From: a virus
Virus record (IMG/VR): IMGVR_UViG_3300011013_003468
Span: 1 to 57,401 of that record
DNA: 57,401 nucleotides
Direction: 5' to 3' (one strand)
In this document: positions 1-57,401 of the stretch, piece by piece
Layout: every line of letters starts with the position of its first letter
How positions within the stretch are numbered: the first letter of the stretch is position 1
Program-made: the position numbers and the translations under genes
The notes under the pieces: model-generated
What the model was told of the DNA's origin: nothing
The model's input: only the letters and a program-made list of their open reading frames with translations
The model's database searches: none

Positions 1-1030
1 TATTTTTAAGGGTAGTATTACTACAGAATGCTATCCTGATTTTTACAGCTTCTCCGAAGCGGGTTTCGGAGGAGGTGATAACGGTTGGGCTGTAGGTATC
101 TATCAGCCACAACCTAATCCATTAGATGCCTGGGGTAGACCTATAGAAGTAGACAGAATAAATATAGGTCTACCCGAAGGTGCTATAGGTAGTATTATTA
201 CAGGAACACCTACCAAATTGGATAAGTTAAAATCTTATCCGAACGATTATGCCTTCTTAAGAAAGGCATTAAATAAAAAATATAAGTTCTTTAAGCTCAC
301 ACTCGATGAGCAGGAACAATATTTTAAATATATCGGGCAATATCTTATGATTGATAATGATGATATCAGGAATAGTCCTGGTATCGCTGTAAGTTATGGC
401 ATATTTTGCCATAATAATACAGATTGTGACGAATGGAACTCCCTTGTAAAATGGGCTGAATCCATTGAAAAAATTAGAAATGCAAAGAATAAAAAGAAAG
501 AATTTTTCTCTTTTAAAGAGGAAATGGAAAAAGAATATGATATAAATATCAATATTGTTCCTAATGAAAATGATTTTTATCATTTTTATTGGAATAATAT
601 TGATTTAGGCGATAACCCAAATCATATTAAATTATATTTCGAAGGTATTCAAGCTGCTCAAAAATATGAGCAGAAATACAAAGAATTAAGAAATGAAATG
701 CTGCAAGGAAAAACTCCTGTAGCTTATTACCATTCATTTGAGATAAACAATAGGAAGTCTGTTTGTCTTGAAAATGGGACTCTCAAAGTCCCCAAAAAAT
801 TTATAGGCAAAGCAATTGGAAAAAAAGGTGAAAATATAAAAGAATTCCAAAAATTTTGGAATTTAAAAATAAAATTACTTGAAACCTCTGAAAATGCAGG
901 TTCTTTTAATTGGCAATATTATTATATTTTCTTTGAAAAATATATAAGGAAGATAAATAAGGCTAATTCATACAAGCCTAAAAATCTTCCAAAAATAGTA
1001 TATAAAAATATGGAAAAATATATATTTTAA
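1..1030 (+). CDS. 3' end of a KH-domain protein (5' end off the window)
   Basis: The reading frame is open from base 2 and runs without a stop through 1030, so the apparent start at 218 (a TTG) is internal; about 342 residues are visible and the true start lies upstream. Near the C terminus (codons around 785-880) is a KH-type RNA-binding pattern: VPKKFIGKAIGKKGENI, with the GKKG loop of the GxxG motif followed by a helix. The rest is not recognised; the visible N-terminal part is glycine-rich (GFGGGDNGW). The first ~220 bases are clearly richer in G+C than everything after them, and the gene as a whole is richer than its downstream neighbours, which suggests different ancestry or recent transfer. 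A strong hairpin terminator follows. The KH call rests on motif shape only; the protein role is unknown. Confidence 0.75.
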   Translation, partial: IFKGSITTECYPDFYSFSEAGFGGGDNGWAVGIYQPQPNPLDAWGRPIEVDRINIGLPEGAIGSIITGTPTKLDKLKSYPNDYAFLRKALNKKYKFFKLTLDEQEQYFKYIGQYLMIDNDDIRNSPGIAVSYGIFCHNNTDCDEWNSLVKWAESIEKIRNAKNKKKEFFSFKEEMEKEYDININIVPNENDFYHFYWNNIDLGDNPNHIKLYFEGIQAAQKYEQKYKELRNEMLQGKTPVAYYHSFEINNRKSVCLENGTLKVPKKFIGKAIGKKGENIKEFQKFWNLKIKLLETSENAGSFNWQYYYIFFEKYIRKINKANSYKPKNLPKIVYKNMEKYIF

Positions 1031-1040
1031 TAACAAAAAA

Positions 1041-1079
1041 AATAATAAGTTTATTACAATCAACTTATTATTTTTTTTT
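1041..1079 (+). terminator. Rho-independent-type terminator after the KH-domain gene
   Basis: An 11-bp perfect inverted repeat (AATAATAAGTT at 1041-1051, AACTTATTATT at 1062-1072) with a 10-nt loop is followed by a T-run to 1079. It lies just after the stop at 1030. The stem is AT-only apart from one G-C pair, so it is weak in energy. The 11-mer TACAATCAACT, which overlaps the loop and right arm (1055-1065), recurs at 1087-1097. Confidence 0.7.
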
Positions 1080-1121
1080 ATACTACTACAATCAACTAAA
1101 AATAATTAAAAAAAATAAATT

Positions 1122-1427
1122 ATGAAAAATAAAATAACAAAAATTATAAAAAAAATAGATAAAAAAATAGAAATAAATAATAATAATAATATTTTTTTAT
1201 CAGAAAATATTATAGGAAAAAGAAAATTAATAAAAAAATTATTGTTAGAAATTTCTAACATTCCTGAAATAATATTTTCTATACAATATTGTGATGATGA
1301 ACTTGATAATTGGACATTACCAGTTTATCTAACAAAAAATAGAATAAACAAGATTATTAAAGATTTATCAATAGATAAAATAAAATTTATCTTATCAGAT
1401 AATTCAGAATTAATTATAAACATTTAA
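1122..1427 (+). CDS. Hypothetical protein, 101 aa
   Basis: Not recognised. The start is the ATG in the context AAATAAATTATG, the A-rich TTATG context shared by most genes here. The N-terminal third is very rich in Lys, Ile and Asn with an N-run; the middle (IIFSIQYCDDELDNW) and the remainder look like an ordinary alpha/beta fold. It is the first gene after the terminator and is far more AT-rich than the gene upstream, so it starts the typical low-G+C phage DNA. No signal peptide or membrane segment is evident. Confidence 0.6.
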   Translation: MKNKITKIIKKIDKKIEINNNNNIFLSENIIGKRKLIKKLLLEISNIPEIIFSIQYCDDELDNWTLPVYLTKNRINKIIKDLSIDKIKFILSDNSELIINI

Positions 1428-1437
1428 AAAAAATAAT

Positions 1438-1539
1438 ATGATTACATTAATAATATTTATTGCGATTGCCTTAGTTTATTTTACGGCAAGTAAAAAAGAT
1501 CAAAATTCATGGAAAAAAGATGATGATTACAAAATTTAA
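1438..1539 (+). CDS. Tiny single-pass membrane protein, 33 aa
   Basis: A short ORF opens with MITLIIFIAIALVYFTA, a stretch long enough for one transmembrane helix, and continues with a charged tail (KKDQNSWKKDDDYKI) ending at TAA 1537. It fills the gap between the 101-aa gene and the lipoprotein remnant, and its ATG follows an A-rich leader ending AATATG. The layout (hydrophobic N terminus, Lys/Asp tail) fits a small inner-membrane peptide, but no function can be assigned. Its size means chance cannot be excluded. Confidence 0.4.
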   Translation: MITLIIFIAIALVYFTASKKDQNSWKKDDDYKI

Positions 1540-1576
1540 AAAATTAAATAGTAATTAATTAAAAAAAAAACAGATT

Positions 1577-1795
1577 ATGAAAAAAATGATTTTACTTTTA
1601 GTTCTATTTATTATAGGATGTAAATCCTATAATGATTATAAAAACGAAAATCCATCTAGCCCTGATATGGTAAATGCTTATTTTAAAACATATTAATTGA
1701 TTGATTATCCAGAAACTTTTATTGTAGACATATTACCATTTGTAATAAAAATTAATAAAAAAGTGAAAAAAATAGAATTTAATTATGCAAAGTGA
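1577..1795 (+). pseudogene. Broken copy of the lipoprotein gene at 2922
   Basis: The ORF begins MKKMILLLVLFIIGCKSYND, nearly matching the start of the lipoprotein at 2922 (MKKIFLFLIIFIIGCNSYND), including the lipobox IIGC. It stops at TAA 1694-1696 after 39 codons, yet the same frame beyond the stop continues the similarity (YPETFIVDILPF against NPETFIADIVPF in the intact copy). The stop aligns with a GAA codon of the intact gene, so one G-to-T change would explain it. Similarity fades after about 1763 and the frame closes at TGA 1793-1795, overlapping the next gene's start. This is read as a duplicated, truncated and inactivated paralogue. A short secreted 39-aa lipopeptide remains possible. 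Confidence 0.75.
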
Positions 1796-2135
1796 TATAA
1801 ATGATATAGCAATGGAAGCTATACAGGATGCATTATATGCTACTAATAATTTTACATCAGAACAATGTAATAAAATAGCTGATGGCATATTACAATATCT
1901 TGATGATTATTATTTAAAAATTATAAATAAACTAAATTATAAACAAAAAACAAATGTTATGAGAGAAATTATAAACAAGTTAAAAAGAGAGGTAGAGCAT
2001 AAAGAAAGAATGCTAGGTACGACAGCACCTACACAGTGGCTTAGAAAAAAAACTCAAAAAGAATGGGATAAAAGCCAACAGTATAAGATTAAACAATTGA
2101 GAAAGGCTATAAGGATATTAGAATCCACTTTGTAA
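1785..2135 (+). CDS. Hypothetical helical protein, 116 aa
   Basis: Not recognised. The ATG sits in the standard AATTATG context and overlaps the 3' end of the lipoprotein remnant by 11 bases. The sequence is mostly helical and charged, with a basic middle (INKLKREVEHKERMLG) and a W-x-R/K-rich segment (QWLRKKTQKEWDKSQQYK). This could be a small DNA- or protein-binding factor, but nothing specific shows it. It uses somewhat more G and C than the surrounding genes. A 12-bp inverted repeat closes the unit downstream. Confidence 0.6.
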   Translation: MQSDINDIAMEAIQDALYATNNFTSEQCNKIADGILQYLDDYYLKIINKLNYKQKTNVMREIINKLKREVEHKERMLGTTAPTQWLRKKTQKEWDKSQQYKIKQLRKAIRILESTL

Positions 2136-2142
2136 TACACAC

Positions 2143-2178
2143 TTTAACCTTTTTCCTGCACACAGCAAAAAGGTTAAA
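2143..2178 (+). terminator. 12-bp perfect inverted repeat, likely terminator
   Basis: TTTAACCTTTTT (2143-2154) pairs perfectly with AAAAAGGTTAAA (2167-2178) across a 12-nt loop (CCTGCACACAGC). There is no long T-run after it, so it is a weak terminator candidate; a processing or binding site is an alternative. It sits between the stop at 2135 and the next start at 2205. Confidence 0.45.
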
Positions 2179-2204
2179 TTATAAACTAAAAAAAAATTTA
2201 TGTT

Positions 2205-2492
2205 ATGGAAAATATTTTTAAAAAAAGCGGCAATTTAAAAAGCCGTTATAAAAAGGTTTTAGAGAGAATAAGAATTGTAGACAATAGGGTTTATAACCAT
2301 TGTTATATTAAAAGCAGTTTAAAAGATTGTACAGAATATTTATTAAATATATTTTTTGTTTTAGATATTTACATAATATCTAAAGAAAAAGATATAAAGG
2401 GTTATAAAGAAGACGATTATTTCATCATCACAGTCGGTGATGCCGATAAATTAAGATATTTTATTGAAAAAAATATAAAAAAAACAAAATAA
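2205..2492 (+). CDS. Hypothetical protein, 95 aa
   Basis: Not recognised. It starts at an ATG in the context TGTTATG. The N-terminal half is basic (SGNLKSRYKKVLERIRIV) and followed by a segment with two cysteines (HCYIKSSLKDCTEYLL) and a strand-rich part ending in VGDADKLRYF. No membrane segment is visible. It belongs to the accessory patch of small genes ahead of the replication block; no similarity to its neighbours is seen. Confidence 0.55.
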   Translation: MENIFKKSGNLKSRYKKVLERIRIVDNRVYNHCYIKSSLKDCTEYLLNIFFVLDIYIISKEKDIKGYKEDDYFIITVGDADKLRYFIEKNIKKTK

Positions 2493-2502
2493 AATAAAAA
2501 AA

Positions 2503-2724
2503 ATAAAATTTCAAGATTTAATTAATTTTTGCAATAGAGTCGGTTGGAAACAAGGAATAAGAGAGCTTGAAAAAAACATATATCGAGATGAAAGATTACA
2601 AGCGGAATTATTTGCAGGTAATTATTTTCAACGTAAACAGGCGATGAAATTGTCAAAAATTATTACAAAAAAAAATATAACAATTTTCAAATTAAAGAAA
2701 TATAAAAAGGATAATAATCTTTGA
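2503..2724 (+). pseudogene. Startless ORF of about 70 codons, probable gene remnant
   Basis: The frame from about 2479 to the TGA at 2722-2724 is open and reads like protein (FQDLINFCNRVGWKQGIREL, then IYRDERLQAELFAGNYFQRK), with normal amino-acid variety instead of the Lys/Ile/Asn bias of translated non-coding AT-rich DNA here. No ATG, GTG or TTG lies ahead of the protein-like part; the only in-frame ATG is late (around 2644). Either the start has been lost or an ATA codon (2494 or 2503) is used. The G+C of this stretch is higher than that of its flanks, supporting a decayed imported gene. Confidence 0.45.
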
Positions 2725-2819
2725 AAAATTAATAAAAAAGTGAAAAAAAAACTATTAACAAATAAATTACTTTTAAATATCTTAAAATTAATATTAAAAA
2801 AAACTAAAAATAAAAAAAA

Positions 2820-2903
2820 ATGACTATTACAATAGATTTTATTACATTAATTTTAATAATTATTATAATAATATATCATATTTTTTTTAAAAAAGAAAAA
2901 TAA
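2820..2903 (+). CDS. Tiny hydrophobic peptide, 27 aa
   Basis: A short ORF starts MTITIDFITLILIIIIII and ends in YHIFFKKEK before TAA 2901, giving one hydrophobic helix and a short basic tail. Its ATG follows an unbroken A-run. Together with the 33-aa ORF at 1438 it is one of two tiny single-pass membrane ORFs, each lying just ahead of a copy of the lipoprotein gene. That repeated order is the main support for it being real; in DNA this AT-rich an isoleucine-rich ORF can arise by chance. Confidence 0.35.
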   Translation: MTITIDFITLILIIIIIIYHIFFKKEK

Positions 2904-2921
2904 ACATATAAAAAAAAAGTT

Positions 2922-3809
2922 ATGAAAAAAATATTTTTATTTTTAATAATATTCATTATAGGATGTAATTCGTATAATGACTATAAAGAAGAAAATCCAG
3001 AGTCACCTAGTATGCAAGATGTATACAAAAAAACTAATGAATGGTTAAATAACCCAGAAACTTTTATTGCAGATATAGTACCATTTGCGATACAAATAGA
3101 TGATACTTTAATTTTAAAAAACAGCGAATTTTATAGATACGAAAATAAAAAATGCAATGCAATAAATGAATTTAATAAAAGATTATATGATTTTTTTAAA
3201 AAAGATAATCTAATATTATTAAAACAAAGTAAAAAATATAGAGAATATATTATTTATTCAACTTTCGATAATGTTATGTATTCTCTTATATTAACAACAC
3301 CATTAATAATAGGTACACAAACTATTGGTATATTAGATGCATATAATTTAACTGCAGAAAATGTAGTATTATACAATTTAGTTTCATCAAAATTTTTAAA
3401 AGTTTTATGTTTTAATGAAGATGCATTTTTCTTAAAAGAAGGGAGTCTGAAACGAGGTTTCAAACATATATTTAAGCACACTCCAATTTATTGGATTAAA
3501 AAAGGTTTAAAAGTACCTGAGCACAAAAGTTTATTTTTAAAGAGTGATGAAGAATATATTCTAAAATTATTAGATAAATTTCAAAAATCACCAAATATTA
3601 CAAAAATAAAAAAATTACCATCAAAAACATCAACATATACAGCTTATAAAACAAAATTATTATGTGATGCTAATATATATAGAGAATATATTTTAGTAGT
3701 AGATGAAAATACTAAAGAAATAGTGACTTTTTATCCTACTACAAAAGTACCTATTAAATATTTAAATAATAAATATACAAATTATAAAAAACTAAAATAT
3801 GGAAAATGA
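2922..3809 (+). CDS. Predicted phage-encoded lipoprotein, 295 aa
   Basis: The N terminus is a signal peptidase II signal: MKK, a hydrophobic core and the lipobox FIIGC with Cys15, followed by a flexible acidic stretch (NSYNDYKEENPESP). The mature protein should be a lipid-anchored envelope protein of about 280 residues with an alpha/beta composition and a basic C-terminal half; no known domain is recognised. In phages, lipoproteins made by the infected cell often serve superinfection exclusion or envelope conversion, but that role is inferred only from localisation. The ATG has the usual GTTATG context. The stop TGA overlaps the next gene's ATG (ATGA), so the two are translationally coupled. 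A broken paralogue lies 1.3 kb upstream. Confidence 0.7.
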   Translation: MKKIFLFLIIFIIGCNSYNDYKEENPESPSMQDVYKKTNEWLNNPETFIADIVPFAIQIDDTLILKNSEFYRYENKKCNAINEFNKRLYDFFKKDNLILLKQSKKYREYIIYSTFDNVMYSLILTTPLIIGTQTIGILDAYNLTAENVVLYNLVSSKFLKVLCFNEDAFFLKEGSLKRGFKHIFKHTPIYWIKKGLKVPEHKSLFLKSDEEYILKLLDKFQKSPNITKIKKLPSKTSTYTAYKTKLLCDANIYREYILVVDENTKEIVTFYPTTKVPIKYLNNKYTNYKKLKYGK

Positions 3810-4051
3810 AAAAAATAAAAATTTATTATCAAGATTTTAAAAATGATTTTATAAAAATATCATTAAAAAATTTTATAAAATTATTTTCATTATTAATTTT
3901 AACAAAAGATAAAGATAAAATATTTTTTATTATAAATAATGAAAAATATACTATTGAACAGCTCAATATAATATTTCAAATGCAAAGTGAAAAATTTTTA
4001 AATTTAAAAAAATTTATTAAACATTTAAATAAAAATAATTTAAAAAAATAA
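3806..4051 (+). CDS. Hypothetical basic protein, 81 aa
   Basis: Not recognised. It starts inside the stop of the lipoprotein gene (ATGA overlap), implying coupled translation and a related task. It is very rich in Lys, Ile, Phe and Asn; the segment KLFSLLILTKDKDKIFFIIN is hydrophobic but interrupted by charges, so it is not a clear membrane helix. A terminator follows directly. Confidence 0.5.
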   Translation: MKKIKIYYQDFKNDFIKISLKNFIKLFSLLILTKDKDKIFFIINNEKYTIEQLNIIFQMQSEKFLNLKKFIKHLNKNNLKK

Positions 4052-4074
4052 TAAAAATTTTTCATAGTTTTTTT

Positions 4075-4105
4075 TTTGAGAGGAAAATATTATTATATAT
4101 ATTTG
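4075..4105 (+). promoter_or_regulatory. Candidate Bacteroidota-type promoter for the replication block
   Basis: TTTG at 4075-4078 and TATATTTG at 4098-4105 are separated by 19 bases, matching the known Bacteroidota sigma-ABfr pattern (TTTG near -33, TAnnTTTG near -7). It would start transcription about 40 bases ahead of the gene at 4156. It overlaps the terminator hairpin. In DNA this AT-rich such matches occur by chance, so support is moderate. Confidence 0.4.
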
Positions 4106-4130
4106 TAATAATTATTTTTCCTCTTTTTTT
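4079..4130 (+). terminator. Terminator ending the lipoprotein unit
   Basis: AGAGGAAAA (4079-4087) pairs with TTTTCCTCT (4116-4124), and the T-run extends to 4130. Partly pairing AT-rich sequence extends the stem inwards. The hairpin separates the accessory patch from the polymerase gene block. A promoter-like sequence sits across its upstream arm and loop. Confidence 0.75.
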
Positions 4131-4155
4131 AATATAAATCAAAAAATAAAATATT

Positions 4156-4392
4156 ATGGTAATATTAAAATTTAATCGGCAAAATAAAAAATTTATAAAA
4201 AAATTTTATGGAAAAAATTTTAACAGTCTTATTCATAATTTAATACAAGATGAAGAAGAAAAAAACAATTTCTTTAAAAAAAGAGAATATATAAGAAATA
4301 AAAGATTTAATGAAAAAAATATTTTTATATTAAACAATAAGAATTATGAATATATATTTAAAAAATCAAGAAAAAAGTTTTTTAATCTATGA
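4156..4392 (+). CDS. Hypothetical basic protein, 78 aa
   Basis: Not recognised. Starts at ATG in the ATATTATG context and ends at TGA 4390-4392, overlapping the start of the DNA polymerase gene by 47 bases in another frame. It is Lys/Asn/Phe-rich with no hydrophobic segment (for example NRQNKKFIKKFYGKNFNSL). First gene of the replication block; overlap suggests coupling to the polymerase. Confidence 0.5.
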   Translation: MVILKFNRQNKKFIKKFYGKNFNSLIHNLIQDEEEKNNFFKKREYIRNKRFNEKNIFILNNKNYEYIFKKSRKKFFNL

Positions 4393-6304
4393 CATAGAAG
4401 TAGGTATAAATTATTTTTATATCTACTTTTTTGACATTGATAAAAAAAGTAATTTTGAATTAGAAATTTCTGAATATGCAAATAATATAAAAGATTTTCT
4501 AAAATTTATAAAAGAGTATAAAGATTATTATTTTACAGGATTTAATTCGTTAAATTATGATGCTAAAGTTTTAAGTTTCTTATTTGACAAAATTAAAAAG
4601 GGTAAAATAAATAATATAGAAATATTTAATTTTAGCGATAAATTAATAAAAAAAGAAACAAATTATAAAATTAAATATTTAAATCATTTAGATTTGGCAG
4701 AAATAGGTGGATATAATACAAAAGCTACATCGGCTTCTCTTAAATTAATTGAATTTAATTTAAGATTACCAAATATTGAAAATTTACCATTTCCACCTGA
4801 AAAAAGAGTAAATAAAAAAGAATTAGAAATCATTAAATATTATTGTAAAAATGATGTTTTTGCTACAAAAGAATTATTTTTTAGTATGCAAAATGAAATT
4901 AGTATTAGATTAGATGATACATATAAAAATATTTTAAATTTACCTAATACTAAATTAGGTGAAGAAATATTAAAGCAAGAACTAAATTTACCTTATTTAT
5001 ACACAAATAAAGAAAATTTTGAAGAAATAGAAATAAAAAATATTATTTTCGATTATATAAAATTTGAAACACCGATTTTAAAAAAATTATTAAAATACAT
5101 ATCTAATAAAGAGATAAAAACTCCAAAAAGTTTTTTTACAGAATTAGATTTTAAAGAATTAGAAGATTTAGAAGGATATTATGTAAAAGATACATATAAA
5201 AATAAACAAAAAAATTTAAATATATGGTATCATAATATGAAAATAGTATTAGGTACAGGTGGACTACATGGCTCTAAAAATGGAATTTTTAAAAGTAGTA
5301 AAAATAGAATTATAATAGATATTGATGTATCAAGTTATTATCCAAATATAGCAATTTCTAACAATCTAATACCTAGCCAAATAAAAAAGTTATTTGAAGA
5401 AAGAAATGAAGATTCTAAAATATTTTTAGAAAAATATAGTTCATTTTCAAAAAGAAGAAAATTATATAAAAAGCCACATCCATTAAATACACTTTATAAA
5501 TTAGCATTAAACATTATTTTTGGTAAATCATTAAAACCATCTAGTATTTTCGGTGATTTAAAATATGGTATGGGGACTACAATTAATGGGCAATTGATGT
5601 TACTAATGTTAATAGAAAAAATTTTTATTAATATATATGATGTTGAATTAATACAAGTAAATACAGATGGAATTACATTGATGGTTGAAAAAGAATATTT
5701 ATCAGAATTAAAAACAATAGTAAATGAATGGGAAGAGACAACTAAATTAAAAATGGAATTTACTTATTATAAACAAATGATAATTGCTAATGTAAATAAT
5801 TATATTGCTGAAAAAGAAAATGGCTCTATAAAGTCAAAAGGAGCATTATTTTCTTATAAAAATTTAGAACATCATAAAAATCATAGTATGTTAATAGTTC
5901 CTATGGCATTAGAAGAATATTTTATAAAACATAATAATCCAATTGATTTTATAAAAAATCATAAAGACATTTTTGATTTTTGTAAAAGAGTTAAATTAAA
6001 AAAAAATACAAAATTAGTTTATAGAACTAAGGATAATGGGTTGTTATTTCAACAAGAATTTGGTAAAGTAACAAGATATCTTGTTACTAAAGATGGAGGC
6101 AAATTAGTTAAAATATTTGAATCTGATAAAGAAGAACAAGTAGAAGCTGATTATTTTACTATGCCTGTAAATAGAATTGATAACAATAACATAAATATTT
6201 TATTTAAAAAAATAGATTATAATTATTATATTAAAAAAACATTAGAATACATCAAAAAAATAAAAAACAATGAAAGTATTAATAACAATATTTTTAATAA
6301 CTAA
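4346..6304 (+). CDS. Family B DNA polymerase with 3'-5' exonuclease
   Basis: All hallmark motifs of a compact family B polymerase are visible in 652 residues. Exonuclease: Exo I YDIEVG (D16, E18), Exo II NSLNYD (N67, D72), Exo III YYCKND (D170). Polymerase: a TGGLHG element near 304, motif A DVSSYYPNI (D327), motif B KLALNIIFG (K385, N389, G393), motif C VNTDGI (D441) and a thumb motif NNYIAEKENGSIKSKG. Motif C has Asn where the first Asp of DTD usually stands; the Asp regarded as essential is kept, and to my recollection NTDG forms occur in other phage polymerases. It replicates the phage genome together with the helicases and primase downstream. Crassvirales carry either PolA or PolB; this one is PolB. 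The start at 4346 is just 15 codons ahead of Exo I, so little N terminus is missing. The 3' end overlaps the lysozyme gene. Confidence 0.93.
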   Translation: MNIYLKNQEKSFLIYDIEVGINYFYIYFFDIDKKSNFELEISEYANNIKDFLKFIKEYKDYYFTGFNSLNYDAKVLSFLFDKIKKGKINNIEIFNFSDKLIKKETNYKIKYLNHLDLAEIGGYNTKATSASLKLIEFNLRLPNIENLPFPPEKRVNKKELEIIKYYCKNDVFATKELFFSMQNEISIRLDDTYKNILNLPNTKLGEEILKQELNLPYLYTNKENFEEIEIKNIIFDYIKFETPILKKLLKYISNKEIKTPKSFFTELDFKELEDLEGYYVKDTYKNKQKNLNIWYHNMKIVLGTGGLHGSKNGIFKSSKNRIIIDIDVSSYYPNIAISNNLIPSQIKKLFEERNEDSKIFLEKYSSFSKRRKLYKKPHPLNTLYKLALNIIFGKSLKPSSIFGDLKYGMGTTINGQLMLLMLIEKIFINIYDVELIQVNTDGITLMVEKEYLSELKTIVNEWEETTKLKMEFTYYKQMIIANVNNYIAEKENGSIKSKGALFSYKNLEHHKNHSMLIVPMALEEYFIKHNNPIDFIKNHKDIFDFCKRVKLKKNTKLVYRTKDNGLLFQQEFGKVTRYLVTKDGGKLVKIFESDKEEQVEADYFTMPVNRIDNNNINILFKKIDYNYYIKKTLEYIKKIKNNESINNNIFNN

Positions 6305-7181
6305 TTTAAATCCTTCTATTAATCATAAAGAAAATTTAATTAAAATGATTAAAAAATGGGAAGGTTTAAAATTAACAATTTATGATGATAATGGATATGA
6401 TGCTATAGGTTATGGGTGTCGATATTTTAAAAATTTAGATACAATAACTGAAGCACAAGCAGATTCGTTGCTAAGAGAACAATTTGATAAAAATTTAGCA
6501 ATAGTAAAAAAAAGATTCTTTGATTTAAATTATACTCAATATTTAGCATTAGCTGATATTTCATTTAATTGGGGAATCGGCAATCTAATAAAATCAAATT
6601 TAATAAAAAAAAACCAAATAGATACCAATATTCTTTTTCATTATCGAAAAGTAGATGAATTGCCTACTTATAGAAAAAGAAGAGAATATGATCTATTTTT
6701 ATTTAACTATAATTTATTAACACAAAAAACAAAAAAAATGGAAGAAAAATTCAAAAAATTATTCTTATTGTTAGAAAAAAAGAGAAATTTCATTGAGGCT
6801 TTAGAAGAAAAGCAATTTGAAACAAAAGGAATTATTGTTATTGATAATAATGAATTTGATATTAATAAATCAAACGAATATGTTATCAAAACTAAAATTT
6901 TACCTTATCTTTTATCTTTAAAAGCGGCAAATAAAGATTTAAAAGAAGCAGGAATTTCAGAGATAAAAATCAGAAATTATCCAATTGAGTCTTATATAGA
7001 AGATTCTAAAATGAAAATTAATAAATTAAAATTATCAGAATTAAAAAAGGAGTACGATAAATTATATAATAGAATATTTAATAATAAAGGAATTCCTGAA
7101 GATCTTAAAATCGAATTTAGCAACAAAGAGCTATTTAAAGATTTAGAAAATGAACTTAACAAATTAGATGAAATTGTTTAA
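6270..7181 (+). CDS. GH24 (T4-type) lysozyme with an extra C-terminal coiled-coil domain
   Basis: Residues about 20-150 fit the T4-lysozyme family: KKWEGLKLTIYDD with Glu31 and Asp39/40 of the catalytic pair, the GYGC turn, ALADISFNWGIGNL, and the closing TYRKRREYDLFLF that matches the usual end of the family. The catalytic Thr of T4 (T26) corresponds to Ala45 here, and the His after the IGxG turn is Cys50. The first residues (MKVLITIFLIT) are hydrophobic and could act as a weak signal or anchor; an alternative start is Met26. After the normal end the frame continues about 150 residues as a charged, coiled-coil-like domain beginning at an in-frame ATG (6738), with slightly richer base composition, so this may be a fusion by stop loss. 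It cleaves peptidoglycan. Placement in the replication block instead of beside late genes is unusual. It overlaps the polymerase gene by 35 bases. Confidence 0.8.
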   Translation: MKVLITIFLITNLNPSINHKENLIKMIKKWEGLKLTIYDDNGYDAIGYGCRYFKNLDTITEAQADSLLREQFDKNLAIVKKRFFDLNYTQYLALADISFNWGIGNLIKSNLIKKNQIDTNILFHYRKVDELPTYRKRREYDLFLFNYNLLTQKTKKMEEKFKKLFLLLEKKRNFIEALEEKQFETKGIIVIDNNEFDINKSNEYVIKTKILPYLLSLKAANKDLKEAGISEIKIRNYPIESYIEDSKMKINKLKLSELKKEYDKLYNRIFNNKGIPEDLKIEFSNKELFKDLENELNKLDEIV

Positions 7182-7185
7182 TAAT

Positions 7186-7212
7186 AAGGGGAGATTTATT
7201 CTCCCCTTTTTT
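7186..7212 (+). terminator. Terminator after the lysozyme gene
   Basis: AAGGGGAGA (7186-7194) pairs perfectly with TCTCCCCTT (7200-7208) across a 5-nt loop, followed by T to 7212. It is one of the few G+C-rich stretches here. The next gene starts only 15 bases later, so read-through or a promoter inside it must serve the helicase unit. Confidence 0.88.
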
Positions 7213-7227
7213 AAATAATAAAAAAAA

Positions 7228-8331
7228 ATGAATAGAGATGAAATACAAAAAGAGGCTTTTGAGTCATTATTAAAAAATTATAATGATGGTAATAATCGTC
7301 TAATACTTAATATTACCATGAGAGTTGGAAAAACAAGGATAGCATTATTATTTTTAAAAGAAAAAAAAATAAAAGAAGTAGATATATTAGTTCCTTATAA
7401 AACAAATATAGAAACTTGGAAAAAAGAAAAAGAATTAATATATCCTGAATTAAAAATAAATATATTAAATTATAGAAGTATAACTAAATTAAAATCAGAA
7501 TATATTATTTTAGATGAAATTCAAAGTTTAACTATGAATAAATATAAATTAGCTAAAGATAAACTAGAAAATGCTAAATTATTATTAGGTTTAACTGGAA
7601 CATTACCTAGAGATCTAAATAAATTATTTGTTTTATTACATAAATTAAATTTTTTAATTTCATATACGTATGAATTAAAAAATGCAATTGAAGATAATAT
7701 AATAAATGATTTTGAATTAGTAATTATTTATTCAAAATTAGATATTAAAAAGAATATACAAATAAAAACTAAAAATTTTAATTTTAAAACTTCTGAAAAG
7801 AAATCTTATAATTATTACACAAAAAAAATAGCACAATATCCTAGTAAAAAAAATAGATTAGCAAGAGCTTCAATTCTTTATAATTTAAAAAGTAAAATCG
7901 AAACAACTAAATCATTATTAAATTTGATTAATAATAAAAAAACACTTATTTTTACAAAAAGAATTGAAATTGCAAAGTTAATTTGTAAAAATGTAATTGA
8001 TTCTAAATCAAATGATAATGAAAAATTATTGTCTGATTTTATTAATGATAAAACAAATTATTTAGCAACAATAGAAATGTTAAAATTAGGAGTAACTATT
8101 CCTAATATAGATTATATTATAATAGAAAGTTTTGATAGTAATCCTGGTGTATTTATTCAAAAAATAGCCAGAGGTCTATTAAAAACTGATGAAAATAAAA
8201 AATTAAAAGTATTTATAATTGTTGCTAAAAATACAGTAGAAGAAGAATGGGTAAATAAAATAATTCCTTCTTTTAAAAAAGTAAAGAAGTTTAATTATTA
8301 TTTAGGTAATTTTAATAAAATTGAAGAATAA
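7228..8331 (+). CDS. SF2 DNA helicase
   Basis: Motifs of a superfamily 2 helicase appear in order in 367 residues: motif I MRVGKTR (31-37), motif II DEIQ (96-99), motif III TGT (123-125), a second RecA-like domain with TLIFTKRIEIA, motif V MLKLGVTIPNID and motif VI QKIARGL. The DEIQ box and short length are typical of phage SF2 helicases acting on branched DNA (UvsW-like class); the exact substrate cannot be read. It would unwind or remodel replication and recombination intermediates. Its stop TAA overlaps the next ATG (TAATG), so translation is coupled to the 164-aa gene. The arginine finger in motif VI is present. Confidence 0.85.
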   Translation: MNRDEIQKEAFESLLKNYNDGNNRLILNITMRVGKTRIALLFLKEKKIKEVDILVPYKTNIETWKKEKELIYPELKINILNYRSITKLKSEYIILDEIQSLTMNKYKLAKDKLENAKLLLGLTGTLPRDLNKLFVLLHKLNFLISYTYELKNAIEDNIINDFELVIIYSKLDIKKNIQIKTKNFNFKTSEKKSYNYYTKKIAQYPSKKNRLARASILYNLKSKIETTKSLLNLINNKKTLIFTKRIEIAKLICKNVIDSKSNDNEKLLSDFINDKTNYLATIEMLKLGVTIPNIDYIIIESFDSNPGVFIQKIARGLLKTDENKKLKVFIIVAKNTVEEEWVNKIIPSFKKVKKFNYYLGNFNKIEE

Positions 8332-8825
8332 TGGAAATAAATAAAGAAATAATTAGAATATTATCAGAAGAAGATATTTTAGATGAAGGTTTATTATATT
8401 TATTATCTGTATATCATAATATTAAATATGATTTTAACGAAATCATAGTAAATAAAGTCAATAATTTGAATTTTTTTGAAAAAAATTATGATACTAATGA
8501 AATAATTTGGAATATAAATTTATATGGTGATAATATAACTCAAGATTTTATAGAGCAATATAGAAGTTTGTTTATACAGATAGATACTAGTTTAAGAGGG
8601 GATAGAAAAACTATAATAAAAAAATTTAAAAAGTTTTTTCTAGAATATCCACAATATAGTAAACAAGATATTTTAGATGCAGCCAAATTATATTTAGAAG
8701 ATTGTTTATATAAAGGATATCATATAAAATATATTCAAAATGCAAATTATTTCATTGAAAAACAAAGAAATCCTACTGGAAGTAAATTATTAACATATTT
8801 AGAAATTCTTAAAGAAGAGCAATAA
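8331..8825 (+). CDS. Conserved phage replication-associated protein, possible helicase loader
   Basis: No catalytic motif. The C-terminal half (from YRSLFIQ, through KKFKKFFLEYPQYSKQ to YIQNANYFIEKQ) resembles a small helical family that I recall occurring next to replicative helicase genes in Bacteroidota phages; this is memory of pattern, not a search result. It is coupled to the SF2 helicase by a one-base start/stop overlap and lies 2 bases before the DnaB-like helicase gene, a position common for helicase loaders. Function as loader is inference from position. Confidence 0.55.
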   Translation: MEINKEIIRILSEEDILDEGLLYLLSVYHNIKYDFNEIIVNKVNNLNFFEKNYDTNEIIWNINLYGDNITQDFIEQYRSLFIQIDTSLRGDRKTIIKKFKKFFLEYPQYSKQDILDAAKLYLEDCLYKGYHIKYIQNANYFIEKQRNPTGSKLLTYLEILKEEQ

Positions 8826-8827
8826 CA

Positions 8828-9913
8828 ATGGAAGAAAAAGTAAAAAAAATTTTAGATAATACCAAAAAAGGATTGTCTTTTGGCTTAAAAAATTTAAACA
8901 TTGCTACAGGTGGTATTCAAAGAGAAGCAATTTATACTATAGGTGCAGCACCAAAAGTAGGTAAAACAATGTTTGTAGATTATGCTTTTTTATTATCTCC
9001 TTATTTAAATGATTATTTAAAAGGAAGAAAAATTAAATGGATATATTTTTCTTTTGAAATCTCAAGAGTTAGAAAAATGTTTAGATTAGCTCCTTTTTTT
9101 TTCAAAACTGATTTTAATAAAGAAACATTTTTTCATAAAGGAAAAGAATATAAAATAAATTATATGTATCTAATTGGAAAAATGTTAGATGATGATGAAG
9201 AATTAATAAAAGTTAAAGAAGAAGATAAAAAAATTTTTGAAGAAATATATAAAAATAGACTATTTCCACTATTTGGTGGAATGATAAATGGAAAATTTAT
9301 AGAAGGAGCAGTAACTGTAATAGAAATGGCTGAAAATCCAACAGGTTTAAGAAATTATATTCTTAATTATGCTAAAGAAAATGGTAATTTTATTACTATG
9401 CCTTATACGACATTAGATAATTATGGAAAAAAAATAATTAAACAAAAGATAGTGGATTATAAGCCAAATGATGAAGAATTATATACTATTATTATTGTAG
9501 ATCATATAAGAAAATTAAAATCAGAAAAAAATTATAATATAAAACAAATTATAGACAAATGGTATCAATACCAAGTTGAATTAAGAAATTGGTGTGGATT
9601 TACTTTTGTAAATGTAGCACATTTAAATAGAGGTATTGATTCTATAGATAGAATGAGATTCAATAAAGATAAAATATATCCTGGTTTAAGTGATTTTAAA
9701 GATTCAGGAAATTCAGGAGAAGAATCTGATTATGTAATAACAGGTTTTAATCCTAATGAAGATAAATTTATGTTAAAAACTCATTTTGGACATTATTTAA
9801 CTAGTTTTCCTGGATATAGAAGCTGGCATTTAATTGCTAGTAGAGATACTAAACCAGCTCATTTTTTTACACAAATAAATGGAAACAACAATATAATAAA
9901 ACAAATAAATTAA
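8828..9913 (+). CDS. DnaB-like SF4 replicative helicase (C-terminal ATPase domain only)
   Basis: RecA-fold ATPase of 361 residues. Walker A is GAAPKVGKT (39-47), followed by the DnaB-type FSFEIS; Walker B is IIIVDH (Asp225); a sensor-like FVNVAHLNRG follows; and GLSDFKDSGNSGEESDYVI matches the DnaB segment SDLxDSGxxExDAD. The DnaB N-terminal primase-binding domain is absent: the ATPase begins within the first 20 residues. It is expected to unwind the phage replication fork as a hexamer, with the primase-like protein at 11537 and PolB. Gene order helicase, Sak4-like, SSB-like, primase forms one plus-strand unit with gaps of only a few bases. Confidence 0.82.
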   Translation: MEEKVKKILDNTKKGLSFGLKNLNIATGGIQREAIYTIGAAPKVGKTMFVDYAFLLSPYLNDYLKGRKIKWIYFSFEISRVRKMFRLAPFFFKTDFNKETFFHKGKEYKINYMYLIGKMLDDDEELIKVKEEDKKIFEEIYKNRLFPLFGGMINGKFIEGAVTVIEMAENPTGLRNYILNYAKENGNFITMPYTTLDNYGKKIIKQKIVDYKPNDEELYTIIIVDHIRKLKSEKNYNIKQIIDKWYQYQVELRNWCGFTFVNVAHLNRGIDSIDRMRFNKDKIYPGLSDFKDSGNSGEESDYVITGFNPNEDKFMLKTHFGHYLTSFPGYRSWHLIASRDTKPAHFFTQINGNNNIIKQIN

Positions 9914-9919
9914 AAAATT

Positions 9920-10618
9920 ATGGCAAATATAGCAATTGTAGGTAAATCAGGAACAGGTAAAAGTACTTCTTATGGTCAATTACCAGAAATAGGAATTAAA
10001 GGATTAAATCCAAAAGAAACTGTAATTATAAATGTAACAGGTAAAGAATTGCGATTTAGAAATTGGAGAGAATTTTATAAAGATAGTATATCAGAAAACG
10101 GTAATTATCTTGAAACTTCTGACGCTTCTATAATAATAAAAGCTATAAAATTTATATCTGATAAAAAAACAGATATAAAAAATATAGTTATTGATGATGC
10201 TCAATATATAATGGCTTTTGAATTTATGGCAAGAGCTAAAGAAAAAAGTTATGAAAAATATAATGATATTGGGAACAAAATGTATAAATTAACAGAAACA
10301 GCAAGGACAAGTAGAAGAGATTTAGATATTTATTTTTTATGGCATCCTGAATTAGATGGTAATTTAGAATATAAAATGAAAACTATTGGTAAAATGGTAG
10401 ATAATTATCTTACATTAGAAGGACTTTTTACTGTTATACTTTATACTAAAGTAATAAGAGATAGTGAAAAAGGAATAATATATCAATTTGTAACTAATAA
10501 TGATGGAGAATATCCTGCTAATACACCAGTAGGTATGTTTAAAGATTTATATATACCTAATGATTTAGGATATGTATCTGAAAAAATACATGAATATTAT
10601 AATATTAATCAAAATTAA
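9920..10618 (+). CDS. Sak4-like RecA-fold ATPase (AAA_24 type), recombination
   Basis: A 232-residue P-loop ATPase with Walker A GKSGTGKST (8-16) directly at the N terminus and Walker B NIVIDDAQY (Asp92, Asp93). The acidic pair followed by an aromatic and the later DIYFLWHPELD (sensor region) resemble the phage AAA_24/Sak4 family, single-domain relatives of RecA that assist single-strand annealing. In many phages Sak4 lies beside an SSB gene, as here (two genes downstream), which supports the call. Alternative: another phage nucleotide-binding protein of the same fold. The ATG follows AAAAAATTATG. Confidence 0.7.
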   Translation: MANIAIVGKSGTGKSTSYGQLPEIGIKGLNPKETVIINVTGKELRFRNWREFYKDSISENGNYLETSDASIIIKAIKFISDKKTDIKNIVIDDAQYIMAFEFMARAKEKSYEKYNDIGNKMYKLTETARTSRRDLDIYFLWHPELDGNLEYKMKTIGKMVDNYLTLEGLFTVILYTKVIRDSEKGIIYQFVTNNDGEYPANTPVGMFKDLYIPNDLGYVSEKIHEYYNINQN

Positions 10619-10623
10619 AAAAA

Positions 10624-10836
10624 ATGAAAGAAAGAAAACAAATTAAAATTAGTGAAATCATTAAATTATTAGAAAATGGCTATACAAGAAAAAATATAGC
10701 TGAAAAATATGATTTAAAACCAATCGAATTAAAAAGATTATTTTCTCATCCTGAATTAAAGGGAAAAAGAACTAAACTACAATCATTTGATATTATCGAT
10801 GATACAATAAAGGACGATCAAAATATAAATTGGTAA
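10624..10836 (+). CDS. Small helix-turn-helix protein, 70 aa
   Basis: Residues about 8-40 (ISEIIKLLENGYTRKNIAEK then YDLKPIELKRLF) form a helix-turn-helix of the resolvase/sigma-70 region-4-like type: a helix, the TRKNIAEKYDL turn and a recognition helix. The rest is a basic stretch and an acidic tail. It sits between the Sak4-like and SSB-like genes, 5 bases after the former. A DNA-binding regulator or recombination accessory is likely; its target is unknown. Confidence 0.6.
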   Translation: MKERKQIKISEIIKLLENGYTRKNIAEKYDLKPIELKRLFSHPELKGKRTKLQSFDIIDDTIKDDQNINW

Positions 10837-10867
10837 AATTTTTTATAAATAAAAAAAAATAATAATT

Positions 10868-11527
10868 ATGAAATACACAGGAGAAAAAGAAAATAAGCAT
10901 TCAAATTTAAAATTTGGATTAAATCAAGGTTTTTATTTAACCGAATTTAAAATAGTAGAAGAAAATAATTCTGCATATTTATTAATAGAATTAAAAAAAG
11001 GTGATATAAAAATCAATAAAAGATATTATACTATTAGTGATAATCTTGATGAAAAAACAAGAGAAAAAGAAGAATATTTAAGAGTCAGATTAATAATTAA
11101 ACTCTTGATTGAAATAACAAATAAAACAGAAGATGAATTGAAACAAATTTTTGCTAAGGATATTAGTGAAATTGATTTTATGAAATTAGCAACAAGTCTT
11201 GTTCCATCAAATATTAAAAATAAGAAATTTGATATCTTTTTACAATATCAATATAATATTAGAGATAATGTAGATAGAACTTTCTTAGAATTACCAAGAA
11301 ATGTTTCTCAAGGAATATTTTTAACAGAACATAGAGAAGGAGATTGGAAGGAAGTAAGAGATGAAGATGGATTACATTATGTTAATTCAAAAGGAGAAAA
11401 ACATCCTTTTAGTAGAAGTAAATGGTTCTTAGAACAAAACTGGAGCATTCAGCAAAAAAAAGATAATTCTAAAAAAGAAGATTATGATTTTCCAGATGAT
11501 GTTAAAGTAAATGATATGCCTTTTTAA
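10868..11527 (+). CDS. Single-stranded DNA-binding-like protein with acidic C-terminal tip
   Basis: The 219-residue protein ends in an acidic tail closing with DDVKVNDMPF, the form of the SSB C-terminal tip (acidic run then a hydrophobic pair with Pro-Phe) that recruits partner enzymes. The N-terminal half is strand-rich and could be an OB fold, with a helical insert (VRLIIKLLIEITNKTEDEL). The OB fold itself is not recognisable by eye, so the call rests on the tail and on neighbours (Sak4-like, helicase, primase). It would coat ssDNA at the fork and deliver it to the Sak4-like protein. ATG in AATAATTATG context. Confidence 0.6.
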   Translation: MKYTGEKENKHSNLKFGLNQGFYLTEFKIVEENNSAYLLIELKKGDIKINKRYYTISDNLDEKTREKEEYLRVRLIIKLLIEITNKTEDELKQIFAKDISEIDFMKLATSLVPSNIKNKKFDIFLQYQYNIRDNVDRTFLELPRNVSQGIFLTEHREGDWKEVRDEDGLHYVNSKGEKHPFSRSKWFLEQNWSIQQKKDNSKKEDYDFPDDVKVNDMPF

Positions 11528-11536
11528 AATAATGTT

Positions 11537-12490
11537 ATGAAATATTTAGATGAACCAAAGAAATTGATATTTGATAATCAAATATTATTATTTACATTAA
11601 TCTATCAAATACCAGAACCAAGAAAGAAATATCTTTCACCTTTTAGAATAGATAAAACACCAGGTTGTTATTTTTGGCTTGCTGACAATAATAAATTATT
11701 TTTCGTAGATTATGGAGATATCAAAATAAGAAGAGATATTATTAGTTTTACTAAAGATTTATATAAGTTTAATTATAATCAAGCAATAAATTATTTAATA
11801 TCTTTAATTAAAGATAAAAATAATTTAATTTTAAAAAATAAAATTACAAAATATAAATTTTTAAAAAAAACTAATAATAAAACTGATATAGAAATAAAAT
11901 CTAGATATTTCACAAAAAAAGATGTTGAATATTGGAAACAATATTCAATATCTTTATATGATTTAATAGATAATCATAAAAATTATAAAATTATTCCAAT
12001 TGAACATTATAAAATTAATAATAAAATAAAGATCATTCCAGATAATATTTCTTATGCTTATATTTTTGATAATAAAAAAAAAATTTATACACCATATAGC
12101 GAAAATAGGAAATGGATATCAAGTGTGACTAAAGATTTAATTGGTAAAACAAATAAAAGATTTGATAATCTTGTAATTACAAAATCTGTTAAAGATGCAA
12201 TTTTATTAAATAAATTAAATTATGATTATCTTATTTTTCAATCAGAATCATCTTTTCCTAATAAAAAAATTATTAAAAAAAATATTCAAAAATATAAAAA
12301 CATTTATATAAATTTTGATAATGATCAAACAGGTCGTAGATATTCAATGATTCTTTATTATATATTAAAATATGAATTTGGTATAAATGCAAAACAAATA
12401 TTTACAAAAAAAGAAAAAGACAATTCTGATTTTACCAAAAAATACGGTTTAAATTCTTTAAACAATATTTATAAATCAATTATTTATTAA
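11537..12490 (+). CDS. DnaG-type primase-like protein (degenerate zinc domain plus TOPRIM)
   Basis: Residues about 30-90 match the DnaG/CHC2 zinc-binding domain (KYLSPFRIDKTPGCYFWL, then FFVDYGDI and a helix FNYNQAINYLISL), but only one cysteine remains, so no zinc ribbon. Residues about 205-300 resemble a TOPRIM domain: VITKSVKDA where the metal-binding Glu is normally found, FQSE, and YINFDNDQTGRR (Asp261, Asp263). The position of the usual Glu holds Lys216, a form I recall from other phage primase-like proteins. Likely makes primers for the DnaB-like helicase and PolB fork; loss of the Glu leaves catalytic activity open. Confidence 0.72.
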   Translation: MKYLDEPKKLIFDNQILLFTLIYQIPEPRKKYLSPFRIDKTPGCYFWLADNNKLFFVDYGDIKIRRDIISFTKDLYKFNYNQAINYLISLIKDKNNLILKNKITKYKFLKKTNNKTDIEIKSRYFTKKDVEYWKQYSISLYDLIDNHKNYKIIPIEHYKINNKIKIIPDNISYAYIFDNKKKIYTPYSENRKWISSVTKDLIGKTNKRFDNLVITKSVKDAILLNKLNYDYLIFQSESSFPNKKIIKKNIQKYKNIYINFDNDQTGRRYSMILYYILKYEFGINAKQIFTKKEKDNSDFTKKYGLNSLNNIYKSIIY

Positions 12491-12512
12491 ACAAATTTAA
12501 AAACAGAAAATT

Positions 12513-12737
12513 ATGAGAAAAATACAAGTTTATTTAAATTCATTAGATGAAATTGAATTTGAAGATAATACCACATGGGGTGAATTAAAAAAATATTTAG
12601 TTTATAATAAAAATTATCCATCAGCTGTAAAAGCATTAGATGATAATAGTAATATTTATTCTAATGATGCTGATAAATTACCTGATGGTAATTTGAGTTT
12701 AACATTAATTATTGAAAAAACTAATTATGGTATATAA
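12513..12737 (+). CDS. Ubiquitin-like modifier candidate (beta-grasp, PRTRC protein C-like), 74 aa
   Basis: The length and pattern fit a beta-grasp modifier: strand MRKIQVYL, second strand DEIEFEDNT followed by the helix TWGELKKYLVYNK (compare the ThiS/MoaD/Ubl pattern of a Thr before the helix), a loop region, and a last strand LSLTLIIEK. The C terminus is TNYGI: a Gly followed by one residue, so trimming one residue would expose a C-terminal Gly ready for adenylation. It is followed by an E2-like, a JAMM and a ThiF gene in the same order as PRTRC cassettes (protein C, B, A, ThiF). A terminator-like hairpin separates it from the E2 gene. Context makes this call; sequence alone would be weak. 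Confidence 0.65.
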   Translation: MRKIQVYLNSLDEIEFEDNTTWGELKKYLVYNKNYPSAVKALDDNSNIYSNDADKLPDGNLSLTLIIEKTNYGI

Positions 12738-12761
12738 TTAAATTTTAAATAAAATAATAAG

Positions 12762-12796
12762 AAAGAAGTAAATTTATAATTTACTTCTTTTTTTTT
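12762..12796 (+). terminator. Hairpin with T-run between the Ubl and E2-like genes
   Basis: AAAGAAGTAAAT (12762-12773) pairs perfectly with ATTTACTTCTTT (12779-12790); Ts continue to 12796. It follows the Ubl gene by 25 bases and precedes the E2-like gene. It would allow high expression of the modifier with partial read-through into the enzymes. Confidence 0.75.
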
Positions 12797-12807
12797 AAAA
12801 TAAAGTT

Positions 12808-13881
12808 ATGAAAACATTAAAAAAAATATTAATAGATAATATAGAAAAAGAATTAAATTTAATTAAAATAGAATACGAAATAAAAGAAAAAGAAAATGGT
12901 AATATAAATGTATTATTATATTATCCTGAAGTAAATTTAAATTTAAATTTAACAAAAAATGATAAAATAATTAAAAATGTTTATAAAATTATTGATTTAT
13001 TTATTTTAATTGAATTTAATTTAAAAAATCCTAACATTTTTATTTCAGGTACAAGAACTACATTTAAAAAAAAAGAATTAGCAGTAGGATTTATTCATCC
13101 ACATCTTCCAAAATTTAGTAATTTAAATACTTATAATTCTTCTAATTCTCCTAATAATTTAAATTATTTTTGCTTAGGTAATAGTGATTTAAGAGATGAT
13201 ATTTATAAATTAACTAAAATAATTACTTCATATTTTGAAGATGCATTAGTAAATACTTATTTAATTGAATTAAAATTTTTATTAAAAAAATTTTTTTATG
13301 ATGTAAATAGTTTAGCTCATACAGAATCTGTATCAGGTATTCCTTATATTAGTTATACACAAGTATTATCAAATAATTTGATATCTATAAATGATTTTTC
13401 ATTTGTATTAAATAAAAGTAATTCATTAAGTATACTTATTGAAGAAATATTAAATTATATTATTAATAATAATTTGATAGATAAAGTAATAATAAAAGAT
13501 GGTTTTATATATGATATAAAATTAAATTTAACTAAAAAAGATGTAGATAATATTTTAAATAAAGTAGATTTATCTATTTATAATACTATTTTATTAAATA
13601 ATATTATAGTTTTTAATATCGATGAGGATTATGATAATACTTATATTTATAATGGAAGAGATAATTATAATTTAAGTATAATAACAAAAAATTTAAAAAA
13701 TGGACTATATTATATAAATTTTAAAGATAAAATATATGAGTTTAAAATTATAGAAGATGTAGATGAAAAAGAAAATCATTTGATAGAATATAATTTACAT
13801 CCAAAATTAAAACAAATAATTATAAATACAATAAATAACAATTTAAAAGAACAAATGTTAAAAAACCAATTAAAAAATTAA
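12808..13881 (+). CDS. E2-like ubiquitin-conjugating protein (PRTRC protein B / Prok-E2_D-like)
   Basis: Residues about 15-150 look like an E2 fold: paired strands (NINVLLYYPEVNLNLNL), then AVGFIHPHLPKF with His97-Pro98-His99, and after a short Ser/Asn-rich loop NYFCLGNSDL with Cys122. This parallels the HPN...ICL arrangement of E2 enzymes, where the Cys carries the modifier as a thioester. Cys122 is the only cysteine in the 357-residue protein. The C-terminal ~200 residues are not recognised and may hold a partner- or target-binding domain. It lies between the modifier and the JAMM gene, 4 bases from the latter. Related proteins are annotated in PRTRC cassettes; identity to that family should be checked by profile search. 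Confidence 0.7.
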   Translation: MKTLKKILIDNIEKELNLIKIEYEIKEKENGNINVLLYYPEVNLNLNLTKNDKIIKNVYKIIDLFILIEFNLKNPNIFISGTRTTFKKKELAVGFIHPHLPKFSNLNTYNSSNSPNNLNYFCLGNSDLRDDIYKLTKIITSYFEDALVNTYLIELKFLLKKFFYDVNSLAHTESVSGIPYISYTQVLSNNLISINDFSFVLNKSNSLSILIEEILNYIINNNLIDKVIIKDGFIYDIKLNLTKKDVDNILNKVDLSIYNTILLNNIIVFNIDEDYDNTYIYNGRDNYNLSIITKNLKNGLYYINFKDKIYEFKIIEDVDEKENHLIEYNLHPKLKQIIINTINNNLKEQMLKNQLKN

Positions 13882-13885
13882 AATT

Positions 13886-14704
13886 ATGAAATGTATAATT
13901 AAAAAAGAAATTCACGATCAAATACAATATGTTTGTCAAAAACATCCAAAAATAGAATGGGCAGGCATATTTTTTTATAAAATTAATAAAGATAAAATTG
14001 AAATTTTAAAATTTATGCCTCAAATATATGGAAATTTTGGAAGTGTATCTACTAATGAAAAAATAGAATTAAAAACAGTTAAATTTAGAAATAAAAATTT
14101 TAAAAAAGAAGAATTAAAAAATATATATACAGGTAGAATACATTCACATAACAATATGAATGTATTTTTTAGTAATACTGATAAAGATCATTTAAATCAA
14201 TTAGTAAGTGTTAATCAACCAATATTTTCTATTGTTACTAATAATAATAGTGAATATCTTGGTTATTTAGCTTATTACGTAACACCATTTTATAATATTA
14301 AAAAATTAATTATTGAAGAAATAATTCCAGAAATAGAAAATAATATAAAGGTATCTGATGAATTTAAAAAATTGGTAGATGATATGGATATTAAAAAATC
14401 TAATAATTATAGTAAAATTAATTTTAATATAAAAACACCAGAATCAAAACGTTTTGAAAATTATGAATATTATAATTATTTTGATGATAATTTTAATCAT
14501 GAAGAATTTACTGATGAAGATGATATACTTATAGAATTATATGATGATTATATTGATTTTTTAAATGATCGATTTCAACAAATTGAAATTGATTATAATA
14601 ATTTTAAATATTTTCATACACCAAAAATTTTAAATGAATTTTTAAAAGAAAACAACAAATTAAAATTAAAAGATAAATTTTATAAACTTATAAATTCAAT
14701 ATAA
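13886..14704 (+). CDS. JAMM/JAB metallopeptidase (PRTRC protein A-like)
   Basis: All JAMM zinc and catalytic residues are present and correctly spaced: Glu24 in IEWAGIFFY, then GRIHSHNNMNVFFSNTD with His86-x-His88-x7-Ser96-x2-Asp99. JAMM enzymes cleave after the C-terminal Gly of ubiquitin-like proteins, to mature the precursor or to remove it from targets. The modifier next door ends in Gly-Ile and would need such trimming. After the JAMM core (~150 residues) there is an acidic, Asn/Tyr/Asp-rich C-terminal half (NYEYYNYFDDNFN) of unknown role. The stop overlaps the ATG of the E1 gene (TAATG), so the two are translated together. Confidence 0.87.
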   Translation: MKCIIKKEIHDQIQYVCQKHPKIEWAGIFFYKINKDKIEILKFMPQIYGNFGSVSTNEKIELKTVKFRNKNFKKEELKNIYTGRIHSHNNMNVFFSNTDKDHLNQLVSVNQPIFSIVTNNNSEYLGYLAYYVTPFYNIKKLIIEEIIPEIENNIKVSDEFKKLVDDMDIKKSNNYSKINFNIKTPESKRFENYEYYNYFDDNFNHEEFTDEDDILIELYDDYIDFLNDRFQQIEIDYNNFKYFHTPKILNEFLKENNKLKLKDKFYKLINSI

Positions 14705-15411
14705 TGAAAACAAAAGATAGATTTAAAGGATTTGATTGGATGAAACCCATATTAAATAATGAAGCACCAATAATAGAAATAATAGGTTGTGGTGGTATAG
14801 GTAGTAATCTTGCTTATTTATTAGGAAGAATTGGATATAAATTAGAAATATCTGATTTTGATATTGTTGAACCACATAATCTTGGTGGTCAATTTTTTGC
14901 TAATAATCAAATAAATATAAAAAAAGTAGATGCTATTAGAGGTGTTTTGAAAGCATTTACTTCTGATTCAGATTATAATAAATATAGAGATGAAAGAAAA
15001 AACAAAATATCAAGACGTTATACTGTAATGGCAGTTGATAATCAATCAACAAGAAATAATTTATTTAATCATTGGAAAGAGAGTTTACTTAATGATCCTG
15101 ATAATAAAGATAATACATTTCTTATAGATGCTTCTTTAACAGGTGAAACCTATCATTTATATTATTTAGATAAAAGAACATCTGAAGAATATATTCTTAA
15201 ATATAAAGAATATTTAGATAAAATTATAAAAAATGAAATTGGTTGTACAGTAAAACAAACAAGTCATATTGCAATGAGATTAGCTGCTGATATTACTGTT
15301 TTGATTAATAATTATTTTAGTAATAAAATTAATAAAAAAGATTTTAGAAAATTATATTTTCATAAATCTTTTAATGCAGTATTAAATAAAGACGAAATAG
15401 AATATTATTAA
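14704..15411 (+). CDS. ThiF/E1-like adenylating enzyme (PRTRC ThiF-like)
   Basis: A Rossmann-type E1 domain of 235 residues: nucleotide loop IIGCGGIGSN (Gly28-Gly30-Gly33), acidic strand SDFDIVEPHNLGGQFF (Asp51, Asp53, Asn59), KVDAIRG, and AVDNQSTRNNL (Asp112). A cysteine in NEIGCTVKQTSH (Cys181) sits where PRTRC-type and other E1 proteins carry the candidate thioester cysteine. It would activate the modifier's C terminus with ATP and pass it to the E2-like protein. The Arg of the usual NLxRQ motif is Gly61 here. No zinc CxxC pairs are present. It begins at the last base of the JAMM gene. This is the strongest member of the cassette. Confidence 0.88.
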   Translation: MKTKDRFKGFDWMKPILNNEAPIIEIIGCGGIGSNLAYLLGRIGYKLEISDFDIVEPHNLGGQFFANNQINIKKVDAIRGVLKAFTSDSDYNKYRDERKNKISRRYTVMAVDNQSTRNNLFNHWKESLLNDPDNKDNTFLIDASLTGETYHLYYLDKRTSEEYILKYKEYLDKIIKNEIGCTVKQTSHIAMRLAADITVLINNYFSNKINKKDFRKLYFHKSFNAVLNKDEIEYY

Positions 15412-15427
15412 TATAAAACAATTAATT

Positions 15428-15991
15428 ATGAAATTTAATGAAGAATACGTACATCACGATTTAGATTTTTTTTATTTTAATATTAAAATACCATTATTGT
15501 TTTTAAACAGAAATAATGAAGATAATTCTAATGATATTAATGATATTTTAAAAGAGAAAAATATTTATTATTTACCTAATTTTGAAAAAGAATTTGATAT
15601 TTTTACAAACCCTGATGAACTTGACGTAAATGATGTATTTGTTAATATTAACGAAGTTTATAAATTAAATTATCAAGGTATAACACATTATGCTTATAAA
15701 GGTTTATTTTTTAATGGTTTGTTTGATATTGAAAATACAATTTTTGCTTATATTATAACAGATAATTATCTTGATTATTTAATAATTGATAGACAATTTT
15801 ATAATAAACATAAGAGAGCTATGAATTTTTTATCATCAAAATTAGATTTACCAAGAAATCCATTATTATTAATTGATAATTTATCGAGTTTAATACAAAA
15901 AGTTAATTTAAAATCAACAGAACAGAATATTAATTATATTAAAGATAATCTTAAAATAACTGATGATAAAATAAATTATAATTTATTATGA
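15428..15991 (+). CDS. Hypothetical protein following the E1 gene, 187 aa
   Basis: Not recognised. Alpha/beta composition with a strand-rich middle (YAYKGLFFNGLFDIENTIFA) and a helical C terminus; no cysteines or membrane segment. It starts 16 bases after the E1-like gene with an AATTATG context and its stop overlaps the next ATG, so it belongs to the ubiquitin-like operon. It could be an adaptor, a target-recognition subunit or a PRTRC accessory; none of these can be read from the sequence. No internal similarity to the equally long next gene was seen. Confidence 0.6.
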   Translation: MKFNEEYVHHDLDFFYFNIKIPLLFLNRNNEDNSNDINDILKEKNIYYLPNFEKEFDIFTNPDELDVNDVFVNINEVYKLNYQGITHYAYKGLFFNGLFDIENTIFAYIITDNYLDYLIIDRQFYNKHKRAMNFLSSKLDLPRNPLLLIDNLSSLIQKVNLKSTEQNINYIKDNLKITDDKINYNLL

Positions 15992-16551
15992 AAAATATTA
16001 AAAAGAAAAAAGTAATAAACAACAAAACATTTATGTTTTTAGTCCCAATTCTTCGATATTATGGAGATAATTTTATAAATTATATTAATAATATTGATAG
16101 AGTTGCATTTGGAATATCACAAAAAGGAATTGATTATAAAAATGATAGACCAATATTTATTTTAATAAATTCATCTTTTAATACAAAATTTTTTAATGAA
16201 TTTTTGCAATGGATTAGAACAAAATCTTTTTATATTACAGATTATATTTTTGGTAATGCTAATAATAGTGATTATCACATGATAGTCATTAAAACACCAG
16301 ATGTATTTAAAGACGCTTATGATAATTTTATTATTGGTAAATATTCTAAGATGTTTGATGAAAAAGATATAAATACTTATTTTAAATCAAATGTATCTAA
16401 AAAGATTTTAAAAAAATCTAAAGGTGAATATTTATTAGTAAAAGAAATAAAAGATGAATTTGATGTTGAAATAAATATTAAAGATGTTATTGAAAATCCT
16501 GATAAATATGAATTTTCTTTGCCACCATTAAAAAAAAACGAGGAATTTTAA
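15988..16551 (+). CDS. Hypothetical protein, 187 aa, coupled to its upstream neighbour
   Basis: Not recognised. It starts at the ATGA overlapping the previous stop. Basic N terminus (MKNIKKKKVINNKTFMFLVP) then FGISQKGIDYKNDRPIFILI, an alpha/beta pattern, and a C terminus with EYLLVKEIKDEFDVEINIKD. It shares composition and size with the previous protein, and the two may act as a pair. Part of the transcription unit that contains the ubiquitin-like cassette. Confidence 0.6.
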   Translation: MKNIKKKKVINNKTFMFLVPILRYYGDNFINYINNIDRVAFGISQKGIDYKNDRPIFILINSSFNTKFFNEFLQWIRTKSFYITDYIFGNANNSDYHMIVIKTPDVFKDAYDNFIIGKYSKMFDEKDINTYFKSNVSKKILKKSKGEYLLVKEIKDEFDVEINIKDVIENPDKYEFSLPPLKKNEEF

Positions 16552-16562
16552 ATAATTTTATT

Positions 16563-16570
16563 TAAATTTG
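16563..16570 (+). promoter_or_regulatory. Promoter -7-like element TAAATTTG
   Basis: TAAATTTG fits the Bacteroidota -7 consensus TAnnTTTG and lies 15 bases before the ATG at 16586. No TTTG is found at the right distance upstream. The stretch 16561-16588 is very similar to the sequence just upstream of the minus-strand gene at 32128, which also has TAAATTTG. Confidence 0.3.
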
Positions 16571-16585
16571 TAGAAAATAAAAATT

Positions 16586-17167
16586 ATGGCAAATTATTTA
16601 ATAATTACTCAAAAGAAATTACCTGTTCCAGGTGATATTGTAGAGCATATTAATTTATATACAGGAAATGAAACAATTTTAAAATATTCTTCTTTTCCTG
16701 AAGCTCAAAGAGCTGTTGGTAGAATTATATCTTTTTTATATGATAATAATTATTATGATATATATGTAGCTATTATTACTTATGACAATTGTAATTGTTG
16801 TAGAAAAATAGTAGATGTATTATTTTTAAAAAAAGTTATAGAAGAAAATATAAATTGTACAACACTAATATCACCTGAAGATATTAATGATATAACTTGG
16901 AATTTGCAAGGTGGTGAGTCTGATAATATTACAATAACTAATTATATTCCAAATGAAGATTGGACAAGTATAATAATTACTAGACAACCTGAATATGGTG
17001 AGTTATCACAATCAGGTTTTCAGTTATTTTATACTGCTATTAATACAAATTTACAATTATCAGATATAATAGAATATAAAATTGTATCAGTAATAACTGG
17101 TTGTAGTAAAACAGGTAAAATAATGATAAGAATTAATTCTAATATAATTCCTAATCCAAATTCATAA
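16586..17167 (+). CDS. Hypothetical protein with a Cys-rich NCNCC segment, 193 aa
   Basis: Not recognised. The strand-rich N-terminal domain (MANYLIITQKKLPVPGDIVE) carries a cluster of cysteines (DNCNCCRK, near residues 69-76) and two more at EENINC and ITGCSK; four or more such residues could bind a metal. The C-terminal half looks like a beta sandwich (DWTSIIITRQPEYGELS, then FYTAINTNLQ). No signal peptide. It uses more G+C than most neighbours, and a promoter-like -7 element precedes it, so it may be separately expressed. It lies between the ubiquitin-like operon and dUTPase. Confidence 0.6.
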   Translation: MANYLIITQKKLPVPGDIVEHINLYTGNETILKYSSFPEAQRAVGRIISFLYDNNYYDIYVAIITYDNCNCCRKIVDVLFLKKVIEENINCTTLISPEDINDITWNLQGGESDNITITNYIPNEDWTSIIITRQPEYGELSQSGFQLFYTAINTNLQLSDIIEYKIVSVITGCSKTGKIMIRINSNIIPNPNS

Positions 17168-17177
17168 ATATAATATT

Positions 17178-17606
17178 ATGAGAATAAAAATAATAAATAA
17201 ACACAATGTATCTATACCTAAATATGCTACAAAAGATAGCGTAGGAGTTGATTTACATGCTAATTTAAAAAAAGATATAGTATTAAATCCAAATGAAAGA
17301 ATTTTAATATCTACTGGAATTTATATTAAATTGCCAAAAAATGTAGAAGCTCAAATAAGACCACGTAGTGGTTTAACTTTAAAACATGGTATAGCAGTAT
17401 TAAATTCACCAGGTACTATAGATTCTGATTATGTAGATGAAATAGGTGTAATACTTATTAATCTGTCAGCAAAATCATATACTATTAAAAATGGTGATAG
17501 AATTGCACAAATGGTTTTTAATAAAATTAAAAAAATAAAATTTAAAAAAGTATATAAATTAAAAAAAACAAGTAGGATAGGTGGTTTTGGCTCGACTGGC
17601 AAATAG
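17178..17606 (+). CDS. dut: dUTPase
   Basis: All five trimeric dUTPase motifs are present in a normal-length protein of 142 residues: motif 1 SVGVDLHA, motif 2 PRSGLTLKHG, motif 3 GTIDSDYVDEIG with the catalytic Asp, motif 4 GDRIAQMVF and the C-terminal motif 5 RIGGFGSTG. It hydrolyses dUTP to dUMP and pyrophosphate, keeping uracil out of phage DNA and feeding thymidylate synthesis; this is useful for so AT-rich a genome. Ends at TAG, followed by a strong terminator. Starts with the AATATTATG context 10 bases after the previous gene. Confidence 0.95.
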   Translation: MRIKIINKHNVSIPKYATKDSVGVDLHANLKKDIVLNPNERILISTGIYIKLPKNVEAQIRPRSGLTLKHGIAVLNSPGTIDSDYVDEIGVILINLSAKSYTIKNGDRIAQMVFNKIKKIKFKKVYKLKKTSRIGGFGSTGK

Positions 17607-17637
17607 AGTAATAATTTTTTTTTGGTTAATACTTTTC

Positions 17638-17667
17638 CCCCTCTTATTTCAAGAGGGGTTTTTTTAA
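17638..17667 (+). terminator. Terminator after dUTPase
   Basis: CCCCTCTT (17638-17645) pairs with AAGAGGGG (17651-17658) across a 5-nt loop and is followed by Ts to 17667. Clear Rho-independent form, ending the unit that contains the ubiquitin-like cassette and dUTPase. Confidence 0.9.
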
Positions 17668-17692
17668 CATTAATAAATAAAAACAAATTATT

Positions 17693-17980
17693 ATGAGAAA
17701 TTATGGTAGATTAGATCCACAAAATTGGAAAAATAAAAAAATATCAGTCTTAATAAAATTAAATAATAAATATTCTGAAAAAAATATTTATGATAATATT
17801 TCATTATATGATATTAAAATTATAAAAAAAAAAGATCATCAAATAGTTAAAGCTTATTATGATTATGAATATTATGATTATGGATTATATGATACATTTA
17901 ATGATAATGAAATTATAGAAGAAATTAAGCCATTGATAAATGAAAATATTATATATGATATGTTAAAAATAAATTGGTAA
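17693..17980 (+). CDS. Hypothetical protein, 95 aa
   Basis: Not recognised. It starts MRNYGRLDPQNWKNKKISVL and has a Tyr/Asp-rich middle (YYDYEYYDYGLYDTF) and an acidic C terminus. No motif seen. First gene of the last plus-strand unit; the next gene starts two bases after its stop, suggesting joint expression. Confidence 0.55.
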   Translation: MRNYGRLDPQNWKNKKISVLIKLNNKYSEKNIYDNISLYDIKIIKKKDHQIVKAYYDYEYYDYGLYDTFNDNEIIEEIKPLINENIIYDMLKINW

Positions 17981-17981
17981 A

Positions 17982-18605
17982 ATGAAATCAACGAATTATA
18001 ATTTTACTTCTAATGAAGAAAAGTTAATATTTTATTATTTAGAAGAATTAAAAGATGATAATTTTATAAAAAAAATTATTTATCAACCAGAAAGTTTTAA
18101 TTTATTTAATGGATTAGAAAAAAAACAATTTATAAAAAAACAACTTAAAACAAAAATTAAGAAAAAATATTATAAAAATAATTTTTTAATCAATAAACGT
18201 ATATATACTGCTAATTTTAAAGTTATATGGAATGATAAAAAAAAAGATATTTTAAAATTAATACAAGATATCTCAAATAATGAAATAGATAGAAATATTC
18301 CATTTTTTTTTCAAAAAATAAAAACTAATAATAAAATAGAATATATTTCTTTTTTAGAAGTAAAAGGAAATTATGATAAAAATGGTGATCAACGTTCATT
18401 TTTGTCAAGAACTCAACCCTGGATATGGGAAAAATATAATATTTATATCCAAATGATTAAACCTATAATTTTATTTAAAAATACTTTTATTCCTAAAAAA
18501 ATTATTGAAGTAATGTATTATAAAAAAAAGTATAAAAATAAAAATATAGGTGATAAAAAATATGATTTTAAATATAAAACAAAAAATGAATTTTTAAATA
18601 ATTAA
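17982..18605 (+). CDS. Putative PD-(D/E)XK-type nuclease (DUF1064-like)
   Basis: The central part has the layout of phage nucleases of the PD-(D/E)XK fold: RIYTANFKVIW, then ISFLEVKGNYD with the E-x-K motif, followed by a helix and WEKYNIYIQMIKP. In DUF1064-type enzymes the strand before the E-x-K normally carries an Asp (YxxDF); here it is Asn (TANF), so activity is uncertain. Very basic N-terminal half (KKQFIKKQLKTKIKKKYYK). If active it may cut branched DNA or act in packaging or host-DNA degradation. The role is inferred from fold only. Confidence 0.45.
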   Translation: MKSTNYNFTSNEEKLIFYYLEELKDDNFIKKIIYQPESFNLFNGLEKKQFIKKQLKTKIKKKYYKNNFLINKRIYTANFKVIWNDKKKDILKLIQDISNNEIDRNIPFFFQKIKTNNKIEYISFLEVKGNYDKNGDQRSFLSRTQPWIWEKYNIYIQMIKPIILFKNTFIPKKIIEVMYYKKKYKNKNIGDKKYDFKYKTKNEFLNN

Positions 18606-18616
18606 AATAAAAAATT

Positions 18617-18937
18617 ATGAAACAAAAAGTAAAAATTATTACAAATGATTCTTCTGATAATTTTACATTAAGTATAGGAGTTGCAATAGCAAAAATAGAA
18701 AAAAAAAATAAAAAATTTTATGATATTGTATTATTAAAAGATAGTATTTATCTTAATTATGTACTCGAACCAGTATTGATAGAAGAAAAAGACATTATTT
18801 TTATAGATGATGAAGAATTTGATAAATATTATAATTTATTAGTTAATAAACTTAAAAAAAAGACTTTTGATATGGAAGTAGAATTATCAAATATACAAAC
18901 TTATTTAGATAATTTAAAAAAATTTTGTTATGAATGA
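18617..18937 (+). CDS. Hypothetical protein, 106 aa
   Basis: Not recognised. Beta-rich N-terminal half (VKIITNDSSDNFTLSIGVAI) and a helical C-terminal half (DKYYNLLVNKLKKKTFDM). AAAATTATG start context. Its 3' end overlaps the next gene by 8 bases, indicating coupling. Confidence 0.55.
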   Translation: MKQKVKIITNDSSDNFTLSIGVAIAKIEKKNKKFYDIVLLKDSIYLNYVLEPVLIEEKDIIFIDDEEFDKYYNLLVNKLKKKTFDMEVELSNIQTYLDNLKKFCYE

Positions 18938-19253
18938 TATAAAAATTTTAACCGAAGATAATGTAGAATTTTTTATATGTTCTGATTTTAAAGAAGTTGA
19001 TAAAATAGTTTATCAATTATTTAAAAAAGATATTATTAATATCAAATCAGGATTAAAAATATTATCAAAAAATCCCGAATTAGTTTCTGTTACTTATAAA
19101 TATAATGGAACTATAGACTGTTATTTAAATAATGAAATCGTTAGAACTGAAATAAATCATATAAAAATCTACGATAAAATAAATATTTATTTAACTACTT
19201 ATATTAAAAGCACTGATATTTTAATAGAAATTCCATTAAAAAATGTGGTATAA
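18930..19253 (+). CDS. Hypothetical protein, 107 aa
   Basis: Not recognised. Alternating helices and strands (IKILTEDNVEFFICSDFKEV) with one central helix KEVDKIVYQLFKK; C-terminal strand-rich part. Overlaps both neighbours (8 and 11 bases), so three genes at the end of the plus-strand block are translated as a unit. Confidence 0.55.
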   Translation: MNDIKILTEDNVEFFICSDFKEVDKIVYQLFKKDIINIKSGLKILSKNPELVSVTYKYNGTIDCYLNNEIVRTEINHIKIYDKINIYLTTYIKSTDILIEIPLKNVV

Positions 19254-19881
19254 AGAAACTATTAGAACAGAATATGATAATATATTATTAAGTATTCAAT
19301 ATTCTTTTGATGAATTAAGAGAAAATATAGAAAAATTTTTTAATATTAATTCTAAAGCTCTTTTAAAAAAAAGTAGAATGAAAGAAATTGTAGATTATAA
19401 AACTATATTTTTTTTAATTACAGAAAAACAATATCCACAAAAAAAGATAGCAGATTATCTTAATAGAAAGCGTTCAGGATTAGTAATTATAAAAAAATAT
19501 AGAATTAATAATATACGGTTTATTACTTTATATAAAAATTTTTTAAAATATTGGCTAGATAAAAAAGATAATAAAAAAATAGAAATATTTAATACTAATA
19601 ATTATATTTTTGAATTAGAAGAAGAAATTTTTAATTTAAAAAAAGATTTAAGTATTTTAAAAGAAGAAAATAAAGAATTATTATATAAAAACAAATTATT
19701 TTATATAAAAATTGATGAAATAAGATATAGTTTATTAAAATATATGTATAATAATCCTTTATATGATATAAAAAGTAATAGTGTTATAGAAAAACTAAAA
19801 AATATATTTGGATTTGATGATATCTCTTCTTCTAAAATCTACAAAGAATTAAGAAAATATAAAGATAAGGAGCTAAAATAG
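19243..19881 (+). CDS. DnaA domain IV-like DNA-binding protein with coiled coil
   Basis: Residues about 44-90 (SRMKEIVDYKTIFFLI, then YPQKKIADYLNRKRSGLV and a basic helix) follow the layout of DnaA domain IV, in which an Arg/Lys-start helix is followed by a helix-turn-helix that recognises DnaA boxes; the usual GRDHST signature is replaced by NRKRSG. After it comes a long coiled coil (ELEEEIFNLKKDLSILKEE) and a C-terminal helical part. It may be a phage initiator or regulator. The protein ends the plus-strand block, 31 bases from the end of the convergent giant gene. Confidence 0.45.
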   Translation: MWYKETIRTEYDNILLSIQYSFDELRENIEKFFNINSKALLKKSRMKEIVDYKTIFFLITEKQYPQKKIADYLNRKRSGLVIIKKYRINNIRFITLYKNFLKYWLDKKDNKKIEIFNTNNYIFELEEEIFNLKKDLSILKEENKELLYKNKLFYIKIDEIRYSLLKYMYNNPLYDIKSNSVIEKLKNIFGFDDISSSKIYKELRKYKDKELK

Positions 19882-19900
19882 CTTCTTACCTTTTTTTTTT
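19864..19900 (+). terminator. Terminator at the end of the plus-strand block
   Basis: GATAAGGAGCT pairs with AGCTTCTTACC (one G-T wobble and one mismatch) across a 4-nt loop, then ten Ts to 19900. The stem overlaps the last codons of the DnaA-like gene. It lies between two convergent transcription units. Confidence 0.75.
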
Positions 19901-19912
19901 GTACTATTAATT

Positions 19913-22900
19913 TTATTTTTTCTTTTTTTCTTTTTTCTTTTTTTCTTTTTTTTCTTTAATTAATTTTCTATCCCAATAATCTTTTGAAGGTATTGTCCAA
20001 TCTTTTTTAGTATAATTTCCTAATCCTCCATAATTAACAAAAGCAGGAATAAATGCTCTATTAGTATCTCTTAATAAAGGATGTTTATTATTTTTTGTTT
20101 TATTTAATTCACCAAAAATACTTTTTTCTATATCTCCTAATAATTTAATTACATTTTGTAACCAAGTTACTAAACTTATTTGACTATAATTATTATAAAT
20201 ATCTTTTGGCTTTGCATATAATGTAGCATTACTAATAAGATTCATTATTTTATTTTCAAAAAATAAATATAATTTATGTTTATATTTACCTTCTTCATCG
20301 TCATCATCATCCGCACCTCTTAAACTAGATAACATTAATTTAAATGCAATCATTGCTAATAATATTGATATATCAGCAATATTAGCTTGTAAATTTTTAG
20401 TATCTAATTCATTTAATTTTAAAGATTTTAAATTAGCTTGCCCATATTTTGTTGCGATTCCAAATAAATGTAATGGTGTAAATAATGATTTTTTTAATAT
20501 ATTAAAACTAACAATAGCTAATTCTTTAATAAATCCTATTTCAGTATTAACATTATTAAAAGAAGCTATTGTTGCACCTAATGCTCCTGTAATTAATGAT
20601 GTAATAGGACCTCCTATAAGACCTATAGTTGCACCAAAAATTCCTCCACTAATTGGTGTAAATGATCTATATCTACCTTTTACTTTTTTATCTTTAGTGA
20701 AAATACTTTCTTGTTCAGTAGCAAATCTTTGCCATATTTGATTTGGTAGCCATGTTTTAAATAATGATACTGCTCTACCTGCAGGATTTGATTTTAGTAA
20801 CATACCACCCAAAGATTCATAATCACCATGAATACTTGCTATTGCTTGTAATACTTTATTTTTAAATGTATTATAATTATCTCCTTTAAAATTTTCCCAA
20901 TTATCTATATTTTCTTGACTTCTAAATTCTTCTTTTAATCTCAATGTATCATTTACTACTTCAAAAGCCGTAAATTTATTACCATCAAAAATAGGAACTT
21001 TTTCACCTGTTTTTGCATTAGTTATATAAGTATCTTGTAATATTGCTAATACATCAGCACCTTGATTTCTAAATTCTATTGAAGAAATTGATATATGATA
21101 TGGTGATAATTTATGTATATTTCTAAATCTTGATTTAACAGAATTTTTTTGTAATTCATTAGATGTATCTTGAAGAATTTTATAATCTTCTATAATATGT
21201 TTTAAAATATCCCATTGTTTAGCAAAATCACTATGCTTATTTATTCTTTTTCTAAATCCTTGACTAACAAATAATTCTGCATGACCCATATTACCTGGTG
21301 TCCAATATAATCCTGATGTATCTGCAATCATATTAGCAAATTTTCCTTCAATTCTATTTGTTATAGCTGAAGAAACATTATACGCTAAACCTTTAAATAT
21401 TATCAACGATAATATACCATCTACTATTGAACCTATAGATAATCTATCACCTACATTATTTATTATATTATTTATTTTTTCTATTTCATCAATTAATTCT
21501 TTTTGTTTTGCTTTATCAGTATTTGTATTTTCTAATTTTTTTAATTCTTTTAAATAATTATTTCTAATTCCTAAAAATTTTTTTACTTCTTTAAATTCTT
21601 CTTTTGATACTAAAGCACCTGTTTGTAAAAACATAAAAAATCTTTTAAATATTTTTTTATCATAATAAGGTTTTTTTGTTTTTAAACCTGTAAATATTTT
21701 TTCACTTATTTCTTTATTTTTTCCTTTAACTAACCTATTATAAGCAAATTCCATTCTTTTATTAGCTCTTACTCTTTCTTTATCAGTTCTATTTAATAAT
21801 TTTTCTATTAAATTCATAACACCTTTTATCTTCGTATTTTTTTCTATATTAGTATAATATTCTTTTAAAGTATTCATTATAGGTTCTGTTTCTAATCTTG
21901 CATTATATGTTGCTGCTGCTGTTAATGCTGTTCTAATAATTCTTGGTATATCTTGTGAACTTTCATTTGTTATTCTATTTAATGCTATTTTATACATTAA
22001 TTCTTTTACATCAATGTTTAATATACCTATATATTTTTTTAATAAATTAATATCGGGTTTTACATTAAATTGTTCTGCTAAAAATGTTAATTGTGAATTA
22101 GTTAGATTATGAATATTATTGATAATATCTTTACCATTTATTGATTTCCAATAAATTAATAATTTATCTATAGTTGTTTTTAATTCTGTTTGTTTCCTAT
22201 CATAAAATTTTTTATTTATACCTTTATTAACTATTTCATTATCATAAATAGTTTTTGAAATAACAAAATTTTTACTAAAACTATTTAAAAAATTCTTAAA
22301 TATTGATTTCTTTTTTGAAGATATTGTTCCTTTTTTATTAGAATCTAACATTATTTCAATAAATGTATTTTCTATTGCAGGTATAGAACTAGCAGGTAAA
22401 CTATGATATTGATCAGAAAATGTAATATTTATATATTTTAATGCATCTTCTAATGCTTCCCAATAGTTATATAAATCTTCATCTTCTAAAATATATTTAA
22501 AATCTTTATTATAATATCCAGTATCTTTTTCTATTTCTTTATTTGTATATGCATCTTTATATTTTATCTTTTGCTTAGGTAAAAATGTAGTATATCTTAT
22601 ATCTAATGTATATCCATTATCAGAAAGACCATGATTTTTTTCAAAATATTTAGCTACATAAAATGGATTAGATAATTCGTTTTTATATTTTAAATAATTT
22701 TTAATTTTTTCTTTATGCTCTTCATCATCTTTAATTCTTCCATCTATTAATTCTTCACTAACATTAGATTTAGCTCTAAATTCTTCAATATTTTCTATTA
22801 TTTCTTTTATTATTTTATTATATAATCTTGGATTAAGAATTTTTTTTAAATTTTCAGTATATTCTTTATCTTCTTCTAAAAATTCTTCAAATTCTGTTCC

Positions 22901-25900
22901 TTTATATTTTTCTACAATATCAGTTAATTTATTTATATCTATTATATTGGCATTCTTTAATAACCACCTATATTTTGGTTTAACATTTTTTTCTTTTATT
23001 ACTTTATTTTTAAAATCTTTAAACCATTTAGGGCTAAATATATTTATTAATTTACCTGTTTTTGTTCCATCTAAATTCTTTTCAAAAAATATATCATAAG
23101 ATGTTGCTGTAATTCCTAAACTTTTATATTCCTTTAATTTCTTTTCTACTTTTAATTGAACTGTATCTAATTTATTTAATACTTTAGCCATATCACCATT
23201 AGCTTCATCAATAGCCTTTCTCATTTCGCTTAACATTATTTGTGGAATAAGACTATCTTCTGAAAAAGTATTTGTAGATAAATTTTGCATCATCATATCC
23301 CAAATACTAATATCTGGTTTATTTTTTATTAATTTTTCTATTGTAAGTCCTTCAAAATTTTTTAATAATGGTGAAGTTGATAATATTTCATTGACTTTAT
23401 CAGCTAATATATTTTTAAGTTTATTTTCTATACCTATAAAATCATCTTTTATTTTATATAATAAATCTTTTATTTCTTTTAATGATTCATCTACTCCTAT
23501 CATTTTTAATAATTCTTTCGTAAATAATAAATTCTTATTATCTATCTCAAAATTTCCAATATTTTTATAAAAATTTATAATATTTTGTATTTCAATTTTA
23601 TTTTTAATTGGATCTTTCATTAAAATATTCTCAATTAAATATTTATGATCATTGATCATACTATTTAAAAATTTAATATAATCTACATTTTTCTTTTTTA
23701 ATAATTCATATATATTATTTAAATTTTCTATTATATGATATAATTTAGATATTTCTGTATCTAATTCTTTTATCTCTTTTGGATTACTATTTCTTTTTTT
23801 AATTCTTAATCTATTTATTCTTTGTTCTAATTCTTTTATATTAGTATTTAAAATATTTTTAAAATTATTTTTTAAATCAATTATATTTGAATTTAAAGAT
23901 AAAGGTAAAAGATCTTCTTCATCTAATGTATATAATGTAGGAACAAAATCATCACTAAAATTTCTTTCTATAATATCATTATTATTCATTACTTTTTTTA
24001 TATATTCTTTTGATGGCGCTATTACTATTTCGTTTGTATTATTATAAAAATCATAATAAACTATTCCAGAACCATAATCCATATTTATTTTAGATGCTAC
24101 CAATTCACCATTTATACCTTTTTTAATAATTAATGAATCATCTTCTATTCTATCTAAATTATTTCTATATCTATTAAAAATATCATTTATAATTAATTTT
24201 TTTATTCGTTCTTTTTCATTTTTATAAGATTTTTGATTTGGATATGGGATTGTTTCAGTAGGATAATCTAAATCAATTCTTAATAAAAATGCATCAGCTA
24301 AAGTTCTTCTTAATCTTTCTTTTGTTGCTTTTGCTAAATTATTAAAAGATTTTATAATCCAGTGAATAAATGTTTTCCACCATCTATTAGCTTCACCTTT
24401 TTGTAATATAACTTGATTTGTTACTTCTTCTACTAATTTTTCTTTACTTCCCCATTTTTCAATACCTTCTCTCACAATAGGTGTATCTTTAAACCATTCT
24501 AAATATTGATGTACATACTGATATGGTAAATAATATTCATCTTCTTTTTTATCAGAATTATCAACTATTGCAAATAATGCATTTAAATTATTTTTATTAT
24601 CAATATCAAATTTTATATTTTTTAAATTTATTTCTGGATATAATTCTTCTAAAATAGTAGTTATATTATTATTTATTTGTTCTTTAATATCTTCTGATTT
24701 TTGATAAAATATATTATCGTTAGATTCATTAGAACTTAAATCTATTTTTTTATTACTATTTAAAACAAATTTTGTTAATTCTTCTAATGTAGTATTAGGA
24801 TTGATATTTTTTGAATCTATTTCTGATAAATTAAATAATTGTTTTATATAATCTATTAAATTATTCCAAAACATTTTAATTTTATCAATCAAATTTTTAT
24901 CTTTTTGTTTATCTAATTTATTTTTAGCATATAAATCAATAGCTCTTGCTATATATTCATGATCTTTATTAGAAGTATAGTTTTTATCTACATAATCAAC
25001 TACTTGTTTATTACTTTTAGCTTCTTCTAATAAATTATTATATAATTCAGGATTAGTCTTTTCTATTTGTAATAAAAAAGGATGTGTGAATATCTCGTGT
25101 ATAGCACTTGTTTTATCAGCTTTTCCTTTTACTAAATAAGCTTTTTTAGTTTCGGAATTATAAAACCCTGATGGTATATCACTATTATTTTCTTGATAAA
25201 AATTTTGTCCTTCTAATTTTTTATTTATTTGATATTTATTTTTTAAATAATTAGATAACCATTCTAAAGCATCTTTTCGATTTGTAAATTCTAAATTAAT
25301 TTGAGCTTCCATAGCAGCTTTAACGATATTACCTAATTCCTTTCCAGTTTTAAATCCTAAAGCTAATAAATCTTTTCCTGTTATTAATGGTTTTATTTTT
25401 TTACTATCTCCAAATTCTTTTTTAAATTCTTTAAGTAATTCATTAAATTTTTTAATTGTTTCTGGTACAGGTGTATTTTTATTATTTCTGCCTAACATAT
25501 CTGCTTCCATTAATCTTACTAATTCTTCAATAGATGCACTTTCTAATCTTTTTGATAACTTTATAAAAGCAGATTTTTGTCCTTTTATATCTTGAATAGA
25601 TGTTATAGTAGCATGTGCTAAATGTTCTTTTATAATAGGAATGACTTTTTTTATTATAGAATTTCTTATTCCTAATTTTTTTAAAAATTTTTCACTAATT
25701 TCTGCACTTTTTGCTTCATGACCTCTTGATGTTATTACTTCTCTATTCTTTTTTGGTACAAATGTTTTTTTTGTAGTATCTATTTTTCCAATATCATGTA
25801 GTAATGCACTAAACATTAAAACTGCTTTTTCATCTGCATTTAAATTTTCTCTTTTAGCAATATTATTTGCAACATTCATTACCTGTTTAGTATGTTCTTC

Positions 25901-28900
25901 TACATCCCCTTCAGGATGATACTCAAAATCTTGTTCTATATCTTTAAGTTTTATTAATTTTGGGAAATATTTTTTACCAATACCTGTATCTCTTAAAAAA
26001 TCAAATATTAATTGAGGATTACTCCCTTTAATAGCCCATTTTAACCATTCTTGTTCTATTCTTTCTTTAGGTAATTCATCTATCATATTTTTTTCTACCA
26101 TATCACGGATTAAATTAGCTGTTTCTGATGCCAATTTATATCCCATTCTACTTTGAAATTGCATAGCTCTCAAAATTCTCAATGGGTCTTCTTTAAATTT
26201 ATCGCTAACATGCCTTATAATACCTTCTTTTAAATCTTTAATTCCCCCATAATAATCGTACAAAGTTTTGCTTATAGGATTATACCCTAAACTGTTCCAA
26301 GTAAAATCACGTCTTTCTGCTGCTTCTTTTATAGTGATATTTTTATCAAATTCTGTTTTGAATCCTGTATATCCTTTACCTGTTTTATTTTCTCTTCTTG
26401 GTATAGAAAAATCAAACGGCTCTTCTATATCTACTAATTCAGTAGTACCTTTTTTATAAGGTATAAACTTTAATATTCCAAAACTTTTTCCTACTTCATT
26501 TACTTTACCATATTTCTCTAATATAGATTGTAATTCTTCTAAGGATACATTGTATATTTCTATATCAATATCTTTAGGTTTTTTACCTAATAAAGCATCT
26601 CTTACAGCTCCTCCAACAATAAGAGAGTTCATATTCTTATTATTTAATTCTATAAGTACAGGATTAAGTAAATTTAATAATTTTTCATTTATTGGTATAT
26701 CTACTTTTTGTTTTTCTATATTTTTTAAATTTTCTAACTCTTTTATTATTTTTAATTTCTGTTCAAAAACATTTTTGCTTGAATTAAGAATTTCTTTAGC
26801 ATTTTCTTCACTAATTAATTCAACAGGAATATTAAACCTATTACTTAAATCACTAGCAAAATTTTCTAAAGTATTTTCTATTTCAGATTTAGTTACTTTT
26901 TGAAATGGAAATTCATCTACATCAAAAAGATTATTATTATTATTAATAGGTTTTACTTTACTCCTAATTAAAATTCTTGGATATTTACGCATTCCTTCTT
27001 TTAATGCTGCTATTTTGACATTAGCTTTTATTTTAGGATCATCTTCTTCATTTTCATTATTTATTACTTCTTCATAAATATCATTTATATCTTTTTTTAA
27101 ATTATTATAAGTTATAGTAGGTTTTTTTTCACCATTAACTTCCAAATCTTTTAATTTTTTTTCAATTACTTCAACTTGTTCTTTTAATTCTTTTATTAAT
27201 TCATTATTTTTATTACTATATTTTTTACCATAAGATAATAATTTTATTCTTTTTTTTAATTTAACCATTTTTTTTATTAAAGTATAACTATTATTATCAT
27301 TTTGCACTTTAATTTTAGGTTCAATTAATTTGCCATATCTTTTATCTAATATATCATTAATACCATCAATTAATTTTTTAGTAGAATAAGGTACATCATC
27401 ATCATATTCTATTCTAAAATTATTATAAGTAAGAGCTATAGCTAGTTCATTATGATCGTATGTTAATTTATTTATTATATTAGTTAAATTTGGTTGTACT
27501 GCATTTAATGATTTTGATTCAGGTGCTTTAGTATAACTAATCCCTGCTGTTTCTTTTTTTAAATATTTATCAAAGTAAGCATACGAATCCCAAACACTTC
27601 CGCTATGAACATCTCTGTTTGCAGCCCATTTAATATCTTCTGATTTAGGAAATATTTTAATTCTTATTTTATTACCAAAACCTTCGAGTTTAGTAATTCT
27701 TTTATTAATTGGTTTAGTAAGTGCTGATACAATAAATTCTATTTTTGCTTTTTTATTATCTTCAATATTATTTAATAAATTTTGAAGCATTAATTCTAAA
27801 TCAAAATTTGAATATCCTCCTACAATTGAATAAAATCCTTGCCCTCTACTATATATTTCTTCCGGATTATATATAATATTATTAGTTTTTAACCATTTTT
27901 TTATAATTTTTATAGATAAGTTAAAATCTTTGTTTATTTCTGCAAACTTTTCTAATTCATCATCTTTAAATATATCTTCATTTTCAATTTCAAATTTATC
28001 AACTGGTATTACACTATCATCATAATCATCTAGATTTATTTTTTTTAATTTAAATAATTTAGTAATATGATTATTTGCTTCTTGATAAGTTTTAAAAGTT
28101 TTATTATCAGGTGTAGTATATATTACTTCATAACCTGGTAATATTAGTTTAGAATTTCTATAAGCTAATAAATCAGCTAAATTACCTAAAGTCATATCTG
28201 GTCTTAATTCTTCTATTTTAACTTCTCTTTTAGAAAACAATGATTTCATATAATCAGTCATTTGTTCCCATAATTCTTTTAATAGAGAAATTAAATTTTT
28301 ATCTTTAACTTTATCTAATCTATCAGCAATATATTCACCTAATAATTGAACAATAGCTTCTTCTTGTTGCTCTTCTAAAGAATATTTTTTTTCTACAATT
28401 TTTACATTTGGAAAATTTTCAGAATTTTTTATGTATTGTTTAAATGTATAATAATCTCCAAATTCTATTTTTTTTTCATCTCTATATTTAAAAGATAGTT
28501 CTTTATATTTGTAGTATTTTTTAACTCTATCTAAAACTTCTTTACCTCTACCAGTTTCAAGTTCTTTAAGTAGGCTTTGATATAAAGATGTTTCTTCATT
28601 AAAGTTACTAATTGGTTCACTTTTAATATCTTCAAGCATCTGCTTATAAGATGCAGCATGTCTGTCAATAGTTTTATCAGAAACAGCAGCTCTATTTTCA
28701 CCTCTCTCTAGTTGTGCTTTAATTCTTTTTTTAGCTAATTCGGGATTTAATTCCATTAATTTATATTGAATATTAGCTGTAGGTATTTCTTTTTTAATAG
28801 CTCTTATGAATGGTAATCTCTTTTCTTTCGTTAAATTAGTAGTATCAAATACCACTTGTTTACCTTCTTTTAAAGCATTTATTGCTCTTTTAGCAGCTTC

Positions 28901-31900
28901 AGCATAAATTTCTTTATCTTTAGATTTATCATTTATATTACCTGTAAATTCTACTCTCATTGCATCAGGTTCTATAACTACTAAATTTTTTTGAGGTAAA
29001 GATTTGATAAATGTACTTTTACCACTTCTACTTGTTCCTATAGGTAATAATACATCAAACTTATATTGTCTATTCTTAATAGCTCTAATAATAGGATGTC
29101 CTAATATTTCGTGTATAGGAGTATCTAATGTTGCATGATTTAAATTTATTATTGCTGTATTATCTTTTAAATAACCTTTATAATTTTTATTATTATCTAA
29201 CCATTCTTCTGCATCTTCCTTTGAATTAGCATAATATATATCTTTATTTTTAGATTTTATTTCATTGTCTATTACAATCCATTGCCCATCTCTATATATT
29301 ATTTGTGGATTTTCAAATTCTATATCTAAACCAATTCTATAAGCCATTCTTTCAGCTAAATCTCTAATAGTTTTTTCAGAAGCTACATAATCTTCATCTG
29401 ATTGGTTAGTATTGTTTTGGTAATAAATATTATCATCTGAATTTTTCTTTACATTATTATAAGCTTCCTTTAAAGCTCTCATAAATCCTCCATTAGGACC
29501 TTCCCAAAATTTATCTCCAAATCCTTCATGTGTTGATTTATTTAAATATTCTAAACCTCCTCTTTCATCTATACCTTTTATTAATTCAGGATGCTGCTCA
29601 AATTTTAATTCGAGAATACGAACTATTATGTTAAAAGATTTAGATATATCTGCTTTAAATCTTCCTCTTGGTTTAAATACTCCTTTATTTCCTTGTCTAT
29701 AAGCAAGATCATCAAATTTACCTGATTTAAAAGTTTGATAAGCGTGTTCTGAATTTTTAAATATATATGTTTTTCCTGATTTTGTTTTTATTTTAATTTG
29801 CAAATTATTTCCAGGATTAGTTAATTTTCTAGCAAATTTAGAGCCTTTACTTGTTATATTTTCTCCTTTTATATTTTGTTTATTTTTATTTTCATTATTA
29901 TTTAAAATTAAAGGACTTAAATCTGCATCATTTATTTTATCTTCAAAAACATTATTATCTAAATTTATTAATCCTATATTTTCTTTTTTTAGATTTAATT
30001 TGTCTTCTTCTGCTAAATATAATTCTAATTTCTTTTCATTTATATTTTCTTTTTTTAAATTTTCTATATTAGATTTAAATTTATATATATTAGTTTTAAT
30101 TCTAACTTTTGATTTAGCTCTTGTTATAGCTGTATATATCCATCTATTTTTATTCCATTTATCAGATATCCAATCAGCATCTATATATACATTATTCCAC
30201 TCATTACCTTGAGATTTATGTGCTGTTATACTATATCCATAAGTAGCTATATTAACTTTTTTATCCCAAATATTTTCTTTACCATTATAAAAAGAAAATG
30301 GCTGTTGATGAAAAAATTCATTTGTTAATAATTGAGATCCATGTAATGATGGAATAGGTAATTCAGGAAATAATAAGGTATAAGTGCTAACTTCTTTATT
30401 ATTTAATATTGTATCATGATATATCAATATTCCTTTTAATTTTATATTTCTTGGATTAAATTCAGTACCAACATTTATTTCTTCTTCAAATTTTTTTATT
30501 ATTTCTGGATTTTTTACAGTATATATGTCACTGTTCATAAATGCATTGTTTGAAACAGAAATTAATTTTTCATTATTGTTAATAGCATTATTAGCTTTAT
30601 CACCATATTTAACTTCTCTTATTTTTCTATTATAAAAAAGTCTATTTTTATTTGTTGATACTATTACAACATATTCTTTATTATTTTTAAAATCATCAAC
30701 TAACTCTTGTCCAAAATTACTTACTTTTTTAAATTCATCAGAATTAGGATTATATATATTATCATTATTTGTTCTTAAATCTGTAGCTGATAATAATATA
30801 TCACCGTCTTGTCTTTTTACTTCTTGTAATTCATATTTATTTTCTTTTTTAAATATTTCTTTATTCCATTTAAATAATTCTGGATTTTTGCCTACAGGTT
30901 CTAATTGGAAACCATCACCCAAAAATATTATTTTATTATTACCTAATTTAGCTTCTTTTATTAAATCATTTAATATTTTTTCATCTATCATAGAAGCTTC
31001 ATCAATAATATATACTTCATCATTACCTAATCCTTTATTAATCCATTCACCTGTTTCTGGATCTGGTGAACCATATAAAACTTTATGTATTGTAGAAAAA
31101 TTATTATCATCTTTATCAGCATTGAATTTTTCTTTTAATCTTTTAACAGCTGCATTTGTTGGTGCTAATAACATTCCTTTTGAATAATTAGCTATATTTT
31201 CTGCAATAGTTGTTTTACCTGTTCCTGCAAAACCCGCTAATAAAAAGAAATTATCATTGGAATTTAAAAAATTTTCTATTTTTAATAAAGCATTCTTTTG
31301 ATCATTAGTATATATAATTTTATTTTTTCTCATACCTAAAATAGAACCTGATATATTTCTATTTAATTTATTTAATATTTTTTCTCTTTGACTTCCACTT
31401 TTATATACTTCTCGACCTTTTGATGTTTTATTTAAAGAAATAATTCTATTATCGTTTAAAATAAAATATTTACTATTGTTATATTCTATAATTCTATTTT
31501 CATCATATTGCTGCTTAATAAGAACTTTATTTTTAATTGTTTCATCGGTAACTTCTTTACCATTTTTATAAACCATTTTACTATCAGGCATTATTATTAT
31601 TTCATATTGGTCTATTTTAAATGTATTAGAAATAGATTTTTTAGTTTCTGATTTTTCAGATTGCTTTGATATTTCTGTTTTTTCTAAATTATTGTTTAAA
31701 TATTCTATTGCTTTATCATAAGAATCTATAAATTTATTACTATTAATAGCTTTAAATAATAATATCGGTTTTTTAAAATTTTTAGAAGCATATTTTAATA
31801 TTTTATTAATTATATTTTTTTTTAAAAAATCTTTTGATAATTCTGTTAATTGATTATTTATATTATTAATATTATCATTATAATTTATCTTTTCATCATC

Positions 31901-32128
31901 TAATATTCTATTTATTATATCTATTTTATTTGTAGGAATATTTTTACCTTTTGTTATATTCCATATTTTATATGCAACATTTATTGCAAATAAATCATTA
32001 TCTTTTCTCTTATTACGTAATTTTACTGACTTAAATTCTTCTATGCTTAATGGCTTTCCATCAAACATTTTAACAATTGAATTAAAATCATTTCTTACTT
32101 CTATATCATCTATTTGTGGACAAAACAT
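19913..32128 (-). CDS. Giant polyvalent protein, 4071 aa: SF1 helicase, NADAR, P-loop kinase, CCA-type nucleotidyltransferase/HD, peptidase-like modules
   Basis: Visible modules in order: residues about 270-690, SF1 (RecD/Pif1-type) helicase with Walker A GFAGTGKT (299-306), VYIIDEASMID and FLGDGFQLEPVG; about 755-892, NADAR-like domain (NSEHAYQTF near 792, KFEQHP, FGDKFWEG); from 1006, HEILGHP of a metallopeptidase-like module; about 1022-1190, P-loop kinase of the T4 Pnkp/AAA_33 type (GTSRSGKST at 1031, VVFDTTNLT); the module's second half follows with Glu1257; about 1810-2250, tRNA nucleotidyltransferase (CCA/poly(A) type) with VGGAVRDALLG at 1838 and DID (Asp1853, Asp1855), then HD domain ALLHDIGK (His2111, Asp2112); a second module HEIFTHP at 2344 with Glu2391; a degenerate third near 2540. 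Then ~1000 residues of helical/coiled-coil sequence, hydrophobic stretches near 3830 and 3915 and a Lys/Glu tail. In crAss-like phages this position is held by large proteins of the RNA-polymerase/ejection block, so virion packaging is likely but inferred. Confidence 0.88.
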   Translation of the reverse strand: MFCPQIDDIEVRNDFNSIVKMFDGKPLSIEEFKSVKLRNKRKDNDLFAINVAYKIWNITKGKNIPTNKIDIINRILDDEKINYNDNINNINNQLTELSKDFLKKNIINKILKYASKNFKKPILLFKAINSNKFIDSYDKAIEYLNNNLEKTEISKQSEKSETKKSISNTFKIDQYEIIIMPDSKMVYKNGKEVTDETIKNKVLIKQQYDENRIIEYNNSKYFILNDNRIISLNKTSKGREVYKSGSQREKILNKLNRNISGSILGMRKNKIIYTNDQKNALLKIENFLNSNDNFFLLAGFAGTGKTTIAENIANYSKGMLLAPTNAAVKRLKEKFNADKDDNNFSTIHKVLYGSPDPETGEWINKGLGNDEVYIIDEASMIDEKILNDLIKEAKLGNNKIIFLGDGFQLEPVGKNPELFKWNKEIFKKENKYELQEVKRQDGDILLSATDLRTNNDNIYNPNSDEFKKVSNFGQELVDDFKNNKEYVVIVSTNKNRLFYNRKIREVKYGDKANNAINNNEKLISVSNNAFMNSDIYTVKNPEIIKKFEEEINVGTEFNPRNIKLKGILIYHDTILNNKEVSTYTLLFPELPIPSLHGSQLLTNEFFHQQPFSFYNGKENIWDKKVNIATYGYSITAHKSQGNEWNNVYIDADWISDKWNKNRWIYTAITRAKSKVRIKTNIYKFKSNIENLKKENINEKKLELYLAEEDKLNLKKENIGLINLDNNVFEDKINDADLSPLILNNNENKNKQNIKGENITSKGSKFARKLTNPGNNLQIKIKTKSGKTYIFKNSEHAYQTFKSGKFDDLAYRQGNKGVFKPRGRFKADISKSFNIIVRILELKFEQHPELIKGIDERGGLEYLNKSTHEGFGDKFWEGPNGGFMRALKEAYNNVKKNSDDNIYYQNNTNQSDEDYVASEKTIRDLAERMAYRIGLDIEFENPQIIYRDGQWIVIDNEIKSKNKDIYYANSKEDAEEWLDNNKNYKGYLKDNTAIINLNHATLDTPIHEILGHPIIRAIKNRQYKFDVLLPIGTSRSGKSTFIKSLPQKNLVVIEPDAMRVEFTGNINDKSKDKEIYAEAAKRAINALKEGKQVVFDTTNLTKEKRLPFIRAIKKEIPTANIQYKLMELNPELAKKRIKAQLERGENRAAVSDKTIDRHAASYKQMLEDIKSEPISNFNEETSLYQSLLKELETGRGKEVLDRVKKYYKYKELSFKYRDEKKIEFGDYYTFKQYIKNSENFPNVKIVEKKYSLEEQQEEAIVQLLGEYIADRLDKVKDKNLISLLKELWEQMTDYMKSLFSKREVKIEELRPDMTLGNLADLLAYRNSKLILPGYEVIYTTPDNKTFKTYQEANNHITKLFKLKKINLDDYDDSVIPVDKFEIENEDIFKDDELEKFAEINKDFNLSIKIIKKWLKTNNIIYNPEEIYSRGQGFYSIVGGYSNFDLELMLQNLLNNIEDNKKAKIEFIVSALTKPINKRITKLEGFGNKIRIKIFPKSEDIKWAANRDVHSGSVWDSYAYFDKYLKKETAGISYTKAPESKSLNAVQPNLTNIINKLTYDHNELAIALTYNNFRIEYDDDVPYSTKKLIDGINDILDKRYGKLIEPKIKVQNDNNSYTLIKKMVKLKKRIKLLSYGKKYSNKNNELIKELKEQVEVIEKKLKDLEVNGEKKPTITYNNLKKDINDIYEEVINNENEEDDPKIKANVKIAALKEGMRKYPRILIRSKVKPINNNNNLFDVDEFPFQKVTKSEIENTLENFASDLSNRFNIPVELISEENAKEILNSSKNVFEQKLKIIKELENLKNIEKQKVDIPINEKLLNLLNPVLIELNNKNMNSLIVGGAVRDALLGKKPKDIDIEIYNVSLEELQSILEKYGKVNEVGKSFGILKFIPYKKGTTELVDIEEPFDFSIPRRENKTGKGYTGFKTEFDKNITIKEAAERRDFTWNSLGYNPISKTLYDYYGGIKDLKEGIIRHVSDKFKEDPLRILRAMQFQSRMGYKLASETANLIRDMVEKNMIDELPKERIEQEWLKWAIKGSNPQLIFDFLRDTGIGKKYFPKLIKLKDIEQDFEYHPEGDVEEHTKQVMNVANNIAKRENLNADEKAVLMFSALLHDIGKIDTTKKTFVPKKNREVITSRGHEAKSAEISEKFLKKLGIRNSIIKKVIPIIKEHLAHATITSIQDIKGQKSAFIKLSKRLESASIEELVRLMEADMLGRNNKNTPVPETIKKFNELLKEFKKEFGDSKKIKPLITGKDLLALGFKTGKELGNIVKAAMEAQINLEFTNRKDALEWLSNYLKNKYQINKKLEGQNFYQENNSDIPSGFYNSETKKAYLVKGKADKTSAIHEIFTHPFLLQIEKTNPELYNNLLEEAKSNKQVVDYVDKNYTSNKDHEYIARAIDLYAKNKLDKQKDKNLIDKIKMFWNNLIDYIKQLFNLSEIDSKNINPNTTLEELTKFVLNSNKKIDLSSNESNDNIFYQKSEDIKEQINNNITTILEELYPEINLKNIKFDIDNKNNLNALFAIVDNSDKKEDEYYLPYQYVHQYLEWFKDTPIVREGIEKWGSKEKLVEEVTNQVILQKGEANRWWKTFIHWIIKSFNNLAKATKERLRRTLADAFLLRIDLDYPTETIPYPNQKSYKNEKERIKKLIINDIFNRYRNNLDRIEDDSLIIKKGINGELVASKINMDYGSGIVYYDFYNNTNEIVIAPSKEYIKKVMNNNDIIERNFSDDFVPTLYTLDEEDLLPLSLNSNIIDLKNNFKNILNTNIKELEQRINRLRIKKRNSNPKEIKELDTEISKLYHIIENLNNIYELLKKKNVDYIKFLNSMINDHKYLIENILMKDPIKNKIEIQNIINFYKNIGNFEIDNKNLLFTKELLKMIGVDESLKEIKDLLYKIKDDFIGIENKLKNILADKVNEILSTSPLLKNFEGLTIEKLIKNKPDISIWDMMMQNLSTNTFSEDSLIPQIMLSEMRKAIDEANGDMAKVLNKLDTVQLKVEKKLKEYKSLGITATSYDIFFEKNLDGTKTGKLINIFSPKWFKDFKNKVIKEKNVKPKYRWLLKNANIIDINKLTDIVEKYKGTEFEEFLEEDKEYTENLKKILNPRLYNKIIKEIIENIEEFRAKSNVSEELIDGRIKDDEEHKEKIKNYLKYKNELSNPFYVAKYFEKNHGLSDNGYTLDIRYTTFLPKQKIKYKDAYTNKEIEKDTGYYNKDFKYILEDEDLYNYWEALEDALKYINITFSDQYHSLPASSIPAIENTFIEIMLDSNKKGTISSKKKSIFKNFLNSFSKNFVISKTIYDNEIVNKGINKKFYDRKQTELKTTIDKLLIYWKSINGKDIINNIHNLTNSQLTFLAEQFNVKPDINLLKKYIGILNIDVKELMYKIALNRITNESSQDIPRIIRTALTAAATYNARLETEPIMNTLKEYYTNIEKNTKIKGVMNLIEKLLNRTDKERVRANKRMEFAYNRLVKGKNKEISEKIFTGLKTKKPYYDKKIFKRFFMFLQTGALVSKEEFKEVKKFLGIRNNYLKELKKLENTNTDKAKQKELIDEIEKINNIINNVGDRLSIGSIVDGILSLIIFKGLAYNVSSAITNRIEGKFANMIADTSGLYWTPGNMGHAELFVSQGFRKRINKHSDFAKQWDILKHIIEDYKILQDTSNELQKNSVKSRFRNIHKLSPYHISISSIEFRNQGADVLAILQDTYITNAKTGEKVPIFDGNKFTAFEVVNDTLRLKEEFRSQENIDNWENFKGDNYNTFKNKVLQAIASIHGDYESLGGMLLKSNPAGRAVSLFKTWLPNQIWQRFATEQESIFTKDKKVKGRYRSFTPISGGIFGATIGLIGGPITSLITGALGATIASFNNVNTEIGFIKELAIVSFNILKKSLFTPLHLFGIATKYGQANLKSLKLNELDTKNLQANIADISILLAMIAFKLMLSSLRGADDDDDEEGKYKHKLYLFFENKIMNLISNATLYAKPKDIYNNYSQISLVTWLQNVIKLLGDIEKSIFGELNKTKNNKHPLLRDTNRAFIPAFVNYGGLGNYTKKDWTIPSKDYWDRKLIKEKKEKKKKEKKKK

Positions 32129-32138
32129 AATTTATTTT

Positions 32139-32146
32139 TTTTACAA
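32139..32146 (-). promoter_or_regulatory. Promoter -7-like element ahead of the 4071-aa gene
   Basis: Read on the minus strand, TAAATTTG lies about 10-18 bases upstream of the ATG at 32128, in the 30-base gap between the two giant genes. The surrounding 28 bases are close to those before the gene at 16586. A matching TTTG at -33 is not seen, so this is a weak candidate. Confidence 0.3.
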
Positions 32147-32158
32147 ATTTAAAAATTA

Positions 32159-35100
32159 TTAACAATTTTCATGTTCATTATCTAATATATTTTTTAATAT
32201 AGATAATTTTTTATTTATTTCTTCTTCTTCTTTATCTTTTTCTTTTTTTATATTCTTATTCATATTTTCTTCAATTTTATTTTCTTCAATTTTATTTTTT
32301 TCAACTTTATCTTCTTTTATTTCTTTTTCCTTTATATTTGATTCGGTTTTCTTATTATCTATTAAATTTTCAGGATAATATTCATTATATACAAAATTCA
32401 TAATTCTTATTGCTGCTTCTTCAGCTAATGAACCTTTTTTAAATATTCCTAATTTATTTAAAAAGTTTCTAATTGCATTAACAAATTTACTAATAATATT
32501 TTTCCCTTTATATTTTTTAGAATTTAATAATTGTATAAAATTTTTATTAGTGAACATACCTGTTATAAATTCTCTAACATTATATAAAGGATAAAATGCT
32601 TCTTCTTCAGGTGTTAAACTGACTTCTAAATTAGATAAATTATTAATACCTTGAATATGCATCTTATCTAATTTATTTTTCATAGAGATATAATAGGGAT
32701 TAGTACTAAATAATTTTAATGCTTCTATATATATATTTCCTAATTCTTTAACATGATCTGGTGCATTAGGATCTAATATTAATCTTCCATTTGATTTTAT
32801 AAAATATTTTTTTAATTCATCACTTGTTATACTATGAATATATTCATGAAGTAAATTTATTAATAATTTACTTGGTGTATTCGATTCATTTGGATTTAAT
32901 ATAATAGTACCATTTTTATAAGTACCTTTTGCGTTTAAAGAACTATCAAATTTAATATGTATTGTTGATTTATTAAATTTAATAAATTCTGTTATCAAAT
33001 CTTTAAATCTTTTATTATTATCATTTAATATTGATAATATATATCCTAACAATTCTTGTAATTGATCATTATCAATATAACTTTTAATTTTTTGTAATTT
33101 ATCTTCTTTTGTAGTATTACTAATAGATGCTTCTTTTGATTTTTCTATTTCTTTTTCAATATCTATTGCTAATAAACTATTTTTATTAAAAATTTTAATA
33201 TGACCTCTTTTAATCGTAGGTATTTCTATATATTTATTATTTATTAATTTATATAATTTATATCTTTTATTTTTATCATCTGTTTTTTGGTATTTGGCTA
33301 TAAATTCAGGAACTAAATCTGGATTTTCAATAGCTTGTTGTTCTAATTCTTTAATTTTATTATCATCTTTAACTTTATATGCGTATTCAGGATAATTTTG
33401 AAATAATTGTGTTATATAATTTGTTATATTTGTAGATAAATTAATAAAATCATTATAATTAAATAATTCTTTAGTAGCACCTATATTTTTAAAATAACTA
33501 AAAGGAATATATTTTGTAAATTCAACAGGACCAGTTTGTGGATTAGTTAATAAATTATAATTTATTAAATCTTGTGCATAATCTCTACTTGTATAAAAAC
33601 TTTCTATTTTATAATAATATTGTGGTTCAGTATATCCTGTATATCCCAATTCATTTAATTCTTCTACACTAAGTTTCCCATAATTAATTACTTTATAACT
33701 TTTACCATTTAATTTAAATTTTCCTCTTTCATTAATTTTTAAATCTAATTTATTTTCTTTACTTAATATTACATTAGCATTTGAAGAAATAATAGGTTCA
33801 AAAATTTTAGAATCTAATTCTTTATAATTAGCAGTATCATAATTATAATCTGGCAATTCTATATTTGAAGCTATTAACTCATCTATTGCAGAATATAAAG
33901 CATCTTCATATAGTAAAGATCCATTTGTGTTTACAAATTCTATTGTTGAATATTGACCACTCTTTTTAGCAATTTTAAAATCTAATCTTTTTAATAATTC
34001 ATTAGAAAATATCGGATGATTTCTATTTTTTAATAATTCTGAATATAATGCTAAAGATATATTATTTTTGGTATCTAATAACAATCTATTTCTTTCATTT
34101 TCTATAGTACCAGAATAAAAAGGTAAAATATCATCAGTTAATAAAAAATTTTTAATATTCGCCCAAAATATTTTACTATATTCTTTTTTCTTGTATTTAT
34201 TAGTTGCATTTGATGATGCTAAAAATTTATTTAATTCATTGTGTAATAAGAAATTAAATTCAGGATAATAAGAACTATAAAATTTTATAGTTGTAGACAA
34301 TCCTTGTAGTACCATATTAGATAAATAATTACTAGGTTTTATAAGAGTATTATATATTTCTATAAAACCCATATCTAAATACTTATTCTTATCAACAGTT
34401 GATGTAATTGGTATTACTTCACCTAATAAAACATTAGGATTTTCAAACAATCCGTTTGGAGATATTAAATATTCTAAATTATTAACAAGATCTTTTATTT
34501 CTGTAAAATCACCTGCCAAACGCTTAGATATATCCAAAGCTGTTACTGTATTTAATAATACATCATTATATTGACTCAAATTAAGAAATGTTTTTAATAT
34601 TATAGCTTGAAATTCTTTATTAGGATTAGTTAAATTATTTATTAAATCTTCTACATTTATAATTTTATCAGTATTTATATTATCAAAATTTTCTATGTTG
34701 TATTTTTTTAATATTTTTTCTAATAATTTACTTTCAGCATTGGCTTCATAATCTGAACTAGCAGCTTTTAAATTTTCTATCTCTTTAACATATTCTTTAA
34801 TAATAGGTTGTGATAAAAAATAATATGATAAATAAATATTACCTTGTGAACTTTTTGCTTGATCAAAGCCTGCTAATGTTAATAATTCATCTACATTTAC
34901 TGTATGTTTATTTAAATTAACTTTACCTAATACATTAGCTTTCATATTATCTACCGCTGTTTGTACTCTTTCTTCTATTACTTCTGTTATATTTCTATTA
35001 CCATCTAAAGTTTTTATTTTTCCTAATTTACCATCAAAACTTATAATGTTACCTTCAATATCTTTAAATTTTGGAAATATACTTGGATCTGATACTTTTA

Positions 35101-38100
35101 AAGTTTCATCTATTTGTTGTAATAAAGAACTAAAATTACTTTCTAAAGCGTAAACACCAATTAATATAGAACCAGATGAACCTTTTTTCATTGTATCATT
35201 ATGATATTCATCATCAAATATTCCAAAATTATATTTTGTTCTACCTTTATTTATTAATTTATCTATTGTATTTGCTTGATTTATAGCTTCATCTAATGGC
35301 AATACCTTTAATATTTTTCTTTGTACTTCTTTTTGTGGTGAAGCTAATATTTGATTATACATATATATAATTTCATTTTCAATAGATTTTTTAATTTCTT
35401 CTTTTTTTTCTTTTATTTCATTTTCAATAGATTTAATTTTTTTTCTTTGTTCTTTTTTAGATAATTTTTTAAATTCATAATTTTCTTTTACATTTTCACC
35501 ATTCTTCTTAGCTTCTAAAAAATCTTTTATAAAATCTGATTTATCTAATTTATATAAATATTTATATTTTTTATATTTATTTTTTAAATCATTTAATTCT
35601 TCTGTTAAATTATCTATATTAACATCTTTATTATATTTTGTTATTTTACCATCTTCATTTATATCATACCAGTAACTATATGTAAATTCTTTATCAAAAT
35701 CAAAATCTAATCCTTTTGTTTTTAATAAATTATCAGGAACAATTATAACATCTCCTTGTACTTCAGGTAAAAATCCAGCTATTTCAATTGCTGCACTTAA
35801 TGAATGACTTGATGTTGGTATTCTTGTACTAATTAATTCTAATAATTCATCATCTATCATTCCTGGTTTTAAAACTTTCCTTTTAGTTTTTTCATCTATT
35901 TCCCAATATTTTTCATCTGTAATATCTATTAACTTATTATTTTTATCTTTAAAACGTGATGGAACAAAAACTTGGAATCTTTGTAAAACTTTTTTACCAT
36001 TTTTATCTTTTATATAAGAATTTTGTAATCCTTTTTCAAAATCAAATTTATTAGTATATATAATATTATCTAAATCTATATTTTTAGTATCTGCTATTTC
36101 CCACCCTGCTGATGATGAAGCTATATAAGAATATCCAGGAAATTTTAATTTTAAAATATTATTTCTAACTATTGATATTAATAATGCTTGAAATTTTTTA
36201 CTGTCATTAAGCATCCATAAAGGAATATCAAAATATATTTTTTGTTCACCATTTTTTTCTTCTTTTGTTTTATAACTAATACTATCAATATCACTTGTAT
36301 TTAAATTTCTACTTTTAGCTTCTTTTTTTATAAGTTTTATTAAATTTTTTACAAAAATCTTATTATTAGCATTATTATTTAATGAAAATCCTAATTCGTC
36401 TTTTAATTGCTCTGTTATTATATTTACTAAATTTATAAGATATTCTTCATGTTTTTCTCTTAATTCTTTACCTGTAATTGCTTTATTATGATAATTAAAT
36501 ATAAAATTAGTAAAACCATTGCCAAACATTAATTTACTTAATTGAGTTACCATACTTACAGTATTTGGCTTATTTTTACCTGCTTTATACGGTGCTTCTT
36601 GTTGTATTCTAAAATAATTATTTGATAAAACTAAACTTGCTTTTTTTAATTCTTCTATTGTTAAATCTCTAATAGTATTATTAGGATGATATATATTTAA
36701 TGGTTCTTTAATATTCCCTAATTTTGTAGCAGTACTATATGAAGCAATAACATTTTTATTACTATCGTTTTCTAATTTTTCTAATGCTCTTCTTAATTTA
36801 TTTATTTCTTTACCAATAGTTGTCTGTGGTATTAATACTATTGCTGCTGATTTTATATAAACTAATCTATTAGCATCATTTTCTTGATCAGGTATAAATC
36901 CTCCATATACAGGTTTTTCATTTTGTAATACTAAATTTAATTCTTCTTCTGATAATAAATCTTCTTTTTCTAATTTTAGACCTTTATTTTCTTTTTCAAT
37001 TTGTCTATTAATTTTTTCTAATAATTTATCATAAGTTTTTCTATCTATCTTACCATAAGTTAATAAATGATTTAAAGCAGTTCTTGCTGTTTGATATTCT
37101 TGAGCATCAGTATCTTCTATTTCCATAAAATATGATAATATATTTTTACTATCATATTGTAAAATAAGATTTTTTAGATAATCAATACCTTCTCTTAATT
37201 GTGATTCTGTATCTTTAGATACATTTGGTAATTTATTTTCTAATAATAATGTTAATTCATTTTGTGTTTCTTTTAATAATTTAGTTAATTCTGTAACTTT
37301 ATTACCTATTTCATTACCATAATGTAATGATGCTATATATCCTAAATTATCTGATAATTTTATATTATCTTTTAAAAATACTCTTATATGACTTGAATTT
37401 CTTGAATTTTCAGAAACTATACCAGGAGCTATTAAAATTGCTAAACGTTTACTAACATTATCATAAGCTTTATTTAATACACTTCTAATATTAGTACTTT
37501 CCCACGGTTTTTCTTTATTATCCAATCCTTTTGTGTATAATGCTAAATCACCTGCATATAATTGGAATATAGCAGAATTATGCAAAATATCATTTACTAT
37601 ATAATCTGCTACTGCTATTTGTGTATTTTTTAAACTTTTAAATTCGCCTCCTATTTTTGATATATAATTATTAGAAAATTTGATAGATTTTCCCTTTTCA
37701 TCTATTATGCCTAGTTCTACTAATTTTTTTAATTTTTTATTATATTTAGATAGTAACATACTATTTAAAATATTATAAAAATTTTGTCTTGAATCTTCTA
37801 TAACATTATCCAAATTACCTTTTGAAAATAATTCTTGTATATGTTTTCCATCTATTCTAACATTATTTAATTCCTTAATTGAAAATATTAATCCTGATTC
37901 TTTATAATTAGCAATATTGGGATCTTTATTTTCAATAAGAATATTATACATTCTTTTAATTTCAGGAACAACTACTTGTTCATATATTACTTTTAAAATT
38001 TTATCATCAAATTTTTTTAATTTTTTATTATTTTCAAAATTCAAATGACTTTCTTTTATTTTTAAAGCAGGAAGTAATAATAATAATTGTTGTGTTTTAT

Positions 38101-41100
38101 CAGACATTGTAGGAAACATTTTTCTAACAAATCTTGTTTCAAATCCCTTATATATAATATCACTTGTAGGATTTGACATATCTTGAAATAAAATTAAATT
38201 AACTATTTCTTTATCTAATTCTGATAACTTTGTAACATTAAAATCACCAAATAATTTACTACCTATTTTTTGTATTGCACTTAGAGATAAATATTCTAAT
38301 TTAAAATAATCTTTATATTTTCCTGGTTTTAATAGAGATTCTAATATAATATTATCCGATAATATACTAAATTTTTTTAAATTTTTAATAAAATTTTTAT
38401 CATTTTTTAAATTATCAGTTAATTCAGTAGCCATATTTCTACTATTAATAAGATATATATTTTTACCATTTATATTTATAGATAGTGATGGTGGATAACT
38501 ATTATAAGTACTTTCTATACCAGTAATAGTATACCCATTAGAACCCATTAAATCTTTTAAATGTGGTAAATTATCTAAATTATAATTTTCATCTATATTT
38601 TTTCCATTATCTAATATATATTTAAAAATACGACCAATAGAATTTATATTTGTTTCAGAATCTATTCTTACTAATTGATCTAAAGTATATGTTTTTATTT
38701 TTTTATTTTCTCTTATTCTTATGCCAACATCACTTAAATATTTTATTGTATTTTTATCTACATTTATACCTAATTTATTTAATATATTTTTAATTTTAAT
38801 ATGAATTTCTTCATTAGTATAATCAATTTTTTCATTTTTACCATAATAAATATCATCACCAATTTTATAAAAATAAATTTCACCAATTCCTTTTTTATTA
38901 TTTTCTATTCCTATATTATAAGAATATTTTACAAATTCATTTGATTTATTATTTAAAATAGCTTCTGCTATTAATCCAATATTTCTTGTTCTTTTATCAT
39001 TTTTTAATTTTTCAATTGTATCTTTTGAAAATTTACCGCCTTTCAATAATTTATTAAAAATATTATTATTTAATTTTAAAACACTATTTGAATTTTTTAC
39101 TGACGGAATAACTTCTAATATATCTTTAACAATTTCATTATAAAAATCTTTATTAAATGAAAATTTATCATTTTTATAATTAAATAAACCTGAAATTTGA
39201 AATCCATTATTCCAACTATTCATTATTCTTCTTCTAATATCTAATATATTAGCATCTTGAACTTTAAAATTAAATTCTTTATTTTTAGTTTCTTGAATAG
39301 TTGGGCTTTTCATTATTATAAAATGCTTTGCAAAATTAACAACAAACTGTGTTTTTAATAAATCATCTACTTTATTTAATCTTTCTATTAAATCATTAAC
39401 CCAAAATATTTTATCTTTATATTTTTTTAATTTATTTATCATCAATTCATAATTAGGAGATATGTCTTCTTCAAATAATAACAATTCTGCTACTTTATCA
39501 TATATTTCATCAAAATAATAGTATATTGGTAATCCATAAGAGTTTAATACAGGTTTGTTATTTTTTGTTCTAACTTCTAAATTATCAAAAAATCTTCGTA
39601 ATTTATAAGGAAATTTGCTTTTACCATTTTCTTCTAATATACTTTTGCCAAATTTTTTTTCATATCCTTCTACATTTTCTTCATTTATACCATAAATATC
39701 TTCTTCTGTCATTTGACCTGAATATGATTCGTCTGATTCTTCTATATTAATATCGTTTTCTTCTATTTTGGTTTTAACAATATTTATTTTTTCATACACT
39801 TTTTCTTTAGCTAATTCTAATAATTTATCAAAATTCTTTTTTACAATATCATATCTTTTTAATAAATCTTCTGTTTTTGATTTTAATAATAATAATTTAT
39901 CACGAACTTCTTTATCTAATTTATCTTCGTATAATTCTAAAGCTTTATTTGTATCAAACAATAAATTTTTTTTATCTTCTATTGTTTTTCCTAGAACTTC
40001 ATCAAATTTTAATTTTAATTCTTTATTTAATTCTTCTTCTAATATTACATTATTATCACTTTGATTTAATTCATTAAATTTATCTGATATTTTATTAGAT
40101 AAATATCTAACCATTTCTGAAATTTCCATAGGATTCATACCCTCAATTTCAGTTATATTATTATAATATTCTTGTAGCGATTTTAATGTTAAGATTTTTG
40201 GACTTAAATCATTGCCATAAACACTATCGATATTATTAGTATCTATATTTAATTTATCTGCTTCTTCAAGTAATTTTTTAACAATATCAGGTAATTCGTT
40301 TTCAATAATTTTATCTATTTTTTCTTCTTCTTTTACTAACTCTGATTCTTCTTTAATATCAATTTTTTGTTTATTTTCTGATTTCAAAATTAATCGATAT
40401 TTAATAATAGGTTGTACTAAAGTTATCCATTTTGGATTATTATTATCCCCTATATTATAAGATAAAATATTACTTTCAAAATTATCAGCTAATATTTTTG
40501 ATAAAGTTCTATCTGCTACAATACCATTATCTGTTAATAATGGAATTTCTTTATTATAATAATTATATAAATTACTTTCTGTAGTTGCTAATCTAATTTT
40601 ATTACCATTTCTATCAAACCATTGATCTATTTTTTCAGATAATTTATTATCAGTTTTATTATTAGGATCTATAACTAATAAATCATGATTCATATTTTCA
40701 TCGATTGTATCTAATATAATTCTATTTCCTAAAATACCAATATAAACAGGCTTTCTTGATAATGAATTAGCAACTTTTGTTACAAAATTTGCCAATGTAT
40801 TATTAATAGCATCTTTTACACTATTAAATTCATCTACTGTTTCTCTACTAAGTCTAATTATTGTAAAATTTTTTATATAATTCATTAATCCCATTATATT
40901 ATCTAATGAAATATCAATTTGATTATTTACTACATTTAAATTTTCTTTATTAGTATTTGGAGAATAATAGGTTTTTATTGCATTTTTAATTGATTCTATT
41001 ATTTGTTTATCTTCTAAATTATGTTCATTAGTTTCATTATTATGCGGTTGAGTTAATTTATATATTCCATATACTTTATATTGAATACCTTTAACCATTT

Positions 41101-44100
41101 GATATCTTAAAAATCTTATATCAACATTATTTCCTATTTTTATATTATTATGAAAGAATATAATTTTATTTTCATCATCTATGGTATGTGCACCTGGTTT
41201 ATCACTTTTACTAACATCTATTATATGTTTTTTACCTTTAAAAATTATTTGACCTGCACTTTGACCATTTCTAATTACACTAGATATATTAAAATCTGGA
41301 TTTCTTTTAGATAAAGCTAATGATTCTCCTGTTTCTATTTGTGAACCTGTTATATCTGTTATTTCTATATCTAAACTTCCGTTTTCATATAATAATTTTC
41401 TAAATTCTTTAACAGTTTTTCTTGCTTCTTTAATTATTGCTTTTTGCTTTTCTGTATTTTCTTTTCCTATATGTCTTTTATTATACCAACTTGGTATATT
41501 TACTAAAAATATTTGTTCATTTGTAGTTGGATCAACAGCTACAAAAGGAAAATTATCAATATACTCTTGTGAACCTATTTCAAAATTCCAATCTTTAAAT
41601 GGTTTACTACCAAGATTGTTTCCTTCATTATCATATATAGTTACTACAACATTATTAAAATCTTTAGCAGGTTTAATTTTAAATTTTTTACCTACTTTCA
41701 TATAATCATAATCAACACATTTTTCAGGTGCAATATCAGTGCTTTCTTTTGGTTGTTTAGTTTTAGGATCAATAAATATATAAGTAGCTTTTAATTCACT
41801 TGTAATTATTTTAGAAGTAAATGTTTCATCTTCTTCTTCTTTTTCTTCTTCTTTTTCTCTATTATTTTTTTCTTCTTCAATCTTATTTTTTTTATCCTCT
41901 TTTTCAGTTTTTTCTAATTCTTTAGTATCTTCAATATCTTCTAATTCAGTATTAACAGGCTCTATTGTTTCTTCAAATTCTTCTATTAAAGAATTGATTG
42001 GATTAAATACTTTATTATAAATTTCTTTATAATTTGCTTTTTTAAAATTATTATCTTTCCATGCAACTACAAAATAATTAAATAATTTATCAATTTCTTT
42101 TTTTGGATAAAATTGTTTTAAATAACGTAAAAAATTTTCAAAAGATGGATCTTTACCAATTTGATATTCTAATTTTTTAATCATTTGATTTAAAAGTCCT
42201 GCTCTTTTAATTCTAGCTTTTTCACTATATGATTTAGGATTAAAGTCATCATTTATAGATTCTTCATCAAATAATTCGTCTAACGGAGATTTTTCTTTTT
42301 TTATTTCTTCTTTTTTTGTTTCCTCGTTTTTTGTTTCTTCTTTTTTTGTTTCTTTTGTTTTTTCTTTTTTCTTTATTTCTTCTTTTTTTTCTAATTCCTT
42401 TTCTAATTTTTTATTTTCACCAATAACTTCATCACCTGTTTCTTCAACATTTTTAAATATTTCAAATATCTGATCTATTTCTCTTTCAGGTTTTGGTTCT
42501 TTATCATCTATCTTTTTATCATCTACGGGTTTTTCAAAATTTGTATTATCTAAACTTGCATTATTTACTATAGTTTTAATTTTTAATTTTTTAGATTTAA
42601 TAACTTTTTTATCTATTAGTTCTTTTTTTTCTTTTTTTATTTTTTCTAATGGTTTTCTTTTTTTATTTAATTCTTCATTATTTTTTATTCTTTTTTGTAT
42701 TGCTTTAATTACTTTTTCTTGATGTTCAGGTGATAATTGTGTTTGTAATTCTTTTTTAATAGATTCAAAAGCTTTTTTTGTAGATAATAATCTAGCATTA
42801 TCATTTATTAATGTTTGTATTTCTATAGGGTCTTCATTATATACTCTATAAAAATTATCTGTAACTTTCCCTCTAAATTTTTCAATATAATCTAATGTTT
42901 TATATAAATTTTCTAAATTATCAATATTTTTATTATCTATATTTTGTTCATTTGTTATTTTTAATTTTTTTTCTTTACCTTTAACATTTATAGGTTTTGA
43001 CTGATTTTTAAAAACACTTTTATTAGATGTTAGTTCTACTATTTTTTCTTTTATTATATCATATAATGAATTAGCAGCCGCTTTATTTAAATCATCTGTT
43101 ATATTATCTATTGAATATCCTTCATGAGTATAATTTAATAATTTTTCTTTTAAATTTTTATCTGTATTATTAATACTTTCTTGCAAAATATTTTTATTAA
43201 ATGCTAATACAACAGCATCTTCTAATGAATTTCTATCTACATGCTCTTTATAAGTATCATATATTTTTTGAAAATTATTAATATCATTAGTATAAGTATC
43301 TATTTCTTTTAATAATAAATCTTTTGTTTTAGGATTTTTTAAATTTAATTCTTTTAATAATTGTTCATCATTTGATGATAAACCTTCTTTTAATGCTGAT
43401 AAATATTCTTTATATGATTTTAAAGCTTTCCCTTCTCTATTTGAAACATGATCTAAATGTAAAGCATGAATCCCCATAACAGCATTAAGACTTCTTCTAT
43501 TAGCCATTGCCTCTTCAAAGTTACCTTTTTGCTCTGCTTTTTTAATTTCTTTTATTAATTCTATTTTTCGTCCTACTAAGGTACTATTATAAATATTATA
43601 TTGATCATCAAAATATTTTTCTGTTCTGTTATTCATTATTTTTCTAACAACAGGTGAGCCAAAATCCATTATAATACCACCAATAGCTCCACCAAAGAAT
43701 GCATTCCAATTATCAGCATCTTTCATATATTTATTAAATCTTTTACTAGCTAAAATTGGTTTATCTATTAAACCTGATGCTAATTTAGAATGATATGCTG
43801 ATTCATCTTGAATAATATTTTGAATAAATTCTTCACTTCCTTCTGATAATGATATAGCTCCTGCTTTTGCTATTCCTCTACCTACAGCAGTTGGTATTTT
43901 AGAAATTAATTTTTCCATTAATTCTTCTGATGCACCTGATACAGGATTGACAAACATTGTCCTAATACCTACAACATCTAAAATAGCTAATGGCATATTT
44001 TTCCAAAAAGTTTCGCTTGCTGCTCTTGAACTTAATGCAATAGCTGAATCTTTATCAAAACCTTTTTGTAAATACTCTTGTTCTAATTGATTTTGTGTTT

Positions 44101-44794
44101 GTTCTGCTTCTAATACTGATTCCTTATATCTTGAAAATACAGCCATTGTAGTAGCAAAATTTTTTATTTTTTTTGATTTACTTGCTATTTTAAATATATC
44201 TGTCATTTTTTCAGTTGCCGATAATGCTTTAGGTATTTCAGCAACATCACCTATTCCACCAGTAGCTGCTGTTATTAAAGCTGTTTCTAACATTGCCTCC
44301 AAAGCTAATCCTGTTACTTGTCCAGCTGTTTTTATTTGATTAAACCACCATGCTGGGTCAGCAAAATTAACACTACCTGGTTTCTTTTCATAAATAGGTT
44401 TTTCTGATTTGCGTATATTATTAGCTGTTCTAAAAAAAACATTATTAATTTCACCATCTATTAATCCTATTGAATTTAAACCAGCCCTTATATCTACTGT
44501 TGATCCTAATGCTTCTATAAATCCAGCTGCAAATTCCTTTCCAAAATTAGCTGCTCCTCTACCTATTTGCTCACCTAATGGTTGTAATAAACTTGCCATG
44601 TGTACAACATCAGGTGTTGATAAATTAGGATTTACATTATTTAAATACTTCATTTGTTCATCGTAACTATGTATCCCTACAAGACCTCCTGTTCTTAAAA
44701 TAGCTTCTCTTGCTTTGCCATTAAATGGATTTACATATTTAGCATTTATTATATTAGGATTATTTTTTATTATATATTTTGGATCAGTATTCAT
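32159..44794 (-). CDS. Giant protein, 4211 aa, with crAss-like RNA polymerase motif and C-terminal metallopeptidase
   Basis: Near residue 3030 lies TKGLDFDFDKEF (Asp3030, 3032, 3034), the DxDxD metal-binding signature of RNA polymerases of the double-psi beta-barrel class; about 40 residues earlier STRIPTSSHSLSAAI parallels the RxPxxH segment ahead of the DFDGD loop of cellular polymerases. Crassvirales package such a polymerase and eject it to transcribe early genes. The N-terminal ~350 residues contain hydrophobic Ala/Gly-rich stretches (ALEAMLETALITAATGGIGD; FFGGAIGGIIMDFG) suited to membrane crossing. Around 790-990 are Lys/Glu repeats. At the C terminus LLHEYIHS (His3983, Glu3984, His3987) with Glu4075 (NVREFI) is a zinc metallopeptidase motif, followed by a charged tail with EKNKIEENKIEEN repeats. 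In many relatives these activities are in smaller proteins; here they form one reading frame. Proteolytic self-processing is possible but unproven. Confidence 0.87.
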   Translation of the reverse strand: MNTDPKYIIKNNPNIINAKYVNPFNGKAREAILRTGGLVGIHSYDEQMKYLNNVNPNLSTPDVVHMASLLQPLGEQIGRGAANFGKEFAAGFIEALGSTVDIRAGLNSIGLIDGEINNVFFRTANNIRKSEKPIYEKKPGSVNFADPAWWFNQIKTAGQVTGLALEAMLETALITAATGGIGDVAEIPKALSATEKMTDIFKIASKSKKIKNFATTMAVFSRYKESVLEAEQTQNQLEQEYLQKGFDKDSAIALSSRAASETFWKNMPLAILDVVGIRTMFVNPVSGASEELMEKLISKIPTAVGRGIAKAGAISLSEGSEEFIQNIIQDESAYHSKLASGLIDKPILASKRFNKYMKDADNWNAFFGGAIGGIIMDFGSPVVRKIMNNRTEKYFDDQYNIYNSTLVGRKIELIKEIKKAEQKGNFEEAMANRRSLNAVMGIHALHLDHVSNREGKALKSYKEYLSALKEGLSSNDEQLLKELNLKNPKTKDLLLKEIDTYTNDINNFQKIYDTYKEHVDRNSLEDAVVLAFNKNILQESINNTDKNLKEKLLNYTHEGYSIDNITDDLNKAAANSLYDIIKEKIVELTSNKSVFKNQSKPINVKGKEKKLKITNEQNIDNKNIDNLENLYKTLDYIEKFRGKVTDNFYRVYNEDPIEIQTLINDNARLLSTKKAFESIKKELQTQLSPEHQEKVIKAIQKRIKNNEELNKKRKPLEKIKKEKKELIDKKVIKSKKLKIKTIVNNASLDNTNFEKPVDDKKIDDKEPKPEREIDQIFEIFKNVEETGDEVIGENKKLEKELEKKEEIKKKEKTKETKKEETKNEETKKEEIKKEKSPLDELFDEESINDDFNPKSYSEKARIKRAGLLNQMIKKLEYQIGKDPSFENFLRYLKQFYPKKEIDKLFNYFVVAWKDNNFKKANYKEIYNKVFNPINSLIEEFEETIEPVNTELEDIEDTKELEKTEKEDKKNKIEEEKNNREKEEEKEEEDETFTSKIITSELKATYIFIDPKTKQPKESTDIAPEKCVDYDYMKVGKKFKIKPAKDFNNVVVTIYDNEGNNLGSKPFKDWNFEIGSQEYIDNFPFVAVDPTTNEQIFLVNIPSWYNKRHIGKENTEKQKAIIKEARKTVKEFRKLLYENGSLDIEITDITGSQIETGESLALSKRNPDFNISSVIRNGQSAGQIIFKGKKHIIDVSKSDKPGAHTIDDENKIIFFHNNIKIGNNVDIRFLRYQMVKGIQYKVYGIYKLTQPHNNETNEHNLEDKQIIESIKNAIKTYYSPNTNKENLNVVNNQIDISLDNIMGLMNYIKNFTIIRLSRETVDEFNSVKDAINNTLANFVTKVANSLSRKPVYIGILGNRIILDTIDENMNHDLLVIDPNNKTDNKLSEKIDQWFDRNGNKIRLATTESNLYNYYNKEIPLLTDNGIVADRTLSKILADNFESNILSYNIGDNNNPKWITLVQPIIKYRLILKSENKQKIDIKEESELVKEEEKIDKIIENELPDIVKKLLEEADKLNIDTNNIDSVYGNDLSPKILTLKSLQEYYNNITEIEGMNPMEISEMVRYLSNKISDKFNELNQSDNNVILEEELNKELKLKFDEVLGKTIEDKKNLLFDTNKALELYEDKLDKEVRDKLLLLKSKTEDLLKRYDIVKKNFDKLLELAKEKVYEKINIVKTKIEENDINIEESDESYSGQMTEEDIYGINEENVEGYEKKFGKSILEENGKSKFPYKLRRFFDNLEVRTKNNKPVLNSYGLPIYYYFDEIYDKVAELLLFEEDISPNYELMINKLKKYKDKIFWVNDLIERLNKVDDLLKTQFVVNFAKHFIIMKSPTIQETKNKEFNFKVQDANILDIRRRIMNSWNNGFQISGLFNYKNDKFSFNKDFYNEIVKDILEVIPSVKNSNSVLKLNNNIFNKLLKGGKFSKDTIEKLKNDKRTRNIGLIAEAILNNKSNEFVKYSYNIGIENNKKGIGEIYFYKIGDDIYYGKNEKIDYTNEEIHIKIKNILNKLGINVDKNTIKYLSDVGIRIRENKKIKTYTLDQLVRIDSETNINSIGRIFKYILDNGKNIDENYNLDNLPHLKDLMGSNGYTITGIESTYNSYPPSLSININGKNIYLINSRNMATELTDNLKNDKNFIKNLKKFSILSDNIILESLLKPGKYKDYFKLEYLSLSAIQKIGSKLFGDFNVTKLSELDKEIVNLILFQDMSNPTSDIIYKGFETRFVRKMFPTMSDKTQQLLLLLPALKIKESHLNFENNKKLKKFDDKILKVIYEQVVVPEIKRMYNILIENKDPNIANYKESGLIFSIKELNNVRIDGKHIQELFSKGNLDNVIEDSRQNFYNILNSMLLSKYNKKLKKLVELGIIDEKGKSIKFSNNYISKIGGEFKSLKNTQIAVADYIVNDILHNSAIFQLYAGDLALYTKGLDNKEKPWESTNIRSVLNKAYDNVSKRLAILIAPGIVSENSRNSSHIRVFLKDNIKLSDNLGYIASLHYGNEIGNKVTELTKLLKETQNELTLLLENKLPNVSKDTESQLREGIDYLKNLILQYDSKNILSYFMEIEDTDAQEYQTARTALNHLLTYGKIDRKTYDKLLEKINRQIEKENKGLKLEKEDLLSEEELNLVLQNEKPVYGGFIPDQENDANRLVYIKSAAIVLIPQTTIGKEINKLRRALEKLENDSNKNVIASYSTATKLGNIKEPLNIYHPNNTIRDLTIEELKKASLVLSNNYFRIQQEAPYKAGKNKPNTVSMVTQLSKLMFGNGFTNFIFNYHNKAITGKELREKHEEYLINLVNIITEQLKDELGFSLNNNANNKIFVKNLIKLIKKEAKSRNLNTSDIDSISYKTKEEKNGEQKIYFDIPLWMLNDSKKFQALLISIVRNNILKLKFPGYSYIASSSAGWEIADTKNIDLDNIIYTNKFDFEKGLQNSYIKDKNGKKVLQRFQVFVPSRFKDKNNKLIDITDEKYWEIDEKTKRKVLKPGMIDDELLELISTRIPTSSHSLSAAIEIAGFLPEVQGDVIIVPDNLLKTKGLDFDFDKEFTYSYWYDINEDGKITKYNKDVNIDNLTEELNDLKNKYKKYKYLYKLDKSDFIKDFLEAKKNGENVKENYEFKKLSKKEQRKKIKSIENEIKEKKEEIKKSIENEIIYMYNQILASPQKEVQRKILKVLPLDEAINQANTIDKLINKGRTKYNFGIFDDEYHNDTMKKGSSGSILIGVYALESNFSSLLQQIDETLKVSDPSIFPKFKDIEGNIISFDGKLGKIKTLDGNRNITEVIEERVQTAVDNMKANVLGKVNLNKHTVNVDELLTLAGFDQAKSSQGNIYLSYYFLSQPIIKEYVKEIENLKAASSDYEANAESKLLEKILKKYNIENFDNINTDKIINVEDLINNLTNPNKEFQAIILKTFLNLSQYNDVLLNTVTALDISKRLAGDFTEIKDLVNNLEYLISPNGLFENPNVLLGEVIPITSTVDKNKYLDMGFIEIYNTLIKPSNYLSNMVLQGLSTTIKFYSSYYPEFNFLLHNELNKFLASSNATNKYKKKEYSKIFWANIKNFLLTDDILPFYSGTIENERNRLLLDTKNNISLALYSELLKNRNHPIFSNELLKRLDFKIAKKSGQYSTIEFVNTNGSLLYEDALYSAIDELIASNIELPDYNYDTANYKELDSKIFEPIISSNANVILSKENKLDLKINERGKFKLNGKSYKVINYGKLSVEELNELGYTGYTEPQYYYKIESFYTSRDYAQDLINYNLLTNPQTGPVEFTKYIPFSYFKNIGATKELFNYNDFINLSTNITNYITQLFQNYPEYAYKVKDDNKIKELEQQAIENPDLVPEFIAKYQKTDDKNKRYKLYKLINNKYIEIPTIKRGHIKIFNKNSLLAIDIEKEIEKSKEASISNTTKEDKLQKIKSYIDNDQLQELLGYILSILNDNNKRFKDLITEFIKFNKSTIHIKFDSSLNAKGTYKNGTIILNPNESNTPSKLLINLLHEYIHSITSDELKKYFIKSNGRLILDPNAPDHVKELGNIYIEALKLFSTNPYYISMKNKLDKMHIQGINNLSNLEVSLTPEEEAFYPLYNVREFITGMFTNKNFIQLLNSKKYKGKNIISKFVNAIRNFLNKLGIFKKGSLAEEAAIRIMNFVYNEYYPENLIDNKKTESNIKEKEIKEDKVEKNKIEENKIEENMNKNIKKEKDKEEEEINKKLSILKNILDNEHENC

Positions 44795-44795
44795 A

Positions 44796-47282
44796 TTAAT
44801 TATTTTGGCTATTTAAATTATAATAAAATGTTTGTATATCTTGACTTATACTAAATACAGGTTTAACATTTCCTATTTGTGGATAATTAAATAATGTTGG
44901 AGTGTTACTATCAGTAGTACTATATGGTTTATATTTATTTGTTTTATCATCTTTTATATAGTAAAAAACTTGATAAGTAGTATTACCATTAATAGTAATA
45001 GGTTGTATAGATGTTTTTATTTTATCATCATACCAATAAAATATTTGAGGTGTTGCAGTATTATCAGGTGTATAATTACTTATTACAGAATTTCGAGCTA
45101 TTTCTTTACCCATTGTAACCACTTCGCTATAAGCAGGATTAACTATTGTTTCCATAGCACCTTGAGCAAAATCACTATTAGGAGTTTTATTTTTAATTAT
45201 AGTACCAGCCAATTGTTGTATAACAGGTGAATCTCTTTTATAAATTATTCTAATAACACCATTTTTTCCTTCTTGAGATTTTAATTTTTTTATACCAGGC
45301 ATTTTTTCATCTACATGATAATCAACAGCTACAAATTCGTCTCCTATATTAGTCATAGCTAAAGGTGTAACATAATCATTGAATTGTTCTTGAGTAAGGT
45401 TACTAAAAAATAAACCACGTTTTCTTCCAATAATATGCTTTTTATATGTTGTAGTATATGATGATGGATCAGCATAAGCTAACATATCATTAGAATATAC
45501 GCCAGGAGAATTAACAACAGCATTATACAAACCTGCTTTAATAGTAGGATCATTATTAAATTGAGTTAAATCAACACCTGTAAATTCTATTTGATTATAT
45601 TTTTGATTAGTACTATACCAATTATTAAGTTCTGTTCCATAATCAGTTTTAAGACTTTTATATAATTTATAATGATTATGATCATTTATTATTTGCTGTG
45701 CTTCTTGTTCAGAATAGCCAAAATTTATAAGTGTTTGTTTACCAATACCATAAGAGGCTTTACCAGTAGTACTAATTAATCTTATAGCTTGATAATATTC
45801 TTTGTTATGTTTTTCTATTTCATTACCTCTAGTATAATTAGCTTTATACCAATCTACTTGGTTTTGAGTATATTTACCATTTTTTACTAATTCATCAGTT
45901 ACATCATTATTAGCTTGATTTCCAATATTTTTTAAACGTTTTAAATTATCTTGATAATTATTATAAAATATTTTTTGATTTTGTTTATATGATTCTAATT
46001 CTTGTCTTTCTTCAGGAGTTATAGTACCTGTATAATCATTACCTGTTGCTTTTTTAAATATTTGTTTATCTTGTTCATTAGGATTGCCTTTTAGCAATCT
46101 ATCAACACTATTTACATTATTTTGAGTATCTGTTATTCCATTTTTTAAAATATTTATTTGTTCTCGAATACCTTGAACATTAAATTTATTAGGATCTAAT
46201 ATTTGATTTACTGTTGTACTTGCATTATAAGTATCTGTAATTGCTGTTTTAGGATGCGCTAAATTATATTTATATTTAGCTAATTCTTTTGCATCTTTTG
46301 CTCTTTGCTTTTGTAATTCAAATGGATCTGCTGTTATTCCTGTAGTTCCGCTTTTAATTTTTTGATAAGAATATTTTATCATAGGTGCAGTAGCATTTTT
46401 ATATACCATATAATCAATATAATTTTGTGCAGGATTATCTTTTTGACCTATAATATTACCATTAATATCTTTTATAGGATTACCATTAACATCTACTAAT
46501 TTCTCAAATTGTTTACTAAAATTTTTATCTAATGTTGAATCAACCATAAAACGCTGTTGTAAATAAGCCATTGCTTTTGGATCACCATATATTCTGCTTG
46601 TTACTGCATTATAAACTTCTTGTGGTGATACTTCTTCTAAACCACTTATTGTCTTTTTCCAATATCTACCATCTGATGTAACATTATATGTAGTATTTTC
46701 ATCTGCTTTAAATCCTTTACCTTCTAAATCAGCTAATTTCCCTAAATCTACATATTCAGCTGGTGATACTGGACTAAATGTATTATATGTCCCTTTTTCT
46801 GGATTGTAATTTGTTCCTTGCCATTTAATATATTCATAAGTTTTTAATTTCTGTATATCTTCTGGTGTATATTTATCAGGATGTTCTTGAACTAATTTAT
46901 CTAAATTTTGTGATGAAGTTTGATAAGCATTATAATTACCTTCTATTAATCCCCATTCACCTCTTGTTTTATTAATATACATTTCTTTTCCAATATTTTT
47001 AATATCAGGAATTATATTACGCCAATTAAGAGTATTATTATATAAATTTTCTGTCGCACTATTTATTTTTTTATCATAAATATCATTTATTTCTTTCATT
47101 CTATTGGTATCTATTTCACCAAATCCGTGACCTACATTTACTTCTGATAATTTTTCTAATCCTTCTAAACTTTTATTTATCATTTGATCATTAAACTGTA
47201 CTGATTTTATCATTAATTCTTCAGGTAATTTTAATGTAAAATCAAGCATTTGTGATCTACTTGTTTTATAAAATCTTCCCAT
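44796..47282 (-). CDS. Likely virion cargo/ejection protein, 828 aa
   Basis: No enzymatic motif. Long, soluble, Asn/Gln/Tyr-rich protein with helical, repeat-poor sequence (for example NLYNNTLNWRNIIPDIKNIG and YLQQRFMVDSTLDKNFSK). It lies between the 645-aa protein and the polymerase protein, the position held by capsid-stored cargo proteins in crAss-like phages with known virion structure. The start has the AATAATTATG context. It directly abuts the giant gene (1 base apart), so all four are one late transcription unit. Assignment is by synteny. Confidence 0.65.
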   Translation of the reverse strand: MGRFYKTSRSQMLDFTLKLPEELMIKSVQFNDQMINKSLEGLEKLSEVNVGHGFGEIDTNRMKEINDIYDKKINSATENLYNNTLNWRNIIPDIKNIGKEMYINKTRGEWGLIEGNYNAYQTSSQNLDKLVQEHPDKYTPEDIQKLKTYEYIKWQGTNYNPEKGTYNTFSPVSPAEYVDLGKLADLEGKGFKADENTTYNVTSDGRYWKKTISGLEEVSPQEVYNAVTSRIYGDPKAMAYLQQRFMVDSTLDKNFSKQFEKLVDVNGNPIKDINGNIIGQKDNPAQNYIDYMVYKNATAPMIKYSYQKIKSGTTGITADPFELQKQRAKDAKELAKYKYNLAHPKTAITDTYNASTTVNQILDPNKFNVQGIREQINILKNGITDTQNNVNSVDRLLKGNPNEQDKQIFKKATGNDYTGTITPEERQELESYKQNQKIFYNNYQDNLKRLKNIGNQANNDVTDELVKNGKYTQNQVDWYKANYTRGNEIEKHNKEYYQAIRLISTTGKASYGIGKQTLINFGYSEQEAQQIINDHNHYKLYKSLKTDYGTELNNWYSTNQKYNQIEFTGVDLTQFNNDPTIKAGLYNAVVNSPGVYSNDMLAYADPSSYTTTYKKHIIGRKRGLFFSNLTQEQFNDYVTPLAMTNIGDEFVAVDYHVDEKMPGIKKLKSQEGKNGVIRIIYKRDSPVIQQLAGTIIKNKTPNSDFAQGAMETIVNPAYSEVVTMGKEIARNSVISNYTPDNTATPQIFYWYDDKIKTSIQPITINGNTTYQVFYYIKDDKTNKYKPYSTTDSNTPTLFNYPQIGNVKPVFSISQDIQTFYYNLNSQNN

Positions 47283-47284
47283 AA

Positions 47285-49222
47285 TTATTGTGTTTTTAAA
47301 TCTTGTGTATTACCATTATCATTATACATAATTAAATTTCCGTTTTCATCTACATTAAATCCAATGCCATATTGAGATAATGTTGGTAATATTTGTAAAA
47401 ACATTTTATTTTGTAATATTGAATTAGTATCAGCACCATATTTTTGTAAATATGTAGCAGATGTATTTAAATCTTTATTTAAATTAGTATAAAAAGCATC
47501 TCTATCTTGTCTATTAGCTAAATCAGCTTGATATTCTGCACCCATAGTAACTTTATCCCTTTGATTTTCCATAGTAGCTTTTTGTGCTTGTATTTGAGAC
47601 ATTGTATTTAATAAAGATTTAGTAATATTTTCTCTTGCTTTTAATGTTTGCATGTGAGTTACAGTATCTAAAGCTCTTTGAACATTTACTGTTCTTGCTG
47701 ATTCCCTATTTATTCTATTAGAAGTATTAGAATATAAATCAATATCTTTTAAATATTCATCAGCTATTGATTTAGCCATTTGACCAGTTTCGTCTAATGT
47801 CTTTAATCCTTTATTACCATAATTTTTAAAAAAACTTCTATTTTGTAAATCTTCTAATCTATTTTTAAGAGTTAAAGAAGCAGGACCAATACCTCCTAAT
47901 AATGTTCCCATAGAACCAATGGCATCTCCTATAGTTCCATTATAATCATTTAAAAAAGGATTATAATTACTATTTTGATTTGCTGGTACACCTTCTGATG
48001 GAGTAGGTACTGGATTTTTTGGTTCTGTTAATGGCTCTTGGTTTGTAGTTTCTGGTTGTTTTACTTGTGCTAAAGGTTCTGTATCTGTATTTTCAATTTG
48101 ATTTATTTCATCTGGTTGTGTTGGACCATTAATATTAGTTGTATCTTTTATATTATTAATACCAGTAGTATCTGTTGTATCGATAGGAACAATACTACCA
48201 TTTACATATTGTAAATTATTATTTTTTAAAGTATTATTAAAATTATTTTTATATGTATCATTATTTTTATATAAATATTGAGAAAATAAACCTAAATTTG
48301 GTAATGTAGATATTTCTATACCATTATCTGTATGTGTGTTACTATAAATATCTTTTTTAATATATCCATTTGCTCCTAAATTAGAATTAGTTGCTTCATT
48401 TATTTTAGCTTTAAAATTTTCAAAAGTTTCAGGATATTCTCTGCCAGTTGTATTTTTATAAAAATCTGTAAATTCATTAAAATTATTTTCATTTAAATAA
48501 TCTGATATAGATTGTGCTACAATAGGATATTGCCAATATTCTATTGAATTAGGATCTTTAGGATCACCACCTGTTGGGATACCATCACCTCCTGTTCCAT
48601 AAGCATATTTTTTACTCATTTTTTGAGTAATCATTTCATTTACCATATTTTGAAATTCTGTATCATAATACTCTTTTAAATTATTTACTTCTTCTATTCT
48701 TTCTAAAGTATTTTTATTTACTATATCTGTAGTATCTTTATTATATTTCTTTTCTAATTTCTTATTTTGCTTTTCTCTTTCTAATTTTCTTTCTGACATT
48801 GTTTTACCATCTATTTTTATTCTATTTGAATAAACTTTAGTACCTTCTTCTAAATTAGTTTGAATACCACCTTGTTCATGTGTTTTACCTTTTAATTTTG
48901 CTACTTGACCATTTGGAGTTTCTATAGCTTCATTATTTTCTAATTCTTGTCCATTATTATTAACTATACCACCCATAGCAAATACTTTATTATATATTTG
49001 TCTCCATAATGGAGGATTATAATAATTAGGTGTTTCAAAAGGATCTGCACTTGGCAATCTTTTATTAGTCTCACCCAAATTTGCTACAGATTTATAAGCC
49101 ATTTGACTACTCAACTGTCCACCAATTGATACTGCTGGAGAAGCCAAATTACCTAAACCCCCAAGACCATAATCTTTAGCTGCCGTATTTATTAAATTCA
49201 TTATTAAATCTTCATTATTCAT
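47285..49222 (-). CDS. Likely virion cargo protein, 645 aa, Gly-rich N-terminal segment
   Basis: The N-terminal region has a Gly/Asn turn-rich stretch (FAMGGIVNNNGQELENNEAI, then AKLKGKTHEQGGIQTNLEEGT), a type I recall in cargo or tail-hub-associated proteins of Bacteroidota phages. A Pro/Thr/Glu-rich linker near residues 370-420 (repeated QPE/EPL) separates it from a helical, Gln-rich C-terminal half (MQTLKARENITKSLLNTMSQ). Between the muzzle-like and 828-aa genes; overlaps the former by 8 bases. No catalytic motif. Role as packaged protein is by position. Confidence 0.65.
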   Translation of the reverse strand: MNNEDLIMNLINTAAKDYGLGGLGNLASPAVSIGGQLSSQMAYKSVANLGETNKRLPSADPFETPNYYNPPLWRQIYNKVFAMGGIVNNNGQELENNEAIETPNGQVAKLKGKTHEQGGIQTNLEEGTKVYSNRIKIDGKTMSERKLEREKQNKKLEKKYNKDTTDIVNKNTLERIEEVNNLKEYYDTEFQNMVNEMITQKMSKKYAYGTGGDGIPTGGDPKDPNSIEYWQYPIVAQSISDYLNENNFNEFTDFYKNTTGREYPETFENFKAKINEATNSNLGANGYIKKDIYSNTHTDNGIEISTLPNLGLFSQYLYKNNDTYKNNFNNTLKNNNLQYVNGSIVPIDTTDTTGINNIKDTTNINGPTQPDEINQIENTDTEPLAQVKQPETTNQEPLTEPKNPVPTPSEGVPANQNSNYNPFLNDYNGTIGDAIGSMGTLLGGIGPASLTLKNRLEDLQNRSFFKNYGNKGLKTLDETGQMAKSIADEYLKDIDLYSNTSNRINRESARTVNVQRALDTVTHMQTLKARENITKSLLNTMSQIQAQKATMENQRDKVTMGAEYQADLANRQDRDAFYTNLNKDLNTSATYLQKYGADTNSILQNKMFLQILPTLSQYGIGFNVDENGNLIMYNDNGNTQDLKTQ

Positions 49223-52200
49223 AACTTATTTGTTTTAATCCTGTTATAGAAAATATTTTAAATAAATAATTATTACTATTATTATAATATAATCTTATTC
49301 CTATATAATTATCTCTAAAAGATTGTAATTCATTCCAAGATTTATTAATATCAATAGTAATATTATTTAAAATTTTATCTATATAATAATTTTGTTGTAA
49401 ATTTATTAAATTTTTATTAAAAATAGGTAAATTATAATTAATTCTATAATCTCTTATTTCATTTAAATTAAATATTCCTTCTTTTTTTGATACTAAAATA
49501 CTATCAATATCGTTGGTTACTTGCCTTTTTAACCACGTTGGATTTTCTTTTTTTATATCTAAAAGTCTTACTCCTGAACATTGATAAGAATTATAAAATA
49601 TTACTTTATCAAAGAAATTTCTTCTAATTTCTGTACTAGTTTGTGTATCATAATTATATATTTCTGATTTAGTAATTATTTTTAAAAATTCATCTATATA
49701 TTGAAGTAAATTATTTTTAGGTAATATTATCTCTATTATACTATCATAAGTATTATTATAAAATTTACCATATTTATAATCTATATTATGATCATATATA
49801 TAAGAAGTAAAATTTAATAATTGTGTTTGTTTTATAGATTTAAAAGAATTTTCAGTTCTATAATATTTATAAGGTAAATATGAATGAAAACTTCTCCAAT
49901 TCATTGTATTTAATGAAAAACTAATAGTAAAACTATTATTTAATATATTAGAATTAGTTATAGGAACATAATTATTTCCATTATATATTTCCCAAATATT
50001 TGTATTAAAATTAAATCTATAGTCATAAGCATCTAAAGTATAATCTTTTTTAGTTAATATTATTCTATTATATTTTTCATCAAATACAGTTAAAAATCCA
50101 TATCCTTGTGGATCATGTGTTATTTCTTTAAATGATATTTGAGAATAATCTCTTAATTTACTTATTTCAAAAGTTAAATTATTTTTAAACCATTTTTTCA
50201 TTCCTATATCTGAAAGACATTTAAGACCTTCCTCAGTTATTAAATATACTTTATTATTATTATCATCAACAAAAAATATAGAATTCATAAATTTTAAAAT
50301 AGAATCTTTATATGTAGTTCCACATACACCTATTTCATCATCAACCATTTTAGCAGTATCCATTGATAAAAATTCACCTGTTCCTATATAACTAATAAAA
50401 TCTTTATTAACTCTTTCTTGATAATTTGGTGGAATTTTATATAACATTCTTTCTGTAAAAATATATAATGTATTATTTAATGTTTTTATATCTGTAATTT
50501 CGCCATAATTATTATCTATATCTCTATAATTATTTGGTAAAAATACTTTGTAATTATCTGTTCTACTTTCATCAAAATTTCTTTGAGAATATAAAATTCT
50601 ATTTTTCCAAGTTTCTAAGCATTTAGAGTTACATTTATAAGTTAATGGTATTGGAAAAAATACTTTTTCTTTATTTTTTCTATTATAATCTTCATTTAAT
50701 TGATATATTTCTGGTGTACTTATAGGTATTAATGTTAATGTATTATCACCATTATTATCTTTTCTTGTTTCATCTTGTCTTAAATACTTAGATCTTGTAT
50801 AAGTATTTAATTCATTAAAATCAAAAGAATCAAAATAAGATGTAGCCCCACTATTAATTTTTAATCTTAATTCTGTATTTAATTCTGATTCAACAAATAC
50901 TCCTTCTATATTTTCTGCAACATATAGTAAAGTATCATCATTTTCTTGTTTTGCATTTAAATCAACATCTGTATTATAATTAAAATCTTTGTTATTAATA
51001 ATATCTTTTAATTCACCACTATTTATATCTTTTAATAATTGTGATAATAATTCAGAACTTATAGCAATTAAATTGCCTATAATATTAGCTAATAAACCAA
51101 TTGCTACTGCAATACTTGATCCTCCTGTTAAAATAGTAACTGTTAATATCCCAGTAAATTCTAATATATTTGCTACAATATTAGATATAGTATCTGCCCA
51201 TCTCCTTTTTTGTAAAGAACCATAAAAAGTACTATGATATTGTGGAAAATGTTGAATATAAATATCACCTTCTTTTACTACAATATCATGTGATGTTGCT
51301 AAATTAGTATGTGTTTTATAATATTTTATATTTTCTAATACAGGATGTATATCTTCGTTTCCTGTTTCAAATCTTACATAAAATAAATCGTCTTTATGAG
51401 CTTCTGTTTTAGAAAATGATAAACCACCATTTTCAGATTTATATATCCCAACAGAACTATCTAATTCTGCATTTATCAATGTATAATTATTAGAACCATA
51501 ATAAACATTTTCTTTTCTATCAGCAGGCTTTAAATAAAACGAATCACTTATAGTTAATTCTTGTTCACCTATTATATCAGAAGGATCATTATAATCTAAA
51601 TAATTATAAGTATGATAATGATATATTGTATGTTTTATACCACAATACCAATCTTGACCATCAGTATCATATTTAATTAGTCCATAAAACAATCCTGTTG
51701 ATGATGTACCAGGGAAAGCATTTTTTTGATAACTTTCTGTATATGCAATTAATTCTTGTCTATAAATTCCTTCTATATATATTTTTTTTGGATATAAAGC
51801 ATCTTTATGAAAAAGTATTTTTGGACTTTTTCCATAAATTATATATCTTGCTTCATTGGTAGTAGTCTGAGAATTATTAAAATAACAATTTACAATATAA
51901 TTATTTTCAGTATTATCAGAACTTGTTTTTATATTTAATGATTGAATAAATCCTTTATCTATAATTTTTCTATTTTGTTCATCTCTTTCACCTACTACAA
52001 TAAAATATCCAATTGCATTTTCTGGTAATTGAATATTAGAAAATTTAATATTTAATAATTGTAAATTTTTTTGATTTATTGGATTATTAATAATTGTTGT
52101 AAATTCTGAAGAATTAAATGCATACAAATTATTTGCATCAATACTATCTAATGTATAAGTATCTGATAATTTTCCATAACTAATAGGTATTGTTAATGTA

Positions 52201-53777
52201 GATGAATAATCATCTTCGTAAATTAATATTGATTTAGATTTATCATCTTTATTTTTTTTATATTTTATAGTAATTAATACAGGATAACTTGATGGCGGAA
52301 CTTCTTCTGTTAATTGTACTTTAAATATTTTTATTTTACTAGATGGATTATTATTTGGAGTAACCAAAGGTATATCATTTCTATCAGGAAATTTATGATG
52401 TCTAATTTTCTGTCCTGTTAAAGAATTACCCCAATAATCATTTCCCCAAAAATCTTGTCCATTTAATGTATCTCTATTTTCATAAGTATTATTAACTACT
52501 TCATAAAAATCCATATTAGATGAATTATTAGACATATTTTCTGGTCTTCCTGGTATATGATAAACAGGTGATTGTGTTCCATCTTTAAAAATATATACTA
52601 TTCCAAAAGCATATACTTCTCCACCCATAAATCCCATTTTTATTGTAGTATTAGATTTAGGATTTTCGTGTATAGTACTTTCAAAAGCAGAAACTTGCTT
52701 TATATAATAATCTGCTTTTATTGCAGAAGCATATCTTTGCAAAGAACACCAATCTATTTCTTTACCTTTACCATTTGCTAATATCAATCTATCATCTAAT
52801 TGTGTAATATGTTTTACTTTTGCTATATCTGGTTTATCTAATAATAAATCTTCTTTTGTTGTTTTCGTATATCCTTCATTATTTCCTGTATATATTATTT
52901 TTGTATCTTCTATTGAATATTCGTTACTAACTAAAACTTCTGTTATATTACCTGTATGTGCTCTTGCTATTATTATTGCTATTCTAAAATATTTAAAAGT
53001 TTTTTTATTTTCTTCTTTATGATTTAATTTAATAACAAGTTTTTTATTACATTTAGATTCTTTAAATAAAGTATTTAAAAGAGAATCTGAAGAATCATCT
53101 GTAAAAGATCCTTTTATTTTATTATAATTACTAGAATGATTTTCTTTATATACATTAACAGTTTCAGAAGTTGTTATCCAATTAGTTGAATTTAAATCTT
53201 CATTTAAATATTGAATAGAAATGTTATAAGAACCCGCATATAATTGCCCATCACTATTTTCTACACTTAATTCTATATCAGGAAAAGAATAATCATCTAT
53301 TAAATTTAATTTTTCAGGTATTAATGTATTATTTTCAAATAAATAATTTAAATTATTTAAATTAATATATCTTGGCTTATTATAATAATCTGTAAAATAT
53401 ATTGTTTTTTCACAACCTCTGATTTTTCTATAAGTTCCATATACTTTATGATATTTACTAAGATTTAATTCTGAACATAAAGGAATAATAGTTTCTTTTA
53501 CACCATTATTATCTAAATATATACCCGAATAATTATTATTATTATTTACAACAAATAATACTGTTTGATTATCACCAATATAAATAGAACCAATAACAAT
53601 AGAATTATCAAATATCAAATTTAATTCATTAGATGTTTCATTACTTAAAAATGGTTCGTTTTTTTCAGTAGTATTATCTACATAATTAAGTGCAAATTTA
53701 TATGTATTTTCGGGTTGATATATTTCTGTATTATCTGTATGTAAACCTTTTAAATTATTTGTATATATTTGTTCCAT
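49215..53777 (-). CDS. Muzzle-like tail protein (tail tubular protein B class), 1520 aa
   Basis: Size, beta-rich sequence and place after the ring-type gene fit the crAss-like muzzle protein at the tail tip, a relative of podovirus tail tubular protein B. The N terminus (MEQIYTNNLKGLHTDNTEIY, then YKFALNYV) matches the usual opening of this family as I recall it. Many strand repeats with YIGDNQTVLFVV, YKIPPNYQERV and ILTKKDYTLDAYDYRFN suggest a propeller. Near residues 860-912 is a strongly hydrophobic Ile/Leu/Val/Ala segment (FTGILTVTILTGGSSIAVAI and on), uncommon inside an otherwise soluble beta protein, perhaps membrane-active on infection. Starts at the ATG overlapping the end of the gene before it. 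Confidence 0.78.
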   Translation of the reverse strand: MEQIYTNNLKGLHTDNTEIYQPENTYKFALNYVDNTTEKNEPFLSNETSNELNLIFDNSIVIGSIYIGDNQTVLFVVNNNNNYSGIYLDNNGVKETIIPLCSELNLSKYHKVYGTYRKIRGCEKTIYFTDYYNKPRYINLNNLNYLFENNTLIPEKLNLIDDYSFPDIELSVENSDGQLYAGSYNISIQYLNEDLNSTNWITTSETVNVYKENHSSNYNKIKGSFTDDSSDSLLNTLFKESKCNKKLVIKLNHKEENKKTFKYFRIAIIIARAHTGNITEVLVSNEYSIEDTKIIYTGNNEGYTKTTKEDLLLDKPDIAKVKHITQLDDRLILANGKGKEIDWCSLQRYASAIKADYYIKQVSAFESTIHENPKSNTTIKMGFMGGEVYAFGIVYIFKDGTQSPVYHIPGRPENMSNNSSNMDFYEVVNNTYENRDTLNGQDFWGNDYWGNSLTGQKIRHHKFPDRNDIPLVTPNNNPSSKIKIFKVQLTEEVPPSSYPVLITIKYKKNKDDKSKSILIYEDDYSSTLTIPISYGKLSDTYTLDSIDANNLYAFNSSEFTTIINNPINQKNLQLLNIKFSNIQLPENAIGYFIVVGERDEQNRKIIDKGFIQSLNIKTSSDNTENNYIVNCYFNNSQTTTNEARYIIYGKSPKILFHKDALYPKKIYIEGIYRQELIAYTESYQKNAFPGTSSTGLFYGLIKYDTDGQDWYCGIKHTIYHYHTYNYLDYNDPSDIIGEQELTISDSFYLKPADRKENVYYGSNNYTLINAELDSSVGIYKSENGGLSFSKTEAHKDDLFYVRFETGNEDIHPVLENIKYYKTHTNLATSHDIVVKEGDIYIQHFPQYHSTFYGSLQKRRWADTISNIVANILEFTGILTVTILTGGSSIAVAIGLLANIIGNLIAISSELLSQLLKDINSGELKDIINNKDFNYNTDVDLNAKQENDDTLLYVAENIEGVFVESELNTELRLKINSGATSYFDSFDFNELNTYTRSKYLRQDETRKDNNGDNTLTLIPISTPEIYQLNEDYNRKNKEKVFFPIPLTYKCNSKCLETWKNRILYSQRNFDESRTDNYKVFLPNNYRDIDNNYGEITDIKTLNNTLYIFTERMLYKIPPNYQERVNKDFISYIGTGEFLSMDTAKMVDDEIGVCGTTYKDSILKFMNSIFFVDDNNNKVYLITEEGLKCLSDIGMKKWFKNNLTFEISKLRDYSQISFKEITHDPQGYGFLTVFDEKYNRIILTKKDYTLDAYDYRFNFNTNIWEIYNGNNYVPITNSNILNNSFTISFSLNTMNWRSFHSYLPYKYYRTENSFKSIKQTQLLNFTSYIYDHNIDYKYGKFYNNTYDSIIEIILPKNNLLQYIDEFLKIITKSEIYNYDTQTSTEIRRNFFDKVIFYNSYQCSGVRLLDIKKENPTWLKRQVTNDIDSILVSKKEGIFNLNEIRDYRINYNLPIFNKNLINLQQNYYIDKILNNITIDINKSWNELQSFRDNYIGIRLYYNNSNNYLFKIFSITGLKQISYE

Positions 53778-54637
53778 CAGTGTTTTAATTTTTGAATTTC
53801 ATTCTGTTTACTAAATAAAGTATAATAACTTCTAGCATTATATGGTTTTAGCCATGCTTGAGCAAAATTTTCCATTTCATCAATAGATTTAGGTATCATA
53901 GCTTGACTAGCTGCTTGTGAACAATACTTATTCCAATCTATTTCTGCTTTTTGTAATTGAACATTAGAATTTGTTTCGCCTGCATAAAATCTTCTTAATG
54001 CCATTTTATATATTATATACATTGTAATAGCTGTTATATAACTATAATTATCAGGTATTAATGGATAACCATTCTCATCTAAAGGTATTCTATTATAAGA
54101 TATTGCTATAGAAAAATCAGTAAAATTAAATCTTAAATATTGTCCATTAATAATAGTATATTCATATTTACAAGTAGTATTTATTTTATCTGTACAATCA
54201 TAAGAAGATGAAAATGTAGATGTACTTAATCTAACTACATCATATAAAAAATTTTGATACCAATTTGTATCAGATACTACAAAAATTGTAGAAAAACATT
54301 CTTTATCACCTAAATTATTTTTTATAATTTTTTTATCAGCTGAGCATATATTTATATCACCTTTCTTTTTTAGATTATTTATACAATCGCATACAGAACT
54401 TATATCTTTATTTTTTAATACAATAATTTGATTTAAGCTTATAATATCTGATGGTAAAGTAATTTGATAATTTGTAACAGTAAAAAATTTAGTTACAGTT
54501 TCCATTGCAGGAACAGCATTTATTGCTGATAATGCTTCACCTGCCCATTCTACTACATCTGCTTCATTTAAATTTGTATAATTAAAATCACGTTGTAATT
54601 TAGTAAATATAGTATTTATTGTAGTAAATTTAATCAT
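53777..54637 (-). CDS. Tail ring/adaptor protein (tail tubular protein A class), 286 aa
   Basis: Begins MIKFTTINTIFTKLQRDFNY and has WAGEALSAINAV near residue 30, then PSDIISLNQII, an opening typical of head-tail adaptor/ring proteins of crAss-like and T7-like podoviruses. The strand-rich middle (YTIINGQYLRFNFTDFSIAI, then YNRIPLDENGYPLIPDNYS) and the helix YIIYKMALRRFYAGE with the helical C terminus (QKAEIDWNKYCSQAASQAMI) fit. It should form part of the ring stack joining portal and muzzle. Start overlaps the preceding gene by 8 bases and the end touches the muzzle ATG. Confidence 0.75.
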   Translation of the reverse strand: MIKFTTINTIFTKLQRDFNYTNLNEADVVEWAGEALSAINAVPAMETVTKFFTVTNYQITLPSDIISLNQIIVLKNKDISSVCDCINNLKKKGDINICSADKKIIKNNLGDKECFSTIFVVSDTNWYQNFLYDVVRLSTSTFSSSYDCTDKINTTCKYEYTIINGQYLRFNFTDFSIAISYNRIPLDENGYPLIPDNYSYITAITMYIIYKMALRRFYAGETNSNVQLQKAEIDWNKYCSQAASQAMIPKSIDEMENFAQAWLKPYNARSYYTLFSKQNEIQKLKH

Positions 54638-55127
54638 TTTTTATATTTTTATTTTTTAACCTTTCTTTTTTAGATTTTATAATAATATATTCTTTACCTG
54701 CTTTAATATTCTTAGCAACTGTTCTTTTATTTGTATATGAAAATATTAAATTATAAAAAGATCTATTTATTAATTTTGTAGTATCTTTCATATAAGTTAT
54801 TCTATATCTTATACCACCTGTTTCTTCATTAAGATGCCATATTAAAGTTTTATTTTTTTTAGCTTCTTCATCTTCTTTCCATAATTTATTTGTAGCACCC
54901 CAATCAGGAGCTAATCCTACTATTTTACCATTTATTATTTTAGGTTTTATTTTATTACCAATAATTGCTATTTTACCCAAATAAAATGGTAATTTTATTA
55001 CTTTACCATCTATTATTTCTTGCATCATAAACTTGATAAAAGAATAAATTATTTTAGTATATTTTTTATAAGATAATTTACGAGAATCTATTTTATCTTT
55101 GTATATTGTTCTTATTGTAATCATCAT
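54630..55127 (-). CDS. Conserved crAss-like virion-block protein, 165 aa
   Basis: Small basic protein: helix-rich opening (SRKLSYKKYTKIIYSFIKFM), then KLPFYLGKIAIIGNKIKPKI, a strand region ending YRITYMKDTTKLINRS, and a basic tail. I recall similar sequences in the same slot of crAss-like genomes; a structural ring or adaptor role is likely from synteny. Short overlaps at both ends (4 and 8 bases) tie it to its neighbours. An alternative is a DNA-binding factor such as IHF, but the length and fold pattern do not fit well. Confidence 0.6.
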   Translation of the reverse strand: MMITIRTIYKDKIDSRKLSYKKYTKIIYSFIKFMMQEIIDGKVIKLPFYLGKIAIIGNKIKPKIINGKIVGLAPDWGATNKLWKEDEEAKKNKTLIWHLNEETGGIRYRITYMKDTTKLINRSFYNLIFSYTNKRTVAKNIKAGKEYIIIKSKKERLKNKNIKND

Positions 55128-55807
55128 TTAGAATTTTGTAATAAACTATCTTTATTATCATTTGTTAAATCTTCTCTAATAACGGAAAATTCACTAACTA
55201 ATTCTTTTAAAGTTAATTCTATAATAGGTTCTATCATATCATCATCAGTAGGAAATTCTTGTTCTAAAATATCTATGCATTTATAATCATCATTACAATT
55301 ATAAGTTAAAGCTTGTGTAATATCTTTAAAATAAGCATTAATTATAACTTTTTTCATTTTATAAGAATGAATAAAATAAATATATTTATCTTTAATAAAA
55401 TACCATTGTTTATTTTTAGTATATTTATTTCCTGATAAATATTTTAAATTATTAAAATCAATATAATTAAATTTAACTTCCCCATCTAATGAAGAAATAA
55501 ATTTAATTATATATTTATTTTTAAATATTTGTACATCAGGTATTTGACATATTGATTTTGAAATATTGCAAGTTGCAGGTAAAATGCAAATATCTTTAAA
55601 TAAAGGTGAATTTTCTATTTCAATTTTTAAATTATAATAGTAATTATCAGATAAATTTATATTTTTTGAAAGTTTTTTATTTGTTAAAAAATTATTACTA
55701 CTTATAAGTTTATTATAAATATGTCTTGAAGTTAATCTACTATCATCTGATTGTACACCTTTAGAATAAAGAGATTGCACTCTCTGTATTAATTCTATTA
55801 TTTTCAT
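55124..55807 (-). CDS. Conserved crAss-like ring/tail protein, 227 aa
   Basis: The opening ELIQRVQSLYSKGVQSDDSR followed by LTSRHIYNKLISS is a signature I associate with a structural protein found in this place in crAss-like and other Bacteroidota podoviruses. The rest holds cysteine-containing strands (CILPATCNISKSICQIPDVQ), a beta-rich middle and an acidic helical C terminus (DDDMIEPIIELTLKELVSEF). It is probably one of the ring proteins below the portal. Its start lies 47 bases inside the preceding nuclease gene, in another frame. Confidence 0.72.
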   Translation of the reverse strand: MKIIELIQRVQSLYSKGVQSDDSRLTSRHIYNKLISSNNFLTNKKLSKNINLSDNYYYNLKIEIENSPLFKDICILPATCNISKSICQIPDVQIFKNKYIIKFISSLDGEVKFNYIDFNNLKYLSGNKYTKNKQWYFIKDKYIYFIHSYKMKKVIINAYFKDITQALTYNCNDDYKCIDILEQEFPTDDDMIEPIIELTLKELVSEFSVIREDLTNDNKDSLLQNSK

Positions 55808-56519
55808 AATATTCTTTTAATTGTTTAGTATAATTATCAACTATATATACATCATAACTATATGGTTTTATATGTATTATTCTTTTATTAATAATTGGAA
55901 TTTCTAATTGTTTTAAAATTAATTCATAATGATTTAATTGTAATTGATATTTATTAAAAGGATTTGATTTTAATTTTAAAAAAGGTTCATATAAATGATC
56001 ACCATAATTTTTAAATAAATCTTTATTTGTTTTAAAATCATCAATTACAATACCATTAAATAATTCATTATATAAAATCATATCTATAGTACCTGCAAAT
56101 TCAAATTTTTTATGATATCCTTTATATTCAGAAAAAATAGGTTTTAAATTATTTTTATTTAAATCTTGAAAATATTTAAATATTCCAATTTTATAACTTA
56201 AATTTTTATCATCTAATGAAATATTTTTAATTTTTTTATTAAAATAATCTTCTGCAAATTTATGAATATTTGTTCCTTTAAGTGCTGCTAATTCTCTTTT
56301 ATTATCCCATTCTGATAATATTTCATTAACAGTTTTATTTTGTTTTTTTGCTACAAAATTTGCTATATTTTTATCAAAAGGTTTATAAAATTGTTTTATT
56401 CTTTTACTTACAGATTCATATTTTTTATTATTTACTTTATATTCATGCAAAAATTCATCGAAAGTTAAATCTTTAAAAGAATTATTTAAAATTTTTAATA
56501 TGTTTGTTAAATTTTCCAT
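55761..56519 (-). CDS. PD-(D/E)XK exonuclease (RecB/Cas4-type fold), 252 aa
   Basis: Complete motif set: KGTNIHKFAE (His86, Glu90), FAGTIDMILY (Asp146), GIVIDDFKTNKD (Asp160/161, Lys163) and the QLQLNHYELIL helix (Gln-x3-Tyr, 194-198). This is the RecB-like branch of the PD-(D/E)XK fold, metal-dependent DNA nucleases that degrade or process ends. It lies in the virion block, next to ring proteins, as a PD-(D/E)XK gene does in many crAss-like phages; it may trim DNA in packaging or recombination. No iron-sulfur cysteines, so not a true Cas4. Overlaps the next gene by 47 bases. Confidence 0.85.
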   Translation of the reverse strand: MENLTNILKILNNSFKDLTFDEFLHEYKVNNKKYESVSKRIKQFYKPFDKNIANFVAKKQNKTVNEILSEWDNKRELAALKGTNIHKFAEDYFNKKIKNISLDDKNLSYKIGIFKYFQDLNKNNLKPIFSEYKGYHKKFEFAGTIDMILYNELFNGIVIDDFKTNKDLFKNYGDHLYEPFLKLKSNPFNKYQLQLNHYELILKQLEIPIINKRIIHIKPYSYDVYIVDNYTKQLKEYYENNRINTESAISLF

Positions 56520-56563
56520 TTTTATTACAAAGTAAACAAAAAAAATAATAATAATAAATATTT

Positions 56564-57211
56564 TTATACATTATTTTTTTCTTTATAATTATTATAGATT
56601 TTAATAAATTTATCAATAACTTCTTTTTCGATATCTAATGATACCTCAAGTAATTTATTTCTTCTTATTCCATTTTCTAATAATTTTAAATCAAAAAATT
56701 CATAAGAAAATTGTTTCATACATGGTATTAAAATTTCATTTTTTATAATCTTTATAAAATAAGATATATTTTTTATATTTAAATTTTTATAATTAATATA
56801 ATAATTTATATTATTTATATATTGTTTAAATATGTCATTTAATTGATTTATTGTAACATCAAAATCATATAATAATATATCATTTATTACAGATAAAAAA
56901 CAATTGAGACTAATATTTAATATATTAATTAATTCTAAATTTTCAATTATATTTATTTCTATAATTGTATCTAATTGTTTTTTTAATTTTATTTCTAAAG
57001 TTTTTAAAAAAATTGTATTTTTAATATTATCATATAAAAAATTTAATTTATGTAATATTTCTTCATGTTGTTTATCATGTTCATCTGTTAGTTTTAATTT
57101 TTTATCCATTTGCTTTTTGTCAATTATTGTTTTAAAATAAGCAGCTAAAGAAGTTAATAAGCCAGTTCCTATTAATATTTCACTAATAAATTGTTCAAGA
57201 ATTTTATTCAT
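56564..57211 (-). CDS. Predicted membrane-anchored coiled-coil protein, 215 aa
   Basis: One N-terminal hydrophobic segment (FISEILIGTGLLTSLAAYF, residues 8-26) is followed by a charged coiled coil (KKQMDKKLKLTDEHDKQHEE) and helical Asn/Ile/Lys-rich sequence. A holin-like or membrane-anchored structural role is possible, but a single membrane segment and 190 cytoplasmic residues differ from common holins. It sits between a virion-block gene at the window edge and the nuclease. Start in the GTTATG context. Confidence 0.5.
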   Translation of the reverse strand: MNKILEQFISEILIGTGLLTSLAAYFKTIIDKKQMDKKLKLTDEHDKQHEEILHKLNFLYDNIKNTIFLKTLEIKLKKQLDTIIEINIIENLELINILNISLNCFLSVINDILLYDFDVTINQLNDIFKQYINNINYYINYKNLNIKNISYFIKIIKNEILIPCMKQFSYEFFDLKLLENGIRRNKLLEVSLDIEKEVIDKFIKIYNNYKEKNNV

Positions 57212-57216
57212 AACTA

Positions 57217-57401
57217 TTACATATTTTTATAAGCATCTATACAATGATCTTTTCCAAAAATTTTATTTATAAATAATCTAATTCTATTACCAAAAGGTGT
57301 TAAAAGATTATTAGCTTCTAAATATCCCATAGCTTGTGAAATAGTATGTTTTTTATTAGCAAACAATGTATCTCTTTCTTTTGTTACAAAAAGCTCAATA
57401 A
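57217..57401 (-). CDS. 3' end of a gene running off the window
   Basis: On the minus strand one frame is open from 57399 to the TAA at 57217-57219, encoding about 60 residues (KHTISQAMGYLEANNLLTPF, then FGKDHCIDAYKNM). The 5' part is outside the window. Not recognised; the helical segment SQAMGYLEANNLLT resembles a winged-helix-like end. It precedes the membrane-anchored gene by 5 bases and is in the same transcription unit. Confidence 0.5.
   Translation of the reverse strand, partial: IELFVTKERDTLFANKKHTISQAMGYLEANNLLTPFGNRIRLFINKIFGKDHCIDAYKNM

Follow-up and report, generated by a model that had tools for sequence, protein, structure and literature searches.

Bacterial ubiquitin-like (Ubl) conjugation is known mainly in defence systems and in plasmid cassettes whose function is unknown, and the locus described here raises the question of whether a phage can own such a pathway and what it would use it for. 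The window, by which we mean the whole 57,401-nucleotide stretch of viral DNA that was analysed (IMG/VR record IMGVR_UViG_3300011013_003468), had been interpreted in a sequence-only reading as carrying a complete Ubl conjugation cassette of a crAss-like phage. The four consecutive plus-strand genes are all present as claimed, with their coordinates and catalytic residues (Table 1), the crAss-like assignment is well supported, and leave-one-out profiles, built with the window excluded, recover the window genes at 2.8e-8 (Ubl), 7e-28 (E2-like), 1.2e-26 (JAMM) and 1.4e-53 (ThiF). A phage-encoded cassette for Ubl activation, conjugation and deconjugation is well supported, but "complete" is slightly too strong a word because the E2 fold was confirmed neither by Foldseek nor by comparison with the PRTRC-B profile. 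No E3-like protein was identified. No published description of the cassette was found; the hairpin between the modifier and the enzymes, the group I introns in the JAMM metal-site codons and the vertical co-inheritance with the primase are new.

Table 1. Features of the cassette locus in the window.
Feature	Position	Strand	Basis
Ubl modifier gene, 74 aa	12513-12737	+	ORF with ATG start
Terminator-like hairpin, gap between Ubl and E2-like genes	12759-12796	+	16-bp stem, 3-nt loop, then T-run
E2-like gene, 357 aa	12808-13881	+	ORF with ATG start
JAMM/Prok-JAB metallopeptidase gene, 272 aa	13886-14704	+	ORF with ATG start
ThiF/E1-like adenylyltransferase gene, 235 aa	14704-15411	+	ORF with ATG start
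Candidate fifth gene, 187 aa, unnamed	15428-15991	+	Position after ThiF

Predicted folds and conserved residues

Structure prediction had been set as the test of a beta-grasp fold in the 74-residue protein, and the fold was borne out. The AlphaFold model (pLDDT 91.8) has strands at residues 2-7 and 11-16, a helix at 22-33 and strands at 39-43 and 61-67, and Foldseek matched it to NEDD8, ubiquitin and SUMO in the PDB with a probability of 1.00 and a TM of 0.7-0.78; Pfam Prok_Ub (PF14454) gave no match to the cassette proteins. Gly73 is invariant in an alignment of 39 relatives, and judging from the model the protein appears to combine the beta-grasp fold of ubiquitin-like modifiers with a C-terminal glycine that is, or can be, exposed. 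It carries a single C-terminal glycine, not the usual Gly-Gly, which is penultimate in the window and followed by a one-residue tail, Ile74. In five cases the open reading frame ends 0-5 residues past the conserved glycine, and one of these, L028, stops exactly at it (...TKTKLG-stop); the tail reaches up to about 200 residues in relatives. A SAP/HeH DNA-binding domain in these extensions had sub-threshold Pfam matches only and we make no claim for it.

The 357-residue protein contains in the window HPH97-99, Cys122 within FCLG, the C-x-G motif and an ES..G.PY motif. H99, C122 and G124 are its only invariant residues in an alignment of 43 relatives, and it therefore has the conserved catalytic-type cysteine with an upstream histidine motif of prokaryotic E2s. 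It occupies the operon position of PRTRC-B/Prok-E2_D, and its AlphaFold model (pLDDT 81.7) runs as a helix, four strands, the HPH...Cys segment and two helices, an order compatible with the E2 fold, but strands 33-50 and 53-71 are very long, unlike in a standard E2, and no E2 is among the 50 PDB matches listed by Foldseek. Prok-E2_D (PF14460) had no Pfam match to the cassette proteins. Position, catalytic-type residues and predicted topology are what the name E2-like stands on, and we regard it as the weak link of the cassette. As relatives read YMHSH, a degenerate second JAMM was considered and rejected, with 2.2% by hhalign to the JAMM profile and a different predicted topology. A tblastn search of phages with the window protein gave no match. 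L028 carries a second pair of E2-like and ThiF genes with the residues intact.

The metal site of the JAMM in the window consists of E24, H86-S-H88, S96 and D99, the E...HxH...S...D pattern of JAMM/MPN+ peptidases, and all of these residues are invariant in 33 sequences. The JAB search proposed for it was successful with both Pfam Prok-JAB (7.4e-4, with 25 of 33 relatives also matching) and PADLOC JAB (4.7e-9). Group I introns are inserted within the HSH codons in L044 and L054, and homing into conserved sites is a known habit of introns. The window ThiF displays GCGGIGSN, DFD, N59, K74, D112 and Cys181 in C-T-V-K-Q-T, that is the GxGGxG, DxD, catalytic Asp/Lys and downstream Cys of E1/ThiF enzymes; GxGG, D51, D53, N59, K74 and D112 are invariant among diverged relatives and C181 nearly so. 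It matched Pfam ThiF at 7.1e-12 and, under the cut-off, NCBIfam PRTRC_ThiF at 4e-6, and a tblastn search of plasmids with it gave no match; against the PDB, the ThiF profile scored best with UBA5 (1.8e-13), with bacterial ThiF at 4e-11.

The window hairpin folds at -15.1 kcal/mol (z -4.5), and a hairpin with a T-run was found in 38 of the 42 gaps between Ubl and E2-like genes, compared with 29 of 150 other gaps of the same loci. It was not listed by a terminator scan whose rules require three G-C pairs and restrict the stem and the tail. At the downstream end of the cassette an unnamed gene directly follows ThiF in nearly every locus inspected, and likewise the second ThiF of L028; a leave-one-out profile of this family did not recover the 187-residue gene of the window, so that the window copy is a candidate member.

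Distribution and inheritance

Used as a single query, the window ThiF found no related loci, while a ThiF profile found 53, and gene set and order recur in 53 further viral contigs and named phages. Order and strand are constant in all loci whose length suffices for the four genes (50+ contigs), and hosts span Bacteroides to Flavobacterium. The named carriers are PhiCrAss001 of Bacteroides intestinalis (gp76-79, the modifier being gp79), DAC15 of B. thetaiotaomicron, other Bacteroides-infecting Steigviridae and the Flavobacterium Fpv phages; PhiCrAss001, DAC15, the Fpv phages and the crAssBcn isolates are cultured. Existing annotations of the genes read "thiamine biosynthesis protein", "metalloprotease" or hypothetical. 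Across 33-43 diverged sequences, with a mean column identity of 15-33%, invariance is nearly confined to the predicted catalytic residues and the last glycine of the modifier.

Genes for a Sak4-like annealing protein and the primase precede the cassette, and in named crAss-like phages UDG, resolvase and exonuclease genes lie downstream of it; in the window its neighbours are the primase on one side and the unnamed gene on the other. ThiF distances follow primase distances (r = 0.86; 0 of 2000 permutations), which suggests that the cassette is inherited vertically together with the primase. ThiF and JAMM are absent from the Suoliviridae tested and from Cellulophaga phage phi14:2 (Steigviridae), and the function is therefore not required in all crAss-like phages. 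A scan of genome contigs for cellular homologues, limited to conserved patterns, returned two loci, both of which were rejected: L064, from a Clostridium bin, is a contig of a crAss-like phage, and in L065 a ThiF stands without partner genes.

Proposed working and alternative readings

We consider it probable that the cassette is a phage-owned system for Ubl conjugation and deconjugation and that it belongs, as a core component passed on vertically, to the replication module of one crAss-like lineage, namely the Bacteroides-infecting Steigviridae, the Flavobacterium Fpv phages and their relatives. The working that we infer starts from a modifier with one functional C-terminal glycine, Gly73, from which the JAMM may trim any tail. 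ThiF would adenylate this glycine and then take the modifier on Cys181, the E2-like protein, aided by its HxH motif, would accept it on Cys122 and pass it to lysines of target proteins, from which the JAMM would also remove it. The hairpin, if it acts as a terminator, would leave the modifier in excess of the enzymes, as expected for a consumed substrate. The targets may be phage, or captured host, proteins of DNA replication and recombination, to which the location among replication genes is a circumstantial pointer. More tentatively, and with somewhat less than an even chance, the modifier would be put on replisome or recombination proteins and taken off by the JAMM as a viral counterpart of ubiquitin/SUMO control of replication, a core function rather than defence or anti-defence.

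That the phage has its own conjugation pathway is probable, but the cassette, vertically inherited within the replication/recombination module, does not look like a Bil-type weapon against the host. For such host-directed anti-defence, the reverse of Bil, the modifier would be attached to immune or regulatory proteins of the host and thereby disable them. Related E1, E2 and JAMM proteins indeed serve bacterial defence, in PADLOC the JAMM matches CBASS-type JAB models and ThiF matches E1-E2 models over their E1 part, and the duplication in L028 could mean two sets of targets. However, the cassette has a fixed order, unchanged across its host range, lies in the replication module rather than with variable accessory genes, and diverges in step with the primase, whereas anti-defence genes are usually patchy, and we judge this use unlikely. 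Because it is vertically inherited inside the replication/recombination module of a whole lineage, the cassette looks more like a core phage process than an optional anti-defence gene; both its conservation and its position speak for a core role at the replication stage. We also count the introns in the HSH codons for a core conserved system, since introns home into conserved sites.

The unconfirmed E2 fold, the unusual long strands and the few invariant residues of the 357-residue protein would suit conjugation without an E2, in which ThiF transfers the modifier directly, as for SAMPs and Urm1, and this protein is a scaffold or target with an essential cysteine. We find this rather improbable given the predicted E2-type order of elements, the best local PRTRC-B alignment, which is not significant but lies on the H..N...C-x-G core, and the joint duplication of E2-like and ThiF genes in L028, as expected of an E1-E2 pair. 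Very unlikely in our view is sulfur-carrier chemistry of the ThiS/MoaD kind, where ThiF would thiocarboxylate the modifier for biosynthesis or RNA thiolation, the JAMM would release it and the 357-residue protein would be a cysteine-containing acceptor enzyme. A single-domain ThiF without a separate catalytic-cysteine domain, the thiamine annotations and the lack of an E2 among the Foldseek matches listed would agree with it, but the modifier has no Gly-Gly tail, no further thiamine, molybdopterin or sulfurtransferase gene is annotated among the listed neighbours, gene set and order are those of PRTRC, in which the second enzyme belongs to a curated E2 family, and a dedicated JAMM and an invariant HxH...C protein suit conjugation better. 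Modification of virion or cargo proteins during assembly has a slim chance at best: Bil was reported to conjugate its Ubl on phage tails (cited in PMC12135933), but the cassette genes belong to the replication block, the virion-protein genes of the window are on the other strand, and the main text of the PhiCrAss001 structural paper makes no mention of gp76-79.

Taken together, the data indicate that the full Ubl gene set is conserved, and probably vertically inherited, within the replication module of gut phages that are widespread and abundant, and raise the idea that crAss-like phages tag proteins during replication. If true, a large phage lineage of the human gut would use ubiquitin-like signalling of its own in replication. 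As carriers are in culture, tagging and its targets are testable now, and the answer would also bear on the role of PRTRC on plasmids.

Comparison with known systems

E1, E2-type and JAMM activities also occur in Bil, Bub and CBASS type II (Cap2/Cap3), the first two of which have a Ubl as well. PADLOC models of these anti-phage systems were matched by the phage JAMM (JAB) and ThiF (E1 part) and not by the E2-like protein or the modifier; the E1-E2 models describe fused proteins, whereas the phage proteins are separate. Those systems are bacterial, while the present cassette is phage-encoded within a replication module, and no CD-NTase, effector or Bil, Bub or CBASS type II defence gene was seen among the neighbouring genes inspected. 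UFM1 is processed to end in a single glycine, and UFC1 is without the standard HPN motif; UBA5, the PDB protein with the best score for the ThiF profile, belongs to the UFM1 system, but its margin over bacterial ThiF is small and we therefore see a likeness in working, not membership. UFM1 is processed by a cysteine protease, whereas the phage modifier would be processed by the JAMM.

The plasmid PRTRC cassette (ParB-E-C-F-B-A-ThiF), which appears to be type 6d of Iyer et al. 2006 (PMC1779556), also sits on a mobile replicon, and its proposed likeness holds in the shared order Ubl-E2-JAMM-ThiF, to which PRTRC adds protein F between C and B. By hhalign, the phage ThiF (99.4%, E 5e-21, Cys181 aligned) and JAMM (95.2%, E 2.5e-8, to PRTRC-A) are remote homologues of the PRTRC proteins at the level of sequence profiles, and several PRTRC-C proteins end in ...TKG-stop, similar to ...T-K-S/L-G of the phage modifier. 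Profile comparison gave 0.3% for the E2 and 0.1% for the Ubl, no recognisable homology, so that homology of these two is not demonstrable from sequence. The PRTRC and Prok-E2_D family searches that had been suggested were negative, with no PRTRC model over its curated cut-off (ThiF, TIGR03736, 26 bits against 145; A, TIGR03735, 12 against 102) and no Prok-E2_D match. PRTRC has ParB, E and F genes, none of which is listed in the phage neighbourhoods or at the window flanks, and PRTRC-A has an N-terminal domain that the phage JAMM lacks. Type 6d E2s are without the classical histidine and have one downstream of the cysteine (PMC1779556), unlike the phage protein with its conserved upstream histidines. 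A phage Ubl with a JAB peptidase is also found in the lambda-like tail-assembly proteins TAPI/TAPK (PMC1779556), which have no E1 or E2 and belong to the tail module, whereas the present cassette belongs to the replication module.

The four genes and their predicted products

The four plus-strand genes that a sequence-only reading had described as a complete ubiquitin-like (Ubl) conjugation cassette are all present (see table). Profiles built without the window recovered each of them (Ubl 2.8e-8, E2-like 7e-28, JAMM 1.2e-26, ThiF 1.4e-53), and thus each is a member of a family and not a chance pattern. The window ThiF was recognised by Pfam ThiF (7.1e-12) and matched NCBIfam PRTRC_ThiF at 4e-6, far under the model cut-off; the window JAMM reached only 7.4e-4 with Prok-JAB, also under cut-off, but 25 of 33 relatives do match this model. 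Family-model searches gave no significant match for the modifier and the E2-like protein of the window.

The AlphaFold model of the 74-residue modifier (pLDDT 91.8) displays a beta-beta-alpha-beta-beta arrangement with Foldseek matches to NEDD8, ubiquitin, SUMO, Bacteroides fragilis ubiquitin and a bacterial E1-E2-Ubl complex, in agreement with the proposed beta-grasp fold. The E2-like model (pLDDT 81.7) consists of a helix (4-19) and four strands (22-27, 33-50, 53-71, 76-83), followed by HPH97-99, Cys122 and helices 127-144 and 148-171; as predicted, this is the order of elements of an E2. Foldseek against the PDB found no E2, and among the strong BFVD matches are family members from crAss-like viruses but no named E2. 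The lack of a PDB sequence match says little, because a curated PRTRC-B control (Prok-E2_D, 4.8e-53) had none either; the negative Foldseek result is unaffected by this. Comparing the profile to that of PRTRC-B, the E2 of a plasmid cassette with the same gene types, gave nothing significant, the best local (not significant) alignment covering the H...C-x-G core. In light of these two negatives we use the name E2-like; the ThiF and JAMM assignments are borne out by HMM matches, whereas an E2 identity was not recovered by fold.

Features of the window and of other cassette-bearing viral contigs (L handles)
Contig	Position	Strand	Feature
Window	12513-12737	+	Ubl modifier
Window	12759-12796		Hairpin + T-run between modifier and E2-like gene
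Window	12808-13881	+	E2-like
Window	13886-14704	+	JAMM
Window	14704-15411	+	ThiF
Window	19913-32128	-	4071-aa ORF
Window	32159-44794	-	4211-aa ORF; no Pfam match at 0.001
L001	3734-4937		HNH endonuclease gene between modifier domain (end KIKSGKF) and separate C-terminal extension ORF
L026	2509-3497		Two tandem modifier genes, conserved glycine in each
L028	8299-10651		Second E2-like, ThiF and following gene; all key residues intact
L044	4549-4808		Group I intron (Rfam) within JAMM HSH codons
L054	4480-4726		Group I intron (Rfam) within JAMM HSH codons
L057	6806-8740		ThiF split around 271-aa homing-endonuclease-like ORF

Gene neighbourhood and descent

Window ThiF matched, by tblastn, Steigviridae cr106_1, cr128_1 and cr85_1, Flavobacterium Fpv-type phages, Dulem virus 41 and bajarodcaudo virus 1, each with the same gene block, which is also found in PhiCrAss001 (gp76-79) and DAC15. 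The crAss-like order is primase, Ubl, E2-like, JAMM, ThiF, an unnamed gene and UDG, mostly followed by resolvase and exonuclease; in Fpv1 and L028, UDG lies upstream of the modifier. An IMG/VR profile search yielded 53 loci, and every sufficiently long one carries all four genes in order. The unnamed gene directly 3' of ThiF occurs in nearly every locus, although a window-free profile did not tie the window copy to that family. No second modifier or JAMM accompanies the second set of L028 within the stretch read. Upstream of the window cassette lie polymerase, helicases, a Sak4-like annealing protein and primase, with virion proteins on the opposite strand, as expected for a crAss-like phage. 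The 4071-aa ORF contains Pfam AAA_30/UvrD_C_2 helicase and P-loop AAA_33 matches, a poly(A) polymerase/CCA-adding head and an HD domain, and is a polyvalent protein with an apparent tRNA nucleotidyltransferase-like part.

Among the genomes searched with profiles, ThiF and JAMM were found in PhiCrAss001, DAC15 and cr85_1, whereas all eight Suoliviridae genomes tested lack them. Cellulophaga phage phi14:2 (NC_021806) lacks both as well, although it is assigned to Steigviridae, which reflects either gene loss or a questionable family placement. Pairwise distances of ThiF, JAMM, E2-like, Ubl and primase correlate (0.76-0.92; ThiF versus primase 0.86, with 0 of 2000 permutations as high), which argues that the cassette was inherited together with the replication genes. 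A cellular genome scan with two patterns gave no bona fide cellular copy; one candidate locus, L064, was rejected because the contig belongs to a crAss-like phage and had been placed in a Clostridium MAG.

Conserved residues, introns and proposed function

Mean column identity is 15% for E2-like, 25% for JAMM and ThiF and 33% for Ubl. Invariant columns are H99, C122 and G124 in E2-like; E24, G27, H86, H88, S96, D99 and S115 in JAMM; W12, G28, G30, G31, S34, D51, D53, N59, G62, Q63, K74, D112, R117 and D142 in ThiF; and L25, L56 and G73 in Ubl. Some modifiers end at most five residues past the conserved glycine (window G-I, L028 exactly G, L029 G-E, cr106_1/L031 G-KF, L034 G-NEKKH), and others carry a long extension, separated from the modifier domain in cr106_1 by an HNH endonuclease gene. 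These endings fit a glycine that is C-terminal already or is made so. Besides the introns tabulated, JAMM is split at or adjoining the same site in L002 and L026, with no Rfam match in these two.

A hairpin with a T-run is found at 38 of 42 Ubl-E2 junctions (30-200 nt) versus 29 of 150 plus-strand gaps elsewhere in these loci (Fisher test, 2e-17, too small a p because the loci are related), and is kept although junction sequences differ freely. It may work as a terminator; a standard terminator scan did not list the window hairpin.

The best reading of these sequences is a Ubl conjugation/deconjugation system that would be active during replication. The suggestion that the cassette serves against host defences appears unlikely to us: the unchanging position of the cassette, its vertical descent and the insertion of introns into active-site codons favour a core function. 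Ubl conjugation by crAss-like phages is not described in any paper that the literature searches turned up; these covered open-licence papers and could have missed one behind a subscription. The words "ubiquitin" and "ThiF" are absent from the main text of the PhiCrAss001, crAss-like MAG, structural-atlas, crAssBcn, WH2-phage and review papers.

Comparison with PRTRC cassettes

On plasmids the PRTRC order is ParB, E, C (Ubl), F, B (E2), A (JAMM), ThiF. The phage cassette is without ParB, E and F and its proteins fail the curated PRTRC models, and we therefore do not class it as PRTRC. By hhalign, phage ThiF matches PRTRC ThiF (99.4%, E 5e-21) over an alignment that spans Cys181, and phage JAMM matches PRTRC-A (95.2%, E 2.5e-8) with HSH...FFS.TD in common; profile comparison of Ubl, as of E2-like, with its counterpart was not significant. 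Several aligned PRTRC-C proteins terminate in ...TKG or ...AKG. Since two proteins share ancestry and the gene order is identical, a common origin of the phage cassette and PRTRC is likely.
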